From a virus: a DNA stretch of 64,000 nucleotides. The stretch covers positions 1 through 64,000 of the IMG/VR virus record IMGVR_UViG_3300028800_000076. One strand, written 5' to 3'. The translations under genes were made by a program, and so were the position numbers. Below the pieces are notes generated by a model, which was given only the letters and a program-made list of their open reading frames with translations, was not told where the DNA came from and searched no databases. Below, one piece after another: positions 1 through 64,000 of this stretch; position 1 is the stretch's first letter, and every line of letters starts with the position of its first letter.

Positions 1-1425
1 TAGCTCCTCAAAGCGGGCCTTCCGGTGATAAAAGGCGGTCTCAGTCTTGCGCTCTGTTCCCTCATACATCTGCGGCCGGTGGATCGAGAAGCCCTGATCC
101 ACCACATTGTCCCAGTGCTTGGCCCCCGAGATGTCTTCCAAGGTTGGCGGCTGGCCCCGGCGTCCACTATCCATTTTAGCGGGATGGGCCAGCACCTGGA
201 CGTGGCAGTCCATGTCCTGGGCAAAGACGTGGAGGGCGCGCAGGCAGCGCAGCACGTACTCATCCTCACGCTCATCCCGCTGCCTCATGGCCTCGATCCT
301 GTTCCAGGGGTCTAGCTGGATGATCCTGGCACCATGACGCACCACGGCAGTCTCAGCGCACTCCAGGAACCAGTCCAGCGTGGGTCTCTGATCATTGTGG
401 ACCAGAAACATATAGTGCTCCTCGATCCACCGATCAGCGATATTCTTTTCCTCCTCGGTCATGTCGTATTCGAGCTTACCCGATATGAGGGAGCGGATTT
501 GACGCCGCAGGTGAGGTCTCGGCCGGGTCTCGAAGGAGGCGGTGCAGCAAACCAGATTGTAGCGCCAGCACAGGTCCTGCCAGATTTGGCCCCACACAGC
601 CGTTTTCCCGTGCCCTGGATGGCCTGTAACGACCGAGAGGGTCCGGGGTGCCAGATGCACCTTTCCCTCAAATCCTGGGATGCTGGGCGTCCAGATGGTC
701 AGGGGCGGTGGTTCGGGTAGCTCTGAGAGCTTGTACAGGCCCTCCTGGGGCCACAAGGTGCCGCCCTGGGTCAAAAGCTCGTGGAGCGCCTCAGGGCCAG
801 CCTTAAGCAGCATGGCATTGGCATCGTTGCAGCCCTCGGTCCAGGTCAGGAACATGAAGCGAGCAGCCCCCAGCAGGCGCACCATGTCAGCCCGGAGCGC
901 CAGTCCAGGCTCATCCATATCCCCACACCAGACAAAGCGCTTGGTCTTCGCGAGCCCTGCCTTCAGGGCATCCAGAACGTATCCATAACCACGCTGGGCG
1001 TGAGGGTCTTCAGCGGCCTTCATCTTGGCCCCGGTAGGAACCGAGATAACCTGCGCGGCCGATATCCCGGCCTCGACCAGAGCCGCTGCGTCTAGCTCGC
1101 CCTCGGTAATGTAGACCGTGCTGGGAGCAGCCTGAAGAACAGCTTCGAGATTCCAGAACGACGGCTCGAAGTTGCCACCTGCCACAAAGGCCTTCTCGGG
1201 AAAGGCCCTGGCCTTCCAGCCCTTGGCGTAACGAAAAAAGATGGCCTTGGATTTAGCGCTAAGACCTGGAAAGAATACCGACCCGGAGCCTACGGGCAGA
1301 AGCTCCAAAGTCTGACGGCTGAGACCGCGAGCTTGAGCCCATGCTGCTGCTTCGTCGCTGATCCCCGTCAAGAACTCCTCCACTAAACCCACAATGCCAA
1401 CACGAATACAGGAAACCGCGATCAT
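1..1425 (-). CDS. Toprim and DnaB-type replicative helicase (3' end outside window)
   Basis: Read by hand on the minus strand; the frame stays open to the window's left edge. Seen: a Toprim signature with EGELD near residues 108-112 and D169/D171 in a GDMDE stretch, then a RecA-like helicase core with Walker A GHPGHGKT near residue 270 and an LDPW Walker-B-like stretch further on. This is the T7 gp4/Twinkle-like order of primase-fold plus hexameric helicase, so it should unwind and perhaps prime at the replication fork. The ATG at 1425 has only a weak ribosome site and lies inside the upstream zinc-domain ORF. In such proteins the zinc domain is normally on the same chain, so a +1 frameshift or an indel near 1380-1396 is possible. 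Family confidence is high; the start is uncertain. Confidence 0.85.
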   Translation of the reverse strand, partial: MIAVSCIRVGIVGLVEEFLTGISDEAAAWAQARGLSRQTLELLPVGSGSVFFPGLSAKSKAIFFRYAKGWKARAFPEKAFVAGGNFEPSFWNLEAVLQAAPSTVYITEGELDAAALVEAGISAAQVISVPTGAKMKAAEDPHAQRGYGYVLDALKAGLAKTKRFVWCGDMDEPGLALRADMVRLLGAARFMFLTWTEGCNDANAMLLKAGPEALHELLTQGGTLWPQEGLYKLSELPEPPPLTIWTPSIPGFEGKVHLAPRTLSVVTGHPGHGKTAVWGQIWQDLCWRYNLVCCTASFETRPRPHLRRQIRSLISGKLEYDMTEEEKNIADRWIEEHYMFLVHNDQRPTLDWFLECAETAVVRHGARIIQLDPWNRIEAMRQRDEREDEYVLRCLRALHVFAQDMDCHVQVLAHPAKMDSGRRGQPPTLEDISGAKHWDNVVDQGFSIHRPQMYEGTERKTETAFYHRKARFEEL

Positions 1426-1552
1426 CTCGCGTTACGCTCAAACACCTATCGTGCTTTTTCTTACGGTTGTGACTGCATTCAGGACAGAGCACGCGCTGTG
1501 TGCCAGCCCGGCCTTCATCTATTTTGATGCCAAGCTCAGTCAGCGTCTTCAT
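1259..1552 (-). CDS. Primase zinc-binding domain, separate frame
   Basis: A 97-residue ORF whose first 60 residues form a primase-type zinc ribbon: C23-x2-C26 and C51-x2-C54 (CPEC, then CWHCG), a lysine-rich turn, and a CLSV strand. From residue 60 on the sequence looks like out-of-frame text, while the next frame picks up a sensible continuation (VEEFLTG) into the Toprim-helicase. I infer that the true product is one zinc-Toprim-helicase chain split by a +1 shift, or that two proteins are made from overlapping genes. The ATG at 1552 forms an ATGA overlap with the stop of the upstream gene, so translation is probably coupled. Confidence 0.7.
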   Translation of the reverse strand: MKTLTELGIKIDEGRAGTQRVLCPECSHNRKKKHDRCLSVTRDDRGFLYSCWHCGFSGGVLDGDQRRSSSMGSSSRSQPSDFGASARRLRVGILSRS

Positions 1553-1905
1553 GCGCCAACGTCAATACCATCACGATTGTAAAGTGTGCCGCAAATCCAC
1601 CACGCAGGGCTCCCATCGGTCAATGATGTTTTTCTCACTGGCCATCCACGTAGTCTCGCATCCAAGGCAATCTCAGGTTCTTCAGCGCGCATAGAAAAGG
1701 GCGCGGCGACCTCATCTCTGAGATTCTTAAGCACCGCGCCCAGATAGGTAGATGGATTTTTTGACTTGAGTATTTGCTTGAGCAGTTCCGTGGCCTTGTT
1801 GAAGTCGTTGCAGGCCTTGGCCAATTGCCCCATGCGGGCTGGATTGATCCCTCGCGTGAGCGCATCGCCCTTCATCGCCCAGAAGGCGGATTCGTAGCTT
1901 GGCAT
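1549..1905 (-). CDS. Hypothetical protein upstream of primase-helicase
   Basis: A 118-residue protein, mostly helical and charged, with no family I can name. The ORF could begin further upstream at 1941, but the ATG at 1905 has GAGGGG at good distance, so I chose that start. The stop overlaps the start of the primase zinc ORF (ATGA). Its place directly before a primase-helicase would suit a helicase loader or accessory replication factor, but this is inference from position only. Confidence 0.6.
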   Translation of the reverse strand: MPSYESAFWAMKGDALTRGINPARMGQLAKACNDFNKATELLKQILKSKNPSTYLGAVLKNLRDEVAAPFSMRAEEPEIALDARLRGWPVRKTSLTDGSPAWWICGTLYNRDGIDVGA

Positions 1906-2064
1906 GTTGGTGATCCCCTCGACCGACGTGATGGCAAACACTGCGCCGAGTCGTGGCGCTCGTAAAGCCGCTAGCCCTTGCGTGGATCAGACCAGTCTGG
2001 ATGCCAGTTGTTGTGGATGTCCATCAGCCAAAACCAATCGCATGACTTGTTTCAAGCGTAGAAA

Positions 2065-2655
2065 TTAGTTATTGTCTGCCCCCACAAGGGCTGATTTGAA
2101 TTTTTCAGTTTGATTACCCCATGCAATCCATCCGGGATGCTGTTGTCTAGCAAATAATTCAAGATATGGCCCATCGACTAATCTTTCTATTCTTTCGTAA
2201 ATTATTTCTGGCTTACGACTGTGCTCGCGCCTTGGCTCGATGATGGCTTGCCTCACGTCAGCGTTGATCCTTTTTGGATTGCCTCTTGTGGCCAGCAAAC
2301 ACACCTCACTGTTGGCCCGTGTCCAGTATCCAAGGCCAACTTGTACGTCCACATCGTCTCGGAACATTTCGACTTGCTTGGCATCGGCCTTGATCCATGA
2401 GAAGGCGCAGGTTTTGTAGGTGAAACCCCAATGCTCGATAAGCTCGATAGCCTCGATCAGTTGTGGCCAGCATATCCATAAAAAGAGCACGCAGTCGTCA
2501 GCAGCCAAGTCTTGAACCGGAAGCGCTTTGATCGCCTCCCGGTCCATTAAGTCATATGGAGCCTTGCGATCCTGGTTCTCTGGAGACCACGAAACGAAAG
2601 TCCATGGTGGATCAGCCAGGATCGCGCCGAACTTGCCCTTCGGCCATTCTATCAA
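2065..2655 (-). CDS. MT-A70 family adenine-N6 DNA methyltransferase
   Basis: A 196-residue protein with the catalytic DPPW near residues 16-19 followed by an MT-A70 layout: an SAM-binding LFLWICWP strand, a GFTYKTCAFSWIKA stretch, and a C-terminal KPEIIYERIERLV segment followed by YLELFAR. The family transfers methyl from SAM to N6 of adenine; in phages it often shields DNA from host restriction. The start is an unusual TTG at 2655, supported by GGAGGAG six bases upstream and by a TAG/TTG junction with the gene before it. No cognate nuclease is visible nearby, so an orphan protective role is likely (inference). Confidence 0.9.
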   Translation of the reverse strand: MIEWPKGKFGAILADPPWTFVSWSPENQDRKAPYDLMDREAIKALPVQDLAADDCVLFLWICWPQLIEAIELIEHWGFTYKTCAFSWIKADAKQVEMFRDDVDVQVGLGYWTRANSEVCLLATRGNPKRINADVRQAIIEPRREHSRKPEIIYERIERLVDGPYLELFARQQHPGWIAWGNQTEKFKSALVGADNN

Positions 2656-2847
2656 CTATATCTCCTCCACATTCTGTGCTTCGGCATCCAGCGTTGCTTC
2701 GTGCTCCTCAAGGAGGGCAGCATAGATAATGGCATGGATATCGTGCCACGCTTGAAAATTCAGAGGCGGCTTGACCCCTTCTCGATCCATAATCTTGGCG
2801 ATATCGCGTCCGATAGAATGAACGCGAATTGTGCGCTCGACAATCAT
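2656..2847 (-). CDS. Small hypothetical protein
   Basis: A 63-residue acidic helical protein of unknown family. It starts with an ATGA overlap with the upstream gene and stops directly before the TTG of the methyltransferase, so it belongs to the same transcription unit. No motif recognised. Confidence 0.6.
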   Translation of the reverse strand: MIVERTIRVHSIGRDIAKIMDREGVKPPLNFQAWHDIHAIIYAALLEEHEATLDAEAQNVEEI

Positions 2848-3251
2848 TTCACACCTTCCTTCCCCGCCTCGATCTTCTTGATGCGCTTCTTGATGGCCCG
2901 GTCGAAGGCGGCCACGACTTGGCTGCGTTTTCGCGTGCTGGTATCATTCCATGTCGGAATTTTATCCAAGGATTCTCCAGGCTCAAAAATCCCATCAGAT
3001 GTTTTGACGCGGATGACAGAGGCTAACTCTTCTGCGGCCGTGAATGGCGCTCCAAACGAATCCACCGAATTCGTGCCGTCCAACAAATGAGCATTCCCAT
3101 CGAAGGCTTGGCCGATGGCTCCAAGCGCACAGACTTTGCCGTCATATTCGAAGTGACCTCTGATCCACCGATCCTCCACAATCTTCTTGGCCTTCACCAA
3201 GAGACAGAGAGCCTCGTCGTCTTTCTTCGGTTCAGTCTTTCGCTTTGCCAT
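2844..3251 (-). CDS. DUF6197-like small phage protein
   Basis: A 135-residue protein. Motif CALGAIGQAF near the middle and a C-terminal WND....R..VVAAFDRAIKKRI helix match the pattern I associate with DUF6197-like proteins, whose function is unknown. The ORF is open further upstream, but the ATG at 3251 has GGAGGAG seven bases before it and sits at the end of the preceding gene, so that start is preferred. A second protein of the same look lies at 30433-30786. The N terminus (KRKTEPKKDD) is strongly charged. Confidence 0.65.
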   Translation of the reverse strand: MAKRKTEPKKDDEALCLLVKAKKIVEDRWIRGHFEYDGKVCALGAIGQAFDGNAHLLDGTNSVDSFGAPFTAAEELASVIRVKTSDGIFEPGESLDKIPTWNDTSTRKRSQVVAAFDRAIKKRIKKIEAGKEGVK

Positions 3252-3621
3252 TTTGCTCCTCCAACAGGTCGTTGATCGTCTCGCGTGACTCACGCAGCAT
3301 CTCGCGTAGCTCTTCGTTCTCGCTCTCGCGGAACAGAAACAGTCGCAGTACGATGCCGATAAAGAGATGGGACAGGCCAACGATTGCGAAATAACTAACA
3401 ATGCTGTTCAGCCCCGAATACGAAACCCAAAATCCCTTATTAAGGGGAAGTCCGGTCCAGAATGCCATGCAGTACGGACAGTTGATCAGTTCGCCCAGCA
3501 TGTACGGCGCATCGATAAACTGATGCCGCAGTGGCCGCGTGATCTGACTGGCGGTCAGCACCAGGGCCAAGGTCCCTGATGCTATCGCCATGAGGCAGAG
3601 GGTGATGACTTGATCGGTCAT
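3232..3621 (-). CDS. Membrane protein with CPYC motif (DUF1360-like)
   Basis: A 129-residue protein with an N-terminal hydrophobic helix (residues about 5-25), a CPYC-x-AFW motif near residue 50, a second hydrophobic block around residues 70-95, and a charged C-terminal helix rich in E and R. The paired cysteines before aromatic residues resemble DUF1360 phage and bacterial membrane proteins of unknown role. It overlaps both neighbours by a few bases. A redox or lysis-related job could be imagined, but nothing here shows it. Confidence 0.65.
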   Translation of the reverse strand: MTDQVITLCLMAIASGTLALVLTASQITRPLRHQFIDAPYMLGELINCPYCMAFWTGLPLNKGFWVSYSGLNSIVSYFAIVGLSHLFIGIVLRLFLFRESENEELREMLRESRETINDLLEEQNGKAKD

Positions 3622-3812
3622 TGGAGTTTGAGGTTCTTTATGAAGGCTTCCAGGTCTTTTGCTTTGATTGGATGCAAAAGCACAAGATCGCCCTCCTTGA
3701 CGTTGCCAACAACATTGGGCCCGACTGTTCCAGAATAGGAGACATGGCCGTTACGCACGACAATGATGTAGTCTTCCTTGACTGCCTCGCAGCCCTGTAC
3801 GCCAATGGCCAT
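3618..3812 (-). CDS. Small hypothetical protein
   Basis: A 64-residue protein with a compact beta-rich look (VKEDYIIVVRNGHVS and EGDLVLLHP) ending in a basic helix. The ORF extends upstream, but the ATG at 3812 has GGAGGA six bases before it and directly follows the preceding stop, so this start is preferred. Its stop overlaps the start of the CPYC membrane protein (ATGA). Family unknown. Confidence 0.6.
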   Translation of the reverse strand: MAIGVQGCEAVKEDYIIVVRNGHVSYSGTVGPNVVGNVKEGDLVLLHPIKAKDLEAFIKNLKLQ

Positions 3813-3813
3813 A

Positions 3814-4005
3814 TTAATCCTCCACCCACACCCGAACGCCGCAACATTCGTGGTAGTGCCCGCGCTTCTTCTTCGTGGCCTCGTCCAGCTTGGCGAGCAC
3901 GTCTTTGGCTTTGCTGGCCGCGTCCTTGAGCTTCGGATCGTCCGTGATCTTGGACTGATCCTTCTGCTCGGAATCTGGTGCTCCACCTTGCTTCTGCTTC
4001 AACAT
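3814..4005 (-). CDS. Small charged hypothetical protein with Cys/His tail
   Basis: A 63-residue lysine- and aspartate-rich, mostly helical protein ending in GHYHECCGVRVW, which could bind a metal. The start at 4005 is chosen over 4032 because ACGGGAGA, the leader shared by many genes of this arm, lies right before it. A CCATAAT stretch about 20 bases further upstream recurs before genes at 6210 and 10471. Function unknown. Confidence 0.6.
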   Translation of the reverse strand: MLKQKQGGAPDSEQKDQSKITDDPKLKDAASKAKDVLAKLDEATKKKRGHYHECCGVRVWVED

Positions 4006-4045
4006 GATTGTTCTCCCGTCTAGACTGCTCACATAGGATTATGGA

Positions 4046-4522
4046 TCACTTGCGGTAGGGGATATCCCAGTCGCCCTTTCCGGTTTCCATGTAATGGCGC
4101 AGCACCTGTGCCGCCTCCTTTGTCGTTGCATTCCACCCAGGATGATTATTGGACGGACCACTAAATCTCTGCGCATCCGATCCCGGATAAAATACCTTGG
4201 ATAGTTCCTCCGGAACATCATTCTGTGAGACCCACGGCGGATCGCGCCCTAGAATGGCTTGATAAATAGTGTTGCTCAAACCTGTATTGCCATACAGGTT
4301 GCCCTTTCCCATGACAGCGGTAGCTGTTCCTCCGATACAGCACGCTGTTCCGCAGCGCCCACTCCATTTCTGCATATTGAACTCTGATATGTATTCGTTC
4401 TCATGATCCAGCGCTCCACTTTCGAGAAGCGCCAGTGTTTTCATGAGGCCGCAATACTGATCCTCATTGAGGTCCAGAGTCTTGGCATCGAGGAAGTTGC
4501 CGGTAAGCTCAAGATCGCTCAT
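4046..4522 (-). CDS. Hypothetical protein with Cys pair
   Basis: A 158-residue protein. A CGTACCIGG block near residue 60 resembles the Cys-Ala/Gly turn seen in other small early phage proteins, and conserved-looking aromatic positions follow (PGWNATTKEAAQVLRHY). It is coupled to the upstream AAA+ ATPase by an ATGA overlap, so it may act with it. No function assigned. Confidence 0.6.
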   Translation of the reverse strand: MSDLELTGNFLDAKTLDLNEDQYCGLMKTLALLESGALDHENEYISEFNMQKWSGRCGTACCIGGTATAVMGKGNLYGNTGLSNTIYQAILGRDPPWVSQNDVPEELSKVFYPGSDAQRFSGPSNNHPGWNATTKEAAQVLRHYMETGKGDWDIPYRK

Positions 4523-5802
4523 TGCATCGCTCCAGTTTTAATGCTGGCTTCCTGCCGCCGCACCTGCTCGATGGCGCTCAGAAGATCATCCTGACTGATC
4601 GCGCCGTCCTTCTTGCGCTGTGCAATGGAGCGGCGGATGGCGAGCGTGGACGCCTTGTCCACAATGCCCTCGATCATCGCGCCCGAGTGCGGCAGGTGCT
4701 TGTTGTGGACCGAGTAGAGGACTTCCGCCGCCTGCTCAGCCAGCACACGCTTGGAATGCACCGACTGCGTGGGAAGGCTCGACAGGTAAATCTGGAAGAT
4801 GTTGGCGGCCTCCTCCATGTTTGGGCGGCTGACCTCGATCTTGTGGTCCACGCGGCCGTCGCGCAGGATCGCCGGGTCCAGAATGTCAGCCCGGTTGGAT
4901 GCCAGCACCACAATGGCGCAGGACTCCTCCAGGCCGTCCATCTCGGTGAGGAAGGTCGGCACGACGGTCTGACCCATGTAGTTGCCGTGCATGCCGCGCT
5001 TGGCCAGCAGGCTCTCAGCCTCGTCCACGAAGATCACCGCCTCCCGATTATGGGTGGCCTTGTACTCGCGGGCCTGCCGGAAGATGGCGCGGATGGTCTG
5101 CTCGGTGACGCCCACATACGGGTCCAGAACTTCCGGGCCCTTGATGGTGAGGAAGCCGCCCTTGTCCGCGCCCACAGACGTGGCCACAGCCCGCGCCAGT
5201 AATGTTTTGCCGCATCCAGGTGGGCCCAGCAGCAGAATGCCCTTGCCGCCCTTTTTGCCGAAGCGCTTGAACAGTTCGGCATGTTCACGCGGAAGCTCCA
5301 CAGCCTCACGCAGCAGCCGCTTGGCCTCCTCCTGGCCGCCGATCTGATCCCACGTCACCGTGGCCACAGTCGGCGCAAAGGCAGGCTTGGGAGCCTTCTC
5401 GATCAGCGCCAGCGCAATGGACTGGGTGTGGTCCACCAGCACCCGGTCGCCCTTGGCCACGCCCTGGACCGTGTTGGCGACAAAGCGGGAGCCGCCCTCG
5501 CCACCGATTTCCAGGCCATGCTCGGAAACACGCGAGACAACGGCAGGAAGCCCAATCGGCAGCTTGGATGCACCACAGATGATCTGCCCGGTCATGGGGT
5601 GAACCAGCACCGCATCGCCCGGCTTGTGCTTCTTGGTGTCAGCGACCGAGACAGTCTTGCCGTCCATATTGAGGAACAGCTTGTTCGGTGCTTCCTTGGC
5701 GATAACGATCCCGTAGCTCAGGCTGGCGGAGCCAATGCGCTCCATTTCAGCCATGGCCTCAGCCAGCGCCTCTTTGCAATCCGTCAGTGCATCCTTAGCC
5801 AT
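4519..5802 (-). CDS. AAA+ ATPase, ARC/Mpa (proteasomal ATPase)-like
   Basis: A 427-residue ATPase. Residues 1-25 form a short helix and about 28-135 form two beta-rich OB-like repeats, as in ARC/Mpa rings. The AAA module starts near 150 (TWDQIGGQEEAKR), with Walker A GPPGCGKT at 193-200, Walker B VIFVDEAES at 256-264, sensor-1 N303 and an RDGRVD arginine-finger region at 314-319. ARC/Mpa proteins are hexameric unfoldases that feed proteases; no protease is visible next to it. Leader ACGGGAGAA precedes the ATG. It is the second gene after a small YodC-like gene and is coupled to the 4046-4522 gene. Being phage-borne, it may remodel host or phage proteins (inference). Confidence 0.88.
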   Translation of the reverse strand: MAKDALTDCKEALAEAMAEMERIGSASLSYGIVIAKEAPNKLFLNMDGKTVSVADTKKHKPGDAVLVHPMTGQIICGASKLPIGLPAVVSRVSEHGLEIGGEGGSRFVANTVQGVAKGDRVLVDHTQSIALALIEKAPKPAFAPTVATVTWDQIGGQEEAKRLLREAVELPREHAELFKRFGKKGGKGILLLGPPGCGKTLLARAVATSVGADKGGFLTIKGPEVLDPYVGVTEQTIRAIFRQAREYKATHNREAVIFVDEAESLLAKRGMHGNYMGQTVVPTFLTEMDGLEESCAIVVLASNRADILDPAILRDGRVDHKIEVSRPNMEEAANIFQIYLSSLPTQSVHSKRVLAEQAAEVLYSVHNKHLPHSGAMIEGIVDKASTLAIRRSIAQRKKDGAISQDDLLSAIEQVRRQEASIKTGAMQ

Positions 5803-5804
5803 AG

Positions 5805-6053
5805 TCAGTTCTCCCGTTCCAGATAGGTTCCGGTGACGCCGAATTTACGGCCCCACCCAAGCTCTTCGTCTTCCTCGACGCCGGTCTCCCGGTCAAAGGT
5901 CCACATTTCATTCAAGGGCCAGTCCTCGGTCCCGGGAGCAGAGCAAATCATTCGCTCTTCACCAACGTCCTGGACTGTCATCTTCATGGAAGGGCCATCC
6001 TTGCCCATACGGCGGATAACCGTATCGCCTTTTTTCAAATCCATGAATGACAT
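5805..6053 (-). CDS. Small DUF2158/YodC-like protein
   Basis: An 82-residue protein with KKGDTVIRRMGKDGPSMKMTV near its start, the pattern of short DUF2158 (YodC-like) proteins: GD-x-V, then GP-x-M-x-V. Function of the family is unknown. CGGGAGAGG lies four bases before the ATG, and a TTGACA promoter candidate lies about 45 bases upstream. It is followed within two bases by the ARC-like ATPase, so the two are probably cotranscribed. Confidence 0.65.
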   Translation of the reverse strand: MSFMDLKKGDTVIRRMGKDGPSMKMTVQDVGEERMICSAPGTEDWPLNEMWTFDRETGVEEDEELGWGRKFGVTGTYLEREN

Positions 6054-6072
6054 GAGACCTCTCCCGTGGCCC

Positions 6073-6101
6073 GATATGGGTTAGTTGTGGCTACCTGTCA
6101 A
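6073..6101 (-). promoter_or_regulatory. Candidate promoter for 5805-6053 and the ARC-like ATPase
   Basis: On the minus strand TTGACA (6101-6096) is followed after 17 bases by CATATC (6078-6073). The same region holds TAACCCATATCGGGC, nearly repeated (TAACCCATTTCGGGC) next to another TTGACA at 21840-21860. The perfect -35 box is convincing; the -10 box is weak, so a phage factor may take part. Confidence 0.45.
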
Positions 6102-6210
6102 GCGGCATATAGCATGCCGTGTGCTGCGGCTGCGATGGCTTGAGCGGCAGCGTGAACAGGCCTACGCTCAAGATGAAGAGCATGCAGCCAGAGGCGATGA
6201 TGTTAGTCAT
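6091..6210 (-). CDS. 39-residue single-span membrane peptide
   Basis: A very short gene read by hand. MTNIIASGCMLFILSVGLF forms one hydrophobic helix, followed by a polar tail ending in LDR. AAACGGGAGAATGATC directly before the ATG is the leader shared with about ten neighbours, which is the main reason to believe in it. A CCATAAT element lies about 25 bases further upstream. Role unknown; phage membrane peptides of this size include lysis, exclusion and membrane-protein effectors. Confidence 0.6.
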   Translation of the reverse strand: MTNIIASGCMLFILSVGLFTLPLKPSQPQHTACYMPLDR

Positions 6211-6253
6211 GATCATTCTCCCGTTTGATCATCCATAAAGATTATGGGCGGCG

Positions 6254-6306
6254 CTGGAGGGAGGGGAAGTCCCTCCAGCTTCTAGTCTCGCTACCGCCCT
6301 AGCGAG
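6254..6306. terminator. Two tandem perfect hairpins after the 6316-7809 ATPase
   Basis: CTGGAGGGA pairs with TCCCTCCAG around a seven-base loop (6254-6278), and CTCGCTA pairs with TAGCGAG around CCGCCC (6287-6306). They lie just past the stop of the second AAA+ gene. There is no T-run on either strand, so they may stall or stabilise the 3' end of the transcript rather than act as classic terminators. Confidence 0.5.
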
Positions 6307-6315
6307 CGGGAGCCC

Positions 6316-7809
6316 TTACGACACAATGTCGTGGATTTCATCCACGCGGGTCTTGATGGCCTCAATCCTCTCCCCCGATCCATTCTGGATGACGCCCTTG
6401 AGAGAGCGCGCCAGAGTCTGCTCGATGGTCTCCTCGGCCGACTTGCGATTGAGGAGCGCCAGATGGTTCTTCATGGTCTTGGCCGCGATGACCAAATCAA
6501 GCTGATTGAGCTTGTCCGCACCACGTCCGATCATGCCCAGCTTGGCACGCTCGACACATTCCCGGATGGAAGCCGGAATCTGGCCATCCAGTTCAATGCC
6601 GACCTCTTTCAGGTTCTCGCCTGTGGCCAGCAAGTCCCCGGCATAGTGCCGAAGAAGCCGCTGTGCCGTCTCGGCATTCGGAGCCCGCAGCGTGATCACC
6701 GCATCGAGTCGGCCCGGACGCAGGATCACAGGATTGAGCTTCTCCACAAAGTTCGTGGTCAGCACAGTCATGATTTCCGAACGCTTCGACACCACGCCGT
6801 CGATGGTGTTGATCAGGTCATTGGCCTCCTCGTCGCGCTTCTCAGCCACGCGGTCGATGTCCTCCGCGAACACCACGGCCGGTGCATAGCGATTGGCGAA
6901 TTCCAGCGCCGCCCGCAGGCCCTGCACCTTGTCCAGCAGGACAAAGGTCCATCCATTAAGCTCGCAGACACGCGCTGTGAGCTTGGCGGTCAGTGACTTG
7001 CCGGTGCCGTACTGGCCCTCCAGCAACACGCCGCGCTTGAGCGGAATGCGATGCTGGCGACAGGCGGCCGTGTTCTTGATCGGCACCAGGATATTGGTAT
7101 CGATCTGATGGAAGATATCCGGATCGAGAAGCACGTCCTCCTCGGAGATATCCGACACGTCCATGAATGTGGGCGGGCTGTCCATATCCAGATTGCCGTC
7201 CTCGTCCACGGACATGCGGATCGGCTTGCCCCGGTAGATCGACTCGGTGCGCAGATACTCGCGGGCCAGCGTGGCAAGCTCCAGAACGATGTGCTTGTCG
7301 CGCTTCTTGATGTCGCCATGGATCAGGAACTGCATGCCCTTGTCCGTGGCGTGGAAGCGGGTGTGGATATTCTCGTCCAGGCCCGGCAGCTTGAACTCGC
7401 CCATGGGACACTGCACCACATCGGTATCGCGATGGCCGGTCTTGATGCTCATCATGCGTGGCGGCTTCGGCCCAAAGAATGTGGGCGTCGTTTGCGGCGA
7501 GACCCAGCCATAGAGCTTGGTCATGGCCTTGACCACCGCCACGCAGGCATCATGAGGATGGGCGTCGAAGAACTCGGCCACTGTGAAGATTTGAAGCTCG
7601 TCCTTGGCCTTCTGCACCAGCGCATCGATTGCGCGCTCCAGGGGCATATTGGCGGGCTCTGCGGGCAGGGTAATAGCCCGGCCAGCATACTGGATCGGAA
7701 CGTCCAGCTTGTCCCATACGGACTCCTTCTTCGGAGCCGCAGCGGAAATGGCTGCTTTCGCCTCGGAAACAGCAGCTTTCAGGATAGGTGCATTCGCAGC
7801 CGATGCCAT
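6316..7809 (-). CDS. AAA+ ATPase (second of four), function unknown
   Basis: A 497-residue ATPase with an unrecognised N-terminal half of about 240 residues, then an AAA module: Walker A GQYGTGKS at 265-272, Walker B VVFAEDID at 312-319, sensor-1 N353 and arginine finger RPGRLD at 364-369. The C-terminal 120 residues are a helical lid. The long N-terminal region with Ala-rich start (residues 1-30) may be the substrate adaptor. The leader CGGGAGAAAACC precedes the ATG. AAA proteins of this classic clade unfold or remodel proteins or complexes; neighbours give no clear partner. It differs from the ARC-like gene at 4519-5802 in lacking OB repeats. Confidence 0.85.
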   Translation of the reverse strand: MASAANAPILKAAVSEAKAAISAAAPKKESVWDKLDVPIQYAGRAITLPAEPANMPLERAIDALVQKAKDELQIFTVAEFFDAHPHDACVAVVKAMTKLYGWVSPQTTPTFFGPKPPRMMSIKTGHRDTDVVQCPMGEFKLPGLDENIHTRFHATDKGMQFLIHGDIKKRDKHIVLELATLAREYLRTESIYRGKPIRMSVDEDGNLDMDSPPTFMDVSDISEEDVLLDPDIFHQIDTNILVPIKNTAACRQHRIPLKRGVLLEGQYGTGKSLTAKLTARVCELNGWTFVLLDKVQGLRAALEFANRYAPAVVFAEDIDRVAEKRDEEANDLINTIDGVVSKRSEIMTVLTTNFVEKLNPVILRPGRLDAVITLRAPNAETAQRLLRHYAGDLLATGENLKEVGIELDGQIPASIRECVERAKLGMIGRGADKLNQLDLVIAAKTMKNHLALLNRKSAEETIEQTLARSLKGVIQNGSGERIEAIKTRVDEIHDIVS

Positions 7810-7925
7810 GGTTTTCTCCCGTTTGGCAGTTCAGAACTCGATAAAAGATGGTGGACCGTGCCAGTCGGCTACTCTGGCCTCTCCGCTATGCGGACCTGAC
7901 AAAGCCTCTCGGACGGCCCAATGGG

Positions 7926-8414
7926 TTACGCAGGCTTGCTGTTCGCAGCCCTCGCATCCATAAAGGACTTGAGCGGATCGCCAGCCTCCGCCGCAACCTC
8001 GCGGCCAGCCTTGGCGAGATTGTCATGGACTTGGCTGTCCATCTTGATGCCGGTCAGCTTCTCCATCGCGGTCATCGCATCCACAATGGTGGTCGGCAGA
8101 TAATTGACCAGCACGCCCTGCTTGGACGGATCGCTGGGGTCCTTGCCATAGCTGATGGCGCTCGCAACCAGCAGCGCAGCCAGCAACAGATGATCATCGG
8201 TGGTCTGATCATCTTTTTTGGTGAGGAAGTCGGCCAGGACACTGAGCGAGCCAGCGACTGCGGTGATGCCCAGCACCAGCGCCTTGGGACCAGCACCCTT
8301 ATCGCCCACACAGGTGGCCATACCCATCATGGCCAGCAACTCGCCACCATGCATGACCTTCTCCAGACGCTGCGAGAAGCCATGATCATCAGCCATATTG
8401 ATCGACTTATCCAT
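7926..8414 (-). CDS. Hypothetical protein with hydrophobic segments
   Basis: A 162-residue protein with a hydrophobic stretch around residues 50-70 (ALVLGITAVAGSLSVLADF) and a second one near 80-92. The ORF runs further upstream, but the ATG at 8414 follows the shared leader AACGGGAGA and is preferred. A GAACAGTTC palindrome lies just upstream of the leader; a related AGTTCTGAACT palindrome precedes the gene starting at 7809. No family recognised. Confidence 0.6.
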   Translation of the reverse strand: MDKSINMADDHGFSQRLEKVMHGGELLAMMGMATCVGDKGAGPKALVLGITAVAGSLSVLADFLTKKDDQTTDDHLLLAALLVASAISYGKDPSDPSKQGVLVNYLPTTIVDAMTAMEKLTGIKMDSQVHDNLAKAGREVAAEAGDPLKSFMDARAANSKPA

Positions 8415-8454
8415 ATTCCATTCTCCCGTTAGTGAACTGTTCAGAGAGGGCGCA

Positions 8455-8592
8455 TCACCGCTCAACTGGCCACATGATGTACCAACGGCGCGTCACTGGG
8501 TGCCAGAGAGCAAAGCAGCCGACCGGAATTTCATGCAGCCTCGGACCATCATCACGGTCAAAAACGACACCCCAACGTCGATCATGCTTCAC
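8455..8592 (-). CDS. 45-residue hypothetical protein, GTG start
   Basis: A small protein rich in R, D and W (for example WGVVFDRDDGPRLHEIPVG). The preferred start is GTG at 8592, which forms a GTGA overlap with the stop of the upstream gene and has GTGAGG upstream. The longer reading to 8703 would overlap that gene by more than 100 bases and begins with an arginine-rich shadow sequence. Function unknown. Confidence 0.5.
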   Translation of the reverse strand: MKHDRRWGVVFDRDDGPRLHEIPVGCFALWHPVTRRWYIMWPVER

Positions 8593-8876
8593 GGCGGTGA
8601 CCTCACCGTCCCTGCGGGCTTCCTCATCAATTCTGCGGCGTCGTGGATGATCCGCATTGCTTCGGCGTCGTGAAGCCCGATCAGTTCTCGAACCTCTGTG
8701 CATCCGGCCAAGTCTTTCAGCGCCTCGCGCACCGGCTGGTGCTCGTCACCATTTTCGCCGCAAATCATTGCGTTGAAGTCCATGCGCGTCCGCAAAACGC
8801 GAGCCGTGGTTATAATCGCGTCAATAAGCCCAATCGTGATGCCGATTTCCGAATTGCATTCGATTTTCTTTGCCAT
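8589..8876 (-). CDS. Small hypothetical protein
   Basis: A 95-residue, mostly helical acidic protein (AKKIECNSEIG at the start, then RTRMDFNAMICGENGDEH and a helical C terminus). The ATG at 8876 has GGAGAGG about 11 bases upstream and is preferred over 8918, which lies in a terminator hairpin. No family recognised. Confidence 0.6.
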   Translation of the reverse strand: MAKKIECNSEIGITIGLIDAIITTARVLRTRMDFNAMICGENGDEHQPVREALKDLAGCTEVRELIGLHDAEAMRIIHDAAELMRKPAGTVRSPP

Positions 8877-8902
8877 TGTTCGGTCACCTCTCCTGTCAGA
8901 GC

Positions 8903-8929
8903 AAAAAGGATGGGGCATTCTCGCCCCAT
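8903..8929 (-). terminator. Rho-independent terminator
   Basis: On the minus strand ATGGGGC and GCCCCAT form a perfect seven-base-pair stem with a GAGAAT loop, followed by CC and five T residues. It lies between the stop at 8946 and the start at 8876, so it should end or attenuate transcripts of the 8946-9506 gene. Confidence 0.7.
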
Positions 8930-8945
8930 TAAGTTTGCCATACGC

Positions 8946-9506
8946 TCAATGCAGATGCGTGGTGACGGCCTTGATGACATCAGACAGATCGACTTTTTCG
9001 GTCGGGTCCACAGAGTCCAGCGGACCCATGCCGCCCGTCACGCGCACATCGCCCTTCTCCTGCATGGCCTGCATACCACGCAGCACGTTGGCCACGGTCG
9101 CAGGTGACACATCGCAGGCCTCGAAAGCGAGCATGCCTTCATGAGACTTGTCCGGAGCCGGGCGCAGCCAGATCAGATTGGAGCGCACCCACTCCAGACT
9201 CACGGTCGGGGTCTCGGCACCCTGACCGACGCCCACATCATGGCCCTCCAAGGCATCGTGAACGCCAACGATATAGGCATCACCATGGACCGGAACGGGC
9301 AGGCCGTTGATCATGAAGAAACTGCCCAGGCCCTTGACCACCTTGTCAGCGACAAAGAGCACGTCCGGAGTCGGACCCTCATTCAGGGCCGATCCAGCCA
9401 GATTGCGCACGTCGATATTGAGCATGGTGGCCAGATTGGCCGGTGAGCCCAGCAGGGACACCACATTGATGGTCTTGGCGACAGGATCGATATGGTAAGC
9501 TTGCAT
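8946..9506 (-). CDS. Hypothetical protein, possibly DUF3846-like
   Basis: A 186-residue soluble protein. The start (MQAYHIDPVAKTINVV) and the middle (FMINGLPVPVHGDAYIVGVHD) resemble DUF3846-type phage proteins, which have an N-terminal strand, a nucleotide-like loop and an NGL-P-G motif; this assignment is tentative. It has its own TTGACA promoter candidate, the shared leader AAACGGGAGAAA and a terminator behind it, so it looks like a single-gene transcription unit and may be well expressed early. Confidence 0.55.
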   Translation of the reverse strand: MQAYHIDPVAKTINVVSLLGSPANLATMLNIDVRNLAGSALNEGPTPDVLFVADKVVKGLGSFFMINGLPVPVHGDAYIVGVHDALEGHDVGVGQGAETPTVSLEWVRSNLIWLRPAPDKSHEGMLAFEACDVSPATVANVLRGMQAMQEKGDVRVTGGMGPLDSVDPTEKVDLSDVIKAVTTHLH

Positions 9507-9545
9507 GATGTTTCTCCCGTTTCATGCAGTGCAGTTGCGTGGTCT

Positions 9546-9574
9546 GTATATGCGTGTAACCCAATTCGTGTCAA
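9546..9574 (-). promoter_or_regulatory. Sigma-70-like promoter for 8946-9506
   Basis: TTGACA (9574-9569, minus strand) and TATACA (9550-9545) or ATATAC (9551-9546) with an 18- or 17-base spacer. The spacer carries AATTGGGTTA, also found beside TGACA at 14705-14722. It overlaps the end of the 9571-10089 gene and lies about 40 bases before the gene it should serve. Confidence 0.6.
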
Positions 9575-10089
9575 GTGTTCGGACTAAAGATTTCTTGTCC
9601 GCTCGTAGTCTCTTGTTTTTGCTTGGCAAATTCACCCGGTCCAAGATGGATCATGGTGAAAACGTAGAGTAGGCACATGGGAACAAACGTGGCTAGATTG
9701 TCCAATATCTCGATAGCCACGCTGGTCTTATACAGCGCATCATAGACATTCACCGGCATCAGCGTGACCCAAAGACCAATGAACATGAGGCGGAAGACCA
9801 TGCCCGTTTCGCGCTCTCGTACAGCCTCGGCATTAAGCCGCTGCATCATTTTGATATTGGATGGATAGTCGCGATACCACCTCGCGCGATTGAGCGCCCA
9901 AATGAAGTGACCGCCCCACACAGCGAGCACGAGAGGCATCAGCCAATAATTCTTTTGCACCCAAGTCGATGAGACCGTGACTGCAAACGTAAGGCCGCCC
10001 ACATGCATCCTGATGTCAGTCAGGAGCCAGCCGCGCTTCTGTGCCCAGATACCGGCCCGATCGAATTGATCCACAATCCATTTATCCAT
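9571..10089 (-). CDS. Multi-span membrane protein
   Basis: A 172-residue protein with several hydrophobic helices: around residues 30-48, 54-70, 103-120 and 140-158. Charged loops between them are rich in R and K. The ATG at 10089 is preferred because AAACGGGAGAGAAAAG precedes it. It could be a superinfection or membrane effector; no family recognised. Confidence 0.6.
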   Translation of the reverse strand: MDKWIVDQFDRAGIWAQKRGWLLTDIRMHVGGLTFAVTVSSTWVQKNYWLMPLVLAVWGGHFIWALNRARWYRDYPSNIKMMQRLNAEAVRERETGMVFRLMFIGLWVTLMPVNVYDALYKTSVAIEILDNLATFVPMCLLYVFTMIHLGPGEFAKQKQETTSGQEIFSPNT

Positions 10090-10309
10090 CTTTTCTCTCC
10101 CGTTTAGCCCAGAAATAACTAGGGTCCTCATGCCATCTCTTTATGTTGTCATACTTCTCCGGTAACGCTGAGCCATCGAAGGCGTACCGTAGAGAGCACC
10201 CAACTGAAATGACTTCCGGCTTGTGAGGTTTTCCAAACTGGTCATGAACCGGCAAGTCAGGATCATCCCACTTCGGCCTTGTGTCAGGGGGTAATTTCTT
10301 GCGGCGCAT
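10082..10309 (-). CDS. Small hypothetical protein
   Basis: A 75-residue basic, proline-rich protein (MRRKKLPPDTRPKWDDPDLP) with an aromatic C-terminal half (KRWHEDPSYFWAKRERK). It overlaps the start of the membrane protein gene by eight bases. No function visible. Confidence 0.55.
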   Translation of the reverse strand: MRRKKLPPDTRPKWDDPDLPVHDQFGKPHKPEVISVGCSLRYAFDGSALPEKYDNIKRWHEDPSYFWAKRERKDG

Positions 10310-10312
10310 GGC

Positions 10313-10471
10313 TCAGGTCTTATCGATATCGACTTTGTGAACCGCAGAGGCGAACAAGGCATTGGAGCCAGCCATGGCTTTCTTTTTGGCCTCTTCGCTG
10401 TCTTTAGCTGTGACCAGCACATTCGATTGGTCGGTCTGAGACCACTCAATACGCACAAGATATTTTGCCAT
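10313..10471 (-). CDS. 52-residue hypothetical protein
   Basis: A small protein starting with AKYLVRIEWSQTDQSNVLV, a beta strand pair, then a lysine-rich helix and a final strand. The ATG at 10471 directly follows AAACGGGAGAGAGCT. The upstream CCATAAT-N-CATGTGAG stretch is shared with the gene starting at 4005. Function unknown. Confidence 0.6.
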   Translation of the reverse strand: MAKYLVRIEWSQTDQSNVLVTAKDSEEAKKKAMAGSNALFASAVHKVDIDKT

Positions 10472-10500
10472 AGCTCTCTCCCGTTTTGTCTCACATGGCA

Positions 10501-10698
10501 TTATGGATCAGGTTGGCAAGAGGCCTCAAGTTTATAACGCTCGCGGCCTGTCCCATTGCACGATCCGCATTTGGGGCATCCATTGGCGTCGTAATAACCG
10601 CTCCCGCTACAAGCGGAACACGGTCGCTGTTTCCAGCCTCGTATATGTTTCTCGTAATATTCTTGGCGCTGTTTCTTGCGCTCCAGCCAAGTAGGCAT
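10501..10698 (-). CDS. Small zinc-finger protein, DnaJ central-domain-like
   Basis: A 65-residue protein with a basic N-terminal helix (RKKQRQEYYEKH) and a cysteine repeat CSACSGSGYYDANGC, then PKCGSCNGTG, the CxxCxGxG layout of the DnaJ zinc domain. It has no J domain, so it is not a DnaJ. Such mini zinc modules may bind unfolded protein, RNA or DNA. The many AAA+ ATPases nearby make a chaperone helper role tempting, but this is inference. Confidence 0.6.
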   Translation of the reverse strand: MPTWLERKKQRQEYYEKHIRGWKQRPCSACSGSGYYDANGCPKCGSCNGTGRERYKLEASCQPDP

Positions 10699-10702
10699 GG
10701 GC

Positions 10703-11158
10703 CTAACTCTTTTCAGGCAAGAGGCCAGTCATGCGCCCTTCCGCCCGGTCCATTGTTTGAATGGTAAATGGCGAGACGGTGGGCTTGCCGTGTTCGGGCC
10801 GAAGAATAAACATATGACCCATAATGGTTTGCTTGCCATCTTCGCCGCTCACCATGATGATCTCGCGCCTATTAGGATGATGTTCTAACGATGTAGTGCG
10901 ATTACGAGCCTCATCCAATGACTTGCCTACAATCGTCCAGGCCTCGCACATAAAGACATAGCGCTTGACCTTGTGTTCTCGAAACAGCGCTTTGACTGCG
11001 GCGATGATCTTATCCTTGTCGGTCATGGGCGCGACAATGGGGAGGATATCCCCGTTCTCGCATTCCGCGATCCACATGGGAGTCAGCGATCCAGTATCCT
11101 TAAAGGTACTGGCCGCAAACTCGGCATTCTCGCGCACCATTTGTTCAAGTGATTTCAT
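10703..11158 (-). CDS. Hypothetical protein
   Basis: A 151-residue alpha/beta protein (FVM/IIMV strands, GHMFILRPEHGKPTVSPF near the end). The ATG at 11158 is preferred because ATGGGAGAGCTAAC precedes it; the longer ORF would swallow a separate small gene. No family recognised. Confidence 0.55.
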   Translation of the reverse strand: MKSLEQMVRENAEFAASTFKDTGSLTPMWIAECENGDILPIVAPMTDKDKIIAAVKALFREHKVKRYVFMCEAWTIVGKSLDEARNRTTSLEHHPNRREIIMVSGEDGKQTIMGHMFILRPEHGKPTVSPFTIQTMDRAEGRMTGLLPEKS

Positions 11159-11171
11159 GTTAGCTCTCCCA

Positions 11172-11297
11172 TTAAAATTCAGCGATCCCGATGCACACAT
11201 ATCCTTTGAGGCCATAGAACCATTCACAATGGACCATGAATTCCTCAAAGGTGAATGGCCAAAGATATTGGGGCACAATCCATTCACTATCACGCAT
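11172..11297 (-). CDS. 41-residue aromatic-rich small protein
   Basis: Found by hand. The peptide is rich in W, F and Y (for example WIVPQYLWPFTFEEF and CEWFYGLKGYVCIG). GGAAGGAGC lies eight bases before its ATG, and it fits exactly between neighbours. Function unknown; it may be a small inhibitor or partner protein. Confidence 0.55.
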   Translation of the reverse strand: MRDSEWIVPQYLWPFTFEEFMVHCEWFYGLKGYVCIGIAEF

Positions 11298-11299
11298 GA

Positions 11300-11440
11300 C
11301 TAATGCTCCTTCCTAACGCTGGCTTCGACAATCAAGTCAGCGATAATGGAGTCGATGTCTCTTGGCTTGTGCCCCTCCGGACATTGCAGCGCGACGGCCG
11401 CCTTGGCCAGAAGGTTCGCGAGTTCGGTATTTGTCAGCAT
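11300..11440 (-). CDS. 46-residue small protein
   Basis: Found by hand. Mostly helical peptide (LTNTELANLLAKAAVALQC, then a short loop and IDSIIADLIVEASVRKEH). AAACGGGAGACTAAACC precedes the ATG and it follows the VWA-like gene within four bases, so it belongs to the MoxR-VWA operon. Function unknown. Confidence 0.6.
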   Translation of the reverse strand: MLTNTELANLLAKAAVALQCPEGHKPRDIDSIIADLIVEASVRKEH

Positions 11441-11443
11441 GGT

Positions 11444-12304
11444 TTAGTCTCCCGTTTCGGTATCTTCGCGGTCATCCCCGCTCAGCAGATAGGGCGAGTA
11501 TTCGCGTAGCATCTTGCGAATCCACCCCTCAGGGTCGGAGAAATTATCCGTGCCTAATAGGCCTGCGGGCAGATAGGCGATTTGTGAGCCGGGCGAAATC
11601 ATGCGGCCTAGTATCTCGCCAGCATACTTGCGCTCTAGGCTATCAACGCCATAAGCCCAACCGAGCATAGAACAGCGAACATCGCGCCAATTCTTCATGC
11701 GCGTGGTTGTGATGGAGCCCGTTGCAGCGATATCGTTGTAAGAGGTTAGCACCATGGCCGCGCGGGCTAGGTCTAGTGGATTCGTCTCCACGCGAATGGC
11801 GGTCTGACACATCATGCCAGTCGTTCCGTAGGTTGTGGTTATCCACAATTCCAACGGACGAAAGAGCGCCAAGGCGCGGACCATCGCATAAAGCGCTGCG
11901 CCGCGTTCAATCATTTCATCATGGTCTAACCTGCCGCTCCCGGTCATTTCGATAAAGAGAGCTAGCGGGCCTCTTCCGGTTTTGTCGCGGCGTCTATCGC
12001 GCATATTGTATGGATTGCCCATGATGTACGCGGGCACATTCGGGCAGGCACCACAGACACTATTTCGTGCGACTAGGCCCGTTGTGAGCAAGAGTCCGGC
12101 TTCAATGGCGCTAGCTCTTTCGTCAATGGCTTGGCCTACTATCTCGTCGCCCGTTTCCAGGCGGTTTGCAAAGGCACCCATACCAACATTGCGCGCATGG
12201 GCAACAAAGCCGGGCCAGTCGCATAGCTCGATATAGTCCCGCGCCTTTGGCTGTAAGGCGCGGATTTCAGGGATGGATTGAAGGCCTAGGAATTGTTCGT
12301 GCAT
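11444..12304 (-). CDS. VWA-like protein, paralogue B of the MoxR module
   Basis: A 286-residue protein clearly related to its upstream neighbour: both contain PN(V/I)P-Y-I-NP-NMR followed by a strand and a MIDAS-like turn. Here the turn reads EMTGS at residues 119-123, so the first MIDAS Asp is Glu, and a helix RGAALYAMVRALALFRP and strand LELWI follow as in VWA folds. Such proteins bind partners through a metal and work with MoxR-type ATPases. CAGGAG precedes the ATG and the gene follows the other paralogue within two bases. The changed MIDAS residue may mean altered or lost metal binding. Confidence 0.7.
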   Translation of the reverse strand: MHEQFLGLQSIPEIRALQPKARDYIELCDWPGFVAHARNVGMGAFANRLETGDEIVGQAIDERASAIEAGLLLTTGLVARNSVCGACPNVPAYIMGNPYNMRDRRRDKTGRGPLALFIEMTGSGRLDHDEMIERGAALYAMVRALALFRPLELWITTTYGTTGMMCQTAIRVETNPLDLARAAMVLTSYNDIAATGSITTTRMKNWRDVRCSMLGWAYGVDSLERKYAGEILGRMISPGSQIAYLPAGLLGTDNFSDPEGWIRKMLREYSPYLLSGDDREDTETGD

Positions 12305-12306
12305 GG

Positions 12307-13176
12307 CTAGGACTCCTGCCCGGAGTAGCGCGCCAAATTGCGTTCAATCCATTTTGCAGGATCGGTGATCAATTCATCGTTGAGGAATATCCCCGGGATG
12401 CAAAGCGTTTCCGAAATGTGAGGCAGGGCAACGGCCATGACTCGTTCCATCTCGTCTTGAGTCAGTGGGCTGGATTTAGAAAATGGCCACGCGCCGCCGG
12501 AACCATGGTGCGTACAAATTTTGTAACCTACCTCGCGTGACCATGCGGCGGATGCGATGCACGGCGCAGCATGGGAAAGGTCCATAGGCGAGGTTTCAAC
12601 ACGATGGCCGGTAAAGGTTGCGCTTTTGCCGTAAGGCTCACCAGCCAAGCCGCTTTGCCCGGCAAACACCCATAACTCTACCGGGCGACGGGCAGACAAA
12701 GCACGCACAAAGGCGAGAATGGCCGAGCCGCGCTTATTGATCATGCTCGCGTCAATACCGCCGCTAGACGTGCTATCCACAATGACAGCTAGCGGCGCGG
12801 TTTCTCTGACCGTGCGATGGCGCAAGCGCATGTTCATAGGGTTGCTCGCGATATAGTGCGGGATATTGGGAGAAGCGCCGATAACCGAGTCGATAACCTC
12901 CCATGATGCGCGCATGGGAGCGAAAGCCTCAAACCGAGAGAGCATTTCGTCGGACTCGCGCGCCGCATCGAGATTGCCGTTTAGGGCATATTCGCAAGCT
13001 TGCTTGCCCGAAACGTCAGACCATCCACCAACGGCATTTTCCTCGCGATAGGTGCCGTTTTCCAGCGCCCATGCGGCCATATCCGAGCCGCTATCAAAAA
13101 GGATGAATTGAGCCCGCGCGGCTGACTCCGCGCGGGGATAGGGAACGGTTAGTGTGCTGATGATTGGCATGGCCAT
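12307..13176 (-). CDS. VWA-like protein, paralogue A of the MoxR module
   Basis: A 289-residue protein with a MIDAS-like DSTSS at residues 134-138 after the strand LAVIV, then RGSAILAFVRALSARRP and VELWVF, as in von Willebrand A folds. The rest is unrecognised. The ORF could begin at a TTG upstream, but the ATG at 13176 has GGAAGG nine bases before it and lies just beyond the stop of the ATPase. It shares several blocks with 11444-12304, so the pair arose by duplication. With the ATPase upstream it forms a MoxR-VWA module; in cells such modules insert metals or mature and dismantle protein complexes. Confidence 0.72.
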   Translation of the reverse strand: MAMPIISTLTVPYPRAESAARAQFILFDSGSDMAAWALENGTYREENAVGGWSDVSGKQACEYALNGNLDAARESDEMLSRFEAFAPMRASWEVIDSVIGASPNIPHYIASNPMNMRLRHRTVRETAPLAVIVDSTSSGGIDASMINKRGSAILAFVRALSARRPVELWVFAGQSGLAGEPYGKSATFTGHRVETSPMDLSHAAPCIASAAWSREVGYKICTHHGSGGAWPFSKSSPLTQDEMERVMAVALPHISETLCIPGIFLNDELITDPAKWIERNLARYSGQES

Positions 13177-13180
13177 GTGA

Positions 13181-14467
13181 TTAGCCTTCCACCATGCGGC
13201 GTTGTTCAACCGTGAGATTGGCCAGATAGGTCATGCTGGCCGCTTCGTCGGAAGAGAAACCGCCAGCAATCAAAGCCGCGCCAGCGATGGAAGCGCGTGG
13301 ATCGATCAGCACCTTGATTCCCGCCGCCTTGGCCTTCTCGCGTGCCTTTTGGACGCGCTTGGCAAAGCCTGCATTGCCCGAGATGGATTGTTCCATATCG
13401 GTATCGTAATCCCATTGGATACGGACCGGGAACCGAGAGAGGAACGCAGCGTCGATTTTGGCGCGGCCAACGTAATCGGCCGTCGCGCCGAGCCCCCATG
13501 TGTTGGCCGTGGCGATGATTACCGAGTCGGCATGCCGTTCCGCTTGCCCGTCAGGGAATGACGCGCGGCCATTGGCAAGCGCTGCATTGAGCGCAAGCAA
13601 TGCGGTATTGTCCGAGCCATCGACTTCGTCAAACAGGTAAACAGCAGCGCTGCTATAGGCCTTGCGGAATGGCGTTTCATGATAGGTGCCGCCTGCGTCA
13701 ATGAACCCGAGCAATTCATGCGGCATCGACAACGCGCCATTGTATTCGAAAGCGAGTCCCAAGGCCTTGGCCACAGTCTTCGCGGCGTAGGTTTTGCCCG
13801 AGCCTGCCGGACCTGAAATCCAGATATTCGGATGGAAACCATCGGCCTGACGCGATGCGGCGGCCTTGAGGAGCTTGGCGAATTGTGGATGGTGCGCGCC
13901 TTCCAATTGCACGAATTCGTCCGAGTCGTGCGCCTTAACCTCAATGCGAATGGCCGCGTTTTCTGCTAGCTCTTCGAGCTTGGCTTCCACCTGACGCTGC
14001 AAGTTAGGGAGCAGCGAATTGAGTCGCGCGTCGATATCGCGGCCGATTTGAGCCATATCGACTTGCGGGCCCATGCTGGACATGACGGCCGCAACGACTG
14101 CGGCAATGCGATTTGCATCGTTGTTCTGTGGCGCTGGCGCGGCTTGTGGAGCACCGAAGGCTTGCGCTTGTGCAATCGCTTCGTCCGAAGGTGGGGCGGA
14201 TAGAATTGCAGCGGCGGCACTATTGCAATCGATATCATCAGCTTCCTGTGCCTTAAGCTTGGCTTGTTCAAGCTTGGCATTGGACAAGTCATTATAGACA
14301 GACGCGATAGCAGCCCGCGCAAGGCCTGCGGCATACATGCCCGGAACGCCGTTAGCAGTGAGCCATTTGCGCGCGTTGTGTACGTTGTCGGCAGTGACGA
14401 ATAGACGGCCGCGCGGACCTAGCAGGGCCTCGCATTCTTGCGGCGTCATTGATGGTGTACGTGCCAT
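13181..14467 (-). CDS. MoxR/CobS-type AAA+ ATPase
   Basis: A 428-residue ATPase. Residues 1-100 are helical with a basic start, about 100-120 is an Ala/Pro/Gln linker, and the AAA core has Walker A GPAGSGKT at 219-226, Walker B VYLFDEVD at 276-283, an ATANT sensor at 319-323 and an FLSRF arginine-finger motif at 342-346. The motif set is that of MoxR/CobS (AAA_5) ATPases. Two VWA-like genes follow in the same operon. The family acts as a motor on a substrate held by the VWA partner; CobS/CobT-like pairs occur in other phages without known role. GGAGGCCTAAATC precedes the ATG. Confidence 0.85.
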   Translation of the reverse strand: MARTPSMTPQECEALLGPRGRLFVTADNVHNARKWLTANGVPGMYAAGLARAAIASVYNDLSNAKLEQAKLKAQEADDIDCNSAAAAILSAPPSDEAIAQAQAFGAPQAAPAPQNNDANRIAAVVAAVMSSMGPQVDMAQIGRDIDARLNSLLPNLQRQVEAKLEELAENAAIRIEVKAHDSDEFVQLEGAHHPQFAKLLKAAASRQADGFHPNIWISGPAGSGKTYAAKTVAKALGLAFEYNGALSMPHELLGFIDAGGTYHETPFRKAYSSAAVYLFDEVDGSDNTALLALNAALANGRASFPDGQAERHADSVIIATANTWGLGATADYVGRAKIDAAFLSRFPVRIQWDYDTDMEQSISGNAGFAKRVQKAREKAKAAGIKVLIDPRASIAGAALIAGGFSSDEAASMTYLANLTVEQRRMVEG

Positions 14468-14470
14468 GAT

Positions 14471-14653
14471 TTAGGCCTCCTCAATGGATTGATCGAGGCG
14501 AACGCCGGTCACGTTGGCCGCGCCAACAGTCCAGTCTTGCCAATCGCAAGGCGGTTCATCTAAGGCCGCATTGATAGCGTTTGATATTTCAGCCTCAGTC
14601 GTAGTGTGAGGCGCGCTAACCTCAATTGTTATGAGGTACGTTCGAATAGCCAT
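14471..14653 (-). CDS. 60-residue hypothetical protein, first gene of the MoxR operon
   Basis: A small protein with one strand (RTYLITIEVSAPH), a helix and a W-rich stretch (CDWQDWTVGAANVTG). AAACGGGAGACTTGGGAA precedes the ATG. It leads the operon that runs to the MoxR ATPase and VWA-like genes and may be its regulator or partner, but no motif supports this. Confidence 0.6.
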   Translation of the reverse strand: MAIRTYLITIEVSAPHTTTEAEISNAINAALDEPPCDWQDWTVGAANVTGVRLDQSIEEA

Positions 14654-14704
14654 TTCCCAAGTCTCCCGTTTTGCCGCGCAGGAATCACGCGGCCAATGCG
14701 AGGT

Positions 14705-14733
14705 ATGACACAGATTGGGTTAGGTGCAATGGG
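14705..14733 (+). promoter_or_regulatory. Copy of the TGACA/TTGGGTTA element in a divergent intergenic region
   Basis: TATGACACAGATTGGGTTA at 14704-14722 matches the promoter element before 9506 (TTGACACGAATTGGGTTA) with few differences. It sits between the leftward MoxR operon and the rightward small-terminase gene. No good -10 box follows at 17-18 bases, so it may be a binding site rather than a promoter. The rest of 14654-14840 is AT-richer than its surroundings and holds further GGGTTA-like repeats but no gene. Confidence 0.4.
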
Positions 14734-14843
14734 GTAAATAATATGGACGGTAAATCAATGGGTTATGGGACACTGCGCCAAGCTTGATTGCGCGCCCATA
14801 ATCCGCTATTGTGCCAAGCCGTTGATAGTACAGACTAATCATT

Positions 14844-14870
14844 GCGCGGCTTTAGTCCGCGCCCCAACGG
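14844..14870 (+). promoter_or_regulatory. Hairpins over the ribosome site of the small-terminase gene
   Basis: GCGCGG (14844-14849) pairs with CCGCGC (14857-14862), and CCCC pairs with GGGG around AAC right after it. The GGGGAA that should serve as ribosome site for the ATG at 14881 is part of the second stem, so the mRNA may fold over it and limit translation. Confidence 0.4.
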
Positions 14871-14880
14871 GGAACACGGC

Positions 14881-15432
14881 ATGCCAGCGCTAGCTAATCC
14901 CAGACATGAACGCTTCGCGCAGTGCATTGCTGCGGCCTTGGCAGGCGAGACAAGGCTAGAGCAAGCGCAGAGCACGGCCTACCGCAACGCTGGCTATCTA
15001 GCAAAGCCCGGTAACAGCGCAGAGGCGGCAGCATCTAGGCTGTTAAGGCGAGTTAAGCCTATCACAGATAGAGTGCGTGAAATTCAAGCGCAGATAGCAC
15101 GCAAGAAAGGACGGACTATCGAGGTCATTGTGGAGCGCATGGCATTGGCCAGCCAGATAGCTGAAGAGGATAGAAACCCGACTGCGATTACAGGCGCAGA
15201 GAGCGCAATCGCTAAGGTTTTAGGCATTCAAGTCGAACGTCATGAGCATGGCACGCCTGGATCATTCGAGAGTGTGGATAGTACAGCGGACTATGCCGAT
15301 ACAATGCTGAAGGCCTACAGCCATGAGCAATTGAATGTGAGTGAGGGAATGCGGGAGATGGCGCTTGCAGAGCTAGCACGCCACGCTGAAGCCATGGCCG
15401 CTATCGCACATGGCACACTAGGCGAGGCTTAG
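14881..15432 (+). CDS. Small terminase subunit-like protein
   Basis: A 183-residue basic helical protein. The N-terminal half (RHERFAQCIAAALAGE, then AYRNAGYLAKPGNSAEAAASRLLRR) has the helix-turn-helix look of phage small terminase subunits, which recognise the packaging site and load the large subunit. The middle helix (VIVERMALASQIAEE) fits the oligomerisation part of that family. The ATG at 14881 is preferred over 14842 because GGGGAA precedes it. Oddly it lies more than 16 kb from terL with a metabolic block between, while most tailed phages keep them side by side. Confidence 0.65.
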   Translation: MPALANPRHERFAQCIAAALAGETRLEQAQSTAYRNAGYLAKPGNSAEAAASRLLRRVKPITDRVREIQAQIARKKGRTIEVIVERMALASQIAEEDRNPTAITGAESAIAKVLGIQVERHEHGTPGSFESVDSTADYADTMLKAYSHEQLNVSEGMREMALAELARHAEAMAAIAHGTLGEA

Positions 15433-15462
15433 CATAATCATATCAATGGCTTAGCACGAATG

Positions 15463-15491
15463 GCACTAGCCCTAGTGCGACTAGTCTAGTC
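15463..15491. repeat. Two abutting perfect palindromes rich in CTAG
   Basis: GCACTAG-CC-CTAGTGC (15463-15478) is followed without a gap by GACTAG-T-CTAGTC (15479-15491). Both have perfect arms of seven and six bases. They lie just past the stop of the small-terminase gene in a stretch without genes. They could be a packaging or recombination site, a protein-binding site, or a transcript end; no T-run follows. Confidence 0.65.
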
Positions 15492-15670
15492 CATCATAGT
15501 GAACTAATGTGGACATTCTGGAATGGCGAACAGTGCGAGCACAAGGCCGATAGGCCCACAATCGGTCTACAATGGCCGCTGATGCGTTATGTGGATAGAA
15601 GCTAGGGCTGTCTACCTCGAAGCGCTTTAGCGCACAGGCGGCCTTTATTCTGGATTGTGGACGGCCAACT

Positions 15671-15772
15671 GGGTCCGGTGCATACCCGGGGGACCCGCTG
15701 CCGGGGGCGAGGGGGCCCGGGTCCAGGTCTCCTCACACCCCGAACACAGGACCCAAATTTCCTTACGGGTCC
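15671..15772. repeat. Alternating inverted GGGTCC hexamers
   Basis: GGGTCC or its complement GGACCC occurs at 15671, 15691, 15719, 15749 and 15767, in strictly alternating orientation, inside a very G/C-rich 100-base stretch directly before a promoter. Each pair can form a hairpin. The non-coding stretch 15433-15837 holds this cluster, the palindromes at 15463 and the operator array, and no gene I can support. Confidence 0.5.
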
Positions 15773-15774
15773 CC

Positions 15775-15837
15775 TTGACGTAGCAACTACCCAGTAGTAT
15801 CTACATAACTGTAGTATCTACATGAGGTAGCATCTAC
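15775..15837 (+). promoter_or_regulatory. Promoter covered by four GTAGNNNCTAC operators
   Basis: TTGACG (15775-15780) and TATCTA (15798-15803) are 17 bases apart, a good sigma-70-type promoter. Four copies of an 11-base palindrome overlie it: GTAGCAACTAC (15780-15790), GTAGTATCTAC (15794-15804), GTAGTATCTAC (15811-15821) and GTAGCATCTAC (15827-15837). The last ends at the base before the start codon. The -10 box lies within the second copy. Binding of a dimeric regulator here would shut the promoter; GAGG in the spacer serves as ribosome site. Confidence 0.75.
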
Positions 15838-16134
15838 ATGGATAGAGATGCCTTGATCGAGCTTGCAGAGAGGCTCCGTAAAAATATGATTAGGGGCCAC
15901 CTGCTGGACTATGTGGAAGGGTCCCTGGCCCTCCTGAAAAAGGGTCCCTCTAGCCCTGAGCCAAAAACAGTTGGCCAGAAAATCCTGGCCTCTGCACAGG
16001 AGGCGGTAAGCATCGCCAAGGGCGAGCTACCAGTCCTCCACCATTTTCATGAGTGCCCGACCTGCAAGGAACGGCGGGCTAAGAAGGCAGCGGCTCAGAA
16101 GCGCTACCGGGCCAAACTTGGAGTCAAGGCATGA
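15838..16134 (+). CDS. Small basic protein with CxxC, behind an operator array
   Basis: A 98-residue protein, helical at the start (RDALIELAERLRKNM) and ending in HECPTCKERRAKKAAAQKRYR, a CxxC next to a strongly basic helix. It could bind DNA or RNA. It is the first gene after the four-palindrome promoter, which makes it a candidate regulator of its own promoter, but it has no recognisable helix-turn-helix. Its stop overlaps the next start (ATGA). Confidence 0.65.
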   Translation: MDRDALIELAERLRKNMIRGHLLDYVEGSLALLKKGPSSPEPKTVGQKILASAQEAVSIAKGELPVLHHFHECPTCKERRAKKAAAQKRYRAKLGVKA

Positions 16135-16328
16135 GCAAGGTTGACGACGGCTACGTGACTGTAAAGGGCAGGCGGTACCCCTCTAGGTATCCTCCAGGCA
16201 TGAATGCTGACCTGGATGAGGCCTGGGCCATCCTGGATACCATAAAGGATGGGGTGATCCCTGACGATGTGCGGGCCTTCTTGGCGGGCCAGATTACAGG
16301 CCTGTTACTCCGAAAGCGTCAGTCTTAA
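16131..16328 (+). CDS. Small hypothetical protein
   Basis: A 65-residue protein with a basic beta-like start (VTVKGRRYPSRYPPG) and a helical C-terminal half. Coupled to the gene before it by an ATGA overlap, so both are under the operator-covered promoter. The 3' end overlaps a convergent small gene by 35 bases. No family recognised. Confidence 0.6.
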   Translation: MSKVDDGYVTVKGRRYPSRYPPGMNADLDEAWAILDTIKDGVIPDDVRAFLAGQITGLLLRKRQS

Positions 16329-16464
16329 CCTTAAGCGCTATTGCCTCTGTTATCAGGTGTAGGGCGAGCTTGTGGGAGGCGGCTCCGGTGAGGCCTAGGT
16401 GGGCCTCTATCTGATCGAACCGGGTGCCTAGGCTCTGAAGCTCTTCGGGTTGGAAACTGACCAT
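16294..16464 (-). CDS. 56-residue small protein, convergent with the operator-driven pair
   Basis: Found by hand. MVSFQPEELQSLGTRFDQIE starts a helical peptide that ends in KVKTDAFGVTGL. AGGAGGAG lies eight bases before the ATG, one of the strongest ribosome sites in the window. It overlaps the end of the rightward gene 16131-16328, so transcripts from the two directions meet here. Function unknown. Confidence 0.6.
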   Translation of the reverse strand: MVSFQPEELQSLGTRFDQIEAHLGLTGAASHKLALHLITEAIALKVKTDAFGVTGL

Positions 16465-16547
16465 GGATACTCCTCCTGTGTGTGAGGGAGGAGCCTAGGC
16501 CCTGTGTGTGACACCTGTCTGTGCGTTAGTGCTCACATCTGACTAAT

Positions 16548-16742
16548 TTATCTGAGCCGCATGGGCGGGCCTACGCCTGTCATGTTGAGCAGGAAGCCGA
16601 TCAGAACGACGGCGCAGATGACCACAAAGACGATCATCACGATCTTGTTCAGGGGCTCCGGGAGCGTGACCTGGGAGAGGAGCCACCAGACCAGGATGGC
16701 GAGGATGATGAAGATGGCGAGGTAGACCAGGATATCGAGCAT
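16548..16742 (-). CDS. Small two-span membrane protein, possible holin
   Basis: A 64-residue protein made of two hydrophobic helices (residues about 3-24 and 33-54) with a short polar loop and a basic tail (PPMRLR). Size and layout fit class II holins, but no endolysin lies nearby and many phage membrane proteins look the same. GGAGGG lies about ten bases before the ATG. Confidence 0.6.
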   Translation of the reverse strand: MLDILVYLAIFIILAILVWWLLSQVTLPEPLNKIVMIVFVVICAVVLIGFLLNMTGVGPPMRLR

Positions 16743-16769
16743 GATGGCGTGCCCTCCAGGGCTGCCATC

Positions 16770-17135
16770 CTAACGCCCCACCCCCTCCCCAGTTCCATCC
16801 ACCTCGATCACCCGTATCCCCGCCTTCCGGGCACGCCTGACCATATCGGCTGCGCCTGTCCCGCCCGGGAAGGCCACCACCAAGTCCGGCTTGCCCTCGT
16901 CCAGCATCTGCTGATTACGGATAGGCCCCGCTCCCTTGCCGTGCTTCTTCCAGTCGGCCGGAAAGGACCTGACGGGCACGCCCCTGTCCTTGGCCCACTC
17001 ATCTGCCAGCCTATCTGCGCCCCGAGCAGCGCCGTGAATGATCCCATCACCCTCCAGGTGAATGGCATCAAGCCTGCCTGTGAGGAGCGCTACGTCATCG
17101 AAGTCACGACCGCCGCAGATCAAGATCGTCCTCAT
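16770..17135 (-). CDS. SLOG-family protein (DUF2493, YspA-like)
   Basis: A 121-residue Rossmann-like protein: start [11 protein letters not shown], then [20 protein letters not shown] and GPIRNQQM, the complete signature of DUF2493/YspA-like SLOG proteins. The superfamily binds nucleotides or ADP-ribose derivatives and serves as a sensor in several immune and phage systems; for this branch no reaction is established. GGAGGAGG precedes the ATG, and the start overlaps the end of the zinc protein upstream. Confidence 0.85.
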
Positions 17136-17286
17136 CGTGCGTCCTCCTCCTATCCCGCTCTGCCTTCCAGCACTTCTGGCAGAGATCGTGATCGTCGTCC
17201 TGGGGTCTACACCATGTCTTCCAGCGTGGATTGTAGATCAGGATGGCTCGACCACAGTCCACGCAACCTCGCTTGCTCGTGCCCAT
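17104..17286 (-). CDS. Small zinc-ribbon protein
   Basis: A 60-residue protein with two cysteine pairs (CVDC near residue 8 and CQKC near residue 36) around W- and D-rich loops, then a charged tail. Probably binds one zinc ion. GGGGGAGAATCC precedes the ATG. It overlaps both neighbours. Partner unknown. Confidence 0.6.
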
Positions 17287-17723
17287 GGATTCTCCCCCAG
17301 CGGCAGGTCAATTCCACAATGTCCTTTATACAGAATCCCCTTCTCGCTGGGCGGAGGCTTAATCCCCGGCCCAATCACAACCTCAGGGCTGAGATAAATC
17401 CCGCCCTCACCCGTCTTGCCGTCGTGATAATCGAACGAGGTCACCCTGCGCACCATCTCGGTATGGTCTGCGATGTAGGCGATGGACCCGATACTGGAGG
17501 CATCGTGGAGCACGCGTGGCACCAGGATTGTCTCGTAGACCCGCATGCCCATGTGATCGAAGCCCATAACGTTATAGGCCACGGTCTCGGTCAAGGGATC
17601 ATAAGCGACACGGATATCCCGCATCACCTTCACCGGCATCAGGCTACCGGCACGCACGATGGCTGGCGCTGCAAAGAGCGAGGCTCCCAGGCCAACCAGC
17701 AGTCCTCTCCGGTTCATCTTCAT
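17238..17723 (-). CDS. Secreted protein with Tat-type signal peptide
   Basis: A 161-residue protein. Residues 1-25 form a twin-arginine-type leader: NRRGLLVGLG, a hydrophobic run (ASLFAAPAIV) and a likely cleavage after RAG. The mature part is beta-rich with no family I can name. Similar leaders followed by a GSLMPV stretch occur in small proteins of rhizobial phages as far as I recall. If exported folded by the Tat path it would reach the periplasm, where it could act on the cell envelope or on incoming phages (inference). GGGAGG precedes the ATG. Confidence 0.7.
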   Translation of the reverse strand: MKMNRRGLLVGLGASLFAAPAIVRAGSLMPVKVMRDIRVAYDPLTETVAYNVMGFDHMGMRVYETILVPRVLHDASSIGSIAYIADHTEMVRRVTSFDYHDGKTGEGGIYLSPEVVIGPGIKPPPSEKGILYKGHCGIDLPLGENPWARASEVAWTVVEPS

Positions 17724-17947
17724 CGCCTTAGCCTCCCGTACTGATCAACATCATTGATGTGGGTTATCGCGCTCCCGTAGCCCCATCGCATAGTGCGGGT
17801 GGCATTATGGACCTTGGTGTTGAGTCGTTGCCAGTCTGCACCACAACGCGCGCAGACCATCGTCACCTGGGTCACGCCCAGTCTATCCATGACTGGCACC
17901 TTCCTGCTCTTCACCCACAAATGATCGTGGGTGGGATCAGGACCCAT
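17720..17947 (-). CDS. Small zinc-finger-like protein
   Basis: A 75-residue protein with HDHLWVKSRKVPV and then MVCARCGADWQRL, a pattern with one CxxC and upstream histidines that could bind zinc, followed by a polar tail. The ATG at 17947 is preferred over 17998 to avoid a long overlap. It overlaps the secreted-protein gene by four bases (ATGA). Confidence 0.55.
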   Translation of the reverse strand: MGPDPTHDHLWVKSRKVPVMDRLGVTQVTMVCARCGADWQRLNTKVHNATRTMRWGYGSAITHINDVDQYGRLRR

Positions 17948-18140
17948 CTTCGGACCACATCCGGATCGTGTCCACGATCTTGAGTGTCTGGACAGCACGC
18001 ATCATCCGGCCTAGCACCGGCTTTGGCACCCTGCGGCACCACTGCTGGTACTGCACATCGGATATCCCAGCCGGTGGCGTCTGCACCTCAGCCCTATCCT
18101 TAATGTCCCAGATGCCTGAGTTCTCGTAGAGATAAGTCAT
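17937..18140 (-). CDS. Small hypothetical protein
   Basis: A 67-residue protein (TYLYENSGIWDIKDRAEVQ at the start, then a helical QQWCRRVPKPVLGRMMRAV). GGGAGG lies six bases before the ATG. It directly follows the fourth AAA+ ATPase gene and may be cotranscribed with it. No family recognised. Confidence 0.6.
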   Translation of the reverse strand: MTYLYENSGIWDIKDRAEVQTPPAGISDVQYQQWCRRVPKPVLGRMMRAVQTLKIVDTIRMWSEDGS

Positions 18141-18143
18141 GTC

Positions 18144-19340
18144 CTACCTCCCAGAGAAGCCGATGCGACGCACGGGTGCCCCGCCCTGATGCTGGTTGAA
18201 GAGGCCAGCCAGGGTGTACTCCCCCTTGTTCGTCGGCACCGGCAGGCTAGCCACCTTGGCCACCGCCTGGGCCTCCGGCAGGTTGAGCGTGCGGGTATGC
18301 ACCACGCCGTAGCACCGGCCCGGCCGCAGCAGCGCATCATCCACGCGGCCGAAGTCGCTGATGTTGGTGGTGAACACCACCTTCTTGTCCGGCAGCTTGA
18401 TCAAGCCATCCGATACGTTGAGGAAGCGGCTCATCAGCTTGTTGCCCTCAGCCTCGCGTGAGGCGAGGATGGTGTCCGCATCCTCAATCACCAGAATGTC
18501 GCCATCCGCCTCGAACAGGAAATTCTGGAACACCGTGTCATTGCGCATCAGGTCCTCGTCATAGATGACATGGGCCGTCAGCTTGTGATCGCAGATCAGG
18601 TGGCGCAGCAGCGTGGTCTTGCCCGTGCCGGGAGGACCGGCCAGCAGCAGGATCGCTGCCTCGCTGTCCAGGTAATCCTGGAGGAACTGCTTTGGATCAC
18701 TCAGGTCCGGATAGAACTCGCTGCGCAACTCAGTCTTGAGCGCAGGTAGCCGCACAATGCGCGTCTCCGGACCACGCGCCCCCTTGTACCACCACTTGAC
18801 GATGGAGTGGTGCTCCTGGGCAAACGCCTTGTCCAGCACGTCAAAGACAAGCTCGCAGCCCTGCCGGTTCGAAGTCACCAGGACCTGGAACTCATAGATG
18901 TCCTTGGAGCGCGCCACCTTGGCGCGGCCGACACTGAGCCCAGTAGGTCTGGACGACGCATCCCCGCCCTCGTTCTGGTAGATATCGATAAAGACCGGGA
19001 TGCCCTGGCACTCGGCCGTGAGGATGGTGGAGCGCTCATAGAGCCCCATCACGCTGGCCTCGGTCAGCGCTGGATACAGCGCATCCAGAATGCTCAGCAC
19101 ATCGCTGGAGATGGTGTACTTGCGCTTGAGGGTGATGCCCTCGTTCTCGCCAAAGGCACCCAGCACATTCTGGATGAAGAGGATGCGGGCCTGCTGCTGG
19201 ACTGTGATATCGCAATCGGCCGTGCTGTGGCCGTCCCGCTTCCACACGTCTGCGCCCCAGGTATCGCGATAGTGCTCTTTCTCCTGGCTGCGATCCCGGT
19301 TAAAGGATGCATCCGTCGTGGTCCTGCTGATATCTCGCAT
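18144..19340 (-). CDS. AAA+ ATPase (fourth), function unknown
   Basis: A 398-residue ATPase. The first 200 residues form a domain I do not recognise, with beta strands around 100-160. The AAA core has Walker A GPPGTGKT at 235-242, Walker B ILVIEDAD at 282-289, a TTN sensor at 324-326 and an RPGRC arginine-finger motif at 339-343, in the style of BCS1-like or FtsH-clade ATPases. GGAGGACATTAACG precedes the ATG. Unlike the other three it stands among small zinc and membrane genes. Substrate unknown. Confidence 0.82.
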   Translation of the reverse strand: MRDISRTTTDASFNRDRSQEKEHYRDTWGADVWKRDGHSTADCDITVQQQARILFIQNVLGAFGENEGITLKRKYTISSDVLSILDALYPALTEASVMGLYERSTILTAECQGIPVFIDIYQNEGGDASSRPTGLSVGRAKVARSKDIYEFQVLVTSNRQGCELVFDVLDKAFAQEHHSIVKWWYKGARGPETRIVRLPALKTELRSEFYPDLSDPKQFLQDYLDSEAAILLLAGPPGTGKTTLLRHLICDHKLTAHVIYDEDLMRNDTVFQNFLFEADGDILVIEDADTILASREAEGNKLMSRFLNVSDGLIKLPDKKVVFTTNISDFGRVDDALLRPGRCYGVVHTRTLNLPEAQAVAKVASLPVPTNKGEYTLAGLFNQHQGGAPVRRIGFSGR

Positions 19341-19372
19341 CGTTAATGTCCTCCACTCTCCGACGCATCAAG

Positions 19373-19420
19373 TAACCCATTCTGTCCTTGACTTCAAGAC
19401 CTGCATCCCACATCTTTTAG
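19373..19420. promoter_or_regulatory. Divergent intergenic region with TAACCCA element
   Basis: Between the leftward AAA+ gene and the rightward zinc-ribbon gene lies TAACCCATTCTGTCCTTGAC (19373-19392), another copy of the TAACCCA/TTGAC element found at five other intergenic sites. TTGACT (19388-19393) points right but its -10 region (CATCTTTT) is poor. Confidence 0.35.
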
Positions 19421-19438
19421 GACACGGAGGATAAGCCC

Positions 19439-19714
19439 ATGAAAGACTACAAGATGCCCGGTCATGACTGCTTGCGCTGTCATGGTGTGCTGAATGGTGC
19501 AACGAACGTCACCAACAACGCCATGCCGAAAGACGGCGATCTCACCATCTGTATCTACTGCGGCCACCTCATGGCCTTCACCGACGATCTCAGTCTGCGT
19601 GAGCTTACCGCAGAGGAGCAGGAGTGGTGCAACAAGAGCAACCTAATCACTCTCGCCAAAGAGTCCGTTAAGGACATTAAGGCTGTCCACCCTGACAGGA
19701 GGACGCTGCAATGA
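19439..19714 (+). CDS. Small zinc-ribbon protein before the recombinase
   Basis: A 91-residue protein with CLRC near residue 11 and CIYCGHL near residue 38, a two-pair zinc ribbon, followed by a helical acidic tail (LRELTAEEQEWCNKSN). CGGAGGA precedes the ATG. The stop overlaps the start of the recombinase gene (ATGA), so the two are translated together. It might modulate the recombinase; this is inference from coupling. Confidence 0.65.
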   Translation: MKDYKMPGHDCLRCHGVLNGATNVTNNAMPKDGDLTICIYCGHLMAFTDDLSLRELTAEEQEWCNKSNLITLAKESVKDIKAVHPDRRTLQ

Positions 19715-20256
19715 TCGTCGGGTACGCTCGCGTCTCAACGACTGAGCAGAACCTGGACCTCCAGATCAAGGCCCTGAAGGAGGCGGGCTGTGAGAAGATT
19801 TACTCCGACAAAGCCTCCGGCAAGAATATGGACCGCCCAGAATGGGCGAAGTGCCGCAGGTATATCTCCACGGGAGATACTCTGGTCTGCTGGAAGCTTG
19901 ATCGTGTTTCCCGCTCCATGCTTGATCTCATCACCACGGTGCAGTCGCTGGATGAGCGAGGCGTGGGCTTCAAGGTGGTGACCGCGCCTATCGACACCAC
20001 CACAGCGCAGGGCCGCCTGATCTTCGGCATCTTCGCAGCACTGGCTGAGTTCGAGCGCGCCCTGATCCGGGAGCGTGTCCAGGCTGGCGTGAAGGCCGCA
20101 AAGGAACGCGGCGTCCAGTTCGGCAGGCCCCGCAAGGTCACCGTGGAGGTTCTGGAGCGCGCCAATGATCTGCTGGTGGCCGACCCCGAGATGACTGTAC
20201 GCAAGGCAGCAGAGAAGCTAGGCGTCTCTAAGAGCGCTCTTTATCGGGCTCTCTAG
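19711..20256 (+). CDS. Serine recombinase (resolvase/invertase)
   Basis: A 181-residue small serine recombinase. Catalytic domain start GYARVST with the nucleophile S9 and R7, the KLDRVSRSMLDL motif near 62-73 with R65 and R68, the long helix E (EFERALIRERVQAG), then a C-terminal helix-turn-helix (TVRKAAEKLGVSKSALYRAL). The family cuts and rejoins DNA at short inverted sites, resolving or inverting segments. It is too small to be a large serine integrase. The target is unknown; the abutting palindromes at 15463-15491 and the fibre genes are places to look. It ends convergently with the sugar cassette, stops overlapping. Confidence 0.9.
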   Translation: MIVGYARVSTTEQNLDLQIKALKEAGCEKIYSDKASGKNMDRPEWAKCRRYISTGDTLVCWKLDRVSRSMLDLITTVQSLDERGVGFKVVTAPIDTTTAQGRLIFGIFAALAEFERALIRERVQAGVKAAKERGVQFGRPRKVTVEVLERANDLLVADPEMTVRKAAEKLGVSKSALYRAL

Positions 20257-21407
20257 GCGGCCTCCTGCCGCTTCTCCAGCGCATCACCCACCTTCTTGAA
20301 GGCTTCGGCCATGGCTTTCATATGGCTACGACTGGGATCGTAGGCACAAACCTCGAAGAGCATCAGCTTGGAGTTGACCTCTTCCGTGATCGGAAAGCTG
20401 CCGTGCCCCTTGAAGCGCTTGAAGGCCGGGAGGTTATAGAGCGGCTCCACATAGCCAGCACGCACCGGCACGCCCTCCGCCCTCAGAGCCTTCACTACCC
20501 AGTCGCGGTCTCTGACCACCTCAGCCGCCCACATATAATAGACGTGCTTGCAGCCCTCGCGCTGGATCGGCGGCATGATCCACGGAATGTCCTTGACCAT
20601 GTGCGTTAGCTCTTCGGCCAGTTCGATGCGGCCTGTGATGATCGCCTCGCGCTTGGATAACTGCGCCAGGGCGATAGCGGCCGTGATCTCGGTCATCCGA
20701 AGATTAAGACCCGGAACGACGGTATCAGCCAACTCAGAATGATTACGATATAGCCGCATCCGATCAGCCAGAACGTCGTTGTCAGTAACGCAGAGTCCTC
20801 CTTCTCCACATTGAATATGCTTATGCACATTAAGTGAGAACACACCAATATCACCCACAGTGCCAGCATACTTGCCGTCCTCCATGGCAAAGGGAGCCTG
20901 CGCATTGTCTTCGATCATGATGGTCTTCGCGCCACAGTGACGCTTCCAGCGTGCCAACTCGGCTGGGTGGCCAAAGATGTTTGGCACGATGATAGCCCTG
21001 GTCTTGGTCCCAGGCACGCCATCCATATTGAAGGTCTTGGCTTCGATGTCATTGAACTTGATGTTCGCGCCCAGGAACGCTGGGGCAGCCGCTGTGGCGC
21101 TCATGGTATAGGGCGATGTGATCACCTCATAACCCTTAAATACGCCTGCCGCCATGCAGGCCACCAGCAATCCTGACGTGGCGCTATTCACAGCCACCGC
21201 ATGCTTAGAGCCGATCATATCCGCGAAGGTCTGCTCCAGCGCCTCGACACGCAGGCCGCCGTGTAGCTCGCCCCCCAGGTAACCGCTGAGGGGCCCAGCA
21301 CGCAGCACGGATGTGGCCATGCTGATCTCCTCCGGCCCTATCGTGTTGAAGGGCCGGAGAGACTGCTTGATGGCCGCAGGACCGCCGTCGATGGCCAGAA
21401 CAGTCAT
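20253..21407 (-). CDS. DegT/DnrJ/EryC1 sugar aminotransferase (PseC-like step)
   Basis: A 384-residue PLP enzyme: SATSGL phosphate-binding loop at 75-80, EDNAQAP at 166-172, and PLP lysine K196 in FSLNVHKHIQCGEGG, typical of the DegT family acting on nucleotide-linked keto sugars. With a PseB-type dehydratase next door it most likely aminates C4 of the 4-keto intermediate. The ORF runs 86 codons upstream, but the ATG at 21407 with GGAGAAAAGATC is preferred, and the long form would overlap another gene. Family is sure; the exact substrate is inferred. Confidence 0.85.
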   Translation of the reverse strand: MTVLAIDGGPAAIKQSLRPFNTIGPEEISMATSVLRAGPLSGYLGGELHGGLRVEALEQTFADMIGSKHAVAVNSATSGLLVACMAAGVFKGYEVITSPYTMSATAAAPAFLGANIKFNDIEAKTFNMDGVPGTKTRAIIVPNIFGHPAELARWKRHCGAKTIMIEDNAQAPFAMEDGKYAGTVGDIGVFSLNVHKHIQCGEGGLCVTDNDVLADRMRLYRNHSELADTVVPGLNLRMTEITAAIALAQLSKREAIITGRIELAEELTHMVKDIPWIMPPIQREGCKHVYYMWAAEVVRDRDWVVKALRAEGVPVRAGYVEPLYNLPAFKRFKGHGSFPITEEVNSKLMLFEVCAYDPSRSHMKAMAEAFKKVGDALEKRQEAA

Positions 21408-21826
21408 GATCTTTTCTCCAATGCAGCGATAGAACGCATGACATGAATGAGCGTTTCTGCTCGTTCTATCTGGCCCGCCCTCTTGGCTTCTCCAATCTCT
21501 TTGGAGAACTGTTTCTGTAGCAATCGCAGTGGGGGTCGCAGATAAGACAATCTCTGCGACCCCCTTCTCATCCCCCTTGATACCTGAGAGGAACGAACGC
21601 CGTGAGATGCACAGGTGTCTGCGTCGGCGTTTTCTGACGGCATAACCGTCAACACATCCAGCCACTGGGCTGTCAGTGTTCCTGCGGCCCGTTTAGCGAT
21701 AGACCGGGCCAGTTGCGGAGATGGTCGAAATTCAGGGTGAGCATCTGACGTATTTTTAATCGCACCTTCCACAGCGCGCAAGATGCGACGTTGCGATGGG
21801 GTAGCTCGTTTATAAAGCGAAACCAT
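21404..21826 (-). CDS. Basic hypothetical protein within the sugar cassette
   Basis: A 140-residue arginine-rich, helical protein with no family I recognise. It starts just after a TTGACA box that overlaps the end of the dehydratase gene, and its stop is coupled to the aminotransferase start. Its composition suits nucleic-acid binding, so it may be a regulator rather than an enzyme; nothing else supports this. Confidence 0.5.
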   Translation of the reverse strand: MVSLYKRATPSQRRILRAVEGAIKNTSDAHPEFRPSPQLARSIAKRAAGTLTAQWLDVLTVMPSENADADTCASHGVRSSQVSRGMRRGSQRLSYLRPPLRLLQKQFSKEIGEAKRAGQIERAETLIHVMRSIAALEKRS

Positions 21827-21839
21827 CGGCAAAAGATAG

Positions 21840-21860
21840 CCCGAAATGGGTTAGTGTCAA
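21840..21860 (-). promoter_or_regulatory. TTGACA/TAACCCA element inside the sugar cassette
   Basis: TTGACACTAACCCATTTCGG on the minus strand (from 21860), starting in the stop codon of the dehydratase gene. It repeats the element before the gene at 6053. A -10 box is unclear (ATCTTT after 17 bases). It may give the last genes of the cassette their own transcript. Confidence 0.4.
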
Positions 21861-22711
21861 GTATCCTGGAGGGCCTGCCGTAACTCAGCCACGCTCATGC
21901 GCCGTGCCTTGTCGCTGCTGTTGCCCTTGGCCATGGATTCGTGGCGCTTCTCCCATGTCGGAAGCCCTGTGACACGCACCGGCACACCTAGCGCCTCCGC
22001 AAGATCGCCCAGGCGGTAGGCTGGCAGTGTCGGGATGGCCAGTTCGCCACCCTTCATGGTTTGGATTGTGGATAGAACCAAGTCCACAGCCTCGGACATC
22101 CGCATAAAGAATCTTGTGCATTCTAGATCGGTCACCGGAAGCACGGTCGCGCCCTTCGCAATCATGGCCCGCCACACGGGCACGACTGAGCCAGTCGAGT
22201 TCCAGACATTGCCATAACGGCAGGCAGCAAACCTGGGCCCCTTCCAGCCTGTGGTGTTGTTTGCGGCCAGGAAGATGCTCTCAGCCAGCGCCTTGGAGCA
22301 GCCATAGGGGCTCACCGGCTCAAAGGCTTTGTCGCTGGAGAGCGCGACCACCTTCTTCACGCCAGCGTCTTGGGCTGCTTCGATCACGTTGATCGCGCCA
22401 TCCACATTGGTCTTGACCATTTCGACCGGATTATAATTACCGACCTCGATGCGCTTGAGGGCCGCAGCATGAACCACAACCTCGATACCTTCCATGGCCC
22501 GCCGTAGTCGGTCCCTGTCGCGTACATCTCCGATCATGAAACGAGTGATCTCAGAGCGGGCGCGAACCTTGAGTGCTTCAGCCTGTTGAAACTGTCGAAA
22601 TTCCCCACGCGAGAAGACCACAATACGCTGGACGCTCAGGTCGAGCAGCAGCCGTCTCACAAAGGCGTCGCCAAAGGCTCCCGAGCCCCCCGTAATCAGC
22701 ACGCTCTTCAT
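21857..22711 (-). CDS. pseB: PseB/FlaA1-type UDP-sugar 4,6-dehydratase
   Basis: A 284-residue short-chain dehydrogenase/reductase of the PseB/FlaA1 type. GGSGAFG at 8-14 binds NADP; IGDVRDRDRLR (60-70), HAAALKRIEVGNYNP (81-95), the catalytic set S126-D127-K128 with Y136 and K140, and a CRYGNVWNSTGSV-like stretch follow the family. FlaA1 uses Thr-Asp-Lys at the first triad; here Ser replaces Thr. The enzyme removes water from UDP-GlcNAc and inverts C5, the first step towards pseudaminic acid. It is somewhat shorter than bacterial PseB (about 330). It is coupled to the DUF4326 gene upstream by ATGA. Confidence 0.88.
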   Translation of the reverse strand: MKSVLITGGSGAFGDAFVRRLLLDLSVQRIVVFSRGEFRQFQQAEALKVRARSEITRFMIGDVRDRDRLRRAMEGIEVVVHAAALKRIEVGNYNPVEMVKTNVDGAINVIEAAQDAGVKKVVALSSDKAFEPVSPYGCSKALAESIFLAANNTTGWKGPRFAACRYGNVWNSTGSVVPVWRAMIAKGATVLPVTDLECTRFFMRMSEAVDLVLSTIQTMKGGELAIPTLPAYRLGDLAEALGVPVRVTGLPTWEKRHESMAKGNSSDKARRMSVAELRQALQDT

Positions 22712-22965
22712 TTATTGGCTTTCTCCAGCAGAATATCGGCATGGCACGGCAGCGGTGAGCACCAGCACACCAAGTCCTTGCCCTTCAGATCATGTACCTC
22801 AGCGCAGACTAAGGCTTCGGAGAAGTGCTTGCGATACTTCTCGATGCATTCCTCGCGCGTGCCGTCCTTACCGACCACATAGGGGTTTCCCCACTTGGTT
22901 GGCCTGCCGACATAGACCGCGTTAGCAGGTCTATGCCTGTCCCGCATGTTCCAGACCTTAGGCAC
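22708..22965 (-). CDS. DUF4326 protein
   Basis: An 85-residue protein with VGRPTKWGNPYVVG and, near the end, LVCWCSPLPCHAD, the signature of DUF4326, a small phage and bacterial family of unknown function with conserved cysteines and histidine. Start is GTG at 22965 with GGGAG eight bases before it; the N terminus from that start matches the family. It sits between PseI- and PseB-type genes with overlaps on both sides, an odd place for a non-sugar gene. Confidence 0.85.
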   Translation of the reverse strand: MPKVWNMRDRHRPANAVYVGRPTKWGNPYVVGKDGTREECIEKYRKHFSEALVCAEVHDLKGKDLVCWCSPLPCHADILLEKANK

Positions 22966-23968
22966 TGATCATCTCCCAGGTTAGGGCTTGGCCGCGCTTA
23001 AGTCTCCGGATCGTGTGCTTGCCCAGAATTTTGGGAAGCTCTTTTGGGGGAAGTCCATAGGCCGGACGGATCGAGCGGACATTCTCATTGGTGAATATCT
23101 CTCCGGCCTCCATGTTCTCCACGACATAGAGCGAGCGGCGGAACTGCTTTGATGATTCTTGACTGGTTGGTGCCCTAGGCGTGTTTATCGCAGTCCAGGT
23201 ATCGCGCACAGTCTTGCACATACCTTTGAATTCTTCGGGCTCCATGCTGAATTCAGCGTCCTCGATATCATCCTCACGCGAGACGCAAAAATGCTTCTCG
23301 ATAATAGATGCACCAAGCGCAGTCGCAGCAATAGGTATCTCCACGCCCACGGTATGGTCTGAAATTCCTGTCACAAAATGCGAACGTCCGATCTTTCTCA
23401 AATCGGCCTCAGCCACAGGCGTAGGATAGCCACTAATGCACGCTAGCGCCGTGGCATTATTTCCTGCCGCCACCATTGCGGCATCAATCTCCTCCTCAGA
23501 GGCCATGCCAGTCGAGATAATGAGCGGCTTTCCTGTTCTGGCCACAGCCTTGATCAAAGGAATATCCACAATCTCCATGCTGGCTATCTTATAGGCTGGG
23601 CACTCCAAGCTCTCTAAAAGCTCAAGCCCGGTCTTATCAAAGACAGAGGAGAAAACTGTCTGGCCATATTGTTTGGCGAGATGGAAAATACTCTCTACCA
23701 AGCCGGGAGGTGTCTGGGCCTTGCGATAAAGTTCGTGAAGCTTGCGGCCCTTCCATGGGCCCTCCTTAATGATAAAGTCGGACCCATCACTATCAATTGT
23801 TAGACTATCAGCGGTATAGCACTGAATTTTGACGGCATCTGCTCCTGCTCCAGCAGCTAGGCCCATCAGATAGGCTGCTTTCTCAAACGAGCCCTGATGA
23901 TTGCCGCTAATCTCCGCAATCATATATGGAGGTTCGCCAGGACCAATCTTGCGGCCGTTAATGATCAC
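22958..23968 (-). CDS. Nonulosonic acid synthase, PseI/NeuB type
   Basis: A 336-residue synthase. GPGEPPYMIAEISGNHQGS near the start, VKIQCYTADSLT, PAYKIASMEIVDIPLI, ISTGMAS, GISDHTVG and IEKHFCVSREDDIEDAEFS lie in the order of the NeuB TIM barrel, followed by an SAF (antifreeze-like) domain from about residue 280. NeuB enzymes condense a hexosamine with phosphoenolpyruvate; the AEISGNH and KGR-LHELY patterns suit the pseudaminic acid synthase branch. GTG start in a GTGA overlap with the small gene upstream. It is the committed step of the cassette. The branch is inferred; the superfamily is certain. Confidence 0.9.
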   Translation of the reverse strand: MIINGRKIGPGEPPYMIAEISGNHQGSFEKAAYLMGLAAGAGADAVKIQCYTADSLTIDSDGSDFIIKEGPWKGRKLHELYRKAQTPPGLVESIFHLAKQYGQTVFSSVFDKTGLELLESLECPAYKIASMEIVDIPLIKAVARTGKPLIISTGMASEEEIDAAMVAAGNNATALACISGYPTPVAEADLRKIGRSHFVTGISDHTVGVEIPIAATALGASIIEKHFCVSREDDIEDAEFSMEPEEFKGMCKTVRDTWTAINTPRAPTSQESSKQFRRSLYVVENMEAGEIFTNENVRSIRPAYGLPPKELPKILGKHTIRRLKRGQALTWEMISA

Positions 23969-24159
23969 GAAGGTATCTCTCCGAGTTTCATCATTTGATC
24001 GGCAATGAACCGATCATTCTGATTAATTTGCCGCAATACAGTCCTTGTCTCTTCGGGGGCCTTCTCAAGCGCGATGCGCAAAAGCTCCATCCACAGCCCA
24101 TTATTGTGACGACGTGTCTCCTCTATGAGACCGATGGTTGTGTGTTGCGCAATGTTCAT
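23965..24159 (-). CDS. Small protein typical of nonulosonate or glycan clusters
   Basis: A 64-residue helical protein (IEETRRHNNGLWMELLRIA, then QINQNDRFIADQMMKL). Short proteins with NN-LWM and IN-ND-I patterns are found next to sialic or pseudaminic acid genes in bacteria, as far as I recall; their function is unknown. ATGA and GTGA overlaps join it to both flanking enzymes, so it is likely made in step with them. Confidence 0.6.
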   Translation of the reverse strand: MNIAQHTTIGLIEETRRHNNGLWMELLRIALEKAPEETRTVLRQINQNDRFIADQMMKLGEIPS

Positions 24160-26171
24160 GACACTCTCACGCTTGCAGTCGCCGCAATGGATGGCCCAAC
24201 GATATCACTCTTCACCTTGTCTTCGGCCACAGCCTTCTTGATCACACCCAGCGTCCGGTCATAGGCGTTTACGATGCGGCGCATGTCGGCTTCATTGTGG
24301 GCGTACATGAAGTTGTGGCTGGCGATGATGAGCACGCCGTTCTTGATCATCTCCTGCATGTACAACGTCTTGATATCCTCAGCGGTGTTCATGCCAACGG
24401 CTATGAAGTTCACGCGCGAGAAATAAGAACCCGTGATGCGCAGGCAGTGGATGCCGTGCTTTTCCTGCATGAAGGAGACCAGCGTGGAAATCTCGCGGTT
24501 CTTCGCCATCAGCGCATCATGCACGGGCTCACGCTCCATCTTCTCGATAACTGCGAGCGAGGCGGCGAGCGAGAGCGTCTCGCCAAAGAACGTGCCGCTG
24601 AAGCAGACCTGATCCATCAGCTTCATGTACTTTTTCTTACCGACCAGGGCGCTGATCGGCATGCCGTTGCCCATGGCCTTGCCGAAGGTGGCCAGATCAG
24701 GGGTAACCCCCCAGACTTTCTGCGCTCCCCCCAGGCCAAACCGGAATCCCGTGATGATCTCATCAAAGATCAGCAGCGTGCCAGTGAGATTACAGAGAAC
24801 GCGCAATCTTGCGAGGAATTCTGGATCGGTCTCCGGCTCCACAATGACGCAGGCAAAGCGCTTGGTGACCAAAGCCTTCTCGGCAAACGTGATATCGCCA
24901 TGCCGCATGACGGTGGTGAAGTCGCGGATGCCTTCGGGCACGCCGATGTTGCGCACCGGGTCCCGCGCGATGGCCCAGTCCATCCAGCCGTGATAGCCCG
25001 CACTCAGAATATGGTCGCGGCCGGTCATGGCCCTGGCAAGCCTCACCGCAGCGCTGGTGACATCCGTGCCGTTCTTGCCAAAGCGCGCCATCTCAGCGCA
25101 TGGAATGTAACGATTCAGCTTCTCGGCCAGCTTATGCTCTAGATCGGTGGCGAGACTAAAGCTGATCCCACGATCAAGCTGCATACGGATAGCACGATCA
25201 ACATCAGGGTCCCGATGACCCAGAATAACTGGGAGCAAACCACCCACAAGGTCGACATAATCGTTCCCATCAACGTCATAGACGTGTCCTCCGCTGCCGT
25301 GTGTGACAAATAAGGGCGACTCCACGGGATACTGGAGCTTGCTCTTGGAGTAGGTCTGCGTACCCAGCGGAATGAGGCGCTCCGTGACGCCCAGCATGGC
25401 ATGGGAGACCGTGTGCTCGCGCTTCACCGGCTCCTCAACCACAAGCTCATCCCAGAAGCGCTCATTGCGCGGATGATACTTGTTGAGATTGCGATACTCT
25501 GGGTTCTTATCCAGAAAGCGTTTGATGCCCAGATACGAGAAATCCAGGCACTTTTCAGCCAGTATCTGACACAGATGATAGTCATCCTGGGTGTCGAGCA
25601 CCCATCGCTCCTTGTGCATGTCCGGAAGCGGGCAAGTCAGGTTCACGATCTTGTAGCGCATCCTGTTACGCAGGATGTATTGCGTCACGGTGTTGCGATC
25701 AGAGGGTCTGGTGGCCTTTTCGTTGGCCTCCTTGAGTGCCTTAACCGTCATCACCTCGCAGTCGAGTCCGTCAGGCCATGTCGGCGGGTCGATATTGGAG
25801 GCGTAGTCGGCTCCTGTGGCCTCTCGTAGGGCCGCAACCTCGCCCACAACGCGCGGATCAATAAAGGGGCAATCCCCTGTCAGACGAATTACAACATCCG
25901 CCTCCGCAGCGATGGCTGCTCCTGTAAATCTAGACAAAACATCAGTCTCGCTACCCCTGAAACACTTAATGCTTTTCTTTTTGCACCACTCTTCAATTAC
26001 ATTGTCTTGTTCGAGAGTGCTGGTGGCTATCCACACCTCGTTGACGCCGGGAATGCTATATGCAGACCCCGTTACCCAATCTAAAACAACACCCCCGCCA
26101 AGGGACATCAACACTTTCCCCCTCAGACGAGTGCTGCCAATCCTTGCAATGACAATCGCAACCGTTTTCAC
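24156..26171 (-). CDS. Fusion of SpsF-type cytidylyltransferase and class III aminotransferase
   Basis: A 671-residue two-domain enzyme. Residues 1-about 245 are an SpsF-like nucleotidyltransferase (ARIGSTRLRGKVL at 9-21, RLTGDCPFIDP at 96-106 with the metal-binding D100), as used to activate sugars with CMP. Residues about 255-655 are a class III aminotransferase like glutamate-1-semialdehyde aminomutase: NGTDVTSAAVRLAR at 367-380, FDEIITGFR at 469-477 and PLP lysine K498 in FGKAMGNG. GTG start overlapping the TAG of the HNH gene. Activation and an amino transfer may act on one sugar. Fusions of this kind occur in bacterial glycan clusters; the substrate is not shown. Confidence 0.85.
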   Translation of the reverse strand: MKTVAIVIARIGSTRLRGKVLMSLGGGVVLDWVTGSAYSIPGVNEVWIATSTLEQDNVIEEWCKKKSIKCFRGSETDVLSRFTGAAIAAEADVVIRLTGDCPFIDPRVVGEVAALREATGADYASNIDPPTWPDGLDCEVMTVKALKEANEKATRPSDRNTVTQYILRNRMRYKIVNLTCPLPDMHKERWVLDTQDDYHLCQILAEKCLDFSYLGIKRFLDKNPEYRNLNKYHPRNERFWDELVVEEPVKREHTVSHAMLGVTERLIPLGTQTYSKSKLQYPVESPLFVTHGSGGHVYDVDGNDYVDLVGGLLPVILGHRDPDVDRAIRMQLDRGISFSLATDLEHKLAEKLNRYIPCAEMARFGKNGTDVTSAAVRLARAMTGRDHILSAGYHGWMDWAIARDPVRNIGVPEGIRDFTTVMRHGDITFAEKALVTKRFACVIVEPETDPEFLARLRVLCNLTGTLLIFDEIITGFRFGLGGAQKVWGVTPDLATFGKAMGNGMPISALVGKKKYMKLMDQVCFSGTFFGETLSLAASLAVIEKMEREPVHDALMAKNREISTLVSFMQEKHGIHCLRITGSYFSRVNFIAVGMNTAEDIKTLYMQEMIKNGVLIIASHNFMYAHNEADMRRIVNAYDRTLGVIKKAVAEDKVKSDIVGPSIAATASVRVS

Positions 26172-26797
26172 TAGATTTTTCCCTCTAAAAGAGCCGTGAC
26201 AGCTTGTTGTCCCGAGAGACCGAGTATTGATGTGAGCTTTTTGAGCTTGGCATAGCTCAATCCAAGTCTTTGGGAGGCGACTTTCATCGGAACCATTTCT
26301 TCTTCAATGGCAATCCATTGTGTCCAATTCCGATTTATCGACTGCGTATACTCATCAGCCCAACGCACATTCCCTGGTTCATAATTTCCGTTTGGGTCTA
26401 CCCGGTCTAATTCTAGTTTTTCTGGGCATTCTCCCATATAATTAAGAAAATTTTCAAACTTCATCCACGGCTCATAAATCGTAATGCCTCGTCCGTGGTA
26501 GTTTGGATAATCCTTACAATTTGGATTTGTGCAGCGCTCTATCATCTTAGCCCAGGATTTATATGTTCTGGACATTCTTCCTCGTCGAGAATGGCCATGT
26601 ATTACACGAGCCGATCCGTCCAACTTGAGGCATCCACATGATTTTGTATGGCCTCTATTCAGCAGTTTTCCCATAGCGATATGGGGCTTACCGCAGTCAC
26701 AAGAACAAAGCCACGCAGATCGGCCTTCGACATTCTTCCACCGCTCTATAACCGTTAAACGGCCGAATCTCATCCCAGCCAACCGCAGCGCCCTCAC
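26171..26797 (-). CDS. HNH-type homing endonuclease within the sugar cassette
   Basis: A 208-residue protein with the GRLTVIERW start, two CxC/CxCL zinc-knuckle turns (CSCDCG, SCGCL), YKSWAKMIERCTNPN, YHGRGI, and a LDRVDPNGNYEPGNVRWADE core typical of phage HNH homing endonucleases, then a helix-turn-helix tail. Start is GTG at 26797 with GGGAGG before it, overlapping the TGA of the oxidoreductase gene; the stop overlaps the GTG of the fusion enzyme. AT-rich compared with its neighbours, so a recent arrival. It cuts DNA near insertion-free sites to spread itself (family knowledge). Confidence 0.85.
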   Translation of the reverse strand: MRALRLAGMRFGRLTVIERWKNVEGRSAWLCSCDCGKPHIAMGKLLNRGHTKSCGCLKLDGSARVIHGHSRRGRMSRTYKSWAKMIERCTNPNCKDYPNYHGRGITIYEPWMKFENFLNYMGECPEKLELDRVDPNGNYEPGNVRWADEYTQSINRNWTQWIAIEEEMVPMKVASQRLGLSYAKLKKLTSILGLSGQQAVTALLEGKI

Positions 26798-27663
26798 CGA
26801 TATCCTCCCATTTCGCGCACCTTCAGACATATCTCCAGCACGTCCAGGGCCTCCTGTCCCGTGCACCCGATTGTCTCCTTGCCATCGATCCTATCGATAA
26901 AGGCCTGCATCTCGTCCTTGTAGTCCTGATCGTAGCTGCCTTCGGTGTCCCAGTAATGAAGAGCGCCTTCTTCAGCTTCTGGGACATGCAATGTAGCTCT
27001 GCGCTCCGGCAGATTTACTTCGATCCAGCCTCCTGGGCCGCCAATGGCGAAGCCGCGCCGCTCTGGCTTCGTCACATAATCCAGGTGGATGTGGCTGATG
27101 ACGGAGCGCTGATGCGACAACAGAATATCGGCCGCATCGTCATGCTCGCCACCGCTTACGGCCGCCGAGTGAACCTTCGCAGGGCCCAACAGATAAAGGG
27201 CAAGATCAATCTCGTGGCTCCAGTTCAAGACTACGCCATCACGTAGATACTGCGGCTTATCGTTATACTGAGCACAGCAGAATGTAGCCCATGTGGGAGA
27301 GCCTATAAGCCCACCATCCAGCCATGCCTTGGCTTGCTTTACCGCGCTATTAAAGCGCTGGTTATAGCCGCACATCAATGGATAGGATTTGCCTCCAAGG
27401 ATAATCAGTTGATCCATAGTCGCGGCTATGGGCTTCTCTACAAAAACAGGCTTATCCCTTGCCATAAGCAAGTGAGCGAAATGGTGGGTTGTCGGACTTG
27501 CAATAACCACAGCATCAGACTTCTCGATCAACTCTTGCTCTGACTCAACAGAGCGCCCCATGCTGTCATCCGGATCGTAGACATAAATGGTATGCCCAAG
27601 CTCAAGAAGATTATGAGCATGCCGCCTGCCAATCGACCCAAAGCCAATGATACCAACCTTCAC
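26794..27663 (-). CDS. Gfo/Idh/MocA family oxidoreductase
   Basis: A 289-residue NAD(P)-dependent sugar oxidoreductase: VGIIGFGSIGRRH with GxGxxG at residues 7-12, VVIASPTTHH, VFVEKPIA with the EKP motif, and GVVLNWSHEIDLALYLLG, the catalytic His region of the family. The start is GTG at 27663, overlapping the stop of the methyltransferase (GTGA) with GAGGAGGGAG upstream; the longer ORF is a shadow. Shorter than the usual 330-350 residues. It may oxidise or reduce a sugar ring position during nonulosonate synthesis. Its 3' end meets the homing endonuclease. Confidence 0.85.
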   Translation of the reverse strand: MKVGIIGFGSIGRRHAHNLLELGHTIYVYDPDDSMGRSVESEQELIEKSDAVVIASPTTHHFAHLLMARDKPVFVEKPIAATMDQLIILGGKSYPLMCGYNQRFNSAVKQAKAWLDGGLIGSPTWATFCCAQYNDKPQYLRDGVVLNWSHEIDLALYLLGPAKVHSAAVSGGEHDDAADILLSHQRSVISHIHLDYVTKPERRGFAIGGPGGWIEVNLPERRATLHVPEAEEGALHYWDTEGSYDQDYKDEMQAFIDRIDGKETIGCTGQEALDVLEICLKVREMGGYR

Positions 27664-28292
27664 GACTCCCTCCTCGGCCAGCCGCGCGTTAGGTCCTTGC
27701 GCAGCGTAAAGACACCCTCGCGGCCTTCGCCCTTGCCGAAGATCACAAACTGCTCCAGCAGGTACGCAGGATTGGCGAGCCACAGATTGTGGTATGGCAT
27801 CTTGTATGTGGTGATGCGGGAGTCGTGGGCGTAGTCCTTGGTGTGCGGCTCCTCTGGCATAAAGTCGTGGATAACCAGAACGCCTTTATCTTCGAGCACG
27901 CGATCCACCTCGGAGACGATCCTGAACAGGTCCTCGCGGTCCACCAGATAGAGAAAAAAGCCCAGGACCACGAGATCGAAGCTACCTGGGCCGTAGCCCA
28001 GCACATCAGCGCTGCCGACACGCAGGCCTAGCTCACGATAGCGCCTGCGGCCCTCCTCAATGGCATCCCAGGATAGGTCGCATCCCTTACAGGATTCGGG
28101 TCCATAGCGGGTGTGTAGCTCATCGAGCCGCCAGCCATTGCCGCAAGCCACCTCCAGAATGTTCTTGGGCTTGATGCGGTCGTTGGAGAAGATTTCCCTG
28201 AGCACAGGATCATCAACGCGCGACTTTCCACGGTTACGCTTATGCCAATTGTTACCTTCCGACTCTCTAACGATTTCCGATTGCTTGCCCAC
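27660..28292 (-). CDS. SAM-dependent methyltransferase of the sugar cassette
   Basis: A 210-residue class I methyltransferase: NILEVACGNGWRLDELH (motif I, 45-60), GCDLSWDAI (motif II), DVLGYGPGSFDLVVLGFFLY (motif III region) and VLEDKGVLVIHDF. GTG start with GGGGAGG upstream, inside the end of the formyltransferase gene. Methyltransferases occur in pseudaminic and legionaminic acid clusters, where they may decorate the sugar or act on the amine; the acceptor here is unknown. Confidence 0.8.
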   Translation of the reverse strand: MGKQSEIVRESEGNNWHKRNRGKSRVDDPVLREIFSNDRIKPKNILEVACGNGWRLDELHTRYGPESCKGCDLSWDAIEEGRRRYRELGLRVGSADVLGYGPGSFDLVVLGFFLYLVDREDLFRIVSEVDRVLEDKGVLVIHDFMPEEPHTKDYAHDSRITTYKMPYHNLWLANPAYLLEQFVIFGKGEGREGVFTLRKDLTRGWPRRES

Positions 28293-28848
28293 GGCTGATC
28301 CTCCCCATGTCTTCCACGAACTCCACAGGGGTTTTCCATCCGGCCGGGAGCACTATCTTTTCTCGATCTTTAACCCGGTGCAAGGTGCCTTTACCCTCTT
28401 GTTTAATCGCCGGTATCTCTTTCCCTGCCACAATCCAGGACCAAACAGACTCAAGGGCAAAAAGGGCGTGATCCTGGAGGTGCCGATAGCTGCTTTCGAG
28501 GGTTTCTTTTTCAGGGTTGAGGAACCTAACCTTGAGTTGGAGCGCGATATCACCTGTGTCCAGACCTTCATCGATGTGGTGGACTGTTACGCCTTTGGGG
28601 GTGTCATCGAACCAGGACCATAGGTTGCAATCTGCCCCGCGATTCCACGGGAGCAATGACCAATGGACATTAAAAATACGGCCGCGATACTTCTCGATCA
28701 CCTCCGGCTTGATGATGTGCCTGTGGCCATAGCTGATCACGTAGTCGCAATCAACGAAGGGCTGGTTATGGGCCTGCGTGAGAATAGTGTGATCCTTGAA
28801 GATATGCTGGATCAGGTCTGGTCTTGTGGTGAGGAGCATGACCTTCAT
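28267..28848 (-). CDS. Sugar N-formyltransferase
   Basis: A 193-residue folate-dependent formyltransferase: catalytic N60 and H62 in IFNVHWSLLPWNRGAD, then GVTVHHIDEGLDTGDI with D97, the full Asn-His-Asp set of the methionyl-tRNA/WbkC formyltransferase fold. It lacks the C-terminal tRNA-binding domain, so an amino-sugar acceptor is likely. N-formylated pseudaminic acid is known from bacteria, which fits this cassette. ATGA coupling with the GNAT gene upstream. Reaction class is near certain; acceptor inferred. Confidence 0.87.
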   Translation of the reverse strand: MKVMLLTTRPDLIQHIFKDHTILTQAHNQPFVDCDYVISYGHRHIIKPEVIEKYRGRIFNVHWSLLPWNRGADCNLWSWFDDTPKGVTVHHIDEGLDTGDIALQLKVRFLNPEKETLESSYRHLQDHALFALESVWSWIVAGKEIPAIKQEGKGTLHRVKDREKIVLPAGWKTPVEFVEDMGRISRGQAIGNR

Positions 28849-29408
28849 GGGAAGAACTTTGCAAAGTGGACGAGAGCGATAGGTCTGCCGTTCTCGGACA
28901 GGAAGTGGTCATAGCGCACGCCATCCGGCTGCATGCCAGCAGCCAGCGCTAGCCTCACCATGGCGCGGTTTGATGTGTAGCACCCAGCCTCGATCTTGTG
29001 CATGTGGCACTGCTTTTCGAGAAAGGTCATGACTGCGGACCATGCCTCACGGCCTACGCCCTGGCCCCAATGCTCCTTGCCAATAAGGATGCCCATATTG
29101 GCGATGCGGTTATGCTCATCGATGTGGGCTGAGATAGTCCCTATATCGAAACGGCCTTGATGTTTGATAAGCCAGATGTGCGAGTTGGCCGGAAAGCTAT
29201 TGAGGTAATTATGCTGGCTTTCCTCTGTGTGCTTGCTATGCCGCTGTTCGGAGTATCGGACATTCTCTGGATCATTCAGCCATGCCACCTGGGTGGCAGT
29301 CACGAGGCTGGCACGGTGTGGCTCCAGTGTGAGCCGCTCAGTGGCTAATGTAGCTCGTCGGGGAGCGTCCCGCTGTCCAGACTTCGAAACCCCTTTTGCT
29401 TTAGCCAT
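28845..29408 (-). CDS. GNAT N-acetyltransferase, PseH-like position
   Basis: A 187-residue acetyltransferase of the RimJ/GNAT type. LATERLTLEPHR is the usual N-terminal strand, NMGILIGKEHWGQGVGREAW the acetyl-CoA loop (Q/R-x2-G-x-G/A), and SNRAMVRLALAAGM the helix before the last strand. In pseudaminic acid synthesis PseH of this fold acetylates the C4 amine. The first 20 residues overlap the gene upstream, so the true start is uncertain, but no later good start is visible. Confidence 0.75.
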   Translation of the reverse strand: MAKAKGVSKSGQRDAPRRATLATERLTLEPHRASLVTATQVAWLNDPENVRYSEQRHSKHTEESQHNYLNSFPANSHIWLIKHQGRFDIGTISAHIDEHNRIANMGILIGKEHWGQGVGREAWSAVMTFLEKQCHMHKIEAGCYTSNRAMVRLALAAGMQPDGVRYDHFLSENGRPIALVHFAKFFP

Positions 29409-29632
29409 TCACGCGATTCCATCCGGACTTTGAGAGGCAGAGACAGGCACGCCGTAATGGCCTTGTGCATGCCGATCTCAGCCGTTTTATGATCAGTGGG
29501 GCCGGGATAGCCTGGGTTATGCTTCTTCTGAAAAGCAATAACCCGGTCTACATCCTTCGACATGAGGACTTCATCGCGCTCCTTCGTGAAGGCCGCGATG
29601 GCTTCCTCAAGGTCGATCTGCTTCTCGGTCAT
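29345..29632 (-). CDS. Hypothetical protein
   Basis: A 95-residue helical protein (LEEAIAAFTKERDEVL, HKAITACLSLPLKVRMESREW). It starts in a TAATG junction with the VWA gene and overlaps the GNAT gene at its end. It could belong to either block. No family recognised. Confidence 0.55.
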   Translation of the reverse strand: MTEKQIDLEEAIAAFTKERDEVLMSKDVDRVIAFQKKHNPGYPGPTDHKTAEIGMHKAITACLSLPLKVRMESREWLKQKGFRSLDSGTLPDELH

Positions 29633-30237
29633 TACTGCTTCAGCTTCTGTTTCTCTTCGTCTGTGAAGGCCATCGCCTGACCAGTCGCACCATAGGTGCC
29701 GCGCTTGCTGGCCATAGTCGATAGGGTTGCTCCATAATTTCGCACGGAGGACTGCACAGTGCTGGCAGCAAGGTTGCCGTAGCTTGCGGCTTGCCCCGCA
29801 TTATCGAAGTTTGCGCCCAGGAAGATCACCTGCCAGTTCTTGGCGCGGCATGCATCGAGCAGCTTCTTCGCCTGCTCCACCGAGAGTTCGCGACTGTTAT
29901 TCTCGTGGCCATCCGTCATGATGATAATGGCCACCTTGTCGTAGCCGCCTGCGTTGGCGAGGGCGACGATCTTGCCGGTGGCGTCATTCAGCGGGGTCAT
30001 ACCGCGAGGCGGGGCCTCGGTCGGATCGACTGCTTTCCAGGTTTGCGGCGTGATGCGGTCCCGCAGAATCTGGAAGTCCAGTTTCCCGCTTTCGCTATCA
30101 AAGACGGCCAGCGTCACGCCGGTATCCACTTTGTCTTCGGCCAGCTTCTTGACGTAGGTATTCACCGAGTTGATGGCCTCAGTCCACTGAGCTTCCATGG
30201 AGCCTGAGCGGTCGAGAAGGATGAAATCATGTTGCAT
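29632..30237 (-). CDS. VWA domain protein with canonical MIDAS
   Basis: A 201-residue protein that is almost only a von Willebrand A domain: strand HDFILLDRSGSM with MIDAS D9-x-S11-x-S13, a threonine in RGMTPLNDATG as the third ligand, and KVAIIIMTDGHEN with the final Asp. It lacks a signal or membrane segment, so it acts in the cytoplasm. AAGGAG precedes the ATG. It is the third VWA-type protein in the window but not close to the two MoxR-linked ones in sequence. A partner ATPase may be any of the four AAA+ proteins. Confidence 0.88.
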   Translation of the reverse strand: MQHDFILLDRSGSMEAQWTEAINSVNTYVKKLAEDKVDTGVTLAVFDSESGKLDFQILRDRITPQTWKAVDPTEAPPRGMTPLNDATGKIVALANAGGYDKVAIIIMTDGHENNSRELSVEQAKKLLDACRAKNWQVIFLGANFDNAGQAASYGNLAASTVQSSVRNYGATLSTMASKRGTYGATGQAMAFTDEEKQKLKQ

Positions 30238-30238
30238 T

Positions 30239-30433
30239 TTACTTTGCTCCTTTTGAGCGTTTGGTCGTGGTGACCGGAATGGTTTCCTTGATGTGCCGCA
30301 GCAACTCGAAGGTGAGTTGGCACAACATCAGGATGGTATGGGCATCCGGGCTGTAACCCCCAAGGCCCTGCCGGGTGGATATCTCCTTGTGCAGGATCAG
30401 TTCGTAGCGTTCGCAGTCCTCGCGTGACAGCAC
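30239..30433 (-). CDS. Small hypothetical protein, GTG start
   Basis: A 64-residue helical protein (REDCERYELILHKEI, then AHTILMLCQLTFELLRHIKE) with a basic tail. GTG start with GGAGAAGGCC upstream, overlapping the stop of the previous gene. It lies one base before the VWA gene's leader, so they are cotranscribed. No family recognised. Confidence 0.6.
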   Translation of the reverse strand: MLSREDCERYELILHKEISTRQGLGGYSPDAHTILMLCQLTFELLRHIKETIPVTTTKRSKGAK

Positions 30434-30786
30434 TAGGCCTTCTCCATCGGATGCTCGCGCTGCATGTCAATGGCGCGCTGGAACCAGCTTACGACGGTCT
30501 GCTGGTCGGTGAGATTATTATGATTCACAATATCCCAACGGGGATCATGACTGCCCTTTAATCCCTGTGGGACGGCGGCATGAAGCGCAAGAATATGTGG
30601 GTCGCATAATTCTAGGTTGTTGGCCCCAAGAATTCCTCTCACGGCATCCAAAGCACCCAGGGCACAGTGAGCATACCCACCCTCTTTACGAGGGGTTTTC
30701 CGAACATGCTTTGCGTAACCGCCCGGGCGCGCGATCAGGTCTCGCGCCTTCTCCAAATTCTCCACCACTCTCGTCACATCAACCAT
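30433..30786 (-). CDS. DUF6197-like small phage protein
   Basis: A 117-residue protein with YAHCALGALDAVRG in the middle and WDIVNHNNLTDQQTVVSWFQRAIDM at the end, the same layout as the protein at 2844-3251 and as DUF6197-like phage proteins of unknown function. GGAGGAAGATC precedes the ATG. Two divergent copies in one phage are noteworthy. Confidence 0.65.
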   Translation of the reverse strand: MVDVTRVVENLEKARDLIARPGGYAKHVRKTPRKEGGYAHCALGALDAVRGILGANNLELCDPHILALHAAVPQGLKGSHDPRWDIVNHNNLTDQQTVVSWFQRAIDMQREHPMEKA

Positions 30787-30801
30787 GATCTTCCTCCAGT
30801 T

Positions 30802-30867
30802 TCAGTAGTTGCTTGGCCAGCGACTGCACTTCGGCTTGTCGATGGTTCGGTACTCAAGACGCTGCAT
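30802..30867 (-). CDS. Possible 21-residue micro-ORF
   Basis: A short reading frame (MQRLEYRTIDKP..., one Cys, two Trp/Tyr near the end) with AGAGG before its ATG, between the membrane protein and the DUF6197-like gene. It could be a leader peptide or chance; kept only because the genes here are otherwise packed end to end. Confidence 0.25.
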   Translation of the reverse strand: MQRLEYRTIDKPKCSRWPSNY

Positions 30868-31105
30868 TAGAATACCTCTTATAGGTATGCCAGTTCATGC
30901 GGATGCAAACCAGATTTGCGGCCGCAAGGCCCAGATTGATGATGCCCAGCACCTCGGTGAATGCTCCCATATGCAGCGGGCCAAGGCAGAGATACGCCAC
31001 ATAAAAGCAGAAGGCTGCTACCAAAAAGTGCAGCACCATCAATACTATGGCCATGTTTCTAAGGGACACGACGAGCCTCCACGCTCGGTTGATGTGGCCC
31101 ATCAT
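30854..31105 (-). CDS. Small two-span membrane protein
   Basis: An 83-residue protein with hydrophobic helices at about residues 18-41 and 48-66 and basic ends. It is the first gene of the leftward arm after the non-coding divide. TTGACA lies about 22 bases before its ATG, too close for a normal leader, so it may be transcribed almost leaderless or from elsewhere. Function unknown. Confidence 0.55.
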   Translation of the reverse strand: MMGHINRAWRLVVSLRNMAIVLMVLHFLVAAFCFYVAYLCLGPLHMGAFTEVLGIINLGLAAANLVCIRMNWHTYKRYSNAAS

Positions 31106-31124
31106 GTGTCACTTGGAATGCAGT

Positions 31125-31150
31125 TGTCAAGCGCAAACCCAAACTGGGTT
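31125..31150. promoter_or_regulatory. Palindromic AACCCA-AAC-TGGGTT next to TTGACA
   Basis: TTGACA on the minus strand (31130-31125) is adjacent to the perfect inverted repeat AACCCA-AAC-TGGGTT at 31136-31150. The half-site matches the TAACCCA/TGGGTTA element at 6076, 9557, 14716, 19373 and 21846, here as a full palindrome, which suggests an operator for a dimeric protein. Confidence 0.45.
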
Positions 31151-31207
31151 AATTGCTCTTATATGTCAGGGGCTTGACGGGAGGCTAAGGCTGAGGCACA
31201 AAAGGGA

Positions 31208-31236
31208 GCCCCCGCGAGGCGCAAACCTCCGGGGGC
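31208..31236 (-). terminator. Strong hairpin, terminator-like on the minus strand
   Basis: GCCCCCG and GAGG pair with CCTC and CGGGGGC around a six-base loop, with one bulged C: eleven base pairs, nearly all G-C. On the minus strand it is followed by TCCCTTTTG. It may stop leftward readthrough into the early arm or cap a structured RNA together with the nested stem to its right. Confidence 0.5.
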
Positions 31237-31254
31237 GTGATCGGTGGATATCTT

Positions 31255-31319
31255 GCTTGGGCAGCAGGGACCGATGGGTAGTAAATACCCTTCCTAGGTC
31301 CTCCACGCAAGCCCCAAGC
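31255..31319. ncRNA. Nested three-helix stem, candidate structured RNA
   Basis: Three helices nest in one another: GCTTGGG (31255-31261) with CCCAAGC (31313-31319), GGACC (31268-31272) with GGTCC (31297-31301), and GGGTA (31276-31280) with TACCC (31286-31290) around a GTAAA loop. This is unlikely by chance in a gap between two oppositely transcribed arms. Strand is undecided. I match it to no known RNA family. The remaining non-coding sequence 31320-31635 holds no gene I can support. Confidence 0.45.
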
Positions 31320-31635
31320 CGCCAATCACACAGTCCAACAGACGGGCTGCGTGCCTCCGTGAACAGAGCGGGGAGCCAGCGAGGGACAAGCCTACCAGCA
31401 CAAATAGGATGCCTTGAAACAGAGGCAGGTGATTCGGGCCGATGGTTGGACCCGATGAGCTACCGTCAGATGAAGCAGCGGAAGGACCGACAGGCTGACC
31501 CCGGCCCATAATCTCCGCTCAACCATGAAAGCCTGCGCGCCGTGGCTCCATCAGTCATGACCGGCTACTTCGGCCAGGGATGGTCGAAGTCTGCCCCGCC
31601 TTCCGTTCACCGCTCAGTCATGTACTATCTTATTC

Positions 31636-33285
31636 ATGAACCAAGCCCTTCTCCTCGCAGCCGCAGCCAAGAAATACAGGGAACTGGCTGAGCGAGAGCA
31701 GTGTGAAGATGATCTCTACAAGTTCCTTCAGGCAGGCTGGAAGTACATTGACCCCGCCCCTTTTGTCGGCGGCTGGCATCTGGAGGCCATCGCAGAGCAC
31801 CTGGAGGCGGTCACCAGGGGCCAGATCAAGCGGTTGCTGATCAACGTGCCGCCCCGCTCCTCCAAAAGCTCCCTGTGCTCTGTGGCATGGCCAGCCTGGA
31901 CCTGGGCGCAGTCAGTGCAGGGTCCTTGCTCAGGCCCTCACGTCCAGTTCCTCAGCGCGTCCTATGCGCAGACCCTGGCATTGCGTGATTCGGTCAAGAA
32001 CCGCCGCCTGATCGAATCGCCATGGTTCAAGAAAATCTGGGGCGAGCGATTCCAGATGACCTCGGACGTGAACACCAAGGGCCGATTCGAGAACAACAAG
32101 GGCGGGTACAGACTCGCAACGTCTGTAGACGGGGCCCTAACTGGGGAAGGCGGACAGGTCATTTTAGTGGATGACGCCCATAATGCCACCGAGATCGAAT
32201 CAGACTTGGTGCGCGAATCCACCATCATGTGGTGGGACGAGGCCATGAGCACCCGCCTCAATGATCCGGCCACAGGTGCCTTTGTGGTGATCATGCAAAG
32301 GCTTCACCAGGAAGACTTAACGGGCCACATCAAGGACAAGGACCCCAACAACGACTGGACGTGGCTGATGCTGCCCATGGAGCACGACCGCTCCAGGCAC
32401 TGCATCACCTACGCCAAGAATGAATACGGCGAGAAAGAACAACTCTGGGAGGACCCTCGCGAGGAGGAAGACGAGCTTCTGTGCCCCACCCGCTTTCCCC
32501 GCGAGCAGGTGGACCGCCTCAAGGCCCAGCTAGGCCCCTTCGCAGCGGCGGGCCAACTTCAGCAGAGCCCCACGCCCAGAGGCGGCGGTATCATCAAGGA
32601 GGAGTGGTGGCAGGACTGGGAGGAGGATTCCTACCCGGTATTTGAGTACCTCATTGCCTCTGTGGATACGGCCTACACCGAGAAAGAGGAAAACGATCCC
32701 AGCGCGCTGACCATCTGGGGCGTCTTTCGCGAATACCGCACCGGCAACATGAAGATCATGCTGGTCTGGGCCTGGGAGGGCAGATTCGAGCTACACGACC
32801 TCGTGGAGGAAATCCTAACCACTTGTACGGTCAGTCCTATTTCCAATACACGCCAGGAGAAGCACGCAGGCAGGCCACGCTTTCCGGTCCATCTTTTATT
32901 GGTGGAATCCAAGGCTTCGGGATTGTCGGTGGGGCAAGAACTCTACCGGCTCATTGCGGGCAATGCGCCCTTCAACATCCAATTCCCCAACCTCAATAAG
33001 GGCCGATACACCCAGGACAAGGTGGCCCGGCTTTATTCGGTCCAGCATATCTTTGCGGACAAGATGGTCTACGCCCCACTGGGTAGAACCTTTGTGGACA
33101 AGGTGATCGATCAGGTCTCGGCCTTCCCCAAGGTCTCCCACGACGACTTGGTGGATACGGTCTCCCAGGCGCTCAAGTACCTCCGAGACACCGGCATCTT
33201 GGTGCGTCGGGACGAGCAGGCACTAGATTTAGATAGGGAAATGGCTTACCGTCCCAAGCAATTACCATTGTACCCAACCGGCTAG
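31636..33285 (+). CDS. terL: Terminase large subunit
   Basis: A 549-residue packaging motor and nuclease. ATPase half: PPRSSKSS at 72-79 as a variant Walker A, VILVDDAH at 175-182 as Walker B (Asp-Asp in place of Asp-Glu), then VVIMQRLHQEDLTGH coupling motif. Nuclease half: ASVDTAYTEKEENDPSA with D344, LLLVESKASG, and SHDDLVDTVSQAL near 501-513, the RNase-H-like metal residues. The layout matches the large terminases with a TIGR01630-type C terminus. No strong ribosome site precedes the ATG. It opens the rightward virion operon after the non-coding divide. Confidence 0.95.
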   Translation: MNQALLLAAAAKKYRELAEREQCEDDLYKFLQAGWKYIDPAPFVGGWHLEAIAEHLEAVTRGQIKRLLINVPPRSSKSSLCSVAWPAWTWAQSVQGPCSGPHVQFLSASYAQTLALRDSVKNRRLIESPWFKKIWGERFQMTSDVNTKGRFENNKGGYRLATSVDGALTGEGGQVILVDDAHNATEIESDLVRESTIMWWDEAMSTRLNDPATGAFVVIMQRLHQEDLTGHIKDKDPNNDWTWLMLPMEHDRSRHCITYAKNEYGEKEQLWEDPREEEDELLCPTRFPREQVDRLKAQLGPFAAAGQLQQSPTPRGGGIIKEEWWQDWEEDSYPVFEYLIASVDTAYTEKEENDPSALTIWGVFREYRTGNMKIMLVWAWEGRFELHDLVEEILTTCTVSPISNTRQEKHAGRPRFPVHLLLVESKASGLSVGQELYRLIAGNAPFNIQFPNLNKGRYTQDKVARLYSVQHIFADKMVYAPLGRTFVDKVIDQVSAFPKVSHDDLVDTVSQALKYLRDTGILVRRDEQALDLDREMAYRPKQLPLYPTG

Positions 33286-33288
33286 GGC

Positions 33289-33510
33289 ATGGGCCAAGGC
33301 GCACAGCACGAATTCGAGGTTGTGACTGACTACTGCATCCGATGCGGATGCTCCCGCATCGATGACGTTCAGGGCTTCCGGCATCACTGTGATGAGGTGG
33401 GGAATGTGGTGGGGATTTCGCATCTGGTCTTGCTGAAAAGGTGGAGGAAGCCACTCGATGAAATCTGCAAAGAACTCAGCGAGCATTCTAGCGCCGCCAA
33501 ATCCGGCTAA
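33289..33510 (+). CDS. Small protein with CxxC
   Basis: A 73-residue protein with TDYCIRCGCSRIDD near residue 15-25 and a helical basic C terminus. The cysteine cluster suggests zinc binding. It follows terL by three bases and overlaps the next small gene. Small cysteine proteins in this place occur in related phages as far as I recall; function unknown. Confidence 0.55.
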   Translation: MGQGAQHEFEVVTDYCIRCGCSRIDDVQGFRHHCDEVGNVVGISHLVLLKRWRKPLDEICKELSEHSSAAKSG

Positions 33511-33742
33511 CATCGATATGTTACGCAAGATTGTGGAGGACCTTTCCCCGCAAGCCCTTCCCGAAGGCGCAGCCCTGTTCTGGAGCCCCGATGGTGGCTT
33601 TCAGCTTCATGTGCCGGAGCCCCCAGCAGGCGAGAGTATCCCGATGCCAGCCTACATTATGGGGCTCTGCTTTGTCCGCCTGACGACTGACCCGTATTTC
33701 AAGCAAGAAATGATGAACTGGGCCAACCGGAACCAGAATTAA
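33458..33742 (+). CDS. Small hypothetical protein between terL and portal
   Basis: A 94-residue protein; from residue 21 on (LRKIVEDLSPQALPEGAALFW) it looks like a compact alpha/beta protein. Two starts are possible: 33458, with GGAGGAAG before it but overlapping the gene upstream, and 33518, with little ribosome site. I kept the longer one. The stop forms a TAATG junction with the next gene. Confidence 0.55.
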   Translation: MKSAKNSASILAPPNPANIDMLRKIVEDLSPQALPEGAALFWSPDGGFQLHVPEPPAGESIPMPAYIMGLCFVRLTTDPYFKQEMMNWANRNQN

Positions 33743-33867
33743 TGGACCACGCAATCACATTGGGTGATGTTCTGGTGGTTCTGGCCGTGTTTGTCGGCGT
33801 TCTGGGCGCGCTCGGTCTTCTGGTTCTTGTGATCAGCCTTACGAATCCATTCAGGAGCGGCCATTAA
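33742..33867 (+). CDS. 41-residue single-span membrane protein
   Basis: Found by hand. One long hydrophobic helix (about residues 8-34, rich in V, L, G) and a short basic tail. TAATG junctions on both sides tie it to its neighbours, and it directly precedes the portal gene. Holin-like or membrane-anchoring roles are possible; nothing decides. Confidence 0.65.
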   Translation: MDHAITLGDVLVVLAVFVGVLGALGLLVLVISLTNPFRSGH

Positions 33868-36539
33868 TGGCGCGCAGGCCCTCCGCACTGAAGCTGGTCC
33901 AGCCGGAAAACGCCCTTCCGGGCCCCGCCAGCGTTGACGTGCCCCCGCAGGGGCCTGATTCGCCTGTTTCGGTCAAAGATGGCGTCCTTTCCATCGAACA
34001 TCCGGACGGTGCGGTCACCATCGACTTCAATCCGGACCTCTCGAACCCAGACAAGAAGATTTCAGGCGACTTTTACGCCAATTTGGCGGGCGAAATAGAC
34101 GAAGGGACGCTGGAAACCATCGCTGCTGATCTCCTGGAGGGCTTCGACCGCGATGTGCAGTCCCGCAAGGAGTGGCTGGACACCCGGGCACGCGGAATCC
34201 AGCTTTTGGGTCTCAAACTGAATGACCCTAAGTCTGCCCCGGTCGATGGAACGGCCTCAATGGAGGGCACGTCCCAGGTTACGCACCCCCTGCTGCTGGA
34301 ATCCACCATCCGCTTCCAGGCCACCGCCCGTGGCGAGCTTTTGCCTGCCTCAGGGCCGGTCAAGGTGCGCAACGACGCGGTGCCGAACCCGAAGCCTGCC
34401 CCGCCGATGCCGCCCGTGGCCCTGCCGCCGCCGTCCCAGGAGAACAATCTGGGCATGGTGCCGGACGGCATGCCTGCTCCAGGCTCACCTGGGGCTGCAC
34501 CTCCCGCACCGTCTCCAGGGCCGCCACAGGGCATGCCAGGGCCCGCAGGAGGCGCTCCTGGGGCTCCGCCGCTGCCTGCCCCGCCCCCGCCTCCTCCTGA
34601 GGATCAGCCGATCAGTGACGACGATCTGGCGGGTGCCCTCGAAAAGGATATGAACCACTACCTGACGGTGACGGCGAAGGAATACATCCCCGACACCGAC
34701 AGAATGCTGTTCTACATCGGCTTTGGCGGTGACGGCTTCAAGAAGGTCTTTAATTGTCCCCTGAGGCAGCGCCCGGTCTCGGAGAGCGTAGACGCCGAGG
34801 ACCTGATTGTATCCAACGCTGCGACTGCGCTGGCCAATTGTGGGCGCATCACGCATCGCATCCGGATGCGCAAATCCATCCTCAAGCGCATGCAGATTAT
34901 CGGCGCGTACCGGGATGTGGAGCTTAATACCCCCTCCCCGCCGCAGCCGACCCCCGTAGACGTAAAGAAGGCTGAGATCGCAGGCGAGAATGTCAACGTC
35001 CAACGCCCCCAGGATCGCGACTACGAGATTCTGGAAATCTACTGCGAGCTTGATCTGGACGACTTCGCGCCCAAGCACCTCAGGAAAGAGGGCCTGCCGC
35101 TGCCCTATCGGGTGACCATCGAGAGGCAATCCAGGCAGGTACTCTCGGTTATCAGAAACTGGAACGAAGACGACAAACAGGCCCTGCCCAAGCAGTTCTT
35201 TGTGCAGTTTCCCTTTGTACGTGGCCTTGGCTTTTATGGCCTGGGCTTCATCCACATTCTGGGCAACACCACTATTGCGCTTACGGCTTTGTGGCGCGAA
35301 ATCATCGATGCCGGAATGTTCGCCAACTTCCCGGGCTTCCTCTATCTCAAAGCGCTGGGCAGGCAGCTAACCAATCAATTCCGGGTGCCTCCTGGCGGCG
35401 GCGTGGGTCTCGATGGAGGTCCCGGCCAAGACATCCGCTCCATGGTGATGGCGCTCCCCTACAAGGAACCCGGCGCGGCCATCACATCCTTTACCTCGCA
35501 CATCGAGGAGGTGGGCCAGCGTCTAGGCATGACCGGCCAGACGGAGGTGGGCGAGGGCAAGCAGGATGCTCCAGTTGGCACCACGCTGGCCCTGATCGAG
35601 CAGGCCACCAAGATCATGGACTCGGCCCACAAGCGGCTTCATGCCGCCCAGGCCGAAGAATTCCAGTTGCTCAAGGAGCGCTTCAAGGAAGACCCAGAAG
35701 CGCTGTGGCGGCACAACAAGCGCCCCACATTGCCCTGGAAAAAGGAGATGCTCTTAAGTGCCCTGGAGAACCATGATCTGGTTCCGGTGGCCGATCCGAA
35801 CAATCCCACGTCGCTGCATCGTGTGGCCAAGGCGCAGGCCCTCCAGCAGCTTCAGCAGACCTATCCGAACCTCTACAATCCGCTGGCGATCAACCAGCGC
35901 ATTCTGCGCACGGTGGATATCGACCCAGAGGGCCTCTTCAACGAGACGCCGACTCCGGATAAGCCAGACCCGAGACTGGTTGCGATCCAGGAGAAGGCTA
36001 AGGCATCGCAGATGCAGGCCCAGTTGGGTGCGATGCAGGCCCAGTTGCAGCAGACTGTAGAGACCATGAAGGTCCAGAATGCCCAGCAGGACCGCGAATC
36101 ACGCGAGCGCATTGCTGCGGCCAAGCAGCGCCTGGAAGAAACCCGGCTGGTGATCGAGCAAATCAAAGACTCGGATCAGTGGAATATGGAAAACGCTCAG
36201 CGCATCCAGGAAATGTACCACAAGGAAATGGCGCAAGCGGCTGACCTGGAGAATGAGCGCCGCCGCATGGTCATGGATGGCGCGCAGAAGCACCAGGAGC
36301 TTCAGCAGCAGGGCGTGGAGAAGGCCGTTGAGATACATCACGATAACATTGCCGCCACGCATGAGCATGAGCGAGCTAAGCAGCAGCATTCTGCCGATAT
36401 GGACATGGCCCAGCAAAAGCACGAGCAGGCCATGGAGCATCAGCGCCAGCTTCACGAACAAAAGCTGGAGCAAGCCAAAGCCCTTGCGGCTCAGGCAAAA
36501 GCAGCTAAACCTAGCAAACCCACAAAGGGGAAAAGCTAA
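33867..36539 (+). CDS. Portal protein, podovirus (P22-like) type
   Basis: An 890-residue protein. Residues about 90-500 look like a portal core (KEWLDTRARGIQLLGLKLND, DRMLFYIGFGGDGFKKVF, LDDFAPKHLRKEGLPLPY, FPFVRGLGFYGLGFIHILG). A proline-rich insert lies near 175-250, and the last 200 residues are a Q/E/M-rich coiled coil (repeated AQLGAMQAQL units) ending in basic KPSKPTKGKS. The dodecameric portal is the DNA gate of the head. It is longer than most portals because of the insert and the coiled-coil tail. Start in a TAATG junction. Confidence 0.88.
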   Translation: MARRPSALKLVQPENALPGPASVDVPPQGPDSPVSVKDGVLSIEHPDGAVTIDFNPDLSNPDKKISGDFYANLAGEIDEGTLETIAADLLEGFDRDVQSRKEWLDTRARGIQLLGLKLNDPKSAPVDGTASMEGTSQVTHPLLLESTIRFQATARGELLPASGPVKVRNDAVPNPKPAPPMPPVALPPPSQENNLGMVPDGMPAPGSPGAAPPAPSPGPPQGMPGPAGGAPGAPPLPAPPPPPPEDQPISDDDLAGALEKDMNHYLTVTAKEYIPDTDRMLFYIGFGGDGFKKVFNCPLRQRPVSESVDAEDLIVSNAATALANCGRITHRIRMRKSILKRMQIIGAYRDVELNTPSPPQPTPVDVKKAEIAGENVNVQRPQDRDYEILEIYCELDLDDFAPKHLRKEGLPLPYRVTIERQSRQVLSVIRNWNEDDKQALPKQFFVQFPFVRGLGFYGLGFIHILGNTTIALTALWREIIDAGMFANFPGFLYLKALGRQLTNQFRVPPGGGVGLDGGPGQDIRSMVMALPYKEPGAAITSFTSHIEEVGQRLGMTGQTEVGEGKQDAPVGTTLALIEQATKIMDSAHKRLHAAQAEEFQLLKERFKEDPEALWRHNKRPTLPWKKEMLLSALENHDLVPVADPNNPTSLHRVAKAQALQQLQQTYPNLYNPLAINQRILRTVDIDPEGLFNETPTPDKPDPRLVAIQEKAKASQMQAQLGAMQAQLQQTVETMKVQNAQQDRESRERIAAAKQRLEETRLVIEQIKDSDQWNMENAQRIQEMYHKEMAQAADLENERRRMVMDGAQKHQELQQQGVEKAVEIHHDNIAATHEHERAKQQHSADMDMAQQKHEQAMEHQRQLHEQKLEQAKALAAQAKAAKPSKPTKGKS

Positions 36540-36745
36540 TGGCCCAAACCAAAGAGCTTACCAAAGGTCTTGTTGACGAGACGGCAGCCACACCTGCCCA
36601 GGAACAGAAGCCACAGGCCTATTGTGATCGACAGGGCCCCGGCTACGACAACGATGTCTCGCTCAAAAGCTGGCTCCGCAATGGGGATGCTACGACCAAG
36701 CCCGGCTTCGATCACACAGGCAAAGGCACGAAGGAGAAGGTCTGA
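36539..36745 (+). CDS. Small hypothetical protein after portal
   Basis: A 68-residue polar protein, disordered-looking, with KSWLRNGDATTKPGFDHTG near its end. TAATG junction with the portal gene and TGATG junction with the next. Probably a minor virion or assembly factor by position. No family recognised. Confidence 0.55.
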   Translation: MAQTKELTKGLVDETAATPAQEQKPQAYCDRQGPGYDNDVSLKSWLRNGDATTKPGFDHTGKGTKEKV

Positions 36746-36951
36746 TGGCCCATCCTTATGCCGATAAGATTCCAGGCCGGGCTAAAGCGCAGGCAATGTG
36801 TAAAGCTGACGGTGGTATGGTCGTAGCCACTCAGGCTCCTGTGAATGAGCAATTCCCCGGAGCCTCTACAGACAATCCCATCGATCAGTCTCGAACGCGG
36901 CACTTCCAGCGCCAGCGCAAAGACTATTCGTCTGAACCGAAGGTGGGCTAG
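36745..36951 (+). CDS. Small hypothetical protein
   Basis: A 68-residue protein starting with AHPYADKIPGRAKAQAMCKADGG, a basic stretch with a single cysteine, then polar sequence. The AHP start recurs in the next gene. Role unknown; by position a head or assembly protein. Confidence 0.5.
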   Translation: MAHPYADKIPGRAKAQAMCKADGGMVVATQAPVNEQFPGASTDNPIDQSRTRHFQRQRKDYSSEPKVG

Positions 36952-37401
36952 ATGGCGCACCCCTTCAAAAGCACAGCCAAGAGCGGTTCACGCGGCAAGT
37001 TCAAGGCGCTGACCGGCAAGAAGAGCCGTGCTGAAGGGGATGTGGACGGCTCACATCTTCAGCCAGCCCACAAGCGAATGGCCGACATGGGCATGGTCAA
37101 GGGCGATAAGTCGATGCCCAGGATCGATAAACGGGCCCGTGGTGGCCGCACCAAGTCGAAAATCAACATCAACATCATATCTATGCCTCATGGCGCTGAG
37201 CAGGGGGGTCCTCCTCCACTACCCTCCGCTCCGCCGATGGGGGCAGCCCCCGCCCCGGGTCCTCTCCCGTTCTCGGGCGCGGGGGCACCTCCCATGCCTA
37301 TGCGCAAGCGTGGCGGTCTGGTCAAGATGACGGGCGGCGCTGAAGGCGGCTTAGGCAGGCTCCAAAAAGCTCGCAACGCAAAGAAGATGCGCGGTGGCTA
37401 A
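36952..37401 (+). CDS. Basic structural-region protein with RARGGR motif
   Basis: A 149-residue protein: basic start (HPFKSTAKSGSRGKFKALTGKK), an IDKRARGGRTKSK motif near residue 60, a P/A/G-rich hinge (90-115), and a basic Gly-rich tail ending in KKMRGG. The same DKRARGGRT string occurs in 43797-44033. It resembles short DNA- or protein-binding tails of virion proteins. No family recognised. Confidence 0.55.
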   Translation: MAHPFKSTAKSGSRGKFKALTGKKSRAEGDVDGSHLQPAHKRMADMGMVKGDKSMPRIDKRARGGRTKSKININIISMPHGAEQGGPPPLPSAPPMGAAPAPGPLPFSGAGAPPMPMRKRGGLVKMTGGAEGGLGRLQKARNAKKMRGG

Positions 37402-37582
37402 TCATCCGTATCTGCGCAAGGTCCAGGCCAAGCTCGAAAAGGTCCGCCAAGAGCAGACCGCTCGCATGATGGACGGCCAGTGCAGCGACTACGCCACCTA
37501 CCGTGAATACGTCGGTATGGACCGTGCTATAGGCATGGCCATTCTGATGTGCGACGATATTGAAAACGAGGAGAAGCAATAG
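37394..37582 (+). CDS. Small helical protein, GTG start
   Basis: A 62-residue helical protein (YLRKVQAKLEKVRQEQTARM, then CSDYATYREYVGMDRAIGMA). The GTG at 37394 overlaps the end of the gene before it. Family unknown; many phages carry a short helical protein of this kind in the head operon. Confidence 0.55.
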   Translation: MANHPYLRKVQAKLEKVRQEQTARMMDGQCSDYATYREYVGMDRAIGMAILMCDDIENEEKQ

Positions 37583-37987
37583 ATGCCGGTGGCATTTGCC
37601 AAGAAGACCGAGGTTATCTCTCAGGCCGAAGACCCTGCTGAAGCCATTCGCAAGGCCATCGGAAACACCAAGGATTTTCAAACCTTGGGCGATTTGGTTC
37701 TGGTTGGCACGTATATTCAGCCAGAACAGCGCAAAAGCGGGCTTTACCTCCCCAAGGAGGCAGTTCGAGAGGACGAATACCAGGGCGTGGTCGGACTGAT
37801 CATCCAGATGGGGCCTGACGCTGAAGCGCACGCCAAAGAGATCAATGGCCCCATTGTGGGCGACTGGGTTGTCTATTCGGTCAATAATGGATGGTCGATG
37901 CACCTGCGGGATACCGCGTGCCGACTGGTGCCCTACGACAAGCTCCGCATGCAAATTTCCAGCCCAAGGCTAATTTACAATGCCTAA
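37583..37987 (+). CDS. GroES-like co-chaperonin
   Basis: A 134-residue protein with a GroES-type fold signature: LGDLVLVGTYIQPEQRKSG followed by LYLPKEAVREDEYQGVVG, IIQMGPDAEA and GDWVVYSVNN. It is longer than bacterial GroES by a 40-residue start. Phage GroES-like proteins such as T4 gp31 replace or modify the host cap so that a large capsid protein can fold in host GroEL. Lying between portal and scaffold, six genes before the capsid gene, it probably serves capsid folding. No GroEL gene is present in the window. Confidence 0.8.
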   Translation: MPVAFAKKTEVISQAEDPAEAIRKAIGNTKDFQTLGDLVLVGTYIQPEQRKSGLYLPKEAVREDEYQGVVGLIIQMGPDAEAHAKEINGPIVGDWVVYSVNNGWSMHLRDTACRLVPYDKLRMQISSPRLIYNA

Positions 37988-39008
37988 ACTCAGAGCCGTT
38001 CGCACCAAGGAAGAAGCTGAGCTTGTGCCCCCGACCGAGTCGGTGGCCATCGATCTTTCGCCCGCCCCCATTCCTGCGGAGAAAGAGCCCGATATCCAGG
38101 TTGCGCCCAAGCAGCCCGAGCAAGTCACTGAGCCCCCGGCCGAAGACAGCATCAAGCTCCTCAAGGAGCAGCTTGAGCAATCCAAGAACGCCGAGAAGGC
38201 CGCCCAAGACGCACTGATTGCGGCCCAGCAGCGCGAGCAATCGCTGGCGCGGGAGCGTGATGAAAGTCGCGCCCACGGCACGACTCTCAAGCAGGAGGCT
38301 GACGAGGCCAAGTATACGGCCGTGGTGAATGCCCTGGGCGGAGCCATCGCAGAAGCAGAGGCTGCCCAGCAGGCCTGGGAGGCTGCTGACATCGCGGCCG
38401 ACTCCAAGAGCAAGGCAGAGGCCCAGCGCAGGCTTACGCGCGCCGAAGCCAATGTGGCGCGCTTTGAGGACGCCAAAGACAACATGGAGGCCCGCCGCGA
38501 GCAGGCCAAACGTGAGCCCCCGCCGCGTCCACAGGCCCCGTCCGATCCGGTCGAGGCTGCACTGGCCACAATGCCAACGCTACCCTCGAACGCCCAGACA
38601 TGGCTGCGGTCTCATCCAGAATACCTGACGGATGTGCCCAAGAACGCCAAGCTCCAGGCGCTGCACTGGGAGGTGGTCCGGGCAGGCCATCCACAATTCT
38701 CACAGGGCTACTTCCAGGACCTGGAAGAGCGCCTGGGGTTGCGCCAGAAGGCCCAGCCCACGCAAGAAGACATTGAAGTCGAGGAGCCACCCGCTCCACA
38801 GCCAAGGAGAACCTCTGTGCCCTCAGCCCCGCCGTCTCGCGATGTCCCGTCTGGCGGGACAGGCCAGCGCAGCAAGACCCGTGTCGAGCTTACCCCGGAA
38901 GAGCGCGAGATCGCGCGCCTCAGCGGGGTAGACGAAGTAACTTACGCCAGAGGCAAGCTCGAACTAGAACGCCGCAAATCCAACGGCCTGTATCAGGAAA
39001 GAAACTAA
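37980..39008 (+). CDS. Scaffold-like protein
   Basis: A 342-residue acidic, strongly coiled-coil protein (about residues 55-180, E/A/K/Q-rich) with a P-rich hinge and a C-terminal part ending in LTPEEREIARLSGVDEVTYARGKLEL. Composition and position before the capsid gene are those of internal scaffolding proteins, which shape the procapsid and leave before packaging. The start overlaps the GroES-like gene. Confidence 0.7.
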   Translation: MPKLRAVRTKEEAELVPPTESVAIDLSPAPIPAEKEPDIQVAPKQPEQVTEPPAEDSIKLLKEQLEQSKNAEKAAQDALIAAQQREQSLARERDESRAHGTTLKQEADEAKYTAVVNALGGAIAEAEAAQQAWEAADIAADSKSKAEAQRRLTRAEANVARFEDAKDNMEARREQAKREPPPRPQAPSDPVEAALATMPTLPSNAQTWLRSHPEYLTDVPKNAKLQALHWEVVRAGHPQFSQGYFQDLEERLGLRQKAQPTQEDIEVEEPPAPQPRRTSVPSAPPSRDVPSGGTGQRSKTRVELTPEEREIARLSGVDEVTYARGKLELERRKSNGLYQERN

Positions 39009-39010
39009 TC

Positions 39011-39604
39011 ATGGCTTGGCCCAAAGGAAAACCGCGTGGTAAGACTGCTCCTTCGGTTGCTGACCTTGCAGGTGCTCCAGCCACCCCAGTGGAACGCGCG
39101 CCCCTCAAGGCTCGCCCCACTGGGGTGAACCGCTTCAAACTCAAGGCGGGCGCGAATTGGGAATCGACCGATGATAGTCTCCCGGACGGCATCGACCGCT
39201 ATCACATCGACAAGGAAGAGATTCCAGAAGGCTTCGACCTTCAGTGGGTGACGGTCAGCGTCCTGGGCCAGGACATGCCGCGCGAGCGTGCAGCCTTCGA
39301 GCGTAAGGGCTGGACGCCTGTCCATCAGGAAGACTTCGACGGCACCTTTAATGGCCGCTGGATGCCTCGCGATGCGGATGGCGAGATCAATGAGGGCGGT
39401 CAGGTGCTGATGGCACGCCCGCTTGAGATCAGCCTGAAGGCCCGCAAGCGCGATCAGCAAATGGCCCGCGATCAGATTCGCGTCAAAGAGCAGGCGCTGT
39501 ATTCGGGTGATCTGCCCATCTCGGGCGCGGATCACGTCTCGGCGCGTAAATTCAATTCGATCAATCGCAGCGTTGAGAGGATTGCGGTTCCCTCGGATGA
39601 TTGA
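39011..39604 (+). CDS. Head-region hypothetical protein
   Basis: A 197-residue protein. MAWPKGKPRGK gives a basic start; the centre (YHIDKEEIPEGFDLQWVTVSVLG, GWTPVHQEDFDGTFNGRW) is alpha/beta, and the C terminus is a basic helix. Its place between scaffold and capsid genes suggests a head-assembly or decoration role. The end is overlapped by an HNH endonuclease gene, which may have truncated or changed its C terminus. No family named. Confidence 0.55.
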   Translation: MAWPKGKPRGKTAPSVADLAGAPATPVERAPLKARPTGVNRFKLKAGANWESTDDSLPDGIDRYHIDKEEIPEGFDLQWVTVSVLGQDMPRERAAFERKGWTPVHQEDFDGTFNGRWMPRDADGEINEGGQVLMARPLEISLKARKRDQQMARDQIRVKEQALYSGDLPISGADHVSARKFNSINRSVERIAVPSDD

Positions 39605-40247
39605 TTCCTATTCTGCTGCGAGGGCCGCAGGCGCTAAGAAGTATTTTACTGGGAAGCCCTGTAAATACGGTCACCTCGCAGAGCGGCTTGCTTCGACTGG
39701 CTCCTGTACACGATGCAATGAGATTAATAATCTATTGTGGGATGCTGCGCACAGGCAGCAGCGAAGCGAAGCTGCAAAATCTCGTCGTCAAGAGAATCCG
39801 GAAAAACAACGGGAGGCTGTGCGCAGACATTACATTTCCAATAAAGAAAAAAGGCTCGCATTTGCGAGGCGGTATGCTGAAAAACACAGAATATTAATTG
39901 CAGAAAAACGAAGGCTTCCAGCCAGCAGGGTCAGGGACCGGGAGCGGTTGAGGAAATGGAGAAAAGATAATCCAGAAAGTGTAAAAATGAGCACTAGCCG
40001 CCGCAGAGCGGTAATTGGCAATCATAGTCGCGCAGACATATCAGAGATACTAGGATGGCAGAGAAATAAATGCGCGTATTGTCGTGTGAGTCTGCGGAAA
40101 GGTTTTCACCTGGATCATATTTTGCCTATCGCTAAAGGCGGATCGAACTTTAGAGCCAATCTTCAGGCCCTATGCCCAGACTGTAATCTGCGGAAAAATG
40201 CCAAACACCCTATTGAATTTGCCCAAAATATTGGATTGCTGCTCTAG
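39597..40247 (+). CDS. HNH endonuclease with zinc fingers
   Basis: A 216-residue protein: N-terminal YFTGKPCKYGH with CTRCNEI, a long basic helix, and a C-terminal HNH core CAYC - FHLDHILPIAKGG - NLQALCPDCNLRK with two CxxC pairs. A free-standing homing endonuclease of phage type. The ATG at 39597 overlaps the end of the head gene. AT-rich compared with both neighbours, a sign of recent entry. Confidence 0.88.
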   Translation: MIDSYSAARAAGAKKYFTGKPCKYGHLAERLASTGSCTRCNEINNLLWDAAHRQQRSEAAKSRRQENPEKQREAVRRHYISNKEKRLAFARRYAEKHRILIAEKRRLPASRVRDRERLRKWRKDNPESVKMSTSRRRAVIGNHSRADISEILGWQRNKCAYCRVSLRKGFHLDHILPIAKGGSNFRANLQALCPDCNLRKNAKHPIEFAQNIGLLL

Positions 40248-40254
40248 AGAGCTA

Positions 40255-40311
40255 TTGACGCCATACCGCCAATAGCCTTATAGGTAATTGATACACCCAG
40301 ATAATGGGTGT
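40255..40311 (+). promoter_or_regulatory. Candidate promoter and hairpin before capsid genes
   Basis: TTGACG (40255-40260) and TATAGG (40279-40284) are 18 bases apart. Just after them ACACCC (40293-40298) pairs with GGGTGT (40306-40311). The pair could give the capsid genes a separate, strong transcript after the endonuclease gene. Nothing else is visible in 40312-40401 apart from the ribosome site. Confidence 0.45.
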
Positions 40312-40401
40312 GAGCGCGCCGCTCAAAATCCAAACATCACACGCCGTGGTGGTTCCGGTAGACGCCCAATCATGGGCTCTACGAGAGAGGAGCCCTGCAC
40401 C

Positions 40402-41028
40402 ATGGCTAATACGAATAACGCATTTGGTTTCCGCTCGTTTGGCCATCAGGATGGCTCCGCCCCGACGATGGGGCTTCAGCGCTATTTCATCAATTCCAGC
40501 GACACCAACCTGTACTTCACGGGTGATCCGGTGGCGCTCTCGTCCGCTGTTGGCGGCGGCAACATCCAACCCTATAGCGGTAGCTCGCTCTCGGTCATCT
40601 GCCTTGGCATCTTCGCAGGCTGCGAATACTACAACACCAACGTCCAGAAACAGGTCTGGTCGCCATACTTCCCGGGCAACGTCGGCTCTTCGAGCCCTTG
40701 CACCGCCTACGTCATCACCGATCCGGAAATGCAGTTTCTGGTCCAGGCCTCATCGGGCCCGGTGACCTCCAGCTATATCGGCTACAACCTCAACATCATC
40801 TCGGCCGTTTCCTCGTTGGGCAACACCACCAACGGTATCTCCAACGTCACCATCAACTCGTCGGCGGGCACGCTCGGTGGCTCCTCGCAGCCCTTCCGCG
40901 TGATCGACGTTTATTCGAACTTCGCACCTCCGGGCGCTCCGGGTGCTGATGTCACGACTGCTTTCAACTGGGTTGTTGTCGCGCCGAATAACTGGGCTCG
41001 CCGGACCCTCACGGCCGTCAGCACCTAA
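40402..41028 (+). CDS. Head structural protein next to capsid
   Basis: A 208-residue protein starting ANTNNAFGFRSFGHQDGSAPTMG, then YFTGDPVALS and beta-rich Gly/Ser sequence. The NAFGFR start and GDPV turn resemble a family placed next to capsid genes in other phages, probably a capsid-associated or decoration protein. AGGAG precedes the ATG at 40402; the longer ORF is not supported. Ends tail to tail with an antisense HNH gene. Confidence 0.65.
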   Translation: MANTNNAFGFRSFGHQDGSAPTMGLQRYFINSSDTNLYFTGDPVALSSAVGGGNIQPYSGSSLSVICLGIFAGCEYYNTNVQKQVWSPYFPGNVGSSSPCTAYVITDPEMQFLVQASSGPVTSSYIGYNLNIISAVSSLGNTTNGISNVTINSSAGTLGGSSQPFRVIDVYSNFAPPGAPGADVTTAFNWVVVAPNNWARRTLTAVST

Positions 41029-41711
41029 TCATGACAACCGCCCTCGCCAATAACGTATTTCTTGGTCTTGCGCTTCCTGGGAAGCGCAGCCAGGATTTCG
41101 GCTGGCGATTTGCCTTGGCTTCCAAGAGCCAAGATTATTGCGATGGTTTCTTCGGTAATAATGGCGCTAAATTCGGAACCGTCATCGATGTGTCGCCACG
41201 AACGACCAGTGACGATACTGTTGACTGTGCCGTAGGCGAGTCCAAGGGACTTGGCCACCGCGACTTGCTGCTCGCCTTCCGTAACGCGGCGTTTAATCTC
41301 CCTTACTTCATCTTCCGAAAGCTTTTTTCGCCAGCGGCCAGCGTGCACAGAATCACGGATGTTTTGTCTGTGCGAAAGCCATTCGAGGTTGCTGGCCGCG
41401 TTGTTCATCGGATCATGATCAATGTGGCTGGCGTCAGAAAGGTTTTCCGGGTTGGGAACGAAAGCAATCGCAACCAGTCGATGGACCAGGAATTGGCGCT
41501 CATTTCCATTCTTGGAAAGGACGACACACAGTCGGCCGCCTTGTCGGCCCCCGGCAAAGTTGGTGCTCGGCTTCAGAACGTGGCCATTCCGGCGAATGCT
41601 CCGACCCCGGCCGTCCGTCACAATACGCTCGATGCTTCTTACACGGCCAAGGTCGCTAACTTCATACAGGCCTTCGTAGCCAACCACTGCACGCCATTCC
41701 TCAAGAAACAT
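41025..41711 (-). CDS. HNH endonuclease (NUMOD4-HNH), antisense in virion operon
   Basis: A 228-residue protein from the ATG at 41711. EEWRAVVGYEGLYEVSDLGRVRSI is a NUMOD4 motif; FLVHRLVAIAFVPNPENLS and HIDHDPMNNAASNLEWLSHRQN form the HNH core; the last part has a helix-turn-helix (QVAVAKSLGLAYGTVNSIVTG). It is the only leftward gene in the 31.6-64 kb region, between two capsid-region genes, so it must use its own promoter or be silent most of the time. Confidence 0.88.
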   Translation of the reverse strand: MFLEEWRAVVGYEGLYEVSDLGRVRSIERIVTDGRGRSIRRNGHVLKPSTNFAGGRQGGRLCVVLSKNGNERQFLVHRLVAIAFVPNPENLSDASHIDHDPMNNAASNLEWLSHRQNIRDSVHAGRWRKKLSEDEVREIKRRVTEGEQQVAVAKSLGLAYGTVNSIVTGRSWRHIDDGSEFSAIITEETIAIILALGSQGKSPAEILAALPRKRKTKKYVIGEGGCHD

Positions 41712-41854
41712 TCTTATTCTCCATTCATGGAACCTAACAGGGTTTATGTAATGGATGCTAATAAGCTTGTCAATGGTCACCACAAATTCCTCTCAGGCGA
41801 CTATGATACTGCAAAAAATGCAGTTAAATCAGCGCCTTATTTGGGAGTACTATA

Positions 41855-42769
41855 ATGCCCGTAGCTCTTTCGCAAATCCGCGATTTGCTGCTCCCAGGCC
41901 TCTGGGGAATAAGCGGTAAGTATCCTATGATTGAGAGGCAGTGGCCAAAAGTTTTTCGGCAAACCGAATCCAACATGGCGCTCGAACGTCGCGCGGCCAT
42001 GAGGTATCTCGGCTACGCGCAGCTTAAGCAGGAAGGCGCTCCGACTTCCTTCGATAACGCGGCTGGCCAGCGCTACATCTACAATGCAGAGCACTTTGAA
42101 ATTGCTCTCGGCTATGCCATCACCCGTAAGGCCATCGACGACAACCTCTATAAGTCAGAGTTTGGTCCCAATAACGACGGCCTGATGGAGAGCTTCAAGG
42201 AGACGGAGGAGCTTTACGCTGCCAACGTCTTCAATCAGGGCTCGACTTATAATCCGGCTATCGGCGGCGACGGCGTGGCGCTCTTTAGCACCTCGCATCC
42301 GACTGATGCGGCCACCATCTCCAACATCGCATCTCCGGCCGTGGGTCTGAACGAGACCTCACTGCTCAATGCGCTCATCACCATCCGCACCACTTGGCTT
42401 GATAACGCGGGCCTCAAGATTCACGCCCGTGGCCGCAAGGCTGTGGTGCCTCCGAATCTGGAGCCGATTGCGCTGCGACTGTTCCGCAGCGAGTTGCGCC
42501 CCGGCACGGCCAACAACGATGTGAACGCCATTCTGGGCATGAACGAATCCCTCAAGGAGGGATTCCTGACATGGGACTATCTCACGTCGTCCTTTGGTTG
42601 GTTCGTTCTTACCAATCATGAAGGCCTGATCTTCTTCAACCGCAAGCCGTATGAGACGGATATGTCGGTTGAGTTTACGACTGACAATCTTCTGGTGAAG
42701 GGCTATCAGCGATACGTGCCGACCTACTATGATTGGCGCGCGGCCTGGGCTTCTTACGCCACGTCGTAA
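41855..42769 (+). CDS. Major capsid protein
   Basis: A 304-residue protein. A helical start (ALSQIRDLLLPGLWG), EHFEIALGYAITRKAIDDNLY, LFSTSHPTDAATISN and a C terminus with GLIFFNRKPYETDMSVEFTTDNLLVKGYQRY suit the Mu gpT-like HK97-fold capsid family. GGGAGTACTATA before the ATG is a good ribosome site. Position after scaffold and before fibres supports the call. Assignment of family branch is from memory of patterns. Confidence 0.8.
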   Translation: MPVALSQIRDLLLPGLWGISGKYPMIERQWPKVFRQTESNMALERRAAMRYLGYAQLKQEGAPTSFDNAAGQRYIYNAEHFEIALGYAITRKAIDDNLYKSEFGPNNDGLMESFKETEELYAANVFNQGSTYNPAIGGDGVALFSTSHPTDAATISNIASPAVGLNETSLLNALITIRTTWLDNAGLKIHARGRKAVVPPNLEPIALRLFRSELRPGTANNDVNAILGMNESLKEGFLTWDYLTSSFGWFVLTNHEGLIFFNRKPYETDMSVEFTTDNLLVKGYQRYVPTYYDWRAAWASYATS

Positions 42770-42795
42770 TAGGAATAGCGGCTGGAGACCAATAG

Positions 42796-43782
42796 ATGAC
42801 GATTAGTGCATGGACTGGCCCAGTAGTCAGCTTTGGTACTGTCCTTAATTCCACCAATGGCCTGACGGGCACGAGTGCGGATAACAATCCGCAGAATGGC
42901 CCGTCCATGTTCGCTAATGGCGGGGCGCTTCTCGATCCGCGTGCTGCCTACCAGTATTTCCCTGGCGCGGGCATCTCGACGCCGGTCTATGGGTTTATGT
43001 ACGGCGATGCGACGGTGGACTATGCTCCGTCTTCGGCCTCGTCCAATGCCTTTGCGGTTAGCTCTGCAACCCAGCCCGGCGCTAGCTCTGCGATCACGCT
43101 CACGCCCTCGGCGGCCAAGGGCACATTTCTCACCACCATTGTGGCTCCTGAGAATGGCCAGACTGTTTCCGTTATCGCCATCGACTCGACGGCCGCATTC
43201 CTGAGCTTTGGTTCAGACGCCAACGTGCGCGTTTGGAACCCGACCGCAGGCACGGGCCGCTGTATCTCCATCACCACGTCTTCGTCTGGTGACCAAGGAA
43301 GCTGGACTATCGCTGGCCGCGATATGTACGGCTATAAGATGACTGAAGTGATCGCCACGTCGAGCGTCACCTTCACCACCCAGAAGGCCTTCAAGTATCT
43401 GAATGCCAATGGCGCGATTACGGCCTCTTCGGTTGTCACCAGCACGGGTGTTAGCGTCGGTCTATCCGATACCTATGGCATGCCATTCCGTGTGAACCAT
43501 GCAGGTGTTGTGAACCTCCTTCTGGCGATGTCGTCTGGAGCGGGCGGCGGCTTGCTCCTGACAACGGTAGCCCCGACTTCTGGTAACCTCGTCTTCGGCT
43601 CGACTGCTCTCACGGCCACTGCGACAACTGCCGATCCGCGCGGCACCTGGGCCTCTTCGCTGGCGTCCGGTAGCTCGAATCGCATGCAAATCCAGGTGAC
43701 GCCGACTGCGGCGGCCCTGGCCTCGATGACCAGCAGCAACATGCAGCCGTTGTTCGGCTATCCACAATTCTCTTCGGTCTAA
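42796..43782 (+). CDS. Virion structural protein
   Basis: A 328-residue Ser/Thr/Ala/Gly-rich, beta-type protein with no lysine-rich stretches, typical of capsid decoration or tail proteins (for example YGDATVDYAPSSAS, SDTYGMPFRVNHAG). CTGGAGACC precedes the ATG. No family named. Confidence 0.65.
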   Translation: MTISAWTGPVVSFGTVLNSTNGLTGTSADNNPQNGPSMFANGGALLDPRAAYQYFPGAGISTPVYGFMYGDATVDYAPSSASSNAFAVSSATQPGASSAITLTPSAAKGTFLTTIVAPENGQTVSVIAIDSTAAFLSFGSDANVRVWNPTAGTGRCISITTSSSGDQGSWTIAGRDMYGYKMTEVIATSSVTFTTQKAFKYLNANGAITASSVVTSTGVSVGLSDTYGMPFRVNHAGVVNLLLAMSSGAGGGLLLTTVAPTSGNLVFGSTALTATATTADPRGTWASSLASGSSNRMQIQVTPTAAALASMTSSNMQPLFGYPQFSSV

Positions 43783-43796
43783 GGAGCACCTAGACA

Positions 43797-44033
43797 ATGG
43801 CCAATCGTCACAAGATGGCTCGCAAGAGCGGTGGCAAGGTTTACTACGATGGCGGGTCTTCCAAGGTCGCCAAGGAAGCCAGCGAGCGCAAAGACGGTGG
43901 CTCGGTCAAGCGCGCCGAAGGCGGCAAGGTCCCAGCCAAGGCAGCGGGCGGCCGTCTGGACAAGCGTGCTCGCGGCGGACGCACAGGCGCGGACAAGAGT
44001 CCATTCTCTTCGGCGGCCCTCAAAAAGGGGTAA
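43797..44033 (+). CDS. Small very basic protein with RARGGR motif
   Basis: A 78-residue protein rich in K, R and G with repeats of GG(K/R) and the motif LDKRARGGRTGADK near residue 57, shared with 36952-37401. At the end (AALKKG then TAA) the message reads CAAAAAGGGG, and the -1 frame continues into a second domain up to 44215. Probably a DNA-binding or head-filling virion protein. GGAGCACC precedes the ATG. Confidence 0.6.
   Translation: MANRHKMARKSGGKVYYDGGSSKVAKEASERKDGGSVKRAEGGKVPAKAAGGRLDKRARGGRTGADKSPFSSAALKKG
44021..44030 (+). other. Possible -1 frameshift site (CAAAAAGGGG)
   Basis: The run of five A and four G directly before the TAA at 44031 is a likely slip site. A -1 slip would read CAA AAA GGG GTA ACA and extend the basic protein by about 60 residues to the TGA at 44215. 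The extension has no ATG of its own. Confidence 0.45.
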
Positions 44034-44068
44034 CAGCGTTCGCGAGCGGGGGCTGGATCGCGGGCGCG

Positions 44069-44215
44069 GTGAAGCACAAGGGAGCCCTCAGGCAGGCCGC
44101 GCATCGTGCCGGAGAGAGCACGCACGAGTTTGCAGAGACTCACAAGAATGCTCCAGGGACTCTAGGACGCAGAGCTAGATTGGCCCTCACTCTCTCAAAG
44201 CTGAGGAACCGCTGA
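44069..44215 (+). CDS. Downstream basic domain, own GTG start or frameshift product
   Basis: In the -1 frame after 43797-44033 lies a protein-like sequence with GWIAGAVKHKGALRQAAHRAGE, then FAETHKNAPGTLGRRARLALTLSKL. The pattern KxKGALxxxAxxAGE...GxxARLAxTL is one I recognise from the C-terminal ends of small basic phage proteins. The best start inside it is GTG at 44069 with no clear ribosome site, so making it as a -1 extension of the upstream protein is at least as likely. A sequencing indel in the homopolymer is a third possibility. Confidence 0.5.
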   Translation: MKHKGALRQAAHRAGESTHEFAETHKNAPGTLGRRARLALTLSKLRNR

Positions 44216-44219
44216 TCCC

Positions 44220-44669
44220 ATGAGCTTCCCCTACCTTCAGCGCAGCATCGCGGTCGGCACATCCTCCACAAACGCCTATGCGGCCAACCAAACCATTGGG
44301 GGGCTGAATCAGATTCAGAACGTGCCATCCGGCATGTTCATCCAGGCTGTAACCATCACCACGAAGTCGTGCAACACCGGCCAGATGGACTTCCTGCCGT
44401 TCAATTCCTCGATGCCCAATACGACCTTTAGCGATCACAGTTCGATTGCGATTTCATCACAGGATGTTGGTTCGGTGATGTCGCCCATCCACATTACCGA
44501 CTGGACTGCGCTGGGCACGCCATATGTGGGGACAGCCAATGGGCTGGCCTATGTCTATCAGGTGCCATCCAATGCACCGCCATCCCTCTATTTTGCGCTG
44601 GTGACACGCGGCACGCCTACCCTTGCTTCTTCAGCCGACGTGCAGGTGACTGTCACCTTTGTGAGCTAG
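44220..44669 (+). CDS. Virion structural protein
   Basis: A 149-residue beta-rich protein (SFPYLQRSIAVGTSSTNAYAA, SPIHITDWTALGTPYVG, ADVQVTVTFVS at the end). Its end with alternating Val/Thr resembles 48926-49459. GAGGAA precedes the ATG. Likely a decoration or tail protein by position. No family named. Confidence 0.6.
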   Translation: MSFPYLQRSIAVGTSSTNAYAANQTIGGLNQIQNVPSGMFIQAVTITTKSCNTGQMDFLPFNSSMPNTTFSDHSSIAISSQDVGSVMSPIHITDWTALGTPYVGTANGLAYVYQVPSNAPPSLYFALVTRGTPTLASSADVQVTVTFVS

Positions 44670-44675
44670 CCTCAC

Positions 44676-47378
44676 ATGCGCGGGATCATGTTTCCCCCAC
44701 TTCAGGGTTTCGGATATCTGCCACAACTGGCGAGGAGCGGGATTCCTAATTGGGTTGTGGCCCGGTATGGTAGCGTCGGCATTCCGAATATTGCCGCCGA
44801 TTTTGTAAATGATCGATACTGGGTCAGCGGGATAGGCTCTGTAAGTCTTACACAGCTTTTATCGGTCACGAGAGCCTCTCCAGAGACCGCGACTGATTCC
44901 TCCGGCAACGTGTTCTCGTTCGCGAACAATGTGGCCGCGCGCACGAACCTGGGCCTCGGCGTCTGGGAGGGCCGCACCAACAGCGTCCCCACGTCGGACA
45001 TGACGGGGGCGGTGGCGATCGACAACGCGCTGACGAACGGGTTCTTCAACAGCCCGAGCGGCGCGGGTAGCGGGTGGACGCCCTTCGTGGGCGGAAGCGG
45101 GTCAGTCACGTTCACGACCGGGCAGGTCAGCATCGTCGGTGACGGCACCAACAACTCAGGAATTGATCAGCAGTTCACCACCGTCAACGGTCAAGTCTAC
45201 GAGCTGAATTACACGCTCGCTCCGGGCTCGATGAATGTGTCGGTCGGGACCACTCAGGGCGGAACGCAGTACGGCACACCAGGCACCTCGACCGGACAAA
45301 ATATTTTCAGGTTCACGGCCACCGGAACGACGGCTTGGCTCCGGTTCTATCGAAGCGTCAACGCCGTCAACGCGGCCATCAGCGCCGTCAGCGTCCAGGC
45401 CGAGCTTGTCACCAACGGCGACTTCGCGTCGAACCCGATCAACGCATCGCAGAACACCACGTCGAACGGCTGGCAGTGGAATGCTGGCGGCACGTCTGCG
45501 CCGACCTATAACAGCGGCGCTCAGAACGTCACCTTGACCAGTGATGCTGGTGGCGATGCGGTCAACTTCAACACTATCCTCTTTGCGACGGTCGTGGGGG
45601 TGACATACACGATCCATCTTGACGCGACGCTTAGCGGCGGCGCATTCACAATGCGCGCCGGGACGTCCATTGGCGGCAATCAGCTTTTGAACTCGACCGG
45701 TAATACATCGGGGACGAACAAGCAGTTTCAGTTCACTGCGACCACGACGACTTCCGGCATTAGCATTGTCTTTGGCGCCGCGTCACAGACGATGCTGATC
45801 GACAACGTGTCCGTGCAGAGCGCGGGCAAGCTGCCGAACAACTGGACGAGTTTCCCGGTCCCTGGAACGATCAGGACTGTTGTCGGGGTGGGGACGGACA
45901 GCGGCTTTACAACAATCGATGTTCGTGACAGCGGCACGCCGACCGCAAGTTCTCAGGCGCTCATGGGCGTTGCCTCTAACGGTTCTATCGCCATGAGTGT
46001 CGGTCAAGTTTGGACCCTCAGCGGCTATGAAAGATTGGTGGGTGGCTCTTACACTAACGTCACATCGCCAGTGTTTTCGGCTCAAGCGCAGAACAGCGGC
46101 GGAACGTTCACCGAGTCGTTCATTACCACCAATGCGGTAGCGACATCTGCGGCCTTGGGGACGCAGAGATTTAGCGCCACAAACGCTCTGGCCGTCATAA
46201 CGTCCGCATTCAATCGCGGGCCATTCTACGCCTATAACACTACGAACGGCAGCGCGATTGACATAACGCTTCGTCTTGCTGCCCCGCAGCTTGAACTCAA
46301 CCCCTCGACCCAGGCGCTGACCGCGCCGACGACGGCGGGCGGCTCGCCGGGCACGCCGGGCACGTTACCGACGACGAGCGGCAACTCGTGGTCGGACAAC
46401 TACGTTGCGGCGGGCATCCCCACACGCACGCTCGCGTTCGCGACGCACGGCGGTCAGAGCGTGATGGATGCAACCTATTCCGGGGCGGTGACGAACCCGC
46501 CCGGGCTATTCGTGCTGCCGAACCCTGACGGCTTCACCGGACCGGCCGTAAGCCCCGGTGAGCAGGTCGTTGCCAGCGTCTATTATCAGACCGTCACTGA
46601 CGACGCGCACATAACGTCCGTGGCGCTCGAAATGCTGTTCTTGAACGGCAGCAATGTGCAGCAGGGCAGCACCGCCAGCGTCTCGATCAATAAGGCGACC
46701 GGGTCCGTGACGCAGTACAGCGTGAGCGCGACGGCCCCAGCCAACACGACCAAAGCGATCATTCGCCTCAACCATGCGACGGCGGCAGGTTCCTATACGC
46801 TGGCCTACGAAGCCTACATCGGCCCGTGGTCCCTCACTCCCAATCGCGGCATGGCGACGCCGTGGATCAGCACCACGAGCGGCGCGGTGGCGAGGGTTGT
46901 GGATGTGATTAGTGTCAATTCAACTTTTGTTCCTCAATTTGGTGCCAGCAACACCGGCTATTATGCAGGAACACCTGCCTCGCCAATCGCATATTCTAAT
47001 TTCCAGGCCGGACTGGAGCTTGACGACAACTCACTGAACAATCGTACTTCGGTTTCCCGCGCAGCCAGTTCTGGGCAACCGTTTGCAGTCTATCGTTCTG
47101 CTGGGAGCGTGGTTTTTAACACGACTGTGACGGGCGGCCCCTGGGCACAAAATGTTGCCGGTAAGACCGCGTTTGCTTACGCAGTTTCTGACCAAGCAGC
47201 ATCGTTTAACGGTAATTCAGTCACAACGAACAATTCGGCTTTGGTGATTTCTGGGTTGAACACTATTCATGTGGGAACCGACACAGGTGCCTCTCCTTGG
47301 AATGGTCCTATTACCGAGTTCGCTGTCTGGGCCACTAGGCGGTTAGCGAACAGCGCTCTACAGGTTCTTACCACATGA
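44676..47378 (+). CDS. Fibre-type protein with carbohydrate-binding-like modules
   Basis: A 900-residue protein without membrane segments. After a 150-residue start come at least three beta-sandwich modules of the CBM4/9 or jelly-roll kind: about residues 125-245 (LTNGFFNSPSGAGSGWTPF), 246-400 (LVTNGDFASNPINASQN and SNGWQW), and 560-740, then a concanavalin-like C terminus (SSGQPFAVYRSAGSVVFNT). Such proteins bind cell-surface glycans. Base use is very GC-rich up to about 46,905 and then turns clearly AT-richer, so the gene is a mosaic. Confidence 0.65.
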   Translation: MRGIMFPPLQGFGYLPQLARSGIPNWVVARYGSVGIPNIAADFVNDRYWVSGIGSVSLTQLLSVTRASPETATDSSGNVFSFANNVAARTNLGLGVWEGRTNSVPTSDMTGAVAIDNALTNGFFNSPSGAGSGWTPFVGGSGSVTFTTGQVSIVGDGTNNSGIDQQFTTVNGQVYELNYTLAPGSMNVSVGTTQGGTQYGTPGTSTGQNIFRFTATGTTAWLRFYRSVNAVNAAISAVSVQAELVTNGDFASNPINASQNTTSNGWQWNAGGTSAPTYNSGAQNVTLTSDAGGDAVNFNTILFATVVGVTYTIHLDATLSGGAFTMRAGTSIGGNQLLNSTGNTSGTNKQFQFTATTTTSGISIVFGAASQTMLIDNVSVQSAGKLPNNWTSFPVPGTIRTVVGVGTDSGFTTIDVRDSGTPTASSQALMGVASNGSIAMSVGQVWTLSGYERLVGGSYTNVTSPVFSAQAQNSGGTFTESFITTNAVATSAALGTQRFSATNALAVITSAFNRGPFYAYNTTNGSAIDITLRLAAPQLELNPSTQALTAPTTAGGSPGTPGTLPTTSGNSWSDNYVAAGIPTRTLAFATHGGQSVMDATYSGAVTNPPGLFVLPNPDGFTGPAVSPGEQVVASVYYQTVTDDAHITSVALEMLFLNGSNVQQGSTASVSINKATGSVTQYSVSATAPANTTKAIIRLNHATAAGSYTLAYEAYIGPWSLTPNRGMATPWISTTSGAVARVVDVISVNSTFVPQFGASNTGYYAGTPASPIAYSNFQAGLELDDNSLNNRTSVSRAASSGQPFAVYRSAGSVVFNTTVTGGPWAQNVAGKTAFAYAVSDQAASFNGNSVTTNNSALVISGLNTIHVGTDTGASPWNGPITEFAVWATRRLANSALQVLTT

Positions 47379-47659
47379 TAGACCTTCACCCGGCCCCGAT
47401 ATTGGCTGCCTATCAATCAGCCCCGTCAAACTATGATTATCCCTATGCTGGAATGGTGATCGAGTTCACAGACACGGCTGAGAATGTTGAGCATCATTGC
47501 GGGAAGAATGCGGGAGCCTGCACGCTGATACTGCCGAATTTCAGAGGAGATAAGTGTTATATCCTGTTGCCGTTCGTGGGCCGTGGCGGGGTATCCCTCG
47601 CCACCCAGGAATTGCTTCGCCATCACGAGGTGGCCCACTGTAATGGGTGGAGGCATTGA
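47375..47659 (+). CDS. Small protein with HExxHxxGxxH metal motif
   Basis: A 94-residue protein ending in HEVAHCNGWRH at residues 84-94, an exact HExxHxxGxxH zinc-protease signature at its very C terminus. The two cysteines near 42 and 49 may form a disulfide or bind metal. Such mini proteins occur in phages of alphaproteobacteria as far as I recall. Whether it is an active protease (perhaps for virion maturation or peptidoglycan) is not shown. ATGA overlap with the fibre gene. Confidence 0.65.
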   Translation: MIDLHPAPILAAYQSAPSNYDYPYAGMVIEFTDTAENVEHHCGKNAGACTLILPNFRGDKCYILLPFVGRGGVSLATQELLRHHEVAHCNGWRH

Positions 47660-48052
47660 GTGGCTGTCAATTATAGCCAGACTGCAATCAACGACCGGCT
47701 TTTGGGGGTTATTGCGGCCATTGATGGGGGCGCGACCAACGGGAGCCTGTTACTGATGGCGGGCTCCATATTGGTATCCACAATTCAATTGGCTAGACCT
47801 TGCGGGACTGTGAACGGCGGGGTACTAACCTTTGCGGGTACTCCGCTCCTGGACCCCTCGGCCGCAGCGACTGGAAACGTGGATAGCGCCATCATTCAAG
47901 ACGGGAATGGTTCCACCATGGTCTCCGGCCTGACCGTGGGCATCCCCCTTTCAGCCAGCGTCGATATCGTCATCAGCAACGGCCTGAACAGCACCCTGGT
48001 TACGGCAGGCCAGACCGTCGAGCTTCTTGCAGCACAAATAACGGGATCGTAA
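47660..48052 (+). CDS. Virion structural protein, GTG start
   Basis: A 130-residue Gly/Ala/Thr-rich beta protein (VNYSQTAINDRLLGVIAAID, ASVDIVISNGLNSTLVTAG). GTG start directly after the stop of the metal-motif gene, and stop in a TAATG junction with the next. Repetitive composition like its structural neighbours. No family named. Confidence 0.6.
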   Translation: MAVNYSQTAINDRLLGVIAAIDGGATNGSLLLMAGSILVSTIQLARPCGTVNGGVLTFAGTPLLDPSAAATGNVDSAIIQDGNGSTMVSGLTVGIPLSASVDIVISNGLNSTLVTAGQTVELLAAQITGS

Positions 48053-48933
48053 TGGCAAAACTGACCGAAACCTTTAATGATCGCGCTCGTGCCAATGGTG
48101 GCATGATCCACATTGAGCCGCCGCATGAACCCCTGACCAATGAACCGTACCCCCCGCTTGTATCGGTTACAGCCGGGCTGATAACTCCCCAGCCAGTTCC
48201 GGAAGCCAAGCCACAAGAGCTTAAGGTGGCGCTGATCGGGACTGCGCCCTCCTCGCGGCTCCTGGCCCCCTTCAACGACAACTCCTGGCAAATCTGGGCC
48301 TGCTCGCCGGGCAACATGAACACCATCCCCAGGTGGGATGTCTGGTTCGAGCTTCACGGCAATCTGCTCTGGGAAGAGAACAAGGGCTATGGCGAGCCTT
48401 ATATCAACTGGCTCAAAACCCATAGAACGCCGGTCTATATGCAAGACCAGCGTTATTGTCCCAATGCCTCGACCTTTCCCATGAAGGAGATGGTCCAGGA
48501 GTTCGGTAGGGACTTCTTCACGTCAAGCTTTGCCTGGATGATGGCCTTCGCCATCCACAAAGGGGCCAAGGAGATCGCCATGTATGGCATCGATATGGCG
48601 TCCCGTGACGAATACATCCTTCAGCGGCCCGGCTTCTACTTCTTCCGGCACCTCGCCCAGCAGCGCGGCATTAAGGTGTCAGCGCCTCATGAATCTGATA
48701 TTATGCAGTCGCCTGGGCTTTATGGTTATTCGGACGTGACCCCGATGGGCCGTAAAATCCTGGCGCGCGAGCAAGAGATCAACAAGAGGCGGGACGGCAT
48801 GCGGGCCGAGCTTCAGCGTCTTCAGCAGAACCTGACCTATCTCGATGGTGCCTCGGAAGACATCGACTATTTTAAGAGTATCTGGATGGGCCAAGGGTCC
48901 GCCGTGCCCGAAGGGGGGCTAAACAATGGCTAA
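48052..48933 (+). CDS. Rossmann-like protein, possible sialyltransferase-type glycosyltransferase
   Basis: A 293-residue protein. After a polar start, KVALIGTAPSSRLLAPF resembles the nucleotide-sugar loop at the start of DUF115 and GT42 (Cst-type sialyltransferase) folds. Later TSSFAWMMAFAIHKGAKEI and MYGIDMASRDEY mirror the TSG-xxM-xxAIxxGxKEIYLxGIDFY stretch of Cst enzymes. It ends in a coiled coil of about 50 residues. If the likeness is real it could transfer a CMP-sugar made by the cassette. Related proteins exist in phages that lack such cassettes, so this is a hypothesis. Confidence 0.5.
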   Translation: MAKLTETFNDRARANGGMIHIEPPHEPLTNEPYPPLVSVTAGLITPQPVPEAKPQELKVALIGTAPSSRLLAPFNDNSWQIWACSPGNMNTIPRWDVWFELHGNLLWEENKGYGEPYINWLKTHRTPVYMQDQRYCPNASTFPMKEMVQEFGRDFFTSSFAWMMAFAIHKGAKEIAMYGIDMASRDEYILQRPGFYFFRHLAQQRGIKVSAPHESDIMQSPGLYGYSDVTPMGRKILAREQEINKRRDGMRAELQRLQQNLTYLDGASEDIDYFKSIWMGQGSAVPEGGLNNG

Positions 48934-49459
48934 CTTTGCTGTCGCCAATTCGACCACTGCTGGCCTTGGTAGCTCGCAGGCTCCGCTCACCACCACCTAC
49001 AAGACCATCTGCTGCATTGCAGCCTCCTCGCAGGCCAATACGACGGGCGGCTCGATGCTCCGTCGAGGCAAGCTCTACGACATCCTGGTAGGCACCAACG
49101 GTACGCCAGCCGATAACTATGTGGAGTACCGGGTTTCTCGTGCCACGGTCTCGACCTCCTCGGGAGCCTGGGCAGGCGCGCTTTCCAGCGTCTCCAGCGG
49201 CATCACCCTGGATCAGGCTGATATCTCGGCGGCGGGCCTCATCGCAGTCAACAGTTCCGCTGAGACCCAGGTCACGCTCACCAGCGTGGGTGATCTTTGG
49301 TATGTGGGTGTTAACCAGCGCGCCTCCTATCGCTGGGTTGCGGCCCCTGGCTCTGAGTTTGTCTACCCTGCCACCTCCAGCAACGGTCTGGTGCTTCAGG
49401 CGCGCTCGGGTGGCTATACCGGCACGGTGACTGGCACCATTCTCTTCACTGAGCAGTAA
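48926..49459 (+). CDS. Virion structural protein
   Basis: A 177-residue Ser/Thr/Ala-rich beta protein (TTTYKTICCIAASSQAN, then GTPADNYVEYRVSRATVS, ending in GTVTGTILFTEQ). It overlaps the end of the Rossmann-like gene. Likely a decoration or tail component by composition and place. No family named. Confidence 0.6.
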   Translation: MANFAVANSTTAGLGSSQAPLTTTYKTICCIAASSQANTTGGSMLRRGKLYDILVGTNGTPADNYVEYRVSRATVSTSSGAWAGALSSVSSGITLDQADISAAGLIAVNSSAETQVTLTSVGDLWYVGVNQRASYRWVAAPGSEFVYPATSSNGLVLQARSGGYTGTVTGTILFTEQ

Positions 49460-49764
49460 TGCGCAAGCCGCAGGGATACGCTGTCATTGTTACGCCTGAG
49501 GATGCTCAGGTTAACTTTGATGGTCTTCGCTGTGAGAATATCCAGGCAGGTTCTTTCGAGGTAGAAACAGTTTCTTGCGGCCATTGTGGACGGGTGATCC
49601 ATGTGCGCCCCAGAATGGACCCGGCTGACATGGGTGGCCTCTGCAAGCAGTGCTACCGCTTCGAATGTCCATCATGCGTAGGGAAAGGCTGCTCTCCCCT
49701 GGAGAAAAAGCTGGAGGCCATGGAGAAGAAGCAGGTGGCGCTGCGATCTTATGGCCTGGACTAA
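49459..49764 (+). CDS. Zinc-ribbon protein in virion operon
   Basis: A 101-residue protein with three cysteine pairs: CGHCGRV near 40, CKQCYRF near 62 and CPSC near 70, plus a CSP turn, and a helical C terminus. Likely binds one or two zinc ions. TAATG junction with the gene before it. Whether it is in the virion or an assembly factor is not shown. Confidence 0.6.
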   Translation: MRKPQGYAVIVTPEDAQVNFDGLRCENIQAGSFEVETVSCGHCGRVIHVRPRMDPADMGGLCKQCYRFECPSCVGKGCSPLEKKLEAMEKKQVALRSYGLD

Positions 49765-49773
49765 GAGGATGGC

Positions 49774-50343
49774 GTGGAAGACGCAGGCACGAGAGAGATT
49801 TACCAGCACAGCGCGCCTCTCTCGTATGTAACGCAGAGAGTTCCTCTCTTTATCACGACTTCGACTGCTAACCTCAACGCCAATAATGCAGGATTTGCAG
49901 GCTTTAATGTCAGGCAAGGCGTGCCTGCTTCGTCTTTTGCTACAAACGGCACTCCGATACGCTTAACACTGACGCCCCCATCTGCGGGGACTTCCACTGT
50001 TATTGGAGGATTATGGGTTGGAACGACGACCTCATTCCCGGACTTTTCAGCAGCCCCCACTCAGGTTCTTTTTTCCGGAAGCTCCACGGTAACCCTGACA
50101 GCAGGTGGCGCTGTTGTGGTGTCCGATTCAATCGGAATTACCTTGCAGTCGTCTCTGCAATTTATGGCATCCTTCGCCATAACCTCTGGTGATATCCGGT
50201 TTAACACTGGCGGCCAGTCAAGTTGGACGAATTATTTCCATTCTTTGGCTTCTAGCCAATCCAGCAACACCCTCAATCCAGGCTCCGGAACCATTCAGAA
50301 TAACTCTGCCGGTATTATCAGCCTTATCCAAGCGATGGGTTGA
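49774..50343 (+). CDS. Virion structural protein, GTG start
   Basis: A 189-residue beta-rich protein (RVPLFITTSTANLNANNAGFA, SSTVTLTAGGAVVVSDSIG). GTG start with AAGAGGA upstream. Gly/Ser/Thr richness as in other structural genes here. No family named. Confidence 0.6.
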   Translation: MEDAGTREIYQHSAPLSYVTQRVPLFITTSTANLNANNAGFAGFNVRQGVPASSFATNGTPIRLTLTPPSAGTSTVIGGLWVGTTTSFPDFSAAPTQVLFSGSSTVTLTAGGAVVVSDSIGITLQSSLQFMASFAITSGDIRFNTGGQSSWTNYFHSLASSQSSNTLNPGSGTIQNNSAGIISLIQAMG

Positions 50344-50345
50344 TA

Positions 50346-50900
50346 ATGGCCAGGATTATATTTCCGACCATTACGCAACCGCCGCTTGGCACTTTCCCGG
50401 CAATTGCTCAGTTTGAGGCATCATGGCATCAGCCATGGTCTGAGCCGGTCAGGACAAAACCTCGTCTTCAAACCGGACTTCAGCAGGCATTCTTTCCACC
50501 GGGCCAGATCGTCCCAACCGATATTGCTTGGTACGCCCCATTCACCAATCCGGTCAGGACTAAGCCCAGGCTCCCACCGAGCGAAAATCCATTCTTCTTC
50601 TTTGAGCCAGAGCCTCCCGTCTTTGAGCAGATGGCTTGGTATCAATGGCTGTCGGAGCCCAAGCGCTTCAAGAAGGGACTATCCCCGGAGCTTCAGCACT
50701 ACTTCGAGGGGCCACCCAGATTACTGCCGACCCCTACTGTCTTCGTGACCATGAATGCGACTGAGATTAATACGGACGTGTTCCTGGGTGCTATCAATGT
50801 GTATACTCCCAGCGGCATAACAACTTCAGGGGCGGGTGCTAGGGTTTCTATTATGGAAGTCCAGGTTGGAGGAGACCCGATCAGCATCCGGGAGACCTAA
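50346..50900 (+). CDS. Virion protein with three tandem 30-residue repeats
   Basis: A 184-residue protein. The first half holds three imperfect repeats with the core W-xx-P-x-(S/T)-(E/N)-P-(V/K)-R-x-K-x-(R/G)-L: SWHQPWSEPVRTKPRL, AWYAPFTNPVRTKPRL and AWYQWLSEPKRFKKGL, each followed by a stretch with FF or YF. The second half is beta-type. ATG at 50346 preferred to a TTG upstream. Similar short W/P repeats occur in phage proteins of unknown role. Confidence 0.6.
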   Translation: MARIIFPTITQPPLGTFPAIAQFEASWHQPWSEPVRTKPRLQTGLQQAFFPPGQIVPTDIAWYAPFTNPVRTKPRLPPSENPFFFFEPEPPVFEQMAWYQWLSEPKRFKKGLSPELQHYFEGPPRLLPTPTVFVTMNATEINTDVFLGAINVYTPSGITTSGAGARVSIMEVQVGGDPISIRET

Positions 50901-51214
50901 TGACGGTCTTTAATAGCGGGCCAATCAACATTGAGGCAGGCAACAGCGCGGCCTTTACCGTGGAGTTTCTGGACTCGTCCGGGAACATCACGGTGCCATC
51001 CGGAGGCTCCCTGGCGGTAACCTATCTCAATGCAAGCAATTCCAGCCAGACCGATACAGTGACCCTGGCGGGCAATGGCTCGTTCTTCACCGGAACTTGG
51101 TCCTCAACCTCAGCGGCGTTGGGCACAGCAACCTGGGTGGCCACAATAACCGGCAGCACCATCACGCAGTCTGCTGGGCAAGTGCGGATCATCCAAAGGC
51201 AGAGCACATACTGA
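50900..51214 (+). CDS. Small Ig-like virion protein
   Basis: A 104-residue beta-sandwich-like protein (GNSAAFTVEFLDSSGNITV, FTGTWSSTSAALGTATWVA) of the Ig-like or head-tail type. TAATG before it and TGATG after it connect the genes. No family named with certainty. Confidence 0.6.
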   Translation: MTVFNSGPINIEAGNSAAFTVEFLDSSGNITVPSGGSLAVTYLNASNSSQTDTVTLAGNGSFFTGTWSSTSAALGTATWVATITGSTITQSAGQVRIIQRQSTY

Positions 51215-51924
51215 TGGGCCTCTTTCCCACCACACAAGTCTATAGCGGAAGTTATGACTTCGCGCCCTCTGGCGGTGAGATTGTCGTGGCCGCCTTCCAG
51301 CGCATCCAGGTGCGACCAACAGAGCTTACGCCCTCGCATCTCCAGCAGGCCACGGTGGAGCTAAACCTGCTCCAAGCCCGCCTATCTGGGCTTCAGCCCA
51401 ATTTATGGACGGTGGACCTTCAGGCTCTTCCCTTGGTGCAAGGCCAGAACACCTATTCGCTCCCGGCTGAGACTGCGGTGATTACTGATGCGTATATCCG
51501 CACCGGCTCCGGAACCGCAGTTAACGACCGGATTATCTTCGGCATCAGCCGCACTGAGTATGCATCTATCTCCAATAAACTCACTCAGGCCTTTCCCAAC
51601 CAGTTCTGGTTTGACCGGCTGATCTCACCCACAATCACATTCTATCCCACGCCAGACGGCAATGGGCCTTATACCTGCTACTACTATCGTGTTCGGCTTC
51701 TTCAGGATGCGAAGATGCCGAATGGACTGAACGTCGAGATACCGGCCTTGTGGCTTGATGCGGTGGTCTCTGGCCTCGCGCACAGGCTGGCGCGTGTCTA
51801 TGCGCCGCAACTTGAAGACAAGCGCAAGATGGATGCTGATGAGGCCTGGGCTCTGGCATCCAAGCAGGACGTGGAAGATGTGCCGATGCACATCACTCCA
51901 GGCATGAGTGGATACTTTCGGTGA
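51214..51924 (+). CDS. Tail accessory or head-completion protein, P22 gp4-like
   Basis: A 236-residue protein. A helical first part (VVAAFQRIQVRPTELTPSHLQQATVELNLL), then NLWTVDLQALPLVQGQNTYSLP and a beta section with ITFYPTPDG, the layout of phage adaptor proteins such as P22 gp4, which close the head below the portal. The ATG at 51214 in a TGATG junction is preferred to the longer ORF. Its presence points to a short-tailed (podovirus-like) virion. Confidence 0.72.
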   Translation: MGLFPTTQVYSGSYDFAPSGGEIVVAAFQRIQVRPTELTPSHLQQATVELNLLQARLSGLQPNLWTVDLQALPLVQGQNTYSLPAETAVITDAYIRTGSGTAVNDRIIFGISRTEYASISNKLTQAFPNQFWFDRLISPTITFYPTPDGNGPYTCYYYRVRLLQDAKMPNGLNVEIPALWLDAVVSGLAHRLARVYAPQLEDKRKMDADEAWALASKQDVEDVPMHITPGMSGYFR

Positions 51925-52736
51925 GCTTTCGCCCGCACGGTCGCGCCAGTATCAGCCCGACCAATCCCAGAGCTCTGGGTATCTGCGACCGTTGCGACGC
52001 GCGTTACAATCACGATCAGCTAAACTGGCAGTTTGCCTGGGGTGGTCCCCGTATCTACAATACAAGGATTCTGGTCTGCCAAAGCTGTCTGGATAAGTTG
52101 CAGGAAAATGGATTACGTACCATTGTTCTACCCCCCGATCCAATTCCTATCGATAATGCGCGGCCAGAAGCTGACGTACAGGATACCAATCCGCTCTCAG
52201 GGCTTGGCATGAGCGCCAATCTGTTCATGCCGCAGTATGGCTCCTTTATAGGCAACCTAACCGGAGGCGGTGGTCTTAATGCTGCCTTCGATGCCAACTC
52301 GGCCAAGCCATCGTGGCAATCGGCCAGCAATATGGTCTCCAATTCCAGCTATAACAATTATGTCGGTATGAACTGGGCTGGCCGCGTTGATAACCTCAAC
52401 ATGCCATCGAGCCTCAAGCCGCCTGTCATTAGACACTCTCTGGTTGGCTTCTCGATCACGGCACCAAATGATCGTTCGTTCTTAGGGAACGGGCCTACGT
52501 CCTTTGTGGTCCAGGGCTCCCCCACGAATACGGCTCTCTATGGAGCGTGGACCACAATCTCAAGCGGCACGACTTCGGGCACGCCGGGTGAGACCATCGG
52601 CGGAGAATGTACAGGCTCTCTCTATCAATTCCATCGCGTGGCCTTTCTGGGCGATCAACTCAGTCCAGTTTCGATAGCCCAGGCCGCATTTAACGTCGCG
52701 CAAATCGGCCATATCGTTACGGCGGGGTCTTCGTGA
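51921..52736 (+). CDS. Virion structural protein with CxxC pair
   Basis: A 271-residue protein. CDRCDARYNHDQLNWQFAW and VCQSCLDKLQENGLRTIVL give a zinc-knuckle N-terminal domain, followed by PPDPIPIDNARPE and a Ser/Asn/Gly-rich beta part. I recall the same N-terminal pattern in virion proteins of rhizobial phages. GTG start in a GTGA overlap. Its stop is overlapped by an HNH gene. Confidence 0.65.
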   Translation: MSFRPHGRASISPTNPRALGICDRCDARYNHDQLNWQFAWGGPRIYNTRILVCQSCLDKLQENGLRTIVLPPDPIPIDNARPEADVQDTNPLSGLGMSANLFMPQYGSFIGNLTGGGGLNAAFDANSAKPSWQSASNMVSNSSYNNYVGMNWAGRVDNLNMPSSLKPPVIRHSLVGFSITAPNDRSFLGNGPTSFVVQGSPTNTALYGAWTTISSGTTSGTPGETIGGECTGSLYQFHRVAFLGDQLSPVSIAQAAFNVAQIGHIVTAGSS

Positions 52737-53224
52737 TTAGTCACTCCGAACTTTGTAGGAAGCTTTCATACGATCCAATTACGGGATCGTTTAAGTGGCT
52801 TATTCGCCCTCGGCAAAGAGTTGTGGTGGCGGAGAAGGCTGGTTGTATTAATCCATATGGGTACAGACAAATCTGTCTGAATCAAAAACTTTACAAGGCC
52901 CACCGACTTGCATGGTTCTATATGTATAAAGTGTGGCCGCCATCTGCCATTGATCACATCAATGGGGATAGAGATGATAATCGAATAGAAAACCTCAGAT
53001 TGGCTAATTCGCAACAAAATCAAGCCAATTCTAAAGTCAGAACGAATAATAAATCTGGTTTTAAGGGAGCCTCGCTACACAGTCTAAGTGGTCTCTATAT
53101 GTCGAGAATTATGGTTGATGGAAAGACCAAGCTTCTTGGGTATTTCAAAACACCAGAAGAAGCTAACGTGGCTTATACGAAGGCTGCCAAAGAAGCCTTC
53201 GGTGAATTCTCGAATGGAGGATAA
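52733..53224 (+). CDS. HNH-AP2 homing endonuclease
   Basis: A 163-residue protein: HRLAWFYMYKVWPPSAIDHINGDRDDNRIENLRLA is the HNH core (split here: H-RLAW, IDHINGD, N-IENLR), then an AP2-like DNA-binding part (SGFKGASLHSLSGLYMSRI... EEANVAYTKAAKEAFGEF). GTG start overlapping the stop before it. AT-rich compared with its neighbours; a recent mobile insertion between tail genes. Confidence 0.9.
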   Translation: MISHSELCRKLSYDPITGSFKWLIRPRQRVVVAEKAGCINPYGYRQICLNQKLYKAHRLAWFYMYKVWPPSAIDHINGDRDDNRIENLRLANSQQNQANSKVRTNNKSGFKGASLHSLSGLYMSRIMVDGKTKLLGYFKTPEEANVAYTKAAKEAFGEFSNGG

Positions 53225-53226
53225 TC

Positions 53227-53946
53227 GTGTCCTCGCTCAATTATACCACTTACGTTCAACAGATAGCTAATCTACTCGTGGTGGCATCATCCGATCTTAA
53301 TTTTCAGACGATGTTGCCTGGAATGATTGACTACAGTGAACAAAGAATCTACCGCGAACTGGATTTGCTCTATACGCAGGTAACGGATGCCACCACGCAG
53401 GTTTCCAGCGGCGTTCGAGACTTCACGCTGCCGACTGACCAGGGCAGCTTTATCACGGTCGATAACCTGAACATCATCCTGCCCGCAGGAGCGCTCTCAT
53501 CGCAGGGATCGCGCGTTCCGCTGACGCCAGTGGATCGCTCCTTTATCGATTTGGTCTATCCTTCTGGACAGACTATCACAGACACCCCGGCTTATTTTGC
53601 GCGAGCCTCGGAGACGGTGGTGATCTTTGGTCCATCGCCGGATGCTGCGTACTATGCGGAGGTGGTTGGTATCCAGCGGCCTGCATCTCTCTCGTCCGCC
53701 AACTCATCCACCATTCTCACGCAATACATTCCGGACGTATTTATCGCGGCGTCCATGGTGTTTGGCACGGCCTATCAACGCGACTTCGGTGCTCAGGCCG
53801 ACGATCCAGGCCGCGCCCAATCATGGGAGTCCCAGTATCAAACGCTGTCGAAGTCGGCAGGCGTGGAGCAGGCCAGAGCCAAGTTCGAGGCCGAAGGCTG
53901 GACCTCGGAATCCCCCTCTCCAACGTCGACGCCGCCCAGGGTCTAG
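53227..53946 (+). CDS. Tail-accessory structural protein, GTG start
   Basis: A 239-residue protein with a helical start (NYTTYVQQIANLLVVASSDL), MLPGMIDYSEQRIYRELDLL, and beta-rich rest with YFARASETVVIFGPSPD. The pattern of YxE-RIYRELdLL recurs in a family found beside gp4/gp10-like tail genes. GTG start two bases after the HNH stop. Function unknown beyond the virion. Confidence 0.62.
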   Translation: MSSLNYTTYVQQIANLLVVASSDLNFQTMLPGMIDYSEQRIYRELDLLYTQVTDATTQVSSGVRDFTLPTDQGSFITVDNLNIILPAGALSSQGSRVPLTPVDRSFIDLVYPSGQTITDTPAYFARASETVVIFGPSPDAAYYAEVVGIQRPASLSSANSSTILTQYIPDVFIAASMVFGTAYQRDFGAQADDPGRAQSWESQYQTLSKSAGVEQARAKFEAEGWTSESPSPTSTPPRV

Positions 53947-53949
53947 CGC

Positions 53950-55971
53950 ATGGCGATGCAAACCGTCAGGCTTCGTCCTGGCGTCAACACACAGTTCACC
54001 AAGGCCTTTAACGAGGCTGGCGTTTCTGTATCGAATCTTATTCGCTATAAGGATGGCTTGATCCAGAAAATCGGTGGCTGGGATCAGTATTATCCGCTCA
54101 CAATCTCATCCACGATCCGTGCCATCCACGCATGGCAAGGAGCGGCAGGGCAGCAATATGTTGGCGTTGGCGCAACTGGCTCCCTGAGCATTATCACGGC
54201 AGGCTCGCTCTCAGATGTGACGCCACAAACTCGCACCAGCAACTTCACGCCAAATCTTTCGATCTCATCTGGTAGTTCTATTATTACCGTCGTGGATGTT
54301 GGAAGCAGTGTGTCCACATTTGATGTGGCATATTTCAACACCCAGATGGCCATCGGCGGCAGCTTTATCCAGGGACCCTATCAGATCAATTCGGTGGGTG
54401 GCTCCAGTTCATATACCATCGGGTCCACTGGTGTTTCCTCCGTCGCTGTGACCAGCAGCGGTATTCTTCCGATCTTCACCGCCACGCAAAATAGCGGCGT
54501 CGTAAGCGTTGCTCTTCCGAACAATAACTATCAGTCCATTACTGGATTGTTCGAGCCATATATTGCGCCAACAACGGTTGGTGGCCTGACCATTCAAGGT
54601 AGGTATCAGACCAGAACTGTTATCGACTCCACCAACTTTACGATTGTCTCTCCTGTCCAGGCCCTCTCTAACGATACCCAGACGATGAATGGGGGGCAGG
54701 CTCAGGTGGTGTACTTCATCACCATTGGACCGCCCTCTGGCGGCAGCGGCTATGGCATCGGTGGCTATGGCCTGGGTGGGTATGGCATGGGCTCCCCCAC
54801 AACGGGGGGCACTGGCACGCCTATCACAGCCACAGACTGGACTATGGACAACTGGGGTGAGATTCTTCTGGCGTGCCCTGAAAACGGGCCCGTCTATGCG
54901 TGGTCTCCGGATAGTGGGTACTCAACGGCTGCTGTGGTTGCGACTGCGCCATTCTTCAATGGCGGCATCTTTATCTCGATGCCTCAGCAGATTTTGGTGT
55001 GCTGGCGCTCCACGCAGATCACGGGGGTCCAGGACCCACTGGAGGTGGTCTGGTCTGATGGCGGCGACTACACCAACTTCCAGATCAACAATCAGACCTC
55101 GGCTGGCAGTTTTCACATCCCGACCGGCTCCATCATTATGGGCGGCATCCAGGCCCCGACCTATGGGGTAATCTGGACCGATGTGGATGTCTGGCTCATG
55201 CAGTATGTGGGCGGCGATGTGGTGTTCAACTTCTCCCGCGTCGGCAATGGTTGCGGCCTGATTGGCAAGCATGCGGCAGGCAAGATCGGCGGGAACGTCT
55301 ATTGGTGCGGCCTGAATAACTTTTTCCTTTTGGCGGGCGGCCAAGTCACCACGCTGCCCTGCACGGTCTGGGACTTCATCTTCCAGAACCTGGATACGGC
55401 CAATCAGGGAAAAATCTGCTGCGCCCCAAATAGCACCTTTAATGAGATTGCTTGGTATTTCCCCTCCATTAACGGGGCGGGCGAAAACGACTCCTACGTG
55501 AAGTACAACATCACAGAGGGCGAATGGGACTATGGCACGCTATCCCGCAATGCCTGGGTGGATGTGAGCGCGCTCGGTAATCCGATCTCGGCCGATACTG
55601 TCAATATCTATCAGCAGGAAGAGGGCTATAACGCCGTCACGTCCCCTATCAATAGTCTGTTCCAGAGTGGCTATTGGTCCATTTCGGAAGGCAATGATTT
55701 GGCTTTTGTGGACTGGTTCCTTCCGGACATGAAATTCGGAACCTATAGCGGTTCCCAGACTGCCTCGGTCCAGATCACCTTCCTGGCCGTCGATTACATG
55801 GGGGATACGCCAAGGTCTTATGGACCCTATACCTTCAGCCAGAACACCCAATTCCTCGCGCCTCGACTGCGCGGTCGATTCATGGCAATAATCATTCAAA
55901 GCAATGATACGGGGAGCTTTTGGCGTATTGGCGGGGCTAAATATCGCTGGGCGATAGCGGGAAGGCGATAG
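53950..55971 (+). CDS. Tail stabilisation protein, P22 gp10-like
   Basis: A 673-residue protein. RLRPGVNTQFTKAFNEAGVSVSN with LIRYKDGLIQKIGGW at the start, then many W and Y positions (LEVVWSDGGDYTNF, IWTDVDVWLMQYVGG) and the C terminus KYRWAIAGRR. The R-PGV-T...LIRYKDGL-QK-GGW start is typical of the gp10-like DNA-stabilisation or tail-hub family of podoviruses. A Gly/Tyr-rich stretch near 265-280 (GYGIGGYGLGGYGMGS) is odd and may be a flexible loop. Confidence 0.75.
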   Translation: MAMQTVRLRPGVNTQFTKAFNEAGVSVSNLIRYKDGLIQKIGGWDQYYPLTISSTIRAIHAWQGAAGQQYVGVGATGSLSIITAGSLSDVTPQTRTSNFTPNLSISSGSSIITVVDVGSSVSTFDVAYFNTQMAIGGSFIQGPYQINSVGGSSSYTIGSTGVSSVAVTSSGILPIFTATQNSGVVSVALPNNNYQSITGLFEPYIAPTTVGGLTIQGRYQTRTVIDSTNFTIVSPVQALSNDTQTMNGGQAQVVYFITIGPPSGGSGYGIGGYGLGGYGMGSPTTGGTGTPITATDWTMDNWGEILLACPENGPVYAWSPDSGYSTAAVVATAPFFNGGIFISMPQQILVCWRSTQITGVQDPLEVVWSDGGDYTNFQINNQTSAGSFHIPTGSIIMGGIQAPTYGVIWTDVDVWLMQYVGGDVVFNFSRVGNGCGLIGKHAAGKIGGNVYWCGLNNFFLLAGGQVTTLPCTVWDFIFQNLDTANQGKICCAPNSTFNEIAWYFPSINGAGENDSYVKYNITEGEWDYGTLSRNAWVDVSALGNPISADTVNIYQQEEGYNAVTSPINSLFQSGYWSISEGNDLAFVDWFLPDMKFGTYSGSQTASVQITFLAVDYMGDTPRSYGPYTFSQNTQFLAPRLRGRFMAIIIQSNDTGSFWRIGGAKYRWAIAGRR

Positions 55972-56210
55972 TGACTGACAGTAGCAATGGCGGTGGCAAG
56001 CTTACGGAACTGCTGACGGCCATGCAGAATGGCGTCATTGCCATCAATGAGCTTGGCACGAAACTCGGCAATATCTTCCCGCAAGCCACAGCGCTATCGA
56101 CCACAGCGGCCATCGCCGGGACTATCACCTTCACCTCTTCTCAAGCCGTTACGTTCATGACAGTCCAGACAAGCTCGGGAGGCACCTACAAAGTGCCGCT
56201 TTATACCTAA
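55971..56210 (+). CDS. Small virion-region protein, GTG start
   Basis: A 79-residue protein. LLTAMQNGVIAINELGTKLGNIF near the start is followed by a beta tail (AIAGTITFTSSQAVTFMTVQ). I know the (A)xQNGVxAINxLG pattern from a small family next to tail genes. GTG start overlapping the stop of the gp10-like gene. Role unknown. Confidence 0.6.
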   Translation: MTDSSNGGGKLTELLTAMQNGVIAINELGTKLGNIFPQATALSTTAAIAGTITFTSSQAVTFMTVQTSSGGTYKVPLYT

Positions 56211-57599
56211 ATGAGCAGCCCAACCCCGAATAAAGGCTATACCTATCCGGTACACGGCGGGGCCGTTAACGCCTGGGATACGCCGCTTAACGCTGACTTT
56301 GACGCCATCGATCTTAACCTTGGTGGCATGTACCCGATCATCATCGGGTCTTCGATTGTTGGTGTTACCTATGGCTCGACTGCGCTGACTGCATCGAGCA
56401 CAGCAAATGTGCTGACGCTGCCGTCAACCCTGGCAGCCAATCTCTATTATCCGGTCTCAGGCACGCTCATCCAGAACCTGGATATTGCCTTCCCGGCCGC
56501 TGGCGGCATTTATTCGATCAACAATCAGTCGTCCGGAGCATTTGTACTCTCGATCTACCCCACAGGTAGCTCGGCAGGCTCGGTAAGCGTTACGCAAGGC
56601 GCTGCTTCGTTTCTGGTGTTGAATGCATCTGCTGCCACTGATGCTGATGGCAACAAGGGTCGTCTTCCCCCTCAAAGCAACAATACGTTGGTCGGCAATG
56701 TATCTGGCGCATCTGCCGTTCCGGGGGCCCTTACTATTGGTACTGGATTGACCCCAGGCAGCAGTACCTCGGCTACGATATCCGCTCCAGGCTTTGCTCC
56801 GCCATCTTCGTTCAAGAATCTTGTCATCAAGGTTTTGACTAATACAACAATCAGCGTGTCGGCTGATTTCGTCACGACGACAGATGGAACCCATTATCAA
56901 ACCACAGCAGTTAATTCGACCGTTAATATGGGAACCACAGGAGTTGATGCTTTGATCGGTGGCTCTGGTGCTGACGGCACCATTACTGCGGGTACTTGGT
57001 ACTATCTTTGGGTAATTGTTCAATCAAACGGAACCACCAAAGTTGTTGCAGCTACAGAATCTACGGCAAATGCAACATTCCTGGCAAATCTAGCGAACAT
57101 AGCTTCGGGGATTTATACCTATTATGCAAATATAGCTGCTGTACCAACTGCTTCTGGTGTGGCTCAGCTTATGGGCCTCTATCAGGAAGGTAGATGGGCT
57201 CAGTATATTCTTGGTCTCGCTCAGACCACAGCCTCATCCGTTATCATGAGAAGTGGTGTTACCGGAGCCTACAGTCCAACAAGCCCTACAGGACAGTCTA
57301 TTACTGTAGCTGGCAATGGTCTATTGGTTCCAATTACAGCATCAAGAATTACAATGAATATAACGAATACATGGAAGTTTAATTCGGCTTCCAATGTCTT
57401 GATTGCTCCAAATGCTAGCTGGTTCGGTAGCCAGAATGGACCGGGCGGAAGTAACGGTGTGGTATGGCCAGTTTATCTCCAGCCTGGAGTTGGCACCAAC
57501 GCTCAGATTTCCATGATGCTGGAATCAACAGCGCTGGTTATGTGCGCTGATACTTCTGGGTTTGCCGTAGCCTGCCTGGGTTGGGAGGTAAACCTGTAA
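56211..57599 (+). CDS. Tail fibre or spike protein
   Basis: A 462-residue protein. TPNKGYTYPVHGGAVNAWDTPLNADFDAIDLNLGG is the N-terminal virion anchor of many tail fibres (split here: NKGY, VNAWDTPLN, FDAID). The middle is repetitive S/T/A/G beta sequence and the last 250 residues form the presumed receptor-binding tip. The 3' half (from about 56,850) is AT-richer than the anchor, as expected for a tip that is exchanged between phages. No enzyme motif is visible. Confidence 0.7.
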   Translation: MSSPTPNKGYTYPVHGGAVNAWDTPLNADFDAIDLNLGGMYPIIIGSSIVGVTYGSTALTASSTANVLTLPSTLAANLYYPVSGTLIQNLDIAFPAAGGIYSINNQSSGAFVLSIYPTGSSAGSVSVTQGAASFLVLNASAATDADGNKGRLPPQSNNTLVGNVSGASAVPGALTIGTGLTPGSSTSATISAPGFAPPSSFKNLVIKVLTNTTISVSADFVTTTDGTHYQTTAVNSTVNMGTTGVDALIGGSGADGTITAGTWYYLWVIVQSNGTTKVVAATESTANATFLANLANIASGIYTYYANIAAVPTASGVAQLMGLYQEGRWAQYILGLAQTTASSVIMRSGVTGAYSPTSPTGQSITVAGNGLLVPITASRITMNITNTWKFNSASNVLIAPNASWFGSQNGPGGSNGVVWPVYLQPGVGTNAQISMMLESTALVMCADTSGFAVACLGWEVNL

Positions 57600-59792
57600 A
57601 TGCCTTACAAGTCCCGCGCCCAAGCTGGATACTTCCACACGCACAAGGCTCAACTGGAAGCCCAGGGAGTTGATGTTGCGGAATGGGATAAGTCCTCGAA
57701 GGGCAAAAGCCTTCCGTACAAGGTCAAGAAGACCGCGATGAAGACTGCGCGCCGCTATGGCGGCCGTGCAGAGGGTGGTCCTGTTTTCGATGAGCGTCCC
57801 GATGAGGTTCTCGGCCGCGCCGGTAAGGCTGCTATCGACTACGTGAAGGATGCAGTCGATCCATGGAAAAAGGATGAGAGCGGAAAATATTACGCCGACC
57901 AGCCCCTCGCATCGCCATACGGCAAGACGCCTGAAATCCGCAAGGGCGCGGCAGACTATGCCCAGACGGCCATTGATGTGGGTTCCAACTTTATCCCGAT
58001 GGGTGGCGGCCCGGCCAAGTCGATCTTCCTGGGCCCGCTGGCCACCAAGGCCCTACGCGCCACGATGCAGATGCATCCTGCCGTAGGCTCTGCGCTGACT
58101 GCTGCTGAGCAGGCTATTCTTAGGCGCGCGGCAGAGAACGGCCCAGAGGCGGTGACTGCGGCCCGGCGCGGTATCCAGAATAACCGCGATGCCATCGCAG
58201 CCATCGACCTGAAGAACAATCCTGCGGCCGATCCAGAGCGTGATCGCCTGCGCTTTGCACTGACTGGAACGGCCCGCAATGCTGCTGAGCAGCCTGTTAA
58301 AGAAGCTTCCGACCTTGGAGTTGGTCTTAAGCCAATCGGCGCTGATAGTGAGTCATGGCGCTTCAAGATCATGCATCCGGAAGGTGATTTGCATGAAGCG
58401 CTTGGAATTCCGGCGGTTAAATTCGATTCAAAGATGAATCCTGGCGAAGCGGCTACCAACCGCAAGACTAATGAAATAACTCTAGGCGGAATGCCTTGGG
58501 TTAAAAGCCACATGCAGAAAGCTCTCGGGGCCCTGGTCCATGAGCTAGATCATGTGGCTGGTCTCAAGGACAATATGCCGATTGGTTCCTCTCCAGCCAT
58601 AGAACCAATTTTCCCACAAATGTATCATCAGGGCCTTGGCAAGGAAGCGCCATCGGATTCTGAGCAAGTTATGAAAGCTTTTGCTGCGCAGAATTTTGGT
58701 ATGAGAGCACTTCCGGATTCTGAAAGAACTGCGGCATTTGATACTTATAGACGCTCGGCTGGTGAGGTTAGCGCTGAGAATGCCAGAGGCAGGCGCGCAA
58801 AGGGCTATAAGTATCTCAGCTATCCCGAAGACACAGAGCATACTGGACGTGGACAGCAAATCATTCGGTTTGATCGAGACTTCGACAAGCGCGCCGAAGA
58901 GGTCAATAAGGCAGACGGTGGTGCTCTGTCCGACATGGGACAGGCCGCAAGCTCTTACTTCGATCCAGACAAGCTGACGCAAGAGCAGAAGTATCAGCTT
59001 GGCGTAGCGCTGCTCAAGAAGCAGCTTTTGGCCAAGCCGCCGACTGATGATGTGGCGAATGATCCTTTCTCAAAGCTGATGTCTCCATTTGATGACGGCC
59101 CAACCGTGCAGCAGCAGGAACGTGACTATCAGAGACTTGATGCGCCCAATGCCAATCGGCTGCATGACCTGGAAGGCACGATGGAGGACAATCTTCAAAA
59201 GCCGTGGGGAGATGGCCGTGCCATGAAAAATACGTTTCCGATTGCGATGGCTGGCGGCGGCAATCCGTATGCACCAAAGCAGCAGAAGGCCAGCGACATA
59301 TCCGGCTATATGTCGCGTAAAATGATCCACAAAGCGGTCAGCCCAGGCATGCTCAAGAGCCAAGTGCCGGGCCGGACTGATAAGCTGCCGATCAGTGTTC
59401 CGGCAGGCTCATACGTCGTGCCCGCCGATATCGTCTCGGGCCTGGGGCAGGGCAACTCAGATGCGGGCAACGCTATTCTGAGCAAGATGTTCAAGAGTGG
59501 CCCGCTGGGCATGAAGGCGGCGGTGGGACCCCACACCGGGCAGGCGAGCAAGCTCAAGACTGGCTTTCTCTCGAAGGGCTCAAAGAGTTCAGCCCTTGCG
59601 GCTGGAGGCGCAACCGATCAGGTTCCGGTCATTGCGGCTGGCGGAGAATACATTCTCCATCCAGAACAGGTGATGGAGGTTGGTGGTGGTGACATTGATC
59701 GAGGCCACGAGGTTCTGGATCACTTCGTCAAGCACACACGCAAGCATCTCATCAAGACCCTGAGGAAGCTCCCAGGGCCTGCAAGGGACTAG
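57600..59792 (+). CDS. Large internal virion or polyvalent protein with HExxH
   Basis: A 730-residue protein with several parts: basic start (YKSRAQAGYFHTHKAQLEAQG), a helical region, a mini-metalloprotease motif HELDH at 314-318 (ALGALVHELDHVAG), RRSAGEVSAENARGRRAKG that resembles an LPD23-like segment of polyvalent phage proteins, and a C-terminal domain with ISVPAGSYVVPADIVSGLGQ and VIAAGGEYILHPEQVMEVG. These are ejection-type proteins which enter the cell with the DNA. The proteinase motif may have a role in passage through the envelope (inference). Confidence 0.65.
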   Translation: MPYKSRAQAGYFHTHKAQLEAQGVDVAEWDKSSKGKSLPYKVKKTAMKTARRYGGRAEGGPVFDERPDEVLGRAGKAAIDYVKDAVDPWKKDESGKYYADQPLASPYGKTPEIRKGAADYAQTAIDVGSNFIPMGGGPAKSIFLGPLATKALRATMQMHPAVGSALTAAEQAILRRAAENGPEAVTAARRGIQNNRDAIAAIDLKNNPAADPERDRLRFALTGTARNAAEQPVKEASDLGVGLKPIGADSESWRFKIMHPEGDLHEALGIPAVKFDSKMNPGEAATNRKTNEITLGGMPWVKSHMQKALGALVHELDHVAGLKDNMPIGSSPAIEPIFPQMYHQGLGKEAPSDSEQVMKAFAAQNFGMRALPDSERTAAFDTYRRSAGEVSAENARGRRAKGYKYLSYPEDTEHTGRGQQIIRFDRDFDKRAEEVNKADGGALSDMGQAASSYFDPDKLTQEQKYQLGVALLKKQLLAKPPTDDVANDPFSKLMSPFDDGPTVQQQERDYQRLDAPNANRLHDLEGTMEDNLQKPWGDGRAMKNTFPIAMAGGGNPYAPKQQKASDISGYMSRKMIHKAVSPGMLKSQVPGRTDKLPISVPAGSYVVPADIVSGLGQGNSDAGNAILSKMFKSGPLGMKAAVGPHTGQASKLKTGFLSKGSKSSALAAGGATDQVPVIAAGGEYILHPEQVMEVGGGDIDRGHEVLDHFVKHTRKHLIKTLRKLPGPARD

Positions 59793-59796
59793 TAGT

Positions 59797-60288
59797 ATGC
59801 TGGCAGTTTCCCCGTCACTCGTGCGTGCCGCCACGCCTTCTGACCACCAAGAGGTGTGGCGCATGTTTCTCATGGCCCACCATGAGAATGGCATCTTCAA
59901 GCTTGCGCCAAATAAGGTTGAATTCTTCGTCCAGCGGGCCCTGCACCCAGAATTGATTCATCCCGCTGATACGGGGCCACGCGGCCAGATTGTGGTGATA
60001 GGTCCTGCTGGCAAGCTAGAGGCCATTTGCTTCGTCATTATTGGGAGCTTTTGGTATTCGGAAGACCGGCACATTGAGGAGCTATTGGTCTTTGTTGACC
60101 CCCAATACCGTGCATCCGGTCATGCCAAAGCACTAATCGAATGGATGAAGAAGACTGCCGATGCCTTGGGCATTCAAGTTCTTAGTGGTATTATGAGCAA
60201 TACTCGAACAGAAGCAAAGGTTAGGCTCTACAAGCGCCAGATGCCAATGATCGGCGCTTTCTTCCTTTATCCTAACAGCGGGGGCTAA
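59797..60288 (+). CDS. GNAT acetyltransferase-like protein in tail region
   Basis: A 163-residue protein of the GNAT fold: VRAATPSDHQEVWRMF, IEELLVFVDPQYRASGHAKALIEW with the Q/R-x2-G-x-G/A acetyl-CoA loop (RASGHA), and SNTRTEAKVRLYKR. Short acetyltransferases are common next to tail or ejection genes in podoviruses. Target unknown. Confidence 0.75.
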   Translation: MLAVSPSLVRAATPSDHQEVWRMFLMAHHENGIFKLAPNKVEFFVQRALHPELIHPADTGPRGQIVVIGPAGKLEAICFVIIGSFWYSEDRHIEELLVFVDPQYRASGHAKALIEWMKKTADALGIQVLSGIMSNTRTEAKVRLYKRQMPMIGAFFLYPNSGG

Positions 60289-60457
60289 AACGGGCACTAA
60301 AGGCCAGAGCACGTCGAATACCAATTCGACGCAGACCTATACGCCTAACCCGCTGACGGCTGGCGCGGCGACGCAGTCGCTGACGGCTGCGCAGCAGGCC
60401 GCGAGCCAACCATTTAATCTTCCAGCCCAGCCGGTTGCGAACCTAACCCCCGATCAG

Positions 60458-63307
60458 TTGGCTGCCTTCCAGAATGTCCGCAACACGCAGGGTGTGGGTA
60501 ATCCATATTTCTCACAGGCCCAGAATCAGTTCCAGACCAGCGCGTCCCCTGTCACAGCGCAGGACGTAAGTCAGTTCTACAATCCGATGGCTGGCAATGT
60601 TGCGGCCCAGCTTCAAAACATCTTTGGCCAACAGCAGCGCAACACCACGAGCCAGCTTACGCAGGCGGCCGGTGGCGTGGGTGCCTCACGCATTGGTGTC
60701 GGGCAGGCCAACCTTGCCAACCAGCAGGGGCTCGCGGCGGGTCAGACCTTCTCGAATCTCTACCAGAATGCGCTTCAGAGCGCGCTCCAGACCAAGGGTC
60801 TTCAGCAGAACGCTGGCTATGGCCTGGAGGGACTGGGCACCACCGTCCAGAATGCCGATCTTCAGGGCGCGAATGCGCTGCTGGGCACAGGCGGCCTCCA
60901 GCAGCAGCAACAGCAAGCACAGCTTAACTCGCCCTATAACCTTCAACTTCAGCAGTTCGCCTATCCATTCCAGACCGCCCAGTATCTGGCAGGCGTCACC
61001 GGCTCGCTGTCGCCCGCGCTGGGCGGCACGCAGTCGGGTCAGTCTCAGACTCAGACCACCCCGGCTCAGCCCAGCTTGTTCAGCCAGATCGCAGGTGCGG
61101 GCCTTGCGGGCATTGGTCTTGCGGGAGGCTTTGGCGGTCTGGGTGGCAAGGGCTCTTCTCCGGCCTATGGAGGCGGCAATGCCCTCAGTGGGGACGCCTA
61201 TGGTGGCAACTCAGCCAATCCGCTCCCAGGCCTCTCCGCCTCGGATTATGGAGCGGGTTTTGCGGGCGGCGGCGCTGTCGATCCGATGGACGCTGGCCAC
61301 GGCTTTGATGACGGCGGCCCGGTGGTCCCGGACATTACCGAGTATGCGAACTCCATTGTTCCCAAGGTGCAACTGCACCCGGGGGCCTATCCGCGTCCCA
61401 TGAGCATGCCGTCAGGCCCTGGACCGCAGGCAGGCGCAGGGGCCTCGGGTGCCAGCGGCCTTTCTGGTGTGCTGGGTCAGGCAGGCCAGCTTATGAATCT
61501 GGGCAAGTCGGCAGGGTCCCTCTTTGGGGGCGGTAGCGGAGCTAGTCCATTCGCCAGTCTGTTTGGCGGCTCGGGCGCAGGCGCTGCTGGAGCAGCCGGT
61601 GGAGATGCCGCTGCGGCCGGGGCAGGTGGTGGCGAGGCGGGCATGAGCATGGCCGAGATGCTGCCCTTCCTGCTGGCCGCACGCGGCGGAGCCATCCACA
61701 AAGATGATGGTGGTGGCCTCTCCCAGGAAGATTTCGACGCAAGGTTTCCTCAGGCTGGAGATATCAATTCCGGCGCTGATGTGATGAGCAATCCACTGGC
61801 GGCAGCGGCCAAGCTTCGGGCTTCAGCCATGGGGGCTGCGCCTGTCCCGCTCCCCCGGCCACGACCCACCAACCCCTTTGCCACAATCCCGGGCGGGAAC
61901 GTGCCCCTGGGCAATTCTGGTGCGGTGCCCCCCGGCGCACTAGGGATGGATGATGCGCCTCCGGACGATGGCAGCGATGCCCAAGCGCAGGGCTCGGGCA
62001 ATGATCTCCCGTTGCGTCAGTCCGACCTGACCGCTCCACAATCCCAACTGCCCTTCCCGAACGCCACACAGGGCAATGCAGGCCAGGACTTTGCCAAGAG
62101 TCCTTGGGCTGCGCTCACATCTGCTGGCCTGGGCATTATGGGTGGCTCCTCGCCCTGGGCTGGGATCAACATCGGCAAGGGAGCCCAGGAGGGCCTCAAG
62201 ACGCTGGAGAACCAGCGCAAGGATACGCGCGAGGAGGTCTCCTCCAACCAGCGGGCCCAGCAACTCTTCCAGCAGGCCCAGCAGGAGCTTCTCAAATATA
62301 ATCGTCCGGACGCCAATACGACTGAGCGCACCCAGCTTGAGCGCGAGAAGATGGCGCAGGAGCAGTGGACTCCGACCGGCACCACCGACAACGAAGGCAA
62401 CCCGGTTCTCTTCAACAAGAAGACCGGCCAGACCAAGGTTATTAAGCCACCGGGTGGCGAAGCTGGATCGAGCCCAGCTTCTCAATCGGCCTATGACTGG
62501 GCCAAGGCCAATCCAGATAATCCGAAAGCGGCAGCACTTTTGGGTGACGCTGAGCGATATCTTAAGACCGGCACAATGCCCACCAATCTGGGCTCCAGAC
62601 AACAGGCTGGCCAAGAGGGCCAGCGCATCCGGCAAACTGCTTATGCGATGGCCAAGGAACGCGGGATCGAAGCGGGCGATCTTCCGAAGAATTGGCAGAC
62701 CTTCAAGAGCGAACAGACGGCCATTACCCGCTTCATGTCGGGGCCACAAGGCAACACGATCCGCTCGCTTAACGTGGTCACCGACCACGCCGACACGCTG
62801 CGCAAACTGGGCGAAGCTCTGAAGAATGGGGATACGAGGGTCTTCAACACCGTGGCCCAGGAATGGGCTCGTCAGACGGGCAAGCCCGCCCCCACCAACT
62901 TCGACATGGCCAAGCAGATTGTGGGCGCGGAGTTGATCAAGGCCCTTGGCGTGGCAGGCGCTGGTACAGCCGAAGAGCGTGCTCAACTAGGCAAGTCGAT
63001 CTCGCTCGCCAGTTCTCCGGCCCAGATTACGGAGGCCATCGACAATGTTATGCGGCCTCTCTTGGGTGGCCAGCTTCGTGGCCTACGTCAGCAATTCACC
63101 ACATCGACTGGTCTGCCTGAAGATCGCTTCAACGGCATGCTCTTCCCGGGCACGAGACAGTTCATAGAGCCGAAAGAAGATAAGAAGACGGAGACCAAGC
63201 CAGCGGCAACCAATCGCCCAGAGGGTGTTCCTGAAGGGTCGCGCCACGGCAAGAAGGGCGGTGTCTCCGGCTGGATGACCCCAGACGGCAAGTGGGTGCC
63301 AGATTAA
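60458..63307 (+). CDS. Large Q/G-rich internal virion protein
   Basis: A 949-residue protein from the TTG at 60458. N-terminal part Q/N/A-rich (QNQFQTSASPVTAQDVSQFY, ALGTTVQNADLQGANALLG), a long Gly/Ala-rich linker (about residues 190-430), and a helical C-terminal domain (RSLNVVTDHADTLRKLGEAL, GTAEERAQLGKSISLASS). The reading frame is open upstream to about 60,264 and looks coding there (TNSTQTYTPNP, QQAASQPFNLPAQPV), but no ATG, GTG or TTG opens it, so the true N terminus is uncertain. Probably an ejected internal protein. Confidence 0.65.
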   Translation: MAAFQNVRNTQGVGNPYFSQAQNQFQTSASPVTAQDVSQFYNPMAGNVAAQLQNIFGQQQRNTTSQLTQAAGGVGASRIGVGQANLANQQGLAAGQTFSNLYQNALQSALQTKGLQQNAGYGLEGLGTTVQNADLQGANALLGTGGLQQQQQQAQLNSPYNLQLQQFAYPFQTAQYLAGVTGSLSPALGGTQSGQSQTQTTPAQPSLFSQIAGAGLAGIGLAGGFGGLGGKGSSPAYGGGNALSGDAYGGNSANPLPGLSASDYGAGFAGGGAVDPMDAGHGFDDGGPVVPDITEYANSIVPKVQLHPGAYPRPMSMPSGPGPQAGAGASGASGLSGVLGQAGQLMNLGKSAGSLFGGGSGASPFASLFGGSGAGAAGAAGGDAAAAGAGGGEAGMSMAEMLPFLLAARGGAIHKDDGGGLSQEDFDARFPQAGDINSGADVMSNPLAAAAKLRASAMGAAPVPLPRPRPTNPFATIPGGNVPLGNSGAVPPGALGMDDAPPDDGSDAQAQGSGNDLPLRQSDLTAPQSQLPFPNATQGNAGQDFAKSPWAALTSAGLGIMGGSSPWAGINIGKGAQEGLKTLENQRKDTREEVSSNQRAQQLFQQAQQELLKYNRPDANTTERTQLEREKMAQEQWTPTGTTDNEGNPVLFNKKTGQTKVIKPPGGEAGSSPASQSAYDWAKANPDNPKAAALLGDAERYLKTGTMPTNLGSRQQAGQEGQRIRQTAYAMAKERGIEAGDLPKNWQTFKSEQTAITRFMSGPQGNTIRSLNVVTDHADTLRKLGEALKNGDTRVFNTVAQEWARQTGKPAPTNFDMAKQIVGAELIKALGVAGAGTAEERAQLGKSISLASSPAQITEAIDNVMRPLLGGQLRGLRQQFTTSTGLPEDRFNGMLFPGTRQFIEPKEDKKTETKPAATNRPEGVPEGSRHGKKGGVSGWMTPDGKWVPD

Positions 63308-64000
63308 TGGCTGATGATTTTGTCCCAGATGCTGACTTTACGCCCGATGATGATTTCAAGCCGGATAAGCCGACTGGCTTGAAGGATACGGCCATTGATG
63401 TTGCGAAGTCATTTCCGACTGGTGTCGTTAAGGGTGTTGCAGGCATTGCTGGGGCTCCCGGCGATCTCCAGAACCTCAAGGGCAGCGATTACAATCCATT
63501 TAACTGGCTGACCAAGAAAGCCGCTGAAGTTCTGCCGACATGGTGGACAGAGCACAGCAAGCAGAATGCTGAGCGCGCTGGCCTTGGCGAGGGTATGAAG
63601 GGAGAAACGGGATTGCCCTCATCGGCCCAGATTGAGCAGGCGGTTAAGCCAGTCACAGGTGAGCTTCATAAGCCGGAAACCACAGCCGGTGAGTACGCCC
63701 AGACAGCCGGTGAATTCGCGCCCAATATGCTGGGTCCAGGCGGACTTTGGCGCAAGGCGTTCATGCAGTGGCTTGGTCCGGCCGCCGCGACTGAAACGGC
63801 AGGACAACTGACCAAGGGAACGGCCGCTGAGCCTTATGCTCGCGGTGCTGCTTCGCTGATCACGCCTTACGCCATGTCGCGGGTACGAACGCCGATCAAT
63901 ACATCTCCCGGCCGCGCCGATATGGTGGATGATCTTGTCCGTGAAGGGGTCACCGGGCTTACAGCAGGGCAGCGCACCGGCAGCAAGAACCTCAGATATT
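63307..64000 (+). CDS. Internal virion protein (C terminus outside window)
   Basis: Read by hand to the right edge: 231 codons open. MADDFVPDADFTPDDDFKPD is an acidic start, then VAKSFPTGVVKGVAGIAGAPGD and AGEYAQTAGEFAPNMLGPGG with a helical, partly amphipathic look. I associate this start with ejection proteins (internal virion proteins) of podoviruses. TAATG junction with the gene before it. Confidence 0.6.
   Translation, partial: MADDFVPDADFTPDDDFKPDKPTGLKDTAIDVAKSFPTGVVKGVAGIAGAPGDLQNLKGSDYNPFNWLTKKAAEVLPTWWTEHSKQNAERAGLGEGMKGETGLPSSAQIEQAVKPVTGELHKPETTAGEYAQTAGEFAPNMLGPGGLWRKAFMQWLGPAAATETAGQLTKGTAAEPYARGAASLITPYAMSRVRTPINTSPGRADMVDDLVREGVTGLTAGQRTGSKNLRY

Follow-up and report, generated by a model that had tools for sequence, protein, structure and literature searches.

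A nonulosonate-type sugar cassette conserved across a lineage of uncultured tailed phages

Main

A near-complete nonulosonate operon is fixed across one lineage of tailed phages, in which it lies beside the genes for packaging; the virion module also encodes a candidate transferase. By its gene content, the operon could build and activate a bacterial relative of sialic acid with added decoration. The sugar genes reported from phages are often few, optional and host-directed. Among open-licence papers we found no described phage with the pathway of this cassette; in one review, pseI appears among the abbreviations explained beneath a table of marine phage genes.

The DNA analysed here (the window) comprises bases 1-64000 of the 76,204-base IMG/VR virus record IMGVR_UViG_3300028800_000076. 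Terminase, portal and major head proteins are recognised on the source contig, hence it belongs to an uncultured tailed phage (Caudoviricetes). The terminase large subunit (31636..33285, plus strand; PHROG 38, 5e-86) is the divergent neighbour of the cassette. The portal protein follows at 33867..36539 (plus strand; PHROG 1216, 4.7e-17), and its nearest named phages are MW202675, the Pelagibacter phages HTVC023P and HTVC027P, the Roseobacter phages CRP-901/902 and RW-type Caulobacter phages. We looked for a host by searching with the major head protein in 369 genomes drawn from one class around a Rhodospirillaceae genome, and in 396 Acidobacteriota genomes. There were two matches, at 37% and 63%; the second lies on a contig of 4.4 kb that had been binned with an Acidobacteriota genome. 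Both were too weak, and a host assignment on this basis was rejected.

Results

The initial annotation had read nine coupled sugar genes at 20253-29408. The cluster is indeed there, on the minus strand, but it consists of eight sugar-enzyme genes with two unrelated insertions interspersed. From 29408 down to 20253, the cassette encodes a GNAT acetyltransferase with a proposed PseH-like role (28845..29408; Pfam Acetyltransf_3, 1.3e-21), a formyltransferase (28267..28848; Formyl_trans_N, 5.7e-18), a SAM-dependent methyltransferase (27660..28292; Methyltransf_25, 3.4e-13), a Gfo/Idh-type oxidoreductase (26794..27663; GFO_IDH_MocA, 1.4e-10), an HNH endonuclease (26171..26866; PHROG 374, 1.7e-58), a 671-aa fusion of a CTP_transf_3 nucleotidyltransferase with a class III (GSA-type) aminotransferase (24156..26171; Pfam, 1.6e-22 and 1.4e-46), a PseI-family nonulosonate synthase with a SAF domain (22958..23968; NeuB, 1.3e-65), a DUF4326 protein (22708..22965; PF14216, 3.5e-28), a PseB-type 4,6-dehydratase (21857..22711; Polysacc_synt_2, 1.9e-74) and a DegT aminotransferase with a proposed PseC/LegC-like role (20253..21407; DegT_DnrJ_EryC1, 4.8e-61). 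The HNH and DUF4326 genes are the insertions that fall outside the pathway; DUF4326 is present in few relatives. Judged from the sequence, the starts first read for the DegT gene (21665) and the Gfo/Idh gene (27783) are most likely wrong, and 21407 and 27663, respectively, are preferred. In the formyltransferase the usual active-site N-x-H and D are visible by eye (FNVHWSLLP...DEGLDTGDI). We also considered an inversion switch driven by the neighbouring recombinase, for which no convincing flanking inverted repeats were found.

How closely these enzymes follow the pseudaminic acid pathway differs from gene to gene. The synthase is the firmest assignment: it scores 384 bits against TIGR03586 (PseI; cut-off 340), with PseI clearly preferred to NeuB, so that the early reading of a PseI/NeuB-type synthase with SAF domain holds. 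Residues E19, K47, K127, H205, H226 and R301 are invariant in the alignment and correspond to the NeuB residues that act in catalysis and metal binding (a Glu, two Lys and two His, plus the SAF-domain Arg); judged by this alignment, the active site is intact and of the NeuB type. The other labels borrowed from the pathway fit as family homologies, and all three of PseB, PseC and PseH fall below the curated cut-offs in the window. The dehydratase reaches 305 bits against the PseB model (cut-off 408), and its alignment with the UDP-GlcNAc dehydratase 2gn4 shows that the S-D-K and Y-x3-K pattern is retained; the dehydratase of a lineage relative (L010) exceeds the cut-off at 429 bits. PseC is the best model for the DegT protein, although at 171 bits it misses the cut-off of 424, and the GNAT protein scores 22.7 bits against the PseH cut-off of 93.1. 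Judged by the cut-offs, the two proteins are homologues of PseC and PseH and not members. The proposed CMP-type nucleotidyltransferase fused to an aminotransferase is recovered by Pfam as the CTP_transf_3/class III fusion, but it is not PseF: the nucleotidyltransferase domain in the window has no match to the PseF model at E 0.001, against 343 bits for a true PseF control, and is KdsB-like by score. In the fusion protein, K498 of the FGKxMxNGMP motif is invariant across 14 relatives. Since PseB, PseC and PseH scores lie below their cut-offs and the nucleotidyltransferase is not PseF, 'CMP-pseudaminic acid' should be read as a prediction of class rather than as an identified product. The claim that the phage makes its own activated nonulosonate is thus upheld for a phage-borne pathway with a true PseI-family synthase, and narrowed for the product. 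The extra aminotransferase, oxidoreductase, methyltransferase and formyltransferase that had been reported are all present by Pfam.

The same gene set was sought in other phages by scanning 2.9 million viral contigs. An alignment query found 42 further viral contigs carrying the cassette, all with the fused gene in a matching neighbourhood; in the nucleotidyltransferase region, no pair of these contigs is 95% identical. A single-protein PseI query returned nothing. All eight core domains are present in 26 of these relatives within the stretch fetched. Usually the genes run GNAT, methyltransferase, Gfo/Idh, fusion, dehydratase, DegT and synthase, with transcription running away from the terminase and portal; unlike this order, the synthase precedes the dehydratase in the window and in one relative (L088). 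A cassette-blind search with the portal alone gave 80 loci. Of these, 31 continue for 1.5 kb or more upstream of the terminase, and cassette genes lie there in all 31. Some of these contigs coincide with or are related to the earlier finds, and the 31 do not count as independent events. Because the portal-based sample finds the cassette without exception, it is evidently a core feature of one phage lineage. In a named phage collection, a PseI search gave three weak matches, one of them on a bacterial contig, and a DNA search with the cassette gave no match.

These data bear directly on whether the cassette is bacterial DNA joined to a phage contig by misassembly or by a recent insertion. Homologous operons do exist in bacteria, and the bacterial contig among the PseI matches points the same way. 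However, 42 non-identical contigs and the whole cassette-blind sample have this cassette in the same position, and in a tree of the fusion protein a branch with 100/99 support separates the 42 viral rows from the bacterial rows. On these three grounds we reject this explanation as very improbable.

The genes for decorating the sugar vary within the lineage. The formyl and methyl decoration first proposed is borne out in the window, where both genes are present, but the formyltransferase occurs in only 5 of the 42 relatives and is therefore not core. Several other relatives have a second methyltransferase, and one (L074) has ATP-grasp and PIG-L deacetylase genes.

No PseG-like hydrolase had been seen in the window, and a model search confirms this for the whole 76,204-base record, which has no match anywhere. 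The same holds for 35 lineage records (that of the window and 34 related ones), while the model does match a control Klebsiella plasmid and two viral contigs with ordinary pse loci. A second, differently arranged viral set has PseB, a class III aminotransferase, nucleotidyltransferase, Gfo and PseI, in many cases also formyltransferase and GNAT, and mostly no DegT. Of the 15 records tested from this set, 14 gave no match to PseG and one a match below the cut-off. Among 13 bacterial genomes chosen for their relatives of the fusion, however, PseG is over the cut-off in 10, with weaker matches in the other 3. Its frequency in these bacteria, whose operons are the closest to the cassette, suggests that the PseG step is normally needed, and the host may supply it. 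The opposite reading, in which a nonulosonate or similar keto sugar acid is made through another hydrolase or from a different substrate and the sugar is one not yet described, can draw on the two viral sets, which lack PseG and share PseB-like, class III aminotransferase, nucleotidyltransferase, Gfo and PseI genes, and on the Aeromonas subgroups described below; given the bacterial pattern, we consider it improbable.

Known systems resemble the cassette in part. With the CMP-pseudaminic acid pathway (PseB, PseC, PseH, PseG, PseI and PseF) it shares PseI, a PseB-type dehydratase, DegT, GNAT and CTP_transf_3, but it is without PseG, its KdsB-like nucleotidyltransferase is fused to a class III aminotransferase, and it has extra Gfo/Idh, methyltransferase and formyltransferase genes. 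In the flagellin glycosylation islands of Aeromonas, group I has a class III aminotransferase beside pseF, subgroups ID and IE are without pseG, and other groups contain genes for Gfo/Idh, GNAT and methyltransferase proteins (PMC7874193). The combination of a class III aminotransferase with no pseG is therefore not itself new, and the cassette is a viral variant of islands already known; those islands are bacterial and lie beside flagellar genes and a Maf transferase, whereas the phage operon is core to a phage lineage. Closer still in gene content are acidobacterial Pse-type operons (L100 and L101), which share PseB, DegT, GNAT, Gfo, nucleotidyltransferase-aminotransferase, a formyltransferase-type gene and PseI with the cassette, but contain PseG and encode proteins only about 28-46% identical to those of the phage. 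The most similar bacterial operon, L101, runs PseB, DegT, GNAT, Gfo, nucleotidyltransferase-aminotransferase, a PseG-GNAT fusion, formyltransferase-type, PIG-L deacetylase and PseI, and by gene content the phage cassette resembles an operon of this kind that lacks PseG and adds methylation. In L100, a single 1028-aa protein joins Gfo/Idh, CTP_transf_3 and class III aminotransferase, and this triple fusion suggests a link between the steps of oxidation, transamination and nucleotide transfer. Among phage-borne nonulosonate enzymes, EpaA of Acinetobacter prophages likewise has a CTP_transf_3 start fused to a second enzyme; EpaA and EpaB modify host Pse and do not make it, and the partner domain in EpaA is an aldo-keto reductase and EpaB is an SDR, whereas the second domain of the cassette fusion is a class III aminotransferase (PMC12053666).

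A candidate for the transfer step lies in the virion module, at 48052..48933 on the plus strand. The 293-aa protein has no significant match in Pfam or PHROG. In its AlphaFold model (pLDDT 82, 35 sequences), the ten best PDB matches by Foldseek are all the Campylobacter sialyltransferase CstII of family GT42, most with CMP or an analogue bound, with E from 2e-6, probability 1.00 and modest TM-scores of 0.35-0.51; a Pasteurella sialyltransferase is the 13th match and a Maf glycosyltransferase the 31st. The likeness to CstII is one of predicted fold, with identity at or below 18%. Against Pfam CST-I the family is not significant (E 0.24 in one of 35 members), and the best match of its profile to PDB sequences, a CMP-Neu5Ac sialyltransferase, is not significant either (E 0.18). 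On the model, the protein is a candidate CMP-using, sialyltransferase-like transferase. It is present in 13 of 13 lineage records of at least 70 kb, in one of them with in-frame stops; in all, the match carries in-frame stops in two relatives. It is absent from MW202675 and Caulobacter phage RW, both also without a PseI match, and relatives of the protein are also present in phages without PseI. Within the lineage both cassette and transferase are universal, so co-occurrence does not separate their link from shared lineage. Structural genes surround the transferase gene, and in 13 of 15 loci the gene of a 130-aa protein lies close before it. In the window this conserved gene (47660..48052, plus strand) ends at the start of the transferase gene, and its product is a fibre-like virion protein and candidate acceptor. 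The model of the 130-aa protein has moderate confidence (pLDDT 71.5); the fold that it matches best, though weakly (TM 0.60, E 5e-3), is that of a phage 7-7-1 tail-fibre chain, the structure entry for which is named in PMC12796354. Relatives of the 130-aa protein sit in structural modules of other phages.

Discussion

Our best explanation, which we regard as evenly poised, is that the lineage synthesises a pseudaminic-type sugar with modifications, either relying on a borrowed PseG or bypassing it, and most likely attaches the sugar to the virion with the CstII-like protein. The PseB-like enzyme and the DegT aminotransferase would convert UDP-GlcNAc into a 4-amino-6-deoxy sugar, which GNAT (or the formyltransferase) would acylate. 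UDP would be removed by PseG of the host or by an unrecognised enzyme, and PseI would join the free sugar to PEP. The Gfo/Idh enzyme and the class III aminotransferase could then turn a further hydroxyl into an amino group; we infer that this extra group, at whichever site, is introduced and then acylated or methylated, the methyl and acyl enzymes decorating the sugar. The fused CTP_transf_3 domain would activate the product with CMP, and the CstII-like protein would transfer it; the most likely acceptor would be a structural protein of the phage, for example the 130-aa fibre-like protein encoded next to the transferase. We count against this explanation the lack of PseG in 35 records and the missed cut-offs of PseC, PseH and PseF, and, for the CstII-like protein, the lack of a significant GT42 sequence match, the modest TM-scores, the in-frame stops in two relatives, the universality of both cassette and transferase in the lineage, which keeps the two from being separated statistically, and the relatives in phages without PseI. 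More tentatively, the lineage could hold a self-contained sugar-to-particle system, with its own GT42-like transferase acting on virion fibres, as a core trait and not an optional metabolic gene.

The main rival is modification of the host surface, in which a host or phage transferase puts the sugar on host flagellin, LPS or capsule and thereby blocks competing phages or changes the surface. The characterised phage nonulosonate enzymes EpaA and EpaB do alter the host capsule (PMC12053666), related bacterial operons include flagellin glycosylation islands (PMC7874193), and the host would need PseG, as hosts that make such sugars have. However, the candidate transferase is conserved, and its gene sits with the late virion genes, next to that of a fibre-like protein. 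Nor is the lineage obviously temperate, no integrase having been identified, although without a systematic search. Host-surface modification is in our view rather unlikely, and we favour virion decoration, which is the more specific hypothesis because a sialyltransferase-like gene lies in the virion module.

Lineage-wide conservation of the sugar genes suggests that the virus produces a sugar with which it coats either its own particle or its host. If virion decoration is true, some phages would display self-made sialic-acid-like sugars, and such sugars could shield particles, tune adsorption or mimic the flagellin glycans of the host.

Comparable sugar genes are carried by a second set of viral contigs (L219, L223, L225, L226 and similar ones up to L250), some of them longer than 100 kb. 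These contigs encode PseB, a class III aminotransferase, a nucleotidyltransferase, Gfo and PseI, and often a formyltransferase and a GNAT acetyltransferase, in a gene order that differs from that of the window's cassette. PseG was not found in this second set, in which 14 of the 15 tested gave no match and the other fell below the cut-off.

The PseB-type enzyme occurs in two lengths. The window's version (21857-22711) is the short one, with about 285 aa; the one in a cassette-bearing relative (L010:7633-8550) has about 305 aa and exceeds the PseB cut-off. In a sub-group of relatives (L078:9974-10618; L072:9950-10639; L074:9899-10630; also L182, L187, L209 and L215) the synthase measures about 212–250 aa. 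These short synthases keep the NeuB barrel motifs, including both lysines and both histidines; the SAF domain is entirely absent and the barrel is incomplete.

Other genes lie in or beside the cassette. An HNH endonuclease gene (window 26171-26866) sits between the Gfo/Idh and fusion genes, and L187 has an HNH endonuclease at the same junction (near 9558). A serine recombinase/resolvase-like gene (window 19711-20256, +) runs towards the DegT gene and overlaps its 3' end, and a search for flanking inverted repeats able to form a switch found no convincing ones. Between cassette and terminase lies a gene (window 29632-30237, -) whose protein matches PHROG 7371 (function unknown) and which we read as von Willebrand A-like from the stretch 'FILLDRSGSM'.

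On the host, a 4,407-base contig from an Acidobacteriota genome bin (L385) encodes a major head protein 63% identical to that of the window. This match either points weakly to an acidobacterial host or arose from faulty binning.

In one relative, ATP-grasp and PIG-L deacetylase genes (L074:6171-7657) are inserted between the PseB and DegT genes, suggesting that its sugar may carry a different acyl decoration.
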